Assembly (NCBI GenBank): GCA_903913865.1
Contig: CAIWMU010000043.1
Span: 1 to 33,645, forward strand
DNA length: 33,645 bases
Reading direction: 5' to 3'
Origin: an uncultured Verrucomicrobia subdivision 3 bacterium
Lineage (GTDB): Bacteria; Verrucomicrobiota; Verrucomicrobiia; Limisphaerales; UBA8199
Shown here: positions 1 through 33,645 of the stretch, piece after piece
Position numbering within the stretch: position 1 is the first letter of the stretch
Layout: every line of letters starts with the position of its first letter
Program-made: the position numbers and the translations under genes
The notes under the pieces: generated by a model
Told to the model about the DNA's origin: nothing
The model's input: the letters and a program-made list of their open reading frames with translations, nothing else
The model's database searches: none

Positions 1-2
1 AC

Positions 3-143
3 CAGAAGGACGGATTGGTAACCCTTGCCCGCGAGTGCCGTTTTGTTGCGTTTGATGAACACGATGGACCAACCCTACGGAATCGGAGGGAAGCGGGCAA
101 GAACAATAGCAATATATTAGAGACAACCGATAAACCTCTATAA
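3..143 (+). CDS. Possible 3' end of an unidentified gene (partial)
   Basis: One plus-strand frame is open from the left edge of the window to a TAA at 141-143, giving 46 residues that begin QKDGLVTLARECRFVAFDEH. The other two plus-strand frames hit stops early. The peptide is hydrophilic and has no motif I recognise. If real, it is the C-terminus of a gene lying to the left and convergent with the minus-strand fragment that ends at 173. A 46-codon open frame at an edge can easily arise by chance, so this is a weak call. Confidence 0.22.
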   Translation, partial: QKDGLVTLARECRFVAFDEHDGPTLRNRREAGKNNSNILETTDKPL

Positions 144-172
144 ATAGCAGTCTGTATTATCTAAAACCCACT

Positions 173-484
173 TTAATTGACAAATATAGGGGGAACATCA
201 GTCTGATCACCCCCCGAATTGGCTTCGGCATATGCACGGTAGTCCTTTACCCGTGTGTCCCAAATCGAGAATGCGGGGATGCCCGGCACGCCGGTGAATA
301 CCATTCCCAGAGTGTTAGTCCACCGGTGACCGATGCTGAAGGAAACGGGTGCCTGAATCAGGTTAACCGGGGACGGGCTGTCTCCTGACTCCCCAAGACA
401 GTGGCCACCAGGCAGGCACACCACAAGCCAGAGAACAAATCTCCTCAGGGCAATTTCACCGGACAAAAGGGATTTGATATTCAT
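173..484 (-). pseudogene. Truncated formylglycine-generating-enzyme-like (SUMF1 domain) remnant
   Basis: This 103-residue frame starts at an ATG (482-484) and begins with a hydrophobic export-like segment (residues about 12-30, FVLWLVVCLPGGHCLG). It then carries NTLGMVFTGVPG (about 57-68) and FSIWDTRVKDYRAYAEAN (about 72-89). That order, N(S/T)LGM-F-x-VPG followed by FSIW(D/E)TRVKDY, is the N-terminal signature of SUMF1/FGE-sulfatase-domain proteins in PVC bacteria, recognised from memory. Complete domains of this family run to roughly 250 residues. Here the frame stops about 14 residues after the signature, and I see no continuation in the next 172 bases on this strand. It is most simply a decayed gene. 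A short secreted protein is possible but less likely. Confidence 0.55.
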
Positions 485-832
485 ATGGGAGCTTCATGTG
501 TGGAAGTCGGACTTCATGGCTGCTGATAAGAGGCCAATGGAAACAGCCGCCTGCAATTGGCGTTGCGAGGGCAGGCGGGAATTCGACTCCACGCTGAATT
601 GTCATGACCGCAGCCTACCCCCTGCGAATTGCCCGTCAACCGGCAACTTCCCGTGCTGGAATTCTCGTGGGTATCCCGACCGCTGACCTCTTCTGAGGAG
701 CATTCAAATCCCCGCCCCGCCCTGGAGCGCGAACTGACGTTTCGTCGGGCATGAGTGCGCCGACCTCGCTGGTTGATGTGGAAATTTGGGGCTGACACTA
801 TCCGCCAGTGGCGTATTGTGCGGTATGTGGAA
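485..832. other. Gene-free spacer between the FGE-like remnant and the HigBA locus
   Basis: This 348-bp stretch separates the minus-strand SUMF1-like remnant from the plus-strand toxin frame. Frames here are short or overlap the neighbours antisense, and none has a protein-like composition. The toxin frame is open upstream of its ATG back to about 755, but those extra residues do not fit the toxin family. Any promoter for the toxin-antitoxin pair must lie here. I could not identify convincing -35/-10 boxes. Confidence 0.4.
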
Positions 833-1144
833 ATGATTGTGACGCCCACGTTCACGCGGCTGGTGGGGCAGCTCATGGATGACGATGAGTATGCGAAGCT
901 GCAACTCGCGCTGGTCCTGCGTCCCGATTGGGGCAAGGTCATACCGGGCAGTGGCGGTCTTCACTAACTGCGTTGGGCGGGAAGCGGGCGCGGCAAACGC
1001 GGCGGCCTGCGAGTCATTTACTACTGGCAGACCGCTGACGATCAAATCTGGCGGTTGGTAGCCTATCCGAAGAGCGAGCAAGAAGATTTGTCGCATGATG
1101 AGATCAAGCAACTGAAACGATTGGTGGAAGAATTTGAGTTATGA
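833..1144 (+). pseudogene. higB: HigB2-like (RelE superfamily) toxin interrupted by an in-frame TAA
   Basis: From ATG 833-835 the frame reads MIVTPTFTRLVGQLMDDDEY and continues to IPGSGGLH, followed by TAA at 965-967. The same frame then stays open as LRWAGSGRGKRGGLRVIYYW and onward to TGA at 1142-1144. The GSGGL(R)(K)-R-x-(A)-x-GKGKRGG-x-R-(V/I)-IYY block is the core of HigB2-type mRNA-interferase toxins, which cleave ribosome-bound mRNA. The family normally has RK where this frame has H-stop, so two substitutions explain the lesion and no frameshift is needed. The stop falls at codon 45 of about 103. The last four bases overlap the antitoxin start (ATGA), the arrangement expected of an intact operon. 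As written, the toxin is almost certainly non-functional. A sequencing error at 965 is the main alternative. Confidence 0.8.
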
Positions 1145-1449
1145 AAAGGGAACTTTTTGAAGAATTGAAGCAGAGCCTGCGCGAGGCGAACCTGATCAAA
1201 CGGGGAAAGTTGAAGCCTGGGCGTGTTTTTCGTGTCAACCCTGACTCCAACCTTGTGCGCGTGCGCGGCGAGCTCGGTTTATCGCAGTCGAAGTTTGCGG
1301 CGATTTTAGGAATCAGCGTGGACACGCTGCAGAATTGGGAGCAGGGGCGTCGGACGCCGACCGGGCCGGCAAGGGTGTTGCTGAAGATTGCCGCGAGGCA
1401 TCCTGAGATACTGTTGGAGGTTGCGGAGCCTGTTGGCGCGGAGCGGTGA
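1141..1449 (+). CDS. higA: HigA/NadS-type XRE-family antitoxin
   Basis: This 102-residue protein begins MKRELFEELKQSLREANLIK, the usual N-terminal helix of HigA2/NadS-like antitoxins, followed by a linker. A helix-turn-helix of the XRE type spans about residues 42-75 and includes the block VRGELGLSQSKFAAILGIS and the recognition helix VDTLQNWEQGRR with TPTGPARVLL. In this family the protein neutralises the RelE-like toxin and represses its own operon by binding upstream. The start codon overlaps the toxin stop as ATGA, so the two were translationally coupled. Because the toxin frame upstream is broken, this antitoxin is probably an orphan, kept as a repressor or simply not yet lost. The length matches family norms and the frame is intact. 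Confidence 0.88.
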   Translation: MKRELFEELKQSLREANLIKRGKLKPGRVFRVNPDSNLVRVRGELGLSQSKFAAILGISVDTLQNWEQGRRTPTGPARVLLKIAARHPEILLEVAEPVGAER

Positions 1450-1940
1450 GGCACCGGGCGGCGGCGGCGGGACGGACGGCGGAGAGGATGATGCGCCATA
1501 GGATGAATGCGACCGAACCCACCGCTGATGACGAGCCAACGCCAACCGAACGGCTGCCAGCACGGGAGGCGAGGACAAAACTGCTCAAGAGAACCGCGCA
1601 CAACCCGGAGCGGCAGCGGCAACGTAACGGGCTGGAAATAGGTCACCGGCCGGATCAAAACCAACTATTTGCCCCCTGAATCCCGATTTCGGCGATCTTG
1701 AAAATTGAGCACCTACTGCTCAAAATGCACGGACGGCCCTTAACTGCCTGTGAACCAATACTGTTCCATCATGCACATTTCAAGAGGGGGGCAGGAAACC
1801 GGGCATTTTCCCGGCCGGTGACGGCGGCTTCCATCACATGCCGGGATGATTCCCTGTCGGTTACTTGAGCCAGTCCAAATCCAGGGCACCCTGCCACAGC
1901 AGGAGCTCATTGCGGAGGGCAACCGGTTTGACTGTGCTGA
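1450..1940. other. Gene-free spacer with inverted repeats between higA and the DUF6786-like gene
   Basis: I see no credible coding frame in these 491 bp. The open frames are low-complexity Arg/Ala/Pro-rich strings typical of GC-rich non-coding DNA. The spacer lies between two convergent genes and holds two dyads. One is a 7-bp-arm hairpin TTGAGCA-cctac-TGCTCAA at 1705-1723. The other is a perfect 12-bp inverted repeat, GTCACCGGCCGG at 1642-1653 and CCGGCCGGTGAC at 1811-1822, whose centre lies near the small hairpin. Neither is followed by a clear T-run, so bidirectional termination is only a guess. Confidence 0.4.
1705..1723. terminator. Weak hairpin, possible bidirectional terminator
   Basis: The arms TTGAGCA and TGCTCAA pair perfectly over 7 bp with a 5-base loop. 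The hairpin is bordered by an A-run on each side, so RNA from the minus strand would end in a short U-containing tail. It sits between convergent genes, where a two-way terminator is expected. The stem is short and AT-containing, hence the low confidence. Confidence 0.25.
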
Positions 1941-3182
1941 TTACTTTGTCCTCAGGGCATTTGCGATGTCAGCCAGGGGCACACCCAACGCGGCACGGGA
2001 TACCTTGTCCAGCGCAGCCTCGGATCCGCTCAAATGGAACGTGCGATGAACATGGGTGAGGCTCTTGCCCGGTTTCAGGGCAGCCGCAGGTGAGGAGGAC
2101 TCCAGCTCGTAAAACGGCCCCAAAGGCTTGGCCCCGGGAGAGGGTGCTCCGTCATTGTAGCTGTTGGCCACATCCCCGCCAAACGGCTGGTCCTGAATCT
2201 TCCACTGGGAATTCACATAGTCCGTGACCCCTTCCGGTTGCGTGAACTGCACGACGGTCAGCACCTTGTTCGCAGCGTCATAACTCCCCAATACCGCTTT
2301 GCTGCGCCTTGGGTTGATGCCTATCTTGCTCCTAAACTGCCCATCCCCGCTGAAGAATATGGCGTCATCCCTGACCACCAGACGGTCGGGGGGGATCTGG
2401 CCGAAATAGTCCGAGACAACCTTCTTGCCGAGAGCAGCCTCATCCCCGGCCTTGATTGGAACCACAATCGTCGTCAGGGGCCCTGGATTGAACATCCCAA
2501 GGATCCAAACGGAGAGCAAACCGGTTTCCTTCCGCCACGGCTCCCCACCCGCATTCCGGATCTTGTTGTTCGACTCGTAGGCCACAAGGTTGAGCGTCGG
2601 GGGAGACTTCACCCCCAGCGCCTTCCAGGCTGAACCTGCCGCGAGCAGTTTCACCTCCCGCTCCACATTCACCTCGAAACGGGTGCCTGAATAATTGGTC
2701 AACCCGAACTGGGCGCTGAACGTCGCGGAGGAGCCTGTTTGCTTCACAACATCGTAGGCCATCGTGTCGAGGGGGGCGGGTGTGAACCAGTCGGCCAGTT
2801 CAAACTTCGCCCCTCTGGCGAAGAAAATGGAGAATTGCCCCCCCTCAGGCCCGAGCCAGAAGCGGTCCTCGCCGCCGAAGACGTTGATGTGCGGCTGCAG
2901 TTTGCCCGATGCGATGAGGTCTCTGTTGATCCATCCGTAGCTCAGTCCGGCATCCCCCCCGGAACTGCTCGTCATCACCCGACCCTGCCAGGCCGGGGCG
3001 ATGGCGACCCGACCCGACCCGTGTTGGTCGCTCAGTACAATCAGTTTGGTGTGCTGCCTCAAGAACGCTGAGTCGTCTCCAAAACTGGCTGCCTCTGAGT
3101 TCGTAATGGCCAGGCCGGAGGAAAACAACGCCAACGCGGTGACACCACTTGGAATAACTCCTGCAAGACTATGGGTTTTCAT
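1941..3182 (-). CDS. Secreted DUF6786-like protein of possible carbohydrate-related function
   Basis: This 413-residue protein starts at ATG 3180-3182 and has an N-terminal export signal (about residues 1-32) with a hydrophobic stretch followed by ITNSEAASFG. The body is rich in beta-type sequence. It includes HGSGRVAIAPAWQGRVMTSS (about 54-73) and FGGEDRFWLGPEGGQFSIFF (about 102-121), which I associate from memory with the DUF6786 family of PVC and Bacteroidota proteins. The pattern resembles galactose-mutarotase-like sandwich folds, but no catalytic residues can be assigned. It lies 288 bp downstream of the GH116-like gene on the same strand, which hints at a shared glycan-related role. Co-transcription is unproven because of the gap. 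The family name is moderately sure and the function is unknown. Confidence 0.75.
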   Translation of the reverse strand: MKTHSLAGVIPSGVTALALFSSGLAITNSEAASFGDDSAFLRQHTKLIVLSDQHGSGRVAIAPAWQGRVMTSSSGGDAGLSYGWINRDLIASGKLQPHINVFGGEDRFWLGPEGGQFSIFFARGAKFELADWFTPAPLDTMAYDVVKQTGSSATFSAQFGLTNYSGTRFEVNVEREVKLLAAGSAWKALGVKSPPTLNLVAYESNNKIRNAGGEPWRKETGLLSVWILGMFNPGPLTTIVVPIKAGDEAALGKKVVSDYFGQIPPDRLVVRDDAIFFSGDGQFRSKIGINPRRSKAVLGSYDAANKVLTVVQFTQPEGVTDYVNSQWKIQDQPFGGDVANSYNDGAPSPGAKPLGPFYELESSSPAAALKPGKSLTHVHRTFHLSGSEAALDKVSRAALGVPLADIANALRTK

Positions 3183-3470
3183 TCAGTGTTTGTGCTTTGT
3201 GTAAGGTTGATGTTCACTGCTTCATGTTCCACAGGCGCATCCCACCTGGAGGAATCGGTACCTCCGGCAGGATGCCCATAATGGCTGAAGGACAGAAGGC
3301 TTTTTTGGCCCGGAAAAGGGTGAATGGATGGCGCATGCCTGTGATTCAGGATGTTCCCGCCAGCGGTATCCATGTTCCAAAGGGGCATGATCCCGGGGGA
3401 TGCCACGGGATGCCCAACAGCGATGCGCTTTCCAGCTTTCATAAGGCAGCAACCATACCACGATCGTGAA

Positions 3471-6400
3471 TCAACCGATTAACGCCAGCTCAAATTCCAG
3501 CCGGGCACCCCTGGTGATCGTCAATTTCTCAGCGAAGGTCACTTCTACCCTTGTTCCCTTCTGCGCAAAACCAGCCCCGATCTTCTTCGACCCCAATCTC
3601 GCATTGAGGGTGGCCACTTTGCTGTTGGCTGGAACATCGACGGTGACGGTGACCAGCTGCAACCTGCCATGCTTGATCTCGATGGAATGAGACTGCCGGG
3701 CAACCGACCGGTGCTGGCCGTAGGTGCCCCAGCCTTCAGCGCAGGTAAAGGCGGCCTTGAATTCCTCCGGAGTCAGCCGGGGTGAGAATCCGATCCGCCC
3801 CGAGGGGCCGTGATATTCGAAGCCGGACGCTGCGATAAACACTCCATAGCTGGCCATGCTGCGGACATAATGGTCGCCACACTCGATCTCGTTCCACGGG
3901 TTCCGCCGGGATGCGTGATACCGGTCATGGACGGCACGGGTGACCGCCATCCCCTCCGTGATCATCCCTTCCCACAGCATGTGCCCTGCTGCCTGATATT
4001 CAAAGCCGTTCATGCACTCGTTGAAATAGCCTGCCGCCCAATCAGGACCCTTCCCCTTTGCCTGGTCGTAATCCCAATCGGCACGGGGAAAGGAGCACAT
4101 CAACAACCCGGCCTCACCGGGCATCGCATACCACCGCCCTGCTTTATAGGCTTTCCTGTAGGGGCCAACATCAGGTGTGAAATTATACGTCCAGAGAGAG
4201 CGGAGCGCGGCCCTTGTTTCCTTCTCCGGCAGGACGCGTGGCAGACCCACTTGAAACGCCCAACTCTGCCCCATGACCTGATCAATCTCGCAGCCTGTGC
4301 CCGAATTGATGGAGTCCAGATGCCCCTGGTCAACCTTGTTCATGAAGTAGTCGTTTTCAAACAACCTGGAAACGAGATTGGTCTGGCCGGCTTCAAAAAT
4401 CTGGCGACATCTGGCTGCAAAGTCGCGGTCCCCGACCTCAATCGCCATCTCCTCGGCAGCGAGCAAGGCTGCCAGATAAAGACTGCTCAACCAGGCGACA
4501 GGCCCATACCAGTCCGTGTCGAGGGTGTTGTGCTGGTTGCTGTCAATCAAGCCGTCCCCGTCAGCATCCTTGGTGATCAGCCATTCGGTCGCTTTCTTGA
4601 ATCTGGGCCAGTTGTTTTTCAGAAAGGTGTCATCGGCAGTCATCTGGTGTTCCCGGAGGGCACGCAGGATCGCGCCCGCCTGGGCATCGATCGCCGGAAT
4701 ATTGTTGAACTCCCCACGAAAATGGATCGCCCCGTCCTGCTGGAGTCCGAGGCCGAAATCGACCTTCTCCCTCATCATTCGCTCCAATTCCGGAAACAAA
4801 CGGGCCATGGCATGGGCATAGTGCCACACGTGCCCGCATGTTCCCTCACAGCACCCAACACCCTCCCAGCTGTAGAAACGCCCATTGCCAAACCTGTGGC
4901 ATGTGGATGTCGCCAGAATGGATGTGTTCAGGAATGTGCGATCCAGAAACCAGTATGGAAGCGATGAGTCATACCATGTGTCATGCCATAGCCTGGTCTG
5001 GGAGGCCAGTTGATCGAAATTCGTGGCCAGATAGGATGCCACCGAGATGGCAGACTTGAACCTGGCTCCGTAGAACCTCCCGGGCGGCAGGCGGTTCATC
5101 TTCAGGTTCGCCATGCACCAGGTCACTGCAAAAGTGACTTTGACCGACTTTCCCGAACCCAGCTTAAACCGGTGGGCCAATGACCCGAGCAACTTCTGAC
5201 CAAACTGCATTGTTGCAGAATCGGTGGTGAGGGCGGAAGTTGAGAAAATTCCTCCGGGCACACCATTTGTTGGGAGACATGGATTTCCAATGTCTCCGGA
5301 CTGGGGGTTCAGGAGGGCCAGCCCCATGGAACCAAAGTCCTCCTCGCTGGCCAGTGGACCCACCGGATGGCGGGGACGGTCACTAAAAACGATGTCATCC
5401 ACGCTGATGTTGCCCCAATCGGATGTCTGGTCATCCACAATCACCAGTTGGCCGGTCTTGCCCATCCACTGCCGCACATCCCAGCTCATGGGCTCGAGAT
5501 GATTATTGGCCGCACCTGTGGCCGAGATGACGACGACCTCATCGATAAGAAGATTCATACAGGTGCGGCCCTTGTGATTGCCGCCCCCGATAAGGAAGGT
5601 GATGTAGTTGCGCTCGATCGTGAACGGACGACCAGTAAGCCGGCCAACAGCATCATCCTTTTCCCTGACCTCACGTCCGGGTGCTGATGCATGACTGTTC
5701 ACGAGACGCTTCCCCGCCGCCCCCACATCCCCCTGGTATTCGGGTATCCGGGCCACCTCAATCGGGCCATTTCCGAACGCCGTCCCCGTCACAGCCCAGT
5801 TTCCGTATGTTTCGCTCTCGAAGTCCTCGAAGACGATATTCGGGCGCTCACTCGGGGTTCCCGGGGGCAAATCCTCCGCCGTGCATTCGAGGAAGAGGAA
5901 GGCGGGATCACGAACGATACGATTCCGGCGGATGCCATCACGCTTCTGGCCGCTGTAAAGACAGACTGCGTTTTCAATCCACCCGGCCAATTCCCCTTCC
6001 ACGTGGGTGGAACCGGTGTTCCTGATTGTGAATTCAAGAATCGTTGCCGGAAGGGATGAATCCTCGACGCTCAGGGGAATGAAGGGTGAGAACGCTTCCA
6101 GCCCCACAGTTACCGGGCAGTCGGGATCAGCATATTCGACGTAGCCGATGGGGTATTCCCCGGTGAATGTGACACTTTTCCAATGATTCGCGTCCATCGC
6201 CCTCTCTTGTGCCTTCCCCTCGCACATCAATCGCAGGGCGAAGCCCTGATCGAGCGGGGAGGAGGCCTTCATTGGCTTGGCATAGTGCTCGGCGTCGGTG
6301 TTGAGCTTCCGGTTGAAGATGTCCCAGTGCCACAGTTTCCCATCCCCGCCGAGATAAAGCTGTCCGGCACATATCCCTCCGACCGGCATGCCGATGCTCT

Positions 6401-6665
6401 CCAGTTCCCTGCCTTTATAGCGTGTCCGTTCACCACGGGCTGTGAGGGACTTAACCCACTCGGGGGAAAGCTTCTTGTCAGCCGGAACCAGTTTCTCGAA
6501 GTCGGATCGGCTGAAGGGGCCGGCCATCGATGAAGTCCACGGCTCGAATGCCACCGCAGCAACCCCGAGGCCGATTTGCCTCAGAAAATCACGCCGACCA
6601 TAGGATGGCCCGGCACAGCCACAGTTGCCGCTGCCACAGTTCGTATTACCCGGATTCTCTTTCAT
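3471..6665 (-). CDS. Tat-exported GH116-like glycoside hydrolase with an inserted binding module
   Basis: This protein has 1064 residues. A Cys/Gly-rich start is followed by a twin-arginine signal (GRRDFLRQIGLGVAA, about 23-37), suggesting folded export. An N-terminal beta-domain (about 80-275 and 433-530) resembles the GBA2/GH116 N-terminal region, including GMPVGGICAGQLYLGGDG. Within it, about 276-432 is an extra module starting FEDFESETYGNWAVTGTAFG and ending WGNISVDDIVFSDRP, like the module found in bacterial GH32 levanase-type enzymes. The alpha/alpha barrel (about 560-960) has CCEGTCGHVWHYAHAMARLF, with Glu607 as candidate nucleophile, and LDTDWYGPVAWLSSLYLAAL, with Asp716 or Asp718 as candidate acid/base, by analogy with the Glu and Asp pair of GH116 enzymes. 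GH116 members cleave beta-glucosides or beta-xylosides, but the substrate here cannot be told. The start ATG at 6663-6665 has no Shine-Dalgarno sequence. Confidence 0.9.
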   Translation of the reverse strand: MKENPGNTNCGSGNCGCAGPSYGRRDFLRQIGLGVAAVAFEPWTSSMAGPFSRSDFEKLVPADKKLSPEWVKSLTARGERTRYKGRELESIGMPVGGICAGQLYLGGDGKLWHWDIFNRKLNTDAEHYAKPMKASSPLDQGFALRLMCEGKAQERAMDANHWKSVTFTGEYPIGYVEYADPDCPVTVGLEAFSPFIPLSVEDSSLPATILEFTIRNTGSTHVEGELAGWIENAVCLYSGQKRDGIRRNRIVRDPAFLFLECTAEDLPPGTPSERPNIVFEDFESETYGNWAVTGTAFGNGPIEVARIPEYQGDVGAAGKRLVNSHASAPGREVREKDDAVGRLTGRPFTIERNYITFLIGGGNHKGRTCMNLLIDEVVVISATGAANNHLEPMSWDVRQWMGKTGQLVIVDDQTSDWGNISVDDIVFSDRPRHPVGPLASEEDFGSMGLALLNPQSGDIGNPCLPTNGVPGGIFSTSALTTDSATMQFGQKLLGSLAHRFKLGSGKSVKVTFAVTWCMANLKMNRLPPGRFYGARFKSAISVASYLATNFDQLASQTRLWHDTWYDSSLPYWFLDRTFLNTSILATSTCHRFGNGRFYSWEGVGCCEGTCGHVWHYAHAMARLFPELERMMREKVDFGLGLQQDGAIHFRGEFNNIPAIDAQAGAILRALREHQMTADDTFLKNNWPRFKKATEWLITKDADGDGLIDSNQHNTLDTDWYGPVAWLSSLYLAALLAAEEMAIEVGDRDFAARCRQIFEAGQTNLVSRLFENDYFMNKVDQGHLDSINSGTGCEIDQVMGQSWAFQVGLPRVLPEKETRAALRSLWTYNFTPDVGPYRKAYKAGRWYAMPGEAGLLMCSFPRADWDYDQAKGKGPDWAAGYFNECMNGFEYQAAGHMLWEGMITEGMAVTRAVHDRYHASRRNPWNEIECGDHYVRSMASYGVFIAASGFEYHGPSGRIGFSPRLTPEEFKAAFTCAEGWGTYGQHRSVARQSHSIEIKHGRLQLVTVTVDVPANSKVATLNARLGSKKIGAGFAQKGTRVEVTFAEKLTITRGARLEFELALIG

Positions 6666-6851
6666 TGGTTCAGGTGGATGGAAAAGCCTACCGTGCTGAC
6701 TAATCCCGGTCGAGCCGAGATGTAATCGGAATCAGTCCTCTTGTGCGTTGAATAGGCGCAACCATGGGAGGGTGCACATGAATGAGATAACTCAAATCGT
6801 TCAAAAAAATACAGCCTCAGATAACGGGCGGACGCCATCCGGTCCCGGACT

Positions 6852-7667
6852 TTACTGGTCCCCCGCCTGGAGCTGGGGATCCCAATACTTGCTATTCTTG
6901 AGGGATGCCGCGGTGGGCACAACGGCAGGTGAGACGGGGGGATTGATGTCACGATCCCGCCTGATTTCGCTGTGGCCATCGTTGAAACTAACAACTCCGA
7001 TCCCTCCGTGCCTATACACATCGACCCCTTCCTTGTAGTCATTGGCCCCCATGCCGGCGAGGGGCCAGAACACATTCAAACACCAGTCTCCCCCGCCCCG
7101 CTTCGGACTGCAGTCGGCCACGAGGAGATTGTCGGATGGCCGCCGGATGCTGGACCGTTTGAAGCCGGGGGCTGTCTTTATTGTGAAGCTTCCAACGCGA
7201 ATCTGGTCCGGACCTCCCAAACCGAGGAACCAGGCGTTATAGCCATATCCCAATCCCTTTCCATTGAACGCCCACTGCCAGCTGACGCCGTTGTCAGTCC
7301 GAGGTCCCTTGAGAGTCGGGCAGTGGAAAACATTGGTCGGGGCATCCTTCATGTTCGATGTGATATAGTAGGCCCAAAAGTTGCCGTTGGGATCACCTGC
7401 AGGGTTGATGTCCGCAGGGAAAACATCGTTGTTTTCGTCGGTGTAATATTGAAAGAAAAGGGATACCTGCCGGAGGTTGCTCAGGCATGCGGTCCGGTTG
7501 GCCTTTTCCTTGGCCCTGCTCAGCGCGGGCAGCAACATCGAAGCGAGAATTGCGATGATCGCAATCACAACCAGCAACTCTATCAGCGTGAACCCAAATG
7601 GCCTGCCGGAGTTGCGCCCGCCGCGCGGCGAGCCACCAGTATTTGCGAACGAAAATGTCTTCTTCAT
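6852..7667 (-). CDS. Type II secretion-type pseudopilin with H-X9-DG motif (DUF1559-like)
   Basis: This 271-residue protein has a long charged leader ending in Gly25, then [20 protein letters not shown]. This is the classic prepilin site: cleavage after Gly, Phe at +1 and Glu at +5. It continues into [20 protein letters not shown]. Near the C-terminus, [19 protein letters not shown] gives the H-X9-DG signature of the large DUF1559/pseudopilin family of PVC bacteria. Such proteins are processed by a prepilin peptidase and are thought to form short periplasmic pseudopili. No peptidase or secretion ATPase is nearby, so the machinery would come from elsewhere in the genome. These genomes carry many copies, often beside large secreted enzymes, as here between the GH116-like gene and the LamG protein gene. 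Confidence 0.93.
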
Positions 7668-7731
7668 GTCCTGCGATCAACCCACGGATCCTGCCTGACG
7701 ATAAATGAAACCGCCCCGAACCACATCCCTG

Positions 7732-7769
7732 AAAAATCCGACCGGGGCTTGCCAGTGCCCCGGTCGGAC
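7732..7769 (-). terminator. Rho-independent terminator of the LamG/Ig/NGSFE gene
   Basis: TCCGACCGGGGC (7737-7748) and GCCCCGGTCGGA (7757-7768) form a perfect 12-bp, GC-rich stem with an 8-base loop. On the minus strand it is followed at once by five T (7732-7736 read in reverse). It lies 23 bp beyond the stop of the 7792-11610 gene, so that message ends before the pseudopilin gene. Confidence 0.93.
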
Positions 7770-7791
7770 AAGTTACAACCAGCCGATGCGA

Positions 7792-10700
7792 CTACTTCAG
7801 GTGGATGCGGAAGAACCGCGCCCCTGCACCGGCACTGACCGTTGCGCGGTTTCCATCGACGCCCGGGACCGCAGTCCACGGACCGGTGATCTGACTTGCA
7901 CTTTCCAGCACCGAGCCGGGGGTTGAGGCAGGCCAGGACAGGTTCAAGTCACTCCCTGAACGACTCATTGAGATGTTCAGCCCAACCATTGCCGCATAGT
8001 GTGCGTTGACCTCACCGGACGTGAGTGCCTTCGAATAAAAGGCCACGTTGTCAATCCCGCCAACCCAGGGGCTGGAGAGGGTGACTGGAAGGCCGTTGCC
8101 GATCTGTGTCGTGACACCCTCATTCGTCCCCGGTCCACCGTTCACGGATGTGATCTTTGCGTCATCCCAATAGACAGCGGCCGTGTTCGTGCCGGCGACG
8201 ACATCAAACACCGCGACCAGGTGGTGCCAGTTTGTGCCGGGATCCGGTATCGCCGAGAACGTGGTTCCCGCCGAAGTGATGATCCCCATCAGCCCCTTGT
8301 GTTGAATCATGCGCAGCGCCCATTTTGTGCCATTCCCATCCCTGCAGGCCAGCACATACGGGTCACCCACCGTCAGCGAATCGGAGGCCCAATCCGCGCG
8401 GACCCAGGCTTCCACAGATCCGACCCCATTGGTCATCTGGAATGAATCAACAGACCCAAGGCTGACATAACTGCCCTGATCGAACAGGATGCCTCGATCG
8501 GATCCGCCACCCAACCCGGGTTCGAACGTGACAGCCGTGATGTTTCCGGAGCCCTGTGCGCCGTTGTGGCCACCAATGACATCCGAGAAGTCATCCGAAT
8601 CAAACGGATAGAAGGCCAGGACTCCGGCCTGGGACTGTATGGTCCGTTGGAGACGGAGTGAATCGGGCGAAGCCACGGTGACCAGCGCATCCGCCGTGTT
8701 GGTGGTGCCCAGAGTATTTATCGCCCTCACGTGGTAGCGCCCCGCGTCGCCCGGGGCGAGAGCCGGGAGTGTGAGTGTTGCCCCATTCGCACCGGAGATA
8801 GCGGCGCCATTCTTGAACCACTGCAGCGAGAGGCCGGCACCCGAGATGGAGGCGGACAGGCTGACCGGTTCACCCGGGAATCCGACGACAGACCTGGGTG
8901 ACGAGAGGACCTGGGGAGTCGATCCGGCACTGAAGGCATCGTAATGAGCCGTGATTTGGGCCGGCGAGAGCGCCGCGCCATAAAGTGCGAATTCGTCAAA
9001 TGCCCCCAGCCAACCTTCGCGGGGATAGCTTCCAAAACCAGGAAAGGGATAGGTGCTGTCACTGGCGCCGATTTGTGTCACGACACCGGAACCCGCTCCG
9101 AGTGCGATGGATCTCACGACGGGAACATTATCCCAATACACGGTTAACGTCCCGGCATCAAACACAACGGCCAGATGGTGCCAGAAGGTTCCGGGAGCGG
9201 GGATCGGCACCAACGCCGGTGCTGAACCGTTCCAGTAGATCAGCTGGGATTTGTCCTGGGAGAGATGGATGCTCCAACGCACAGTCGGCTCGCCGCTCGA
9301 CCCGCACCGCATCATGCACGGATTGACAGCGATGGGTGCCCAGGGCTCCTTGCCATCGTTGGAAGGACTCCAGTCGGCCCTGACCCAGGTCTCGACCGTG
9401 CCGCTTCCGCTGGGGAATTCAAAATCAGGGACGGCCCCGAGTGACGCCAGCCCCGTCCCGTTCAGCACAAGCGAAAGATTTGCACCGCCCGCCAGGCCGT
9501 TGTTGGCGAAGGAACAATTTGTGACGCTGCCATGGTTCACGCCCACGCTGTCAGCCGCGTTGCCGAGATCGAAGGTGTACTCTGAGAGCAGCGAACTCTC
9601 GGAACGGATCGCGGTTTGATAGCGTGTGATGCTCCCCGGCAGCGTTCCGATCACGAATGCAGCCGGCGTGCTTGTGACCACATTGGCAGGATTGGCAACC
9701 ACAACGGTATAGCTCCCGGCGTCAGCAGCGGTCACCCCTGAAATCGAATAGGATGAATTGGTTTCTCCCGCCAGTGCGCTGGCCCCTTTGTACCACTGGT
9801 AAGTGATCGGAAGCGCGGCATTGTTCGTAACCCCCACAGACAACGAGTAGGGTGCCCCCGGCAGCAACTCTGCGGAAGCGGGACCCGGCTGCCTCGTGAT
9901 CGCGACCGGGAAGGCTTGCACGGTCAGGGACACCACGGAACTCGTGACAGAGGAACCGCCTGCGGTGACGACAACACTGTAGTTGCCCGCGTCCGCCAAT
10001 GTGACAGGGGAGTGTGAGAGGGTTCCGGCCGTTGCACCGGAAACAGGTGAGGCATCCTTGAACCATTGGTAGGCAGCTTCGGTACCGCCACCCACGACGC
10101 TGAGCGTTGAACTCGATCCCAGGCTATTGGTCAGGCTCACCGGCTGCACCGCGATATAGGCAGGAATGGGGGTGTTGTCTGTCACCTGAACGTGATCAAC
10201 ATGGCCATAATAGCTGCCGCCACCCACCGAAGCGGGACCGGCAAGCAGCAAAATCACCAGTGGATTCCCCTCATCAGCTGCCTGGGCGGTGTAGCTCAGG
10301 CTGACAGACCGGATCTCACGGTTTGCAATCGGGCCAACCAGCAGATTGCTGTAGGTTGTCGCGGGGGTCGTGCTGGCTTCGCTCACCAGGGCGATCTGGC
10401 ACTGATACGGGTCGTTGGGTCCGCCATAAACATCCGCGGTCACAAAATAGGTGTGATTGGCCTGCATGACACCCAGGCCCTGGGCCTGGGCTCCCACATT
10501 GGCTGCGGTATCGGTGACCAAACGAAGAGCGCGTGAACCATTTGCAGAACCCGCAGCAGCAGTCCACTCTCCATTGGGTGGATTGGCAGCCACAGCGCTC
10601 GATCCTTCAAAACTGACCCCAACGGTAAGGCTCGTCCATCCGCTCGGCTGATAAAGACCACCAATGGCGTTGAGCAACAGTGCGTCCGTTGACTCGAAAC

Positions 10701-11610
10701 TTCCATTCACGAAACTGAAGGGGGAGACTGACAATCTGGCCACCGAACTCGTAACGGATCCTCCGCCATTCGCCACGACAACGGTGTAGTCACCGGCGTT
10801 TGGCACCGCCAGCGGGGAGATGGACAGGGTGGCGTTTGTCTCTCCGGCCAGCACGCCGGAACCCTTATACCATTGATAAGTCAGATCGCCGCTTCCGCCA
10901 GCGGTCACGCCGGTGGAGAAGCTCAATCCCGCAGCACTCGCCCCCCCGGTGGGCTGGGCGGTAATGTAGGGAGCCACAGGGACGTTGTCGGAGAGTTGAA
11001 CGTTGTCAACGTGGCCATAGTAGTTTCCCCCGCCCACACTCACCGGGCCGGCCTTTAGCAATACGGTCAGCGGAAGCCCTTCATCGGCAGCCTGGGCGGT
11101 GTAACTCAGATTCACGGGAACCTTGGACCCATTCCCGATCGGCCCGACATCCAGCACCGAATATTCCGATGCGGGCGTCACGCTGGGCTCGTTGACAAAA
11201 CCGATCCGGCAACGGTACGGCGTCACCGGGCCGCCAAAAACGTCTGCGGTAAGATAGTAGGTATGGCCACTTTGCATGGTTCCAACAACCTGGGCTTCGG
11301 CACCGACATTCGCAGAACCGTCTGTCACCAGCCTGAGCGCCCGGGACCCGGTGGCGGAGCCGGGTGCGGGAGTCCACTCCCCGTTGGGCGGGTTCCCCGC
11401 CACAGCAGAGGAGGCCTCCCAGGCAGCACCGACTGTGAGGTTGACCCAGTCCGAGGGTTGATACAGCCCCCCGATGGCGTTTAAAATCAGTGCGCTTGTG
11501 TTCTCGAAGCTTCCGTTCGTCAGCGAAACGGATGCTTGCGCTCCTGTTGTCATGGCAACGACCGCCAGGGCGGTGCTGCGAATTATGGCATTTATGGCTT
11601 TCAGCTTCAT
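7792..11610 (-). CDS. Large secreted modular protein: two NGSFE jelly rolls, four Ig-like, two LamG domains
   Basis: This 1272-residue protein has a signal peptide (about 1-26, ending TTGAQA). Domains in order: NGSFE module 1 (28-208), Ig-like (213-297), NGSFE module 2 (299-478), two Ig-like domains (484-655, with YQWFKD and YQWYKG cores and DAGxYxVVV ends), LamG 1 (662-892, with FWHHLAVVFDAGTLTVYWDN), a further Ig-like domain (898-981, LQWFKNGAAISG), LamG 2 (985-1208, LAFYPFDSD and NWHHLVAVFD), and a C-terminal tail (1210-1272) ending ARFFRIHLK. No catalytic motif is visible, so it is likely a binding or adhesion protein on the surface or outside the cell. The two NGSFE copies are closely alike, indicating internal duplication. 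The start ATG 11608-11610 has no Shine-Dalgarno sequence. It is divergent from the gene at 12017, whose product carries the same module. Confidence 0.92.
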   Translation of the reverse strand: MKLKAINAIIRSTALAVVAMTTGAQASVSLTNGSFENTSALILNAIGGLYQPSDWVNLTVGAAWEASSAVAGNPPNGEWTPAPGSATGSRALRLVTDGSANVGAEAQVVGTMQSGHTYYLTADVFGGPVTPYRCRIGFVNEPSVTPASEYSVLDVGPIGNGSKVPVNLSYTAQAADEGLPLTVLLKAGPVSVGGGNYYGHVDNVQLSDNVPVAPYITAQPTGGASAAGLSFSTGVTAGGSGDLTYQWYKGSGVLAGETNATLSISPLAVPNAGDYTVVVANGGGSVTSSVARLSVSPFSFVNGSFESTDALLLNAIGGLYQPSGWTSLTVGVSFEGSSAVAANPPNGEWTAAAGSANGSRALRLVTDTAANVGAQAQGLGVMQANHTYFVTADVYGGPNDPYQCQIALVSEASTTPATTYSNLLVGPIANREIRSVSLSYTAQAADEGNPLVILLLAGPASVGGGSYYGHVDHVQVTDNTPIPAYIAVQPVSLTNSLGSSSTLSVVGGGTEAAYQWFKDASPVSGATAGTLSHSPVTLADAGNYSVVVTAGGSSVTSSVVSLTVQAFPVAITRQPGPASAELLPGAPYSLSVGVTNNAALPITYQWYKGASALAGETNSSYSISGVTAADAGSYTVVVANPANVVTSTPAAFVIGTLPGSITRYQTAIRSESSLLSEYTFDLGNAADSVGVNHGSVTNCSFANNGLAGGANLSLVLNGTGLASLGAVPDFEFPSGSGTVETWVRADWSPSNDGKEPWAPIAVNPCMMRCGSSGEPTVRWSIHLSQDKSQLIYWNGSAPALVPIPAPGTFWHHLAVVFDAGTLTVYWDNVPVVRSIALGAGSGVVTQIGASDSTYPFPGFGSYPREGWLGAFDEFALYGAALSPAQITAHYDAFSAGSTPQVLSSPRSVVGFPGEPVSLSASISGAGLSLQWFKNGAAISGANGATLTLPALAPGDAGRYHVRAINTLGTTNTADALVTVASPDSLRLQRTIQSQAGVLAFYPFDSDDFSDVIGGHNGAQGSGNITAVTFEPGLGGGSDRGILFDQGSYVSLGSVDSFQMTNGVGSVEAWVRADWASDSLTVGDPYVLACRDGNGTKWALRMIQHKGLMGIITSAGTTFSAIPDPGTNWHHLVAVFDVVAGTNTAAVYWDDAKITSVNGGPGTNEGVTTQIGNGLPVTLSSPWVGGIDNVAFYSKALTSGEVNAHYAAMVGLNISMSRSGSDLNLSWPASTPGSVLESASQITGPWTAVPGVDGNRATVSAGAGARFFRIHLK

Positions 11611-12016
11611 TTCAAGGTTGCGGATGGTTGGGTTGTTGTTTGGCTTCCGTGACTGTGGAAAACATCAAATTCCATTTGGTTGTCTCAATATGTCGTGGCA
11701 TTCCAGAGTCGCGAAAAGCCCTTGCGACCCGATTTGTTTGTTTTCATGTTCAAGAATTACCCATGAAAAGTTAACTTCACAATAGACAAAACTGTTTACG
11801 AACGGGGCACAGGACAGGCTGGTTTCAAGGCCGGATTTCATCAAATTCCGGCCAAATTCAGGGGAATCAGCCCAACAGGCAGGAAGGGGGGTAAACAGTT
11901 TTGGTGAGCGACATTTGAGGCCGGAAAATCCACATTGTTGAAAAACTGAAGGGTCCCAGGCTGATCGGCCAACCGGCTGAGACGTGCGTGTTCACCGACC
12001 CGAACGGGGCTGGAAA
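11611..12016. other. Divergent intergenic region between the two NGSFE-protein genes
   Basis: This 406-bp region must carry the promoters of both giant genes, which run away from it. Open frames here are short and do not look coding. The clear structure is a nested inverted repeat at 11787-11903, listed separately. A further GGCCGGAAAA occurs at about 11920-11929, echoing the GGCCGGA arm of the central hairpin. I could not pick out reliable -10/-35 hexamers. Confidence 0.6.
11787..11903. promoter_or_regulatory. Nested inverted repeat: candidate double operator or MITE-like relic
   Basis: CAAAACTGTTTAC (11787-11799) is repeated exactly as its reverse complement GTAAACAGTTTTG (11891-11903), a perfect 13-bp inverted repeat with a 91-bp spacer. 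Almost concentric with it is a hairpin at 11829-11853: GGCCGGATTT, then CATC, then AAATTCCGGCC, with one bulged base. Two paired sites between divergent genes are the usual layout for a regulator acting on both promoters, possibly by looping. A small non-autonomous element with 13-bp ends would look similar, but I see no target-site duplication. The structure itself is certain and its role is inferred. Confidence 0.55.
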
Positions 12017-15000
12017 ATGAAGAAACAATTTCAAACAATCACATACATGGCGTGCCTTGCCGCCTTGCTGGCGATCAGGGCACAGGGTGCCATACTGCTG
12101 ACCAACGGAAGCTTCGAAACGGTTGGATCGCTCTACAGCCCGGCTCTGGGGGGGATTTATGCCGCTTCGGCGTGGACGAACCTGTCGGGCCTGACAATAC
12201 AGGCATCGAGTGTGCCAGGCGGCGCAGAGGGGACGCCTCCCACAACCACGGGATCCCGCATTTTGCGTCTGGTGAATGACGAGGGATCGTCCAATCCGGC
12301 CAATGTCGGCCGCATCGCCCAGAAGCTTGGCACAATGGTGACCGGTGAGACCTACACCTTCAATGCCGATGCCTTCGGCGGGTTGCCAATCGGAGTCAAT
12401 TGGGGTGCAACAGCGAAATTCGTCGATCAGGGTGTGGCAAGTCCCCCCTCGACATACGCCGCACAAACCGTCAATGGGGTGGGCGCAGGTGTGCTCATCA
12501 GCAACGCGTTCAACCTGAGTTATACAGCCAGGCCAGTTGACGACGGCAAGCCATTGTGGATCTGGCTGGAGGCGGTCGCAGTGGGTGCCGGGCAGGCCTC
12601 CCGTGGCGGAATTGACAACGCCCGGGTCACAGTCATCACATCCAGCTCTGCAAAGGAACTCCTCGACTTTTCGCTCGGAGCGATGGGCACCGGAAGAATT
12701 GATGGCACAAACATCAGCGTCACAGTTCCCTACGGCACCATCGTGACAAACCTCGCCCCAACCTACACTGCCTCAACATCTGCATCCGGCAGGCCCGCCT
12801 CAGGCACTCCCCTGGACTTCACCTCGCCAAAGGTTTACGTCATCACCGCACAGGACGGATCCACCCGGTCATACATGGCCACGGTTGCAGTCGCGCCACC
12901 CAGCCCGGCCAGGGATATTCTGACATTCAGTTTCCCCTCGCTGGGCTCCTGCGCGATTGTGGGAACCAACATCCTCAAAGCGGTTCCAGGAGGAACTTCC
13001 CTCAGCAACCTTGCCCCGGTCTTTACGGTTTCCCCCTTCGCGTCCGCCAGTCCCCCTTCCGGCACCCCCCGCAACTTCAACACTCCGCAAATCTACACGG
13101 TCACAGCCCAGGATGGTTCCACCCGCACCTATCAGGCCTCGATACTGTTCCTTTCAACAAACCTCACTATTGTAAACAATGGCACATCCCTGAGCGTGGA
13201 CAACGGGCTCGTGCGGCTCGACCTGGGACGGACCAACGCCGGTTACACCAGGAAGTTCTCCGCCATGAATGCATCCGCACAGTGGGAGGAGGTTTGCTCC
13301 TCGTTCATCCCCGATTTCACGGCAAACCCCTCAGGCAACCCCCTGTTCAACGGGTCTGCCACCCCAAGGCGTTACCGGGTTCATGAGATGGCCACAAACA
13401 GCTTTGCCGTCCATTCACCGTCACCCTCCAGCGTGGTGGTCGAGATCACCGGCTCTTCCCTCGGGGCACAGTTCACGGAGCGCATTTATCTCGAGACGGG
13501 CAGGAAGTTCTTTCATGTTGCCAACACCATTGTGCTTCCAACCAACTCTCTCGACTACTGCATGTCCTCCTTCACCTTTAACTTTGCCGGCACTCCGGAG
13601 TTCGTCCACTCCCCAACGGCCAAAAAGGAGGAGTTCAGGTGGTCACCCGCCACCCCGATCAGCGGACAGGTTGTGGGCGACGTCGCTTTTCATTCCCCGG
13701 CACTGATTCTTCAACAGGGGGGACTGTTCGCCGCCATGGTTCCCGATCTGGACAGCATTAACAGGGACAAGGTTCTTTCGCCCGATGCACGCCGCACGAG
13801 GTATGTGGGCGCCACGATTTTCGACAGCCCTGAGGTCACAGGCAACTACTCCATGCCCACCGCCCTGGACTTGAACATCAATTCCGGTCTTACGCGGCAA
13901 CCGGTGATGTCCTACGGGATGATGGATTACATCGTCGGCCATGAGATTCGACACTACAGGCTGAATGATGCCAGCATGATCAGAACGCTCGCCACAAACA
14001 CAATCAGCTATGGCTTTGATCTCTTTCTGGGCGCACAGGAGCCGTCGAACCGCGGCTACCAGCAGATCAGCCGGTATCTTTGGGAGAGATACGGCCAGCC
14101 TCTGCTTCGAAGCCGTCCCCACCTCGCCCTGCCCTCCGAGGAATATGTGAAGCTTGTTTACGGCATTGTTTCACAACCGATGTCCCCGTCTGTTCAGGCG
14201 CCGGTCCCCGGATACGCTGACCACGGTGTGTTTCTCGACTTCACCATGAGCAATCAACCCGTATGCAGCATGGTTGCCCCGCTCGGTGTGCTGGGCTTTG
14301 GGGATGCCCTCTGGAATTTCGAGTTCTGGAATCCTGTCCGGGACGCCTCGGGCATGTATTACTGGGGGCAGAAGCTGGGAAAACCGGATCTCAGGGACCG
14401 GGCGCGCGGCATCATCAACCTGGCCCTCCTTGCACCAAGAGAGACAAACGGGATGTTCTGCCTCACCTATCTGGCCCAGTCCGGAACCTGGCTGCGGGGC
14501 TGCGTCAGTGCTCCGGCCAGGTCGCTCTTTTCAAAAAACAACGACACCTGGGATGTGCCGGCGATGAGCAAAACCGCCGCCCATCTGGTTGAGTATTACA
14601 AGCAGTGCGAGCAGGATCCACGCATCCTCGCCTGGCTGGCTCCCTACGCAAACTGGCTGGCAACCAGCATCAACCCGGATGGCCGCATCCCCTCCTACTT
14701 CACCCCGGCGATGCTCCCCAACGATCCTTTCACAGTCAACGCACAGTCCGCCGCCTCGATGTGGTTTCTTTCGGAGTTCTACTCGATTACAAACAATCCC
14801 TCCTACCTTGCCGGCTCAATCAGGATCGCCAGTTACCTGATTTCCAACGTGATCCCCAACCAGAGATGGATGGATTTGGAACCGTGGTTCTCGGACGGCC
14901 AGAACCCGCTCGACCTGACTGTGGATCCTGTCCAGGGCCTTCCGCTGAAAGGCAACCTTTCCACCATCTGGGCGGCGGAGGGATTCGCGTCACTCTATCG

Positions 15001-17056
15001 CAACACCGCCTCGGACCTGTATCTGCGAACGGGCGAACAGGTGGTTGATTACCTGGCTTTCTGGCAGAACGGATGGAACTTCCATTACATTTACGCCGCG
15101 TTCCCGTTTGGCGGTGTGACCAGTGACAATGTGGACACGGCGGCATGCCTGGACGCACGGCAGGCTGAAACCGTCCGCTCCTTCTTCTGGTATGGGCAGC
15201 AACTCGGCAGGCAGGATCTGCTGGAGCGTGCCGTGGCCGCAGCGCGATCCGGCGCGGTGCTGATCAACCACCCGCTTCACATTGCCAACGGCATCTACTC
15301 TCATCCCAACATCTATGGAACGGGTCTCGGCCCGGAAAACATCAATCACGGCGGGTTTAATCAGTCCGCCATGCGCACACACCCCTCCTGGGGAGAGTGT
15401 TCCGCTATTTTCACCGGTCTGGGCACCGCCGATTATCTCATGAGCGGATGCTATGTGAATGCCACCAACCTGCTCGCGGTCGGAATGAACGGGCTCTGGT
15501 GCACGAACATCTCCGCCGGCAGCAATTCTCTCGCGTTTACAGTCACCAGCCAGATCGCAGCACAGCCATTTCCCTGGGGTTCCCCCTTCAGAACCTCCAT
15601 CAGGATCGTCGGGGTCGGGACCAACACGAGCTGCAGAATACTCATCAACAATTTGCCGACCGTGAATCTGACGAACTATCCTGGTGGAATCATTCCCATC
15701 AAAGTTTCCACCAATGGAGCCGTATCCCTCGCCTTCAGGGAGGTTCTGGTCACCCCGTATTTGGTCTCCTTCCCCGCAAGTGGAACATCCTCCTGCTCGG
15801 TCGTGCTGAGTGATGTCCCCCCGCCCGACGGCGCGACGGTCTCGATGGCCCAAACCGGCGGCGATACCAGCATCTCCACCACTCCCCCGGCCAGCAGCTT
15901 GCTGTTCACCCCGGCGAACTGGAACATCCCACAGACAATAACCTTCACCGCACCCCGTGGAACCAATTGGCAGAACCGCTCATCAACCTACCTGCTGCAA
16001 TCACCGGGCTACAGCAACACCACCGTTACGGTCACCGATGTTGTTCACATCCCCCCCCGCATCGACATCAGCAACGGCAGCTTCGAAATCGTTGACCAGC
16101 AATACTCCACCTCGATAGGGGGACTCTATCACCCGACCGGCTGGAGCAACCTTTCAGGGCTGGATTATCAAGCCTCAAGCATGCTGGCTGGGTCGGAAGT
16201 GACCCTCGCGAGTGGTGCGACCGGCAACCGGATTCTGCGCCTCGCAAATGACTTGTTCGACCCTTACTATGTGGGCCGGATTGCTCAGGAGATCGGCCCC
16301 ATGATCGCAGGGGAAACCTACACATTTCAGGCAGACCTCCTGGGTGGGGCCGGGGGTGGAATTGACAACCTCTGGGGTGCCAGTGCGGCTTTTGTGAATG
16401 AAATCGCCACAAACCCGGCCGTGGTCTATGCATCGCAGACGGTTTCCAACATTCTCTCCGGCCAGATGCTCGCAAACGGGTTCAATTTCTCCTACACCGC
16501 CCTGCCCGCGGACAACAACAAGCCGCTCGTGATCCTCCTACAGGCGCGCCCCCTGACAAACGCGGCATCCTCCCTGCGCGGCGGGATCGACAACGCACGT
16601 TTCAGTATCACACCCCCTGCCTCCTCAATCACGGTGCTGGCAAACCCGACAAATGCCGGTTATGCCTCCGGATCCGGCTCCTTCACACCGGGAACCGCAA
16701 TAGAAATCAGTGCGACGGCGTCCAACTACTGGAGATTCACAGGCTGGAACGATGGCAGCACAAACACCCCCCGCACAGTGACCGTGCCGGCCACCAATAC
16801 GACCTACACGGCCTCATTTTCCCGAATCCCCCCACAACCGGTGATTGCCACCTTCACAGGGCCGGGTGGCGGGGGTGTGAGCATCGGAGGCACCACAGAC
16901 ATCCCCGGGTATGTGGTCACGGAACGAACCCTTGCGCTGGCGCCGCCGATCCACTGGCAACCGGTTCAAACAAATGCCGTGCCCGGTGGGGCCTACAGCT
17001 TCCTCATCCCCCAGGGAACAAGTTCAGCAGCTTTTTTCAGACTGCGCGGCTCCTGA
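12017..17056 (+). CDS. Giant secreted protein with alpha/alpha-barrel-like core and two NGSFE modules
   Basis: I place the start at ATG 12017, not the in-frame GTG-type start 33 bp upstream, because MKKQFQTITYMACLAALLAI then makes a clean signal peptide (about 1-25). Domains in the ~1679-residue product: NGSFE module (25-207); two tandem ~85-residue DUF5018-like repeats (212-378) each with V(I/T)TAQDGSTR(S/T)Y; a beta-rich region (385-640); an alpha-helical region (about 680-1145) with WAAEGFASLY and FWYGQQLGRQDLLERAVAAA, resembling alpha/alpha-barrel polysaccharide lyases or hydrolases; a Calx-beta-like domain (about 1245-1345); a second NGSFE module (1350-1533); an InlB-B-like repeat (1536-1605, FTGWNDGS); and a tail ending AAFFRLRGS. 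I suspect an extracellular carbohydrate-active enzyme but can assign neither catalytic residues nor family. It is transcribed away from the other NGSFE gene. Confidence 0.88.
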   Translation: MKKQFQTITYMACLAALLAIRAQGAILLTNGSFETVGSLYSPALGGIYAASAWTNLSGLTIQASSVPGGAEGTPPTTTGSRILRLVNDEGSSNPANVGRIAQKLGTMVTGETYTFNADAFGGLPIGVNWGATAKFVDQGVASPPSTYAAQTVNGVGAGVLISNAFNLSYTARPVDDGKPLWIWLEAVAVGAGQASRGGIDNARVTVITSSSAKELLDFSLGAMGTGRIDGTNISVTVPYGTIVTNLAPTYTASTSASGRPASGTPLDFTSPKVYVITAQDGSTRSYMATVAVAPPSPARDILTFSFPSLGSCAIVGTNILKAVPGGTSLSNLAPVFTVSPFASASPPSGTPRNFNTPQIYTVTAQDGSTRTYQASILFLSTNLTIVNNGTSLSVDNGLVRLDLGRTNAGYTRKFSAMNASAQWEEVCSSFIPDFTANPSGNPLFNGSATPRRYRVHEMATNSFAVHSPSPSSVVVEITGSSLGAQFTERIYLETGRKFFHVANTIVLPTNSLDYCMSSFTFNFAGTPEFVHSPTAKKEEFRWSPATPISGQVVGDVAFHSPALILQQGGLFAAMVPDLDSINRDKVLSPDARRTRYVGATIFDSPEVTGNYSMPTALDLNINSGLTRQPVMSYGMMDYIVGHEIRHYRLNDASMIRTLATNTISYGFDLFLGAQEPSNRGYQQISRYLWERYGQPLLRSRPHLALPSEEYVKLVYGIVSQPMSPSVQAPVPGYADHGVFLDFTMSNQPVCSMVAPLGVLGFGDALWNFEFWNPVRDASGMYYWGQKLGKPDLRDRARGIINLALLAPRETNGMFCLTYLAQSGTWLRGCVSAPARSLFSKNNDTWDVPAMSKTAAHLVEYYKQCEQDPRILAWLAPYANWLATSINPDGRIPSYFTPAMLPNDPFTVNAQSAASMWFLSEFYSITNNPSYLAGSIRIASYLISNVIPNQRWMDLEPWFSDGQNPLDLTVDPVQGLPLKGNLSTIWAAEGFASLYRNTASDLYLRTGEQVVDYLAFWQNGWNFHYIYAAFPFGGVTSDNVDTAACLDARQAETVRSFFWYGQQLGRQDLLERAVAAARSGAVLINHPLHIANGIYSHPNIYGTGLGPENINHGGFNQSAMRTHPSWGECSAIFTGLGTADYLMSGCYVNATNLLAVGMNGLWCTNISAGSNSLAFTVTSQIAAQPFPWGSPFRTSIRIVGVGTNTSCRILINNLPTVNLTNYPGGIIPIKVSTNGAVSLAFREVLVTPYLVSFPASGTSSCSVVLSDVPPPDGATVSMAQTGGDTSISTTPPASSLLFTPANWNIPQTITFTAPRGTNWQNRSSTYLLQSPGYSNTTVTVTDVVHIPPRIDISNGSFEIVDQQYSTSIGGLYHPTGWSNLSGLDYQASSMLAGSEVTLASGATGNRILRLANDLFDPYYVGRIAQEIGPMIAGETYTFQADLLGGAGGGIDNLWGASAAFVNEIATNPAVVYASQTVSNILSGQMLANGFNFSYTALPADNNKPLVILLQARPLTNAASSLRGGIDNARFSITPPASSITVLANPTNAGYASGSGSFTPGTAIEISATASNYWRFTGWNDGSTNTPRTVTVPATNTTYTASFSRIPPQPVIATFTGPGGGGVSIGGTTDIPGYVVTERTLALAPPIHWQPVQTNAVPGGAYSFLIPQGTSSAAFFRLRGS

Positions 17057-17332
17057 CGATCTGACCGGGGTGATGGATTCAGGGCTCGATTTTGATCCGA
17101 TAGAATCTCTTTGCAGTGACGGTCGTGTTGTCCCGGTGGCCCGTCACATCGGCCGCTGAAGACGGGACATGTGTCGCCAGTGGCACCGCATGTGACTGCG
17201 GGCATCACGTTGCAAAATTCCCCCCGGCGTGAATGCCTGCCTGGAATGTTGAACGGACAACTCCCCCCTCCCCTGGTCCGTGGTTGAGGTTTGTAATCTT
17301 TCATCCGGATCTCCGGAGGTTGAGAACGGGGC

Positions 17333-17965
17333 TCATAGTTTGCGGTATTTCGCGACCGCCTGACTGCGTGACCTGACGTGCAGCTTCTGGTAGATCCGCG
17401 CTATGTGGGTGTGGACTGTTGCATATCCTATGTTCAACTTGTCGGCAACCTCCTTGTAAAGGTAGCCCTGCGTCAGGTAATCCAGCACCTCAATCTCCCG
17501 GGGTGAAAGCTCCTCGCCCGGGACTTCAGGCGGGGACTTTGCGGTGCGCCTGAATGACTGGACAACCTTGCGGGCGATGTTGTGCGTCATGGGTGCCCCG
17601 CCTTTCTGGACATCTTTGACAGCCGCTATCAATTCGCTGGCCCGTGCCGGTTTCAGGAGGTAACCGCTTGCCCCGGCTTCAAGCGAATGAAAAATCGCCT
17701 CTGTGTCGTCGTGCACCGTGAGCATGATCAACATGGTGGAAGGGGAGGCCACGGCCATTTGCCGCACAAATTCCACCCCGTCCATGCCGGGCAGATTTAT
17801 GTCCACCAGGATCACATCCGGATAATCACCCCCCAGCATCCTCAAAGCCTCCTCGGCACTCCCGAACTCCCCAACGCAGGAGATGCCACGCTGGGTTTTC
17901 AGGATGCTCGCGAGATTCCGCCGCACCGCAGCATCATCTTCAACGATCGCGACCTTGATTCTCAT
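17333..17965 (-). CDS. NarL/LuxR-type response regulator
   Basis: The product has 210 residues from ATG 17963-17965 (MRIKVAIVEDDAAVRRNLAS). A GTG 15 bp further upstream (17978-17980) is an alternative, and neither has a clear ribosome site. The receiver domain (about 1-118) has the acidic pair EDD, phosphoacceptor Asp in VILVDINLPGMDGVEF, Thr in IMLTVHD and Lys in GYLLKPARASEL. The LuxR-type helix-turn-helix (about 148-205) reads LSPREIEVLDYLTQGYLYKE, then a recognition helix with YATVHTHIARIYQKL. It acts as a DNA-binding regulator phosphorylated by the sensor kinase encoded directly upstream. The target genes are not known. The nearby secreted-protein genes are plausible targets by position only. 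Confidence 0.95.
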   Translation of the reverse strand: MRIKVAIVEDDAAVRRNLASILKTQRGISCVGEFGSAEEALRMLGGDYPDVILVDINLPGMDGVEFVRQMAVASPSTMLIMLTVHDDTEAIFHSLEAGASGYLLKPARASELIAAVKDVQKGGAPMTHNIARKVVQSFRRTAKSPPEVPGEELSPREIEVLDYLTQGYLYKEVADKLNIGYATVHTHIARIYQKLHVRSRSQAVAKYRKL

Positions 17966-18073
17966 TTCAGGACTTTGCACTGATCCAATTTTGGGGGAAA
18001 GTGCGGCCTCCCACCAGTAAACAGAAATGTCTAGCCCGCCACCGGAAATCTGAACCGTTGTCCGTTGGCGTTT

Positions 18074-21000
18074 TCATGATCGCAACGGGAGAATGAACCG
18101 GTTCACCGTTCCCTGACCGAGGCGGCTCTCCTGCTCGAACCTGCCCCCAACCGACCGCATCCGCTGCTCCATGTTTTTGAGTCCATGCCCCCGTCCGGAT
18201 GCCGAGGCCGACTTGTCGGCCTGCTGCACCTGCCCGGGGTCAAAGCCCCGGCCGTTATCCTCGACCTCCAGGACGATCGAGTCCTTGCCACATTTCAGCC
18301 TCAGCCACACCTCGGTGGCCGCCCCGTGCTTTGCCACATTGTTCAACGCCTCCTTCACGGAGAGGTAGAGGTGGTGCCGGGTCGCTGAATGCATCGGCGC
18401 ATCCGGCAACTCCTCCGGAAAATCCAACCGGCAACGCAACCCGGCCGCCCTGAGGAATTCCTGGGCCGAACGCGTGATAAAATTCAGGGAGGGTTCAAGC
18501 GAGTTGTTCTTGGGATGCAGAGCCCACACAATTTCATCGGTCGCCCGCGCCAGGCTGCGTGCCTTGGTGAAAATGGAATCCAGATGCCCCCGCGCCGCCT
18601 GCGGCTGATCCATCTGGGTTTGAGCCAGTTCACTCAGCAGGGCGATCTCTGTCAGGCTTGCCCCCAAGTCGTCGTGGATATCCTGCGCGATGCGGGCCCG
18701 CTCCTGTTCAACTGCATGCATGCGCTCAAGGCCCTCAATCCGGGCCCGATGCCGGCGTCGGAGAAACCATGTCACCAATAATCCAACGCTGACCGCCAGA
18801 GCACATGCAAGGCACAGCTTGAACCACCATGTCTGCCAGAAAAAGGGCTGCACGCTGAGCCGGATCCCCGGGGCGGGAACACTCCAGACCCCATTCCGGT
18901 TCGCTGCCATGACCTGAAATTGATACTGACCAGGAGGCAACCCTGTGTAATGCACCATCCTCCTCAACCCTGTCTCGACCCAGCTCCGGTCAAATCCCTC
19001 CAGCTTGACACGGAACTTTACAAAGTCCGGAGCCAGCCAGCTCAGAGCCGTGTATCGAAGCTCCACACGATGTGACCCCGGCCGGATTTCCGCCGGAAGC
19101 AACGAGCCTTGCCGGATCCGGACGGGCTGATCGTCCACCACCATCTCATCCACAACCACCGATGGCGGGGTCGGGTCGCTTTTCAAATCCCCGGGGTTGA
19201 CCCAGGTCAATCCCTTCGCAGTCGGCCACCACAACCGGCCATCAACACCCCGAAAACCTGCAGGCTGGGATCCCCCGGCACATTCCAACGAGGGCAACCC
19301 GTCCCCCATGCCAAACACCGCGGAATGGACGGTGGCACTGCGACCCTCAAAATAATCGTTCAACTCGCTCTTTGAGACCCGGAACACCCCGTGCGGGGAA
19401 CTGCACCAGAGGCACCCTGCCCCGTCATCAAGCATCTGGCACACCACATTGTCGTGGAGCCCCTCCCGTTCGGTGCAGGTTTGCACTTTGCCATCCTTCC
19501 ACCGGCTCAACCCGCCCCCCGCCGTGCCAACCCAGACACACCGGTTGGATGAATCAACCAGAAGCGACCAGATGGTGTCGCTCCCCAGGCCAGCAGAATG
19601 AGTGTAATTCCGGTAATCCCTCCCGTTCCAATGGAACAGCCCTCTTCCTCCGGTCCCAATCCAGAGACCACCCGTCCCATCGTTCGCAAACACCCGGACG
19701 TCCATGATCAGCGGTGCTTCCGGCATCGTGAATTGCTGCGGGGCATCGCCCACCACCCGGTAAATCTGCCCTGCCGTTTCAGCTCCAATCCAGAGTCCCC
19801 ATCGATCGTCCTCAAAAGCTGCAGAGATGTGGTGCGCAGTCCCCAGTGCTTTAAATGGCTTAAGTTCCCCATCCTGGAGGTAGAACAATCCATCGTCCTG
19901 AGTCCCCGACCAAACCCGCCCCGCTGAATCAACCGTCACCGTTCGTATCCTTCGAATTTCATGTCCCTCCGCCGTCCTGACACCCTGAATCACGCCGTTT
20001 CCTACCCTGATCAATCCATTGCGTTCAGTTCCCACCCAGATACCCTCCGCCCCGCCGTCACAGATGGTTGTCACGGCTGCTCCTGATAATCCCTCCATCA
20101 GCGGCAGCACATGAAACAGTCTCCTCCTCAGACGCGTGAGCCCGCCACCCTCGCTTCCCGCCCAAATGGTTCCCTGGCTGTCCTCGAACAGGCAGGCTAC
20201 CGAGTCCGCCCCCAACCCGTTCGTCGAGGAAAATGCCTGAACCGTTCCATCTGTCATCCGGCACCACAGTCCGCTGACCTCCGTTCCAATCCAGAGGTTG
20301 CCATCCCGATCCTCGTGCGCCACCCTCGCGGAGCTGAGAACATTTGTGGGAAATCCCACCTCGCTTACCGACTTTCCCCCCTCCAGCAATCTTAATGATG
20401 AGCCTGAGCCCAACCACCACCCCCGGCGGCCCGGCACCAGAAACCGTAATTTCCCGGTTGCCACTTGAATCAGCCGTTCTGCCCCGCTGGAGGTAACCTG
20501 CTCCAAACTCCGGCTGCTTGCGGCATACACACCGCCATTTGTGCAGTGAAACAGCCTCAAGCTCCCGTCCGACGCTTCAACATTGGTCGACAGGGAGTAA
20601 CATGCACCGCCGTTCAATCTCGCGACCACTCCCGCCTCATTGGCAAGCCAGAGATCAGCCCCCTCCGATTTCAATGAGACCACCCTGGATGAACCAACGC
20701 CCCCTTCAGAATCACCCCGGGAGAATTGCCCGCCCCTCATGTATCCGAGTGTCGCCCCCGAGGCCTTGATCCAAAGCCCGCCTGAATCATCGGCACAAAG
20801 CGCTTCCACCCGGGTGCTCGCAACCCCGGGTGTGTTTTGGGGTGAAAAAGATCTGAAGTTCTGGCCGTCGAACCTGGCCAATCCGTTATCCGTCCCTATC
20901 CACAAAAAGCCATCCAGAGTTTGTGCAATCGCTGTGACAGAATTGTTGGGAAGCCCTTTCTCGATATTCCAGCTGTCAACCTGCCATGGCACAGCCTCCG

Positions 21001-21097
21001 CGCCGGATACACTCCCACGCAGAACCATCCAGAGCCCTATTAACAGGCATCGGGCTCCAGATAGCTTTGGAGCACACAGATAAATGGATGGGTTCAC
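18074..21097 (-). CDS. Sensor histidine kinase with periplasmic propeller, Y_Y_Y and HisKA_3/HATPase domains
   Basis: The frame is open to an ATG at 21217. The first 40 residues of that version are Arg/Ser-rich and unlike a protein start, so I use GTG 21095-21097, which gives a signal-like VNPSIYLCAPKLSGARCLLI ending at SGAEA. The extracellular part is a two-component-regulator propeller with repeated (L/I)WIGT and WVGT(A)GGG(L)SRW blades, followed by a Y_Y_Y domain (LEGFDRSWVETG, GLPPGQYQFQVMAANRNGVW) and one membrane helix (WWFKLCLACALAVSVGLLVTW). The cytoplasmic kinase has ARIAQDIHDDLGASLTEIAL with the phospho-His at codon 18674-18676, an N-box (ALNNVAKHG), DNGRGFDPG and GHGLKNMEQR. It should sense an outside ligand, perhaps a glycan, and phosphorylate the regulator 108 bp downstream. 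Confidence 0.93.
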   Translation of the reverse strand: MNPSIYLCAPKLSGARCLLIGLWMVLRGSVSGAEAVPWQVDSWNIEKGLPNNSVTAIAQTLDGFLWIGTDNGLARFDGQNFRSFSPQNTPGVASTRVEALCADDSGGLWIKASGATLGYMRGGQFSRGDSEGGVGSSRVVSLKSEGADLWLANEAGVVARLNGGACYSLSTNVEASDGSLRLFHCTNGGVYAASSRSLEQVTSSGAERLIQVATGKLRFLVPGRRGWWLGSGSSLRLLEGGKSVSEVGFPTNVLSSARVAHEDRDGNLWIGTEVSGLWCRMTDGTVQAFSSTNGLGADSVACLFEDSQGTIWAGSEGGGLTRLRRRLFHVLPLMEGLSGAAVTTICDGGAEGIWVGTERNGLIRVGNGVIQGVRTAEGHEIRRIRTVTVDSAGRVWSGTQDDGLFYLQDGELKPFKALGTAHHISAAFEDDRWGLWIGAETAGQIYRVVGDAPQQFTMPEAPLIMDVRVFANDGTGGLWIGTGGRGLFHWNGRDYRNYTHSAGLGSDTIWSLLVDSSNRCVWVGTAGGGLSRWKDGKVQTCTEREGLHDNVVCQMLDDGAGCLWCSSPHGVFRVSKSELNDYFEGRSATVHSAVFGMGDGLPSLECAGGSQPAGFRGVDGRLWWPTAKGLTWVNPGDLKSDPTPPSVVVDEMVVDDQPVRIRQGSLLPAEIRPGSHRVELRYTALSWLAPDFVKFRVKLEGFDRSWVETGLRRMVHYTGLPPGQYQFQVMAANRNGVWSVPAPGIRLSVQPFFWQTWWFKLCLACALAVSVGLLVTWFLRRRHRARIEGLERMHAVEQERARIAQDIHDDLGASLTEIALLSELAQTQMDQPQAARGHLDSIFTKARSLARATDEIVWALHPKNNSLEPSLNFITRSAQEFLRAAGLRCRLDFPEELPDAPMHSATRHHLYLSVKEALNNVAKHGAATEVWLRLKCGKDSIVLEVEDNGRGFDPGQVQQADKSASASGRGHGLKNMEQRMRSVGGRFEQESRLGQGTVNRFILPLRS

Positions 21098-21217
21098 TGA
21101 ATCAGTCTGGAGGAACCCCCCATCCGCCTGCAACGCCTTTTCGTCCCGCACCCGGGTCAGCGCAGGGGAGCGGGAGCGAGAGCCGGGGCGAAGCCGTTCG
21201 CCGAACGTCCAACCCAT

Positions 21218-21571
21218 CAGCCACGCTTTGCAACATCATCATGCCTCAGGCTCCTATTCCCTACAGCCTCTTCTCCATCTTTCACACATCACCCTCACCA
21301 GCCAATTGAAGATCACCAGAAGATTCTGGAAGAACCTGAATCGGTAGACCTCCACGATCAGCCTTTGCCCAACCACCTTCCATGGGACCTCCTGCACCTC
21401 AACCCCGTCTACCTCCGGCTTCCCCCATGACGCATCGTCATGCCGGCCGCAGGTCTGAACCTGCTCCGCCATACGTTTGTCAGGTTGGTCAATTTGTTCT
21501 TGAAATTCTGTCAGCCCATCGGCACCGTCCAGATATAGGGGATTCGACTGGCTGAAACCATCATCTTGAAG
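21218..21571. other. Intergenic region between the sensor kinase and the ECF sigma gene
   Basis: The kinase and sigma genes diverge, so both promoters should lie in this ~350-bp region, but no clear promoter boxes stand out. A minus-strand open frame of unusually protein-like composition runs through it and is listed separately with low confidence. The part next to the kinase is a G/C/Arg-codon-rich stretch of repetitive look that is probably non-coding. Confidence 0.35.
21254..21545 (-). other. Possible short coding remnant upstream of the sensor kinase
   Basis: A minus-strand frame ends at TAG (21254-21256) and is open upstream into the sigma gene. The portion outside the sigma gene, about 95 residues, includes MAEQVQTCGRHDDASWGKP, VDGVEVQEVPWKVVGQRLIV and a hydrophobic Trp-containing end. 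Its third codon positions are mostly G/C and the residue mix is balanced, unlike other shadow frames here. The only ATG within this portion gives about 73 residues. I cannot name a family. It may be the tail of a decayed gene, a small unknown protein, or a chance frame. No other gene occupies the interval. Confidence 0.25.
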
Positions 21572-22324
21572 ATGAGACAATCTGAAAACGGCGAAGTATC
21601 GCAGTCTGATCAAGGTGGAGCATTCCGGACCACTCGCTGGAGCCTCGTCATGAGTGCAGGCGATCCAAGCTGCCCACAAGCCACCGAGGCCATGGAGAAG
21701 CTTTGCCGCGCCTACTGGTATCCCCTCTACGCCTATCTCCGGAAACAGGGACGGAACAAGGAATCTGCCGAGGACCTGACCCAGGGATTATTCGCACGCC
21801 TCCTGCGGCTGAATTCCTTTGGTCAGGTGCGGCCTGAAAAGGGCCGGTTCAGGACTTTCCTGCTGAGTTCCCTGAAAAATTTTCTAAGCGACCAGTATGA
21901 CAAGGAGCGGGCCATCAAGCGTGGCGGAGGTTGCCACTTCTGTTCACTGGATGACTCCACTGCTGAAGAACGCTACCAGCACGAACCGGCCAATGTTCTG
22001 GATCCTGAGAAGCTCTATGAACGCCGCTTCGCCCTGGCCCTGCTGGACCAGGCCCGGCAACGCTTGAGGGAGGAGTATGCGGGGAGGGGCAAGTCCGCCC
22101 TCTATGAACTGCTTCAGACAAGCGATGCCGGGGGGCCTGGCACCCAAACTTACAAGGAGATCGCCACCCGGTTGGGCATGACGGAGTCGGCCGTGACAAG
22201 CGCGGCCTTCGCCATGCGTCGAAGATTCAGCCATTTGGTGCGGGAGGAGGTGGCCAACACGGTTGAAAGCCCCGCCGATGTGGACGAGGAATTGCGCCAC
22301 TTGATTACAGTCATCAGCGGATGA
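21572..22324 (+). CDS. ECF-like RNA polymerase sigma factor
   Basis: The product has about 250 residues. I choose ATG 21572 over the TTG two codons earlier. Region 2 begins FRTTRWSLVMSAGD and contains CRAYWYPLYAYLRKQGRNKE, AEDLTQGLFARLL (the DLTQ core-binding signature) and GRFRTFLLSSLKNFLSDQYD. After a variable linker, region 4 has YKEIATRLGMTESAVTSAAF, a helix-turn-helix for the -35 element, then MRRRFSHLVREEV. This is the TTRWS-type group common in PVC bacteria and often placed beside Ser/Thr kinases, as here. No anti-sigma gene is adjacent, so control by the downstream kinase is the obvious hypothesis. It lies 199 bp upstream of the kinase on the same strand. Confidence 0.92.
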   Translation: MRQSENGEVSQSDQGGAFRTTRWSLVMSAGDPSCPQATEAMEKLCRAYWYPLYAYLRKQGRNKESAEDLTQGLFARLLRLNSFGQVRPEKGRFRTFLLSSLKNFLSDQYDKERAIKRGGGCHFCSLDDSTAEERYQHEPANVLDPEKLYERRFALALLDQARQRLREEYAGRGKSALYELLQTSDAGGPGTQTYKEIATRLGMTESAVTSAAFAMRRRFSHLVREEVANTVESPADVDEELRHLITVISG

Positions 22325-22523
22325 ACCCGCCATGAGCCAGCTGCGGTGGCGACCCTCTTTCGACAATCCGATGCACCCATCGGCATCCAATCCGTCCGAT
22401 TGCCCCCATCCCCCAGCGCACGCATGCAAGGGGTTCTTCACATCCCCCGGCCTTTTGCCGCAAGGTTCCTCCCCTATTTCCTCTGTAACAAGTGAGCCAC
22501 CCAATTTGGTGTGACGAATATTG

Positions 22524-24911
22524 ATGCCTAGTCCCATTCAATCCAGCCAGCCCTGCCCCAAGTGCGGCCTGCCCCGGGAGAACAACCCCACGGGTGCCAT
22601 TTGCCCCCGCTGCGCCTTGCAGGACGCACTTGCCCTTTCCGATGAGGGGCTTGAAGCCGTGCTCACGGAAAAGCCCGGAGACCGCATCGGGCGCTACAAG
22701 CTGCTTGAGAAAATCGGCGAGGGCGGCTGCGGTGTGGTCTATATGGCCGAGCAGACGGAGGATGTCCGCCGGCGGGTGGCGCTGAAGATCGTCAAGCTGG
22801 GCATGGACACCCGCCAGGTCCTCGCCCGTTTCGAGGCGGAACTTCAGGCGCTGGCCCTCATGTCGCATCCCAACATCGCACAGGTGCTGGATGCCGGCGC
22901 CACGGAGACGGGTCGCCCCTATTTCGTCATGGAACTTGTGCGCGGCACAAGGATCACCGACTACTGCAATCAGAACAACCTTTCCACCCGCGCACGCCTC
23001 GACCTGTTCATCCAGGTCTGCCAGGCCATCCAGCACGCCCATCAGAAAGGCATCATCCATCGCGATATCAAGCCGTCAAACATCCTCGTGACCACTATCG
23101 ATGGCTTGCCCGTCCCGAAAGTCATCGATTTCGGCATCTCCAAGGCAACCGAGCAAAACCTGACCGGCAAGACCCTGTTCACAGCATTCCACCAGTTCCT
23201 GGGCACCCCGGCCTACATGAGCCCCGAGCAGGCGGCCATGAGCGGCCACGACATCGACACCCGGAGCGACATCTACACCCTCGGCGTGTTGCTTTACGAG
23301 TTGCTCACGAACCATCTCCCTTTCGAAACCGAGGAACTCCTTTATGCCGGGTTTGATGAAATGCGCCGCAAGGTTCGGGAGGATGAACCACCCAAACCCT
23401 CCACCCGCCTGGGCACTCTCGCCGTCGAGGCCCTCACCACAGTGGCCCGGGAACGGCAGTCCGAACCACCCAAACTCCTGCACTCGGTGCGGGGGGACCT
23501 CGACTGGATCGTCATGCGCTGCCTGGAAAAGGACCGGTCGCGGCGCTATGCAAGCGCGAGCGGGCTGGCGCACGATGTCGAGCGGCATCTGAACAGCGAA
23601 CCCGTCACGGCACGCCCCCCGGGCAAGTGGTATCGCTTCCGCAAATTCACACAACGCAACAGGTTGACCTTCGCCCTCCTCACCATCACTGCCCTGGTCC
23701 TGGTGCTCGGCGTGGTCGGAAGCACCTGGCAGGCGGTCAGGGCCACCCATGCCGAGCACGAACAAACGCGCCTCCGTCAGGTGGCGGAGCGGGAAGGCAG
23801 CAAAAGCCGGGAGGTCGCCAAATTCCTCACAGACATGCTCGCCGGAATAGGGCCCTCCGTTGCGAAAGGCAGGGATACAAAACTCCTGCGTGAGATCCTC
23901 GATAAAACCGTGGAGCGGGTCCGAATCGACCTGAAGGACCAGCCCGAAATCGAGGCCGAACTCCTTGAAGTCATCAGCGGAGTCATGCTGCAACTCGGCG
24001 AGTTCCAGGAAACCGCGGCCCTGCGCCGGGAAATATTGGAACTCAAGAGGAAGGTTTTCGGTGCGGAGCATCGCAAGCTCGCATTCCGCCGGAAGTTCCT
24101 GGGGAATGACAATCCAGATGTGGCCTCCTCCCTCTTCAATCTGGCCATTGCCCTCGCCGGTCAGGGCCGCTTGTCCGAGGCCGAAGCCATCAACCGTGAT
24201 ACGTTGGAACTGCGCCAGAAACTGCTTGGCCCCGATCATCCGGAGGTCGCCGCCTCACTCAACAACCTCGCCATCGTCCTCATTCAGGAGCATAAGTTCG
24301 CGGAGGCGGAAGGGGTCCAGCGCTCATCTCTTGCCATCCAGCGCAAAACAGCCTCAACCGACAAACAGGAATTGGCCACCGGCCTGAGCAATCTTGGCCG
24401 CGCCCTCCGTGGCCTGGGCCACCAGTACGATGCCGAGCGGAGCGGACGCGAGGCCATCGATGCTCTCGGAGAACTTTCCCATGATGAACTCGCGGCGGTC
24501 GGGCAGATCAAGCTGGACCTCGCCAAAACCCTCCATAGCGCCGGAAAACAACAGGAAGCGTTGGTCTTTTTCAAGGAGGTTGTAGAGCTCTACCGCAAAC
24601 AGGCCGGGGACGGAGCCTCCGAGCCCCTGCAACGCCTCGCCTGGATCCTCGCCACATGCCAGGCCGACAGCATACGCGATGGCAAGGCCGCCATCCAAGC
24701 TGCGGAGAAGGCCGTTGAACAAATGAGCTTCAAGGACCCGGCCCTCCTGAACACACTCGCCGCCGCCCATGCCGAGGCAGGCCAGTTCGACCGCGCCATC
24801 AGCATTCAGCAGGAGGCGATAAGCATGCTGACATCCGAGGAGGCCCGTCAGGAGTTCACCACCCGCCTTAAACTTTACCAGGTCGGGACCCCCTTCCGCG
24901 ACGTGGATTGA
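22524..24911 (+). CDS. Membrane Ser/Thr protein kinase with zinc ribbon and C-terminal TPRs
   Basis: The product has about 795 residues. ATG 22524 is preferred over the TTG immediately before it. An N-terminal zinc ribbon (CPKC at about 11-14, CPRC at 27-30) precedes a complete Hanks-type kinase: Gly loop GEGGCGVVY (about 65), Lys in VALKIVK (88), catalytic HRDIKPSNIL (179-188), DFG (202-204) and GTPAYMSPEQ (227-236). One membrane helix (about 382-400, LTFALLTITALVLVLGVVGS) separates it from an outside TPR region (about 480-780) with repeats such as NPDVASSLFNLAIALAGQGR and HPEVAASLNNLAIVL. Such kinases probably read protein contacts through the TPRs and phosphorylate cytoplasmic partners, and the neighbouring sigma factor is a likely one. 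The TPR array appears to have lost most of one unit near residue 520. Confidence 0.95.
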   Translation: MPSPIQSSQPCPKCGLPRENNPTGAICPRCALQDALALSDEGLEAVLTEKPGDRIGRYKLLEKIGEGGCGVVYMAEQTEDVRRRVALKIVKLGMDTRQVLARFEAELQALALMSHPNIAQVLDAGATETGRPYFVMELVRGTRITDYCNQNNLSTRARLDLFIQVCQAIQHAHQKGIIHRDIKPSNILVTTIDGLPVPKVIDFGISKATEQNLTGKTLFTAFHQFLGTPAYMSPEQAAMSGHDIDTRSDIYTLGVLLYELLTNHLPFETEELLYAGFDEMRRKVREDEPPKPSTRLGTLAVEALTTVARERQSEPPKLLHSVRGDLDWIVMRCLEKDRSRRYASASGLAHDVERHLNSEPVTARPPGKWYRFRKFTQRNRLTFALLTITALVLVLGVVGSTWQAVRATHAEHEQTRLRQVAEREGSKSREVAKFLTDMLAGIGPSVAKGRDTKLLREILDKTVERVRIDLKDQPEIEAELLEVISGVMLQLGEFQETAALRREILELKRKVFGAEHRKLAFRRKFLGNDNPDVASSLFNLAIALAGQGRLSEAEAINRDTLELRQKLLGPDHPEVAASLNNLAIVLIQEHKFAEAEGVQRSSLAIQRKTASTDKQELATGLSNLGRALRGLGHQYDAERSGREAIDALGELSHDELAAVGQIKLDLAKTLHSAGKQQEALVFFKEVVELYRKQAGDGASEPLQRLAWILATCQADSIRDGKAAIQAAEKAVEQMSFKDPALLNTLAAAHAEAGQFDRAISIQQEAISMLTSEEARQEFTTRLKLYQVGTPFRDVD

Positions 24912-24975
24912 GGAGGACTGGGGCGTGAAGATGCGCTCAGTGTCGAGGTAGTCTGATCGTCCAGGTCCGTATTAG

Positions 24976-25057
24976 AGACCACGTCATAAACAGTTGCGCA
25001 TGGCAAGTTCCTGACATGGCGCTCTCGTGAGTCTCCCATGGTTTCGATGCGCAGAAC
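24976..25057. repeat. 82-bp direct repeat, copy 1
   Basis: The core from CATAAACAGTTGCGCATGGC onward (24985-25018) is identical over 34 bp to copy 2. Similarity continues through GTTTCGAT(G/A)CGCAGAAC with a few substitutions and single-base gaps. It begins 65 bp after the kinase stop. Confidence 0.9.
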
Positions 25058-25130
25058 GCCACAGCTCGGTTTATAACTGATGGTCCAATGGTCCCCCTTC
25101 CGGGAACCCTGGAGGGGTTCAGCCCCAAAG

Positions 25131-25164
25131 CCCGGGGTTACGCCGTCTGCGGCGTTACCCCGGG
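25131..25164. repeat. Hairpin, 15-bp arms
   Basis: CCCGGGGTTACGCCG and CGGCGTTACCCCGGG pair around a TCTG loop with a single central mismatch. No T-run follows on either strand, so it is not a standard terminator. Confidence 0.85.
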
Positions 25165-25182
25165 TATGGGTGGGAGGTGCGC

Positions 25183-25204
25183 CACAACCCCGAAGGCGGT
25201 TGTG
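25183..25204. repeat. Hairpin, 7-bp arms
   Basis: CACAACC (25183-25189) and GGTTGTG (25198-25204) pair perfectly around an 8-base loop. It is one of a series of hairpins inside the element. Confidence 0.7.
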
Positions 25205-25366
25205 CCGGGGAATCGAACGGGTGCCTTGACCCGCAGGGAGTATGGCGTGGTAATGCAAATCAATTGGGCGCTGTGCCCGTTCGGCCGAACCGAGGCACCT
25301 CCCGCAACCTCCCCGGGTTTTACGACGGCACAACCCTTCCAGGGTGGTTTTGTTGTCAACCATTCA

Positions 25367-25399
25367 CCCATGGTAGCACCTCGGCGGTGCAACCATGGG
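25367..25399. repeat. Hairpin, 14-bp arms
   Basis: CCCATGGTAGCACC and GGTGCAACCATGGG pair around a TCGGC loop with a single mismatch, placed as in the hairpin at 25131. Confidence 0.85.
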
Positions 25400-25412
25400 C
25401 TTTGTGCCAGAA

Positions 25413-25437
25413 TCCCGGTTGGGATTCCCGACCGGGA
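25413..25437. repeat. Hairpin, 12-bp arms with almost no loop
   Basis: TCCCGGTTGGGA and TCCCGACCGGGA are complementary apart from one G-T pair and are separated by a single base, so the inner pairs must open to form the loop. Confidence 0.8.
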
Positions 25438-25466
25438 CAGGGGGTTGTTGTTGGTGGACTGTTGAT

Positions 25467-25548
25467 AGACACCGCGCCATAAACAGTTGCGCATGGCAAG
25501 TTCCTGACATGCGCTTTCGTGGTCCTCCATCGTTTCGATACGCAGAAC
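25467..25548. repeat. 82-bp direct repeat, copy 2
   Basis: The 34-bp identical core lies at 25478-25511, and the match to copy 1 ends with CGCAGAAC at 25548. The copy closes the hairpin-rich segment on its right side, 491 bp after copy 1. Confidence 0.9.
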
Positions 25549-25657
25549 TTTACGGCGCCATGTCTAACGACCGCCATGAAACTGCCAAGCGCTGTATGAC
25601 TGACTGCCATTAGGCACTGGCCACACAGGACCGTCTGGAGGCAGCCTCCACCTGAGA

Positions 25658-26212
25658 TCAGCGCTTCATGGAGTTGTCATACTGTTGCCGGAACCGGCCC
25701 GCATCTTGAATTGTGCGCTGAAGTTGCTCCTGCTGGTATTGATCCTGAGCCTTCTTAAGGATGTCATCTGAGGTATTCCCCGGGTCTCCCGATGACTGCT
25801 GTTGATTCGCATAGTTAAACGCAGTCCCGGGGCCCATTACAGAGTAGATCAGGCCAGTACCATCGATTTTGTAATGGTAGGTCTTCCCGGCTTCTGCGGT
25901 GGTTCGCCGACCTATAACCCCCTGGATGCTTATGTCCATGGGCCCCGGATCACGGAGCCAAGCCATTTTTCCGTGGGGGCCGACCTTGCCGACAAAGACC
26001 TTGTTATCATACAATTTTACTGCATACAACTTGAACATCCCTGCCCAGGAGGAGGATCCATCGACAACGATCATGGCTTTCTCCGGAGGGGGAGCATCAC
26101 TGGTTACCAAAGGAAGATTCTGCGTTGTAGATGTTTGGAAGGCGGCGCACCCGGAGAGCAGCACACTGGTAATGCCAACCCAAAAGAGGCGAATGCACTT
26201 TAAGGAATTCAT
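25658..26212 (-). CDS. Lipoprotein of unknown function, DUF2846-like in outline
   Basis: The frame extends upstream, but ATG 26210-26212 gives MNSLKCIRLFWVGITSVLLS followed by GCAAF, a lipoprotein signal with lipobox LLSGC. The mature part (about 165 residues) has AMIVVDGSSSWAGMFKLYAV, a VFVGKVGPHGKMAWL strand pair and AGKTYHYKIDG, the general layout of DUF2846-type lipoproteins (a small beta-domain ending in aGktYy-K). The C-terminal ~60 residues are Gln-rich and probably coiled (YQQEQLQRTIQDAG). It is the last gene of a closely spaced minus-strand run, 58 bp after the preceding lipoprotein gene, and may sit in the membrane that carries the upstream surface proteins. The family match is tentative. 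Confidence 0.72.
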   Translation of the reverse strand: MNSLKCIRLFWVGITSVLLSGCAAFQTSTTQNLPLVTSDAPPPEKAMIVVDGSSSWAGMFKLYAVKLYDNKVFVGKVGPHGKMAWLRDPGPMDISIQGVIGRRTTAEAGKTYHYKIDGTGLIYSVMGPGTAFNYANQQQSSGDPGNTSDDILKKAQDQYQQEQLQRTIQDAGRFRQQYDNSMKR

Positions 26213-26270
26213 AGCAAGATTTGGGATTGGGGTCGTTGGGTATAACTCACGAGTCCGTAACCGTGACGGA

Positions 26271-26870
26271 CTACTTCTTCGAATTGTGCAGCCATAGAGA
26301 ATCACTTCTCTGCCCCGTATATGGGCCTGAAACATATACTTTATTTCTCAGGAAAATTTCCGGCTCCTCCCCCTTCAACAGAGCCGATCGTGTAGCCTTG
26401 CACGAGAAGGAAATCACTTCCTCGCGTGACTGCTGGGAGCTGCTCGGGTCACGCACCCCAGCAGCACCCTGAACCGCTCCGGACAACCCGGCACGCAACA
26501 ACTGGGAGCCAAGCTTAATGTCCTGCATCTGCTCCGAGGAAACAACGATCGCATCCACGGCCGGAATTTCGGGGTCAAGTGACAGTGCCTTCATGGCCTT
26601 GAGGCAATCCGCTTCCTCAGAAGATCCTGGAACCTGAAGCGTAATGATGAGGGTGTGCCCCTTCTGATTGAGAATCACCATTCTCTTAATACATCTGGCG
26701 CTGCCAACTGCCTTCTCAATTTTTTGATGTAGATAGCCAACGTCGCCAGGCGCTGGTTGGGATAACCCCGCACATCCGGCAAGAATTCCAAGTGCACCGC
26801 AGAGGATGCTGATTCCGATGAAACGTGGTCCAATGGCCTTTGTCGTCGCTTGTGTGATCATAATATTCAT
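26271..26870 (-). CDS. Lipoprotein of unknown function
   Basis: This 199-residue product starts at ATG 26868-26870. The signal region ends GALGILAGC, a lipobox with Cys33. The mature protein begins AGLSQPAPGD and has a mixed alpha/beta stretch with IKRMVILNQKGHTLIITLQV and VDAIVVSSEQMQDIKLGSQL, then a Gly/Ala-rich segment, a Ser/Gln-rich linker (DPSSSQQSREE) and a charged end. I recognise no family. It begins 24 bp after the LRR gene stops and ends 58 bp before the next lipoprotein gene, so it is very likely co-transcribed with both. Upstream of its start, AGGGGAAG is one of the few Shine-Dalgarno-like strings in the window, though its spacing is long. Confidence 0.75.
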   Translation of the reverse strand: MNIMITQATTKAIGPRFIGISILCGALGILAGCAGLSQPAPGDVGYLHQKIEKAVGSARCIKRMVILNQKGHTLIITLQVPGSSEEADCLKAMKALSLDPEIPAVDAIVVSSEQMQDIKLGSQLLRAGLSGAVQGAAGVRDPSSSQQSREEVISFSCKATRSALLKGEEPEIFLRNKVYVSGPYTGQRSDSLWLHNSKK

Positions 26871-26894
26871 TGTCTTTCAACTTCCCCTATGGAA

Positions 26895-29800
26895 TCACCG
26901 TGACCTGACGCGGTAAAATCGAGTGGGATGACTCTTCCAATCCGGATCGCTGTAGTACGCCGACCCACTGTTTAGACTATTCGTGGACACCGGCAACCAC
27001 ACCGGGTGGGAGAGGCTCGTTGAGACTTCAACCACAACAGGAACATTGGTAGCCCAGGAAATTGTGAAGCCGAACCGGTTGGTTTGCAGGCCAAACCTGG
27101 GTGCGTTGCTAAAAATCAACGGCGCCGGCAGTGGCCATGGCGCCGTCCGAAGATCACCTAGCGTTGCGCCCCAACCCGCCGTTCCTGGCAGGTAATAGGC
27201 TGTCGTGGTGGGATAGCCGAAAACCCAGTAACCGCCAAGCGTAGGCGCGTTACCTTTAAAATACACGTCCTTCAGGATCCAGCACCCATAAAAGGCACTA
27301 TCCCCAATGCTCGCAACCCTAATGCCGATCGTGACGTTGGTCAGGAAGGAGCAGTGATAGAAGGACTCGTCCCCAATATTCGTGACGCTGTCTGGGATCG
27401 TCACCGTGGTTAAGCTGTAGCAGCCATAGAAGGCTTGGTAACCAATGCTGGTGAGGCTATTGGGGATCGTCACCGTCGATAAGGAGGAGCAGCCACGGAA
27501 AGCAGCATCGCCGATATTGGTGACGCTGTTGGGGATCGTGACATTGGTCAGGCGGCAGTAATAGAAGGCCCAGGCACCGATACTGGTGATGCCGTTGGGG
27601 AGCGTCACATTGGTGAGTTCGTAGCAGCCACTGAAGGAATGGGGTGGGATGGTGGTGATGCTGCTGGGGATCGTCACCGTGGTTAAGCCTTGGCAGTTAT
27701 CGAAAACACCATCCCCAATATTGGTGACGCTGTTGGGGATCGTGACATCGGTCAGGCCGTAGCAGGAAGAGAAGGCCCAGGCACCGATACTGGTGATGCC
27801 GTTGGGGAGCGTCACATTGGTCAGGCCGGAGCAGGCATAGAAGGAATGGTCCCCAAAATTGGTGATGCCGTTGGGGATCGTGACATTGGTGAGGTGGTAG
27901 CAGACTTCGAACGCCGAGTCACCGATGCTGGTGACGCTGTTGGGGATCGTCACATTGGTGAGTTTGTAGCAGTGACTGAAGGAATGGGGTGGGATGGTGG
28001 TGACGCTGTTGGGGATCGTCACCGTGGTTAAGCCGGAACAGTAATAAAAGGCGTAGCTACCGATGCTGGTGACGCTGTTGGGGATCGTCACCGAGGTCAG
28101 GCCGGAGCACCCACCGAAGGCAGAGTCACCGATGCTGCTGACGCTGTTGGGGATCGTCACATTGGTCAGGCCGTAGCAACCAGAGAACGCCCCGGCCCCG
28201 ATGCTGGTGACGCTGTTGTGGATCGTGACATCGGTCAGGCCGGAGCAGGAAGAGAAGGCCCTGGCACCGATACTGGTGATGCCGTTGGGGATCGTAACAT
28301 TGGTCAGGCCGGAGCACCCAACGAAGGCAGAGTCACCGATGCTGGTGACGCTGTTGGGGATCGTGACATCGGTCAGGCCGGAGCACCCAGCGAAGGCATA
28401 GTCACCGATGCTGGTGACGCTGTTGGGGAGCGTAACATTGGTCAGGCCGGAGCACCCAACGAAGGCATAGCCACCGATGCTGGCGACGCTGTTCGGGATC
28501 GTCACGCTAATTAGGCTCGAGCAGTGGGAGAAAGTATAGGATTCGATGCTGCCTACGCCGGTGGGAATCGTCACGCTGCTTAAGCCAGAGCAGTAAAAGA
28601 ACGCATAAGCCCCAATCCTGGCAACGCTGTTGGGGACCGCATAAGGTCCTGCTTTGAGTGCCGGATACTTGATGAGCCTTGTCTGGCTCTTGTTGAACAA
28701 GACGCCAGCGATACTGCTGTAGCTGAGGTTGAGCGCATCAACGGTGATGCCAACCAAGCTGTCACAACCAATAAACGGCTCGTTTCCAAGGTTGGTGACG
28801 CTCCTAGGGATTGCCACGTTCGCTAACCGATAGCAATCTTTGAATGCATTATCACCGATGCTTGCCAACTCATTTGGGATTGTCAAGTTGGTCAGGCTAG
28901 AGCATCCTTCGAACGCTGAGCCGTCAATACTGAGAACACTATTCGGAATCGTAATACCTGTGAGATGCCCGCATCTTTCAAATGTCTGCCGCTGAATGCC
29001 TCTGAGCCTGATGCTGATTGTAGCATTGGTAATTCCACTACATGAATAAAAAGCCCCGCCCCCGATACTAGTGACGGAATCCGGTATTGTGACGCTCGTT
29101 AGACCAGAGCAGTAGATAAACGCCTCGTTTCCAATGCTGATGACCGTGTGCGGTATCGTGACAATTGCCAAGTTGCTGCAGCCACCAAATCCATAGTCCG
29201 CGATGTTGGTGGCAGTGTTTGGGATTTGATAAGCGCCCACTCGGCCCCCTGGACATTGGATGAGTGTTGTCAGCGCCTTGTTGAACAACACACCATCCAG
29301 AGCACTATATGCAGGATTGTTTGTGTCCACGGCTATCACTACCAATCTAGAGCAGTACGCGGTTGATCCCGCCCCAATGTTGGTTACACTTCTGGGGATG
29401 GTAATGTTCGTCAGATAATAGCTGGAGGAGAAGGCATGATCACCGATCCTGGTAACGCTATCTGGGATGGTTACGCTGCTTATGGAGCTACCGGAAATCG
29501 CATACGCTCCAATGCCGGTGACTGGCAAACCCATGATCATTTGCGGAATCGTCACCACCACATTTGTACCAGTATACCCTGTAATGGTTATCTCTCCATT
29601 TGTGCTGGTGTAGTTGAAGGGCACTTCAGGTGCGCCCTTGGTGATGCGAAAGTTATCCGCATAGAGTTGCCCCTCCACGATGGGACCGAGGAAGGTATCC
29701 CCAAGAATAGCAACCGCGAAGGTGTTGGTTGCCATCATTCCGGGTGACATGTTGGATAGAGAAATTGAATTCAGTGGTGTCCAGCTTAGGCTCGAACCAG

Positions 29801-30362
29801 AGGGGTCGTACCAAGCCGTAATAATCTGGCTGCCGGGATTATACACCAGACGAAGCCCAAACACTGTGTTGTTGGTGTAGGGAATAGAGGTGACGTTGAC
29901 CTCACCGCCAGGGGTTTGCCATGAGGTGCCAATAGTTGAACTGCCGTCCTTATGGTTTGCGTAGGCCACGTCAAAGCCATTGATATTGCCATTTCGAAAG
30001 GACTCTGCGTTTACGGCGACCAGATACAAGGCAGAACCACCATTCCCCCCGGGCACGGTGTTATGTCCAAGAATGTCAACCGTCCACGGTTCGGCGACCG
30101 ACGGATTTCTGTTCCAGATTAGATAGGCGCGCTGATGGTTCGAAGTCGGAAGAGAGTCAACGTAGCTGGCATGGCCACTAACGACTTGAATGGACATTTG
30201 ACCAAGGGCGTTTGGGATGAACGTCCAGTTGGTCGAGGAATATTGGCTCGACGAAAAGTCGTCCACCCCTTCCCAGGGTGCCGCAAGGGTTGTATTTGGC
30301 CGCCCCAGCACCAAAGCGTGCGCAATGGCGACAAGGATTACGACTGTTGGACGGATTTTCAT
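26895..30362 (-). CDS. Secreted BspA-type leucine-rich-repeat protein with about 30 repeats
   Basis: I use ATG 30360-30362 because MKIRPTVVILVAIAHALVLG makes a standard signal peptide. ATG 30393-30395, 9 bp past the previous stop, is an alternative. After an N-terminal LamG-like domain (about 30-245), some 30 LRR_5 units of 23 residues follow the pattern LTNVTIPNSVTSIGDxAFxG(C)SG. Two insertions interrupt them, each of the form (I/V)-x-VD-x-(N)-x-YS-x-L/I-x-GVLFNK. A C-terminal cap (YFKGNAPTLGG, YYLPGTAGWG) and a tail ending RFYRVRSR close the protein. BspA-type repeats form a solenoid used for binding proteins or surfaces, so an adhesin or recognition role is likely. It follows the giant surface protein gene closely and precedes two lipoprotein genes. 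One repeat lacks a residue (YYCR-LTNV). Confidence 0.93.
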   Translation of the reverse strand: MKIRPTVVILVAIAHALVLGRPNTTLAAPWEGVDDFSSSQYSSTNWTFIPNALGQMSIQVVSGHASYVDSLPTSNHQRAYLIWNRNPSVAEPWTVDILGHNTVPGGNGGSALYLVAVNAESFRNGNINGFDVAYANHKDGSSTIGTSWQTPGGEVNVTSIPYTNNTVFGLRLVYNPGSQIITAWYDPSGSSLSWTPLNSISLSNMSPGMMATNTFAVAILGDTFLGPIVEGQLYADNFRITKGAPEVPFNYTSTNGEITITGYTGTNVVVTIPQMIMGLPVTGIGAYAISGSSISSVTIPDSVTRIGDHAFSSSYYLTNITIPRSVTNIGAGSTAYCSRLVVIAVDTNNPAYSALDGVLFNKALTTLIQCPGGRVGAYQIPNTATNIADYGFGGCSNLAIVTIPHTVISIGNEAFIYCSGLTSVTIPDSVTSIGGGAFYSCSGITNATISIRLRGIQRQTFERCGHLTGITIPNSVLSIDGSAFEGCSSLTNLTIPNELASIGDNAFKDCYRLANVAIPRSVTNLGNEPFIGCDSLVGITVDALNLSYSSIAGVLFNKSQTRLIKYPALKAGPYAVPNSVARIGAYAFFYCSGLSSVTIPTGVGSIESYTFSHCSSLISVTIPNSVASIGGYAFVGCSGLTNVTLPNSVTSIGDYAFAGCSGLTDVTIPNSVTSIGDSAFVGCSGLTNVTIPNGITSIGARAFSSCSGLTDVTIHNSVTSIGAGAFSGCYGLTNVTIPNSVSSIGDSAFGGCSGLTSVTIPNSVTSIGSYAFYYCSGLTTVTIPNSVTTIPPHSFSHCYKLTNVTIPNSVTSIGDSAFEVCYHLTNVTIPNGITNFGDHSFYACSGLTNVTLPNGITSIGAWAFSSCYGLTDVTIPNSVTNIGDGVFDNCQGLTTVTIPSSITTIPPHSFSGCYELTNVTLPNGITSIGAWAFYYCRLTNVTIPNSVTNIGDAAFRGCSSLSTVTIPNSLTSIGYQAFYGCYSLTTVTIPDSVTNIGDESFYHCSFLTNVTIGIRVASIGDSAFYGCWILKDVYFKGNAPTLGGYWVFGYPTTTAYYLPGTAGWGATLGDLRTAPWPLPAPLIFSNAPRFGLQTNRFGFTISWATNVPVVVEVSTSLSHPVWLPVSTNSLNSGSAYYSDPDWKSHPTRFYRVRSR
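27250..29565 (-). repeat. Tandem 69-bp repeat array encoding the LRR_5 units
   Basis: About 30 units of 69 bp (23 codons) lie head to tail, with two non-repeat insertions of about 38 codons near 28640-28800 and 29220-29390. Units between about 27470 and 28500 are nearly identical in DNA (for example CTGTTGGGGATCGT recurs in most), while units right of 28800 have diverged. The young block therefore arose by recent duplication at the 3' part of the gene. Confidence 0.9.
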
Positions 30363-30403
30363 GGCTACGGTTTGTTGTTTGTTTGCTATCGACATTCTGT
30401 TTC

Positions 30404-33400
30404 TTAAGGGGCGATCTGGACCCGGAAGGAGAGTTGACCCCAATGGTCCACATCAAAATAGTGTGGATATTCCATCGTGGAGCTTGCCGCCGGAAAAGGC
30501 AGACCTTCGTTGGTCCAGGTTGTGTGATCGCTCGAGACCTGCAATTGGTATCTCGAGCCAACCTCCAGATTGTGGAACAGGAGTTTTACCGCCTTGGTCA
30601 AGCCCAGCGTGGGTCTGGATGTGTTTTGGCTGAGAGACATGACTTCACCGTCACTCAGGGGGCGGTTGTAAATCCGGACCTCATCAATAGCCCCGTTAAA
30701 AGGACTCCCATTTATATCCCAATAGGCCCCGACCCCACTTGGAGCAACATCGGTTCCGATAATCAGGTCCATTCCCTGCACACCCGTGGCAATTCCAAAG
30801 GAATCTGCAACCCCGATGAGCACTCCATCCATGAACATCGTGATCCGGTTCCCCAGGATCGTCACCGCCCAATGATGCCAGATCCCAACCCCGTTGGTCA
30901 TAGGGACATCCAGGCGGTTGTAGCCATAATGGCCCTGGGTTTCATAATGGTTTTGCCCGGCGTCGGCATTGTTTAACATCATCAGGAAAGATGCCCCGCC
31001 ACCATATCCCATGACACACCGCCCGACATTCACATTCGTGGCATTGAACCAGAGCGCCACGGTGCGATCCGCCGTCGGAAAACCGTTGGCGGAGGCACTC
31101 ACATACGAATCCACGCCATTGAAGTAGCCCGCACTATTGGGGTTCCCCAAATGGTCGGTCGTGAAGGAGACTCCATGGTTGCTCGCGTGGCTTCCCCGTC
31201 CCCCCTCGTCGTTGAAGTTCCCGTTGAACGGGTAATATGCGACCAACCCCGCATCCACGCTGTTCAGCCAGTCCCCCGAGAGTCGGAAGAACAGCTGACC
31301 CCGACTCGCCATGTCGAAGGATTGGGCCAGGGTCATACTCGTGTTCGTGGGCACAAATGCGGCGCCTTCATTGGTCCAGTTGATCAGGTCACTGGAAATC
31401 TGCAACCGGCAGCTCGCGGACAAGGTCAGATTGCTGAAGACGGGCTTAACAATCCGGATTGTTTCGACCAAGATTGCGGCTGGCGCTGGCTCCAAAACAA
31501 CCACATCAAAGCTGTTCGTCACACTCAACCGGTCTTCCTTCGCGGTCCAGGGATTGAAGTCTGTCACGCTGATCGTGATGGTGTGTGACCCAATTTGATT
31601 TGTGGTGGGAGTCCATGTCAGGACTCCCGTGTCGGGGTTGATGCCGACCCCGGATGGGGCCGAGACAATGGCAAATGTGAGCGCGTTGGCAGGAATATCC
31701 GTATCCACGGCCCTGTTCGTCACGCACAGCAGGGTGTTGGCGCTGACTGTTTGCACAGCCGGAACGGTGAGCGCCGGGGCCAGATTCACCTCGTTGACGA
31801 TCACACTGAAGTTCGTCCAGGCAACAGTGGTTCCAGATTGATACACCGCAAACGTAATCGGACCGTTTGTGCCTGGCGCCTGCTCCTCCGTGGGTGTCCA
31901 CGATAGGGTGCCGCTGTTCGTATCCACCGCCATGCCTGCAGGGGCATTCGACAAACCGAACGTGTAGCCAGTTCCACTAAAGGTGGGGGTGTAGTGCCAT
32001 GAGACATCCTCGCTGACTGTAAAATCGGGTAGGATCACCAGCGGCAGGGGAGATACCCTCCAGATTGCATCCATGTCCTTGTCGCACACATACAGGTTAC
32101 CGTCTCGAGCGAATTGGAAATATCCATGAAAATTTTCGTTCCCGAAATTTCCGCTGCCTATTTGTTGGACCACTCCATTAGTCGATATTCGCAAGAACCT
32201 CCCCCGGGTTCCTGCATAGACGTCATAGCCCCAAATTCCACCCTTGCCGGTAGCAACGGTTGGGTCCGCCCCTTCGCCGACATATGCAAATTGCGGGTCC
32301 AAGAGCTGACCCTCTCCACTATACAGAGACAAATATGGCTGCCCCGGACTTCCCACAACGAGGCGTCCCAACGAATCTACGGCAACAGATGTTACGCCAC
32401 CTGCAGGACTAAAAGATGCGTGGATTGTTCTATCCTTATTAACTATGCTGACAGCACCATTCATGGAGTAACTGAACACTACCAATCTCCCGGCCTTGTC
32501 AAAAGCTGGGGCCTCAGCATTCCCAAAGAGCTCGGTGTTCGCCGACCAAACGCCCACCGTCCCGTCGGGTTGGACCGAAAAAACTCTGCCAAGGTTAACG
32601 CCATCGACGGGATCACCACTGCCACACAATACGGTTCCAGATGTCCCCGTGAATGCGCCATCGCTGTCTATCAGCACAGTATCACTATCCGGCATACCAC
32701 TACTTCCAAATTGTTCTACGGGGCTGCCACCGCGCCCTACGCGCCAAAGTTTCACGTCTGGAAACGCTGCGTTTGTTTCAACCTGTGTGGCGTATAGCAC
32801 CCCACTCTCGCTCATGTCACAAGCCTGTGCAGAGGGCACAGTCGCATACAATGTGGTTGAACTTCCTGCGACGATTGGTCTCTCCAACATTAGCTTCAGC
32901 CAGCTTGTGACCGAGCCCCCTGGGTTACTAATGACAACCGCATAATCTCCCACATCAGTTTCGCTGACGTGGGCGATTGTATATGAGGCATTTGTTGCAC
33001 CGTAAATTTGTTTACCGTTGCACCACCACTGGTAAAAGAACGGCGGAAAGCCGCCTGCGGTCACCAAGAAAGTCGCCGGAGCTCCAAGATCCACCACCAG
33101 TTTTATAGGGTTCACCAAGACATTAGGTGGTGGCGAGCAACCACCAACCACTGACAAGGATACTCCATACCCTCCTACTTCGCGATACCTGGTGTCATGT
33201 ACCAGGATCGTGTAGGACCCCGTGGTCGGCAATACCAGAGGGATGCTACTCCCCTGGACTGCGCTGCCAATCAGGTTCGTTCCAGAGGAATCATAGAGAT
33301 CGGCTTGAGAGCCAAAGTTAACCATCGGGCCTCCGTGAGTGTTGATCACGACCGCTTTACCCGCTTTTCCAATGAAGGTGTAACTGTCTGTCTGTCCACC

Positions 33401-33645
33401 ACTGTTGATTCCTCCGCTAAGGGTCTCGCCACACGAAATCCACCTCCCGCAGCGTCCCGTCGCGGAACTGAGACACACCCCATACCCTCCTACTTCGCGA
33501 TACCTGGTGTCATGTACCAGGATAGTGTAGGTCCCCGTGGTCTGCAGAACCAGAGGACCGCTACTCCCCTGGACTGCGCTGCCAATCAGGTTCGTTCCAG
33601 AGGAATCATAGAGATCAGCCTGAGCGGAAAAATTCACCATCAAAC
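30404..33645 (-). CDS. Giant modular surface protein, 5' end outside the window
   Basis: At least 1079 residues are visible and the start lies beyond 33645. Visible order from the left end: two copies of a ~105-residue PPC-like beta module (ADLYDSSGTNLIGSAVQGSS, TYTILVHDTRYREVGGYGV), an Ig-like domain (YQWWCNGKQIYGATNASYTI), a beta-propeller or NHL-like segment (about 260-540), two He_PIG-type domains (GTLSWTPT and GVLTWTPTTNQIG), a tail-like module (LQISSDLINWTNEGAAFVP to GQLFFRLSG), a LamG domain (AGLVAYYPFNGNFNDEGG, IWHHWAVTI), and a terminal module (LQVSSDHTTWTNEGLPFP) ending LSFRVQIAP. No enzyme motif is seen. It is probably a secreted or surface-bound adhesive protein and the first visible gene of the four-gene run. 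Confidence 0.9.
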   Translation of the reverse strand, partial: LMVNFSAQADLYDSSGTNLIGSAVQGSSGPLVLQTTGTYTILVHDTRYREVGGYGVCLSSATGRCGRWISCGETLSGGINSGGQTDSYTFIGKAGKAVVINTHGGPMVNFGSQADLYDSSGTNLIGSAVQGSSIPLVLPTTGSYTILVHDTRYREVGGYGVSLSVVGGCSPPPNVLVNPIKLVVDLGAPATFLVTAGGFPPFFYQWWCNGKQIYGATNASYTIAHVSETDVGDYAVVISNPGGSVTSWLKLMLERPIVAGSSTTLYATVPSAQACDMSESGVLYATQVETNAAFPDVKLWRVGRGGSPVEQFGSSGMPDSDTVLIDSDGAFTGTSGTVLCGSGDPVDGVNLGRVFSVQPDGTVGVWSANTELFGNAEAPAFDKAGRLVVFSYSMNGAVSIVNKDRTIHASFSPAGGVTSVAVDSLGRLVVGSPGQPYLSLYSGEGQLLDPQFAYVGEGADPTVATGKGGIWGYDVYAGTRGRFLRISTNGVVQQIGSGNFGNENFHGYFQFARDGNLYVCDKDMDAIWRVSPLPLVILPDFTVSEDVSWHYTPTFSGTGYTFGLSNAPAGMAVDTNSGTLSWTPTEEQAPGTNGPITFAVYQSGTTVAWTNFSVIVNEVNLAPALTVPAVQTVSANTLLCVTNRAVDTDIPANALTFAIVSAPSGVGINPDTGVLTWTPTTNQIGSHTITISVTDFNPWTAKEDRLSVTNSFDVVVLEPAPAAILVETIRIVKPVFSNLTLSASCRLQISSDLINWTNEGAAFVPTNTSMTLAQSFDMASRGQLFFRLSGDWLNSVDAGLVAYYPFNGNFNDEGGRGSHASNHGVSFTTDHLGNPNSAGYFNGVDSYVSASANGFPTADRTVALWFNATNVNVGRCVMGYGGGASFLMMLNNADAGQNHYETQGHYGYNRLDVPMTNGVGIWHHWAVTILGNRITMFMDGVLIGVADSFGIATGVQGMDLIIGTDVAPSGVGAYWDINGSPFNGAIDEVRIYNRPLSDGEVMSLSQNTSRPTLGLTKAVKLLFHNLEVGSRYQLQVSSDHTTWTNEGLPFPAASSTMEYPHYFDVDHWGQLSFRVQIAP
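33166..33635 (-). repeat. 315-bp tandem duplication of the PPC-like module
   Basis: The segment beginning CATACCCTCCTACTTCGCGA at 33166 recurs at 33481, exactly 315 bp (105 codons) later, with only scattered base changes across about 150 bp. The second copy runs into the window edge, so the array may be longer. Confidence 0.92.

Follow-up and report, generated by a model that had tools for sequence, protein, structure and literature searches.

A divergent verrucomicrobial gene pair combines shared jelly-roll modules with a LamG/Ig scaffold and a probable glycosidase core

Organisation of the locus

The window, meaning the whole stretch of 33,645 nt that was analysed, contains two divergently transcribed genes, A and B, that each encode a secreted protein with two copies of the same module, here called the NGSFE module. 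The genes, their parts and their neighbours are as follows.

1941..3182, minus strand: DUF6786 protein (E 1.5e-156), at the end of the gene run on the A side
3471..6665, minus strand: GH116-type glycosidase
6852..7667, minus strand: pseudopilin-like protein with a prepilin N-methylation motif, downstream of A
7792..11610, minus strand: gene A (secreted, 1272 aa), with two NGSFE modules, several Ig domains, two LamG domains and an FFR(I/L)-type C-terminal tail
8953..9435, minus strand: LamG domain (Laminin_G_3) of A, aa 726-886 (E 5.9e-23, matched in 2 stretches)
10174..10719, minus strand: NGSFE module A2, A 298-479
10984..11529, minus strand: NGSFE module A1, A 28-209
11611..12016, no strand: divergent spacer between A and B, 406 bp
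12017..17056, plus strand: gene B (secreted)
12092..12634, plus strand: NGSFE module B1, B 37-218
13163..15541, plus strand: enzyme-like core of B (about 790 residues), with a beta-rich N-terminal part and a helical-hairpin part
16061..16612, plus strand: NGSFE module B2, B 1360-1543
16631..16828, plus strand: Flg_new_2, a divergent InlB B-repeat domain, of B (E 3.9e-9)
17333..17980, minus strand: response regulator with receiver and LuxR-type HTH domains, beside B, a candidate regulator
18074..21217, minus strand: sensor kinase with two-component-regulator propeller, Y_Y_Y, HisKA_3 and HATPase domains

The open reading frame of B was listed from GTG 11984 (11984-17056, 1690 aa); the start is probably ATG 12017, which was preferred because translation from it yields a good signal peptide. 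Protein B is composed, in order, of module B1, DUF5018-like domains, the enzyme-like core, module B2, the InlB B-repeat-like domain and a C-terminal tail. In protein A, the second LamG domain lies nearer the C-terminus. FFR(I/L)-type tails end both proteins and also the relatives of A in loci L018 and L023. A sequence-only reading of the window had described a divergent pair with two modules in each product and with LamG and Ig as the other domains of A, and the open reading frames and domains bore this out. No TonB-dependent receptor or SusD was found among the window proteins scanned, and the locus thus differs from a polysaccharide utilisation locus of the Bacteroidota type, which is defined by its SusC/SusD pair.

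The four modules are homologous and rare

The NGSFE module is about 182 residues long. Identity was 68% between A1 and A2, 48% between B1 and B2, and 35-42% between the modules of A and those of B. BLASTP E-values for the module pairs ranged from 3e-94 to 3e-22, and the scores were 28-100 SD over those of shuffled sequences. Common to the modules were TNGSFE, GG(L/I)Y-x4-W, G(S/N)R-x-LRL-x-x-D and SYTA-x-x-x-D, and the motifs TNGSFE, GG(L/I)Y, G(S/N)R and SYTA were present as first described. These comparisons indicate that the four modules are truly homologous.

Only these four places in the 6.27-Mb assembly matched the module. A1 and A2 go back to a recent duplication within the gene (68% identity, tree support 99/98), and B2 grouped with a decayed module from another family, in genome G032 (74%, tree support 100/99). 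A profile built from the four modules, a check proposed with the sequence-only reading, matched 2 of 146 relatives, the window's own genome included, and an enlarged profile matched one genome, again the window's own, in a sample of 387 from the phylum. The module subfamily is therefore rare and patchy.

Fold and calcium-site residues of the module

Protein A as a whole matched the HpiC1-like family (PF22825) with 35.7 bits (cut-off 27, E 1.2e-8), and protein B showed no match; among single modules, two of ten matched at all, the best at 8.9e-5. The CBM_4_9 family (PF02018) scored 16.9 bits on protein A (cut-off 25.9) and gave weak matches in three of the ten modules (best 0.0086), none of which reached the gathering score. 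The AF2 model of the module (pLDDT 72, pTM 0.76) was a beta sandwich in which the first 25 residues were poorly predicted. When this model was compared with the PDB, the best matches were Stig cyclases, with Z 14.2-14.6 over 165-170 residues, and the top match (Z 14.6, rmsd 3.0, 169 residues) agreed with the HpiC1 jelly-roll fold. Next came mixed jelly rolls, including CBM4, CBM16 and CBM61, at Z of about 11-12. An unrecognised kind of module is not supported: its fold is not new, and the model places it, as a divergent member, among the calcium-dependent jelly rolls of the HpiC1 (Stig cyclase)/CBM4 superfamily. HpiC1-like domains were common in the order (27 of 97 relatives), and a literature search on PF22825 and HpiC1-like domains found nothing. 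One such domain, at L101:445-3816 (plus strand), is part of a LamG/Ig-type protein with repeated segments that by eye resemble cohesin-type domains.

In the Stig cyclase FamC1, the Ca2 site is common to beta-sandwich CBMs, the Ca1 site is peculiar to cyclases, and D214 is the catalytic residue (PMC9063808). The Glu of NGSFE, present in 10/10 modules, aligned with the Ca2 ligand E39, and the Asp of G(I/V/L)D(N/H), which reads GHVD in A, corresponded to the Ca2 ligand D216 in all nine modules that cover the position. The D214 position held G or H in all nine covering modules and D in the relatives L099 and L101; both positions were placed via these two relatives, since the FamC1 stretch in the alignment ends short of D214 and D216. 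The other Ca2 side chains (E/N near 95-98) were not kept, and the Ca1 residues N137 and E175 were not conserved, in a region where the alignment has long gaps. The Stig cyclases (HpiC1, FamC1, FilC1 and FisC) thus have in common with the modules a jelly roll over nearly the whole length and E39 and D216 of Ca2, but the modules are without D214, do not, as aligned, conserve the Ca1-site residues, have a weak or absent Pfam score and are repeated within large secreted proteins. It is extremely improbable that the modules act as enzymes in the manner of Stig cyclases: although these cyclases are their closest fold relatives, such activity is largely refuted by the missing catalytic Asp214, and the Ca1 residues, as aligned, also speak against it. 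The residues indicate that the module is a non-cyclase relative of Stig cyclases.

The module was found with partners that are unrelated to one another, namely the enzyme-like core, LamG/Ig domains, PATR repeats, a stand-alone form with a PEP-CTERM-like tail and a possible GH43-like domain. Such varied partners are also seen for CBMs. The GH43-like domain, on the module protein of L097, had a Pfam E of 0.016 and was not confirmed by PDB sequence comparison. CBM families 4, 16 and 61 have the fold class, the acidic residues of the shared calcium site and the variety of enzyme-like and surface partners in common with the module, but its match to CBM_4_9 is weak and under the cut-off, it is assigned to no CBM family, and its glycan binding is a prediction.

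A possible, if rather unlikely, alternative is that in large surface proteins the module has a structural or protein-protein docking role, like Ig/FN3 repeats; it would bind no glycan and would mediate contact between A and B or with the cell surface. This would suit the position of the modules between Ig and DUF5018-like domains, their repetition within proteins and their presence on PATR-repeat proteins and a stand-alone protein with a PEP-CTERM-like tail; both kinds are of the surface type and carry no known enzyme. However, the fold neighbours are mostly ligand-binding jelly rolls, and an enzyme-like core is among the module partners in several genomes. As judged from fold, calcium-site residues and partners, the module most likely binds carbohydrate, because two acidic residues of a CBM-type calcium site are kept and the catalytic Asp of the cyclases is absent.

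The core of B resembles toroid glycosidases

The core family is small: besides the window it has members in G639 (two copies), G640, G046, G322 and G506 and a distant one in G550; a tblastn comparison of the core with plasmids gave no match. The core alignment was rebuilt to set aside the DUF5018 matches of the first core search, which belong to a separate accessory domain. Pfam gave sub-threshold hints only, nearly all of them to (alpha/alpha)-toroid enzymes (GH127, GH76, GH88 and PL10). With an eight-sequence core profile, hmmsearch found structures of GH76 alpha-1,6-mannanases at E 0.005-0.04, the best (0.005) over about 90 residues, and Pfam GH76 scored 12.6 bits on the homologue L059 against a cut-off of 25.9. 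D964, E966, D1051, E1118, N1119 and H1122 (GTG numbering) were invariant in 8/8 core homologues. The (alpha/alpha)-toroid glycosidases, GH76 foremost and more weakly GH127, GH88 and PL10, thus have helical-hairpin segments in common with the core; however, the matches span only one or two hairpins, none is at the Pfam gathering level, and the core forms a family of its own. These matches hint that the core represents a rare family that resembles (alpha/alpha)-toroid glycosidases and lies outside the named families, and it is enzyme-like, probably a glycosidase. The alpha/alpha architecture suggested by the sequence-only reading is plausible on these grounds, but the AF2 model, made from three sequences, reached a pLDDT of 33.6 and is no proof of it.

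The core proteins of G046, G322, G506 and G550 carry no NGSFE module, and the module is therefore not essential to the enzyme. A domain of about 160 residues in the G046 core protein (L018:8331-11267, aa 71-231) was 41% identical to aa 261-428 of the GH116 protein in the window, which points to accessory-domain swapping between linked enzymes. The 1739-aa core protein at L097:3006-8222 (minus strand) begins with ~870 residues that precede the core and to which no Pfam family matched.

Binder-type, core and module genes are linked in other genomes

Inspection of neighbourhoods in other genomes, which had been proposed together with the pair, revealed A-like/core, module/module, core/module and LamG/Ig-module neighbours. 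In G046, the only core gene is preceded on the same strand, at a distance of 64 bp, by that genome's closest relative of A (E 8e-72, against 3e-31 for the next one elsewhere). That the neighbour ranks first among the relatives of A makes this case strong. Neither of the two carries an NGSFE module, so that the module, first seen as the common element of such pairs, is not obligatory. At L027 in G640, the end of an NGSFE-PATR gene is followed by an NGSFE-core gene, meeting at contig ends, and at L022 in the same genome a contig ends in the start of an NGSFE-PATR gene; the two parts may belong to one gene, judging from 84-93% identity to L024. At L026 in G639, an NGSFE-core gene follows a PATR gene, and at L097 in that genome the gene of the 1739-aa core protein overlaps an NGSFE gene by a few bases. 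L023 and L025 each have an A-like LamG/Ig gene followed by the gene of a stand-alone NGSFE protein, which in L023 has a PEP-CTERM-like tail, and at L024 an NGSFE-PATR gene lies ahead of the start of a LamG-type gene. The decayed module of G032 is divergent from a GH116 gene 75.5% identical to that of the window. At L019:9533-9871 (minus strand), a decayed NGSFE module without a normal signal peptide or second half lies by an intact GH116 gene.

The adjacent genes elsewhere are in tandem, and the only divergent cases are the window and the module remnant opposite GH116 in G032. Divergence, whose recurrence the sequence-only reading had singled out for checking, is therefore not the conserved feature. 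Single adjacencies also need care: LamG/Ig proteins were abundant in three of five genomes tested (69-118 matching places per genome), and this makes neighbours by accident more likely. A and B could then owe their common domain to local duplication or recombination, with no joint function, as might be expected where verrucomicrobial genomes are full of CAZymes and of LamG/Ig surface proteins with many paralogues, where A1 and A2 are recent duplicates and where the module family is so rare and patchy. We nevertheless consider such a neighbourhood effect improbable. In G046, the closest relative of A stands by the only core gene with no common module to recombine; in G640 and G639, module genes have core genes or further module genes as neighbours; and the A- and B-type modules are only 35-42% identical, so that any local exchange is not recent. 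The observations support a physical link between binder-type proteins, the enzyme-like core and the module that recurs in distant Verrucomicrobiota. Together with the CBM-like fold of the module, this recurrent linkage makes the idea of a binder-plus-enzyme pair well supported, but not the divergent layout as its conserved unit.

An inverted repeat in the spacer

The spacer contains two perfect copies of a 13-mer.

11787..11799, minus strand: GTAAACAGTTTTG (minus-strand reading), an operator-like half with the palindromic core AAACwGTTT
11891..11903, plus strand: second perfect copy, inverted, 104 bp away start to start

The exact 13-mer has no further copy in the genome. Shuffling the spacer produced 13-nt arms in 3 of 1000 trials, and 8 of 164 tiles of the window had arms of 12-13 nt; the case for the inverted repeat is thus suggestive only. 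The site was absent upstream of the homologous genes checked elsewhere. A genome-wide regulon with this site was rejected, as one-mismatch counts were not over control, and so were the ends of a small mobile element, as no second genomic copy and no flanking duplication were seen. A scan of the spacer found no sigma-70 promoter, a result of little weight in this phylum. Downstream of a B homologue in G639 lies a kinase gene related to the sensor kinase of the window. A shared switch for A and B is predicted as possible.

Proposed function of A and B

The explanation that we find somewhat probable as a whole is that the shared jelly-roll modules, the enzyme core of B and the LamG/Ig scaffold of A all serve one glycan. 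A and B would be secreted or surface proteins with a common divergent, calcium-stabilised jelly-roll carbohydrate-binding module, in B as two copies flanking an (alpha/alpha)-toroid enzyme core, most likely a glycosidase, and in A as two copies on a LamG/Ig scaffold for binding or adhesion. Enzyme and scaffold would most likely be held by the modules on one glycan, with B cutting it at the place where A has captured it, and the GH116 and DUF6786 proteins on the A side may process the products. The paired 13-nt sites may bring about co-regulation, and the adjoining two-component system perhaps acts on them. For A and B, glycan binding, catalysis and a common target are what we infer, and the locus looks like a small toolkit for one carbohydrate because relatives of A and B turn up together repeatedly. 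We regard as unlikely a more elaborate version, in which a new CBM family, with the Stig-cyclase fold turned to glycan binding, is the address tag on a new-family glycosidase and on a LamG/Ig scaffold, the two being co-expressed from an operator-controlled divergent promoter, with scaffold-assisted degradation and with no cellulosome-type docking.

Freshwater Verrucomicrobia have been described to encode LamG-type (pfam13385) CBM proteins beside glycoside hydrolases and sulfatases (PMC5615132), and the earlier statement that no system of this form had been described was too strong in view of that study. As in those neighbourhoods, a Laminin_G_3 protein lies by enzyme genes; here, binder and enzyme also have a second, rarer module in common and flank one spacer. 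What is new is this particular module subfamily, together with the core family and the way the two are repeatedly linked. If the proposal is true, two protein families would receive testable assignments, as a CBM-like module with the Stig-cyclase fold and as a probable new family of (alpha/alpha)-toroid glycosidases. It would also suggest a way in which Verrucomicrobiota, whose LamG/Ig proteins of the surface type number in the dozens, might match certain binding scaffolds with certain enzymes.

Other features of the window

PADLOC gave a marginal match only. The stretch 21566-24911 (plus strand) encodes an ECF-like sigma factor and, behind it, a Ser/Thr protein kinase with TPR repeats. BspA-type leucine-rich repeats (LRR_5, E 1.4e-242) make up most of a 1182-aa protein at 26895-30443 (minus strand), and a further surface-type protein with LamG, Ig, He_PIG and Rib domains is encoded at 30404-33643 (minus strand), its open reading frame overlapping the next by 40 bases. 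Identical 13-mers, ATAAACAGTTGCG, occur at 24986-24998 and 25479-25491, 493 bp apart, which hints at a local duplication.
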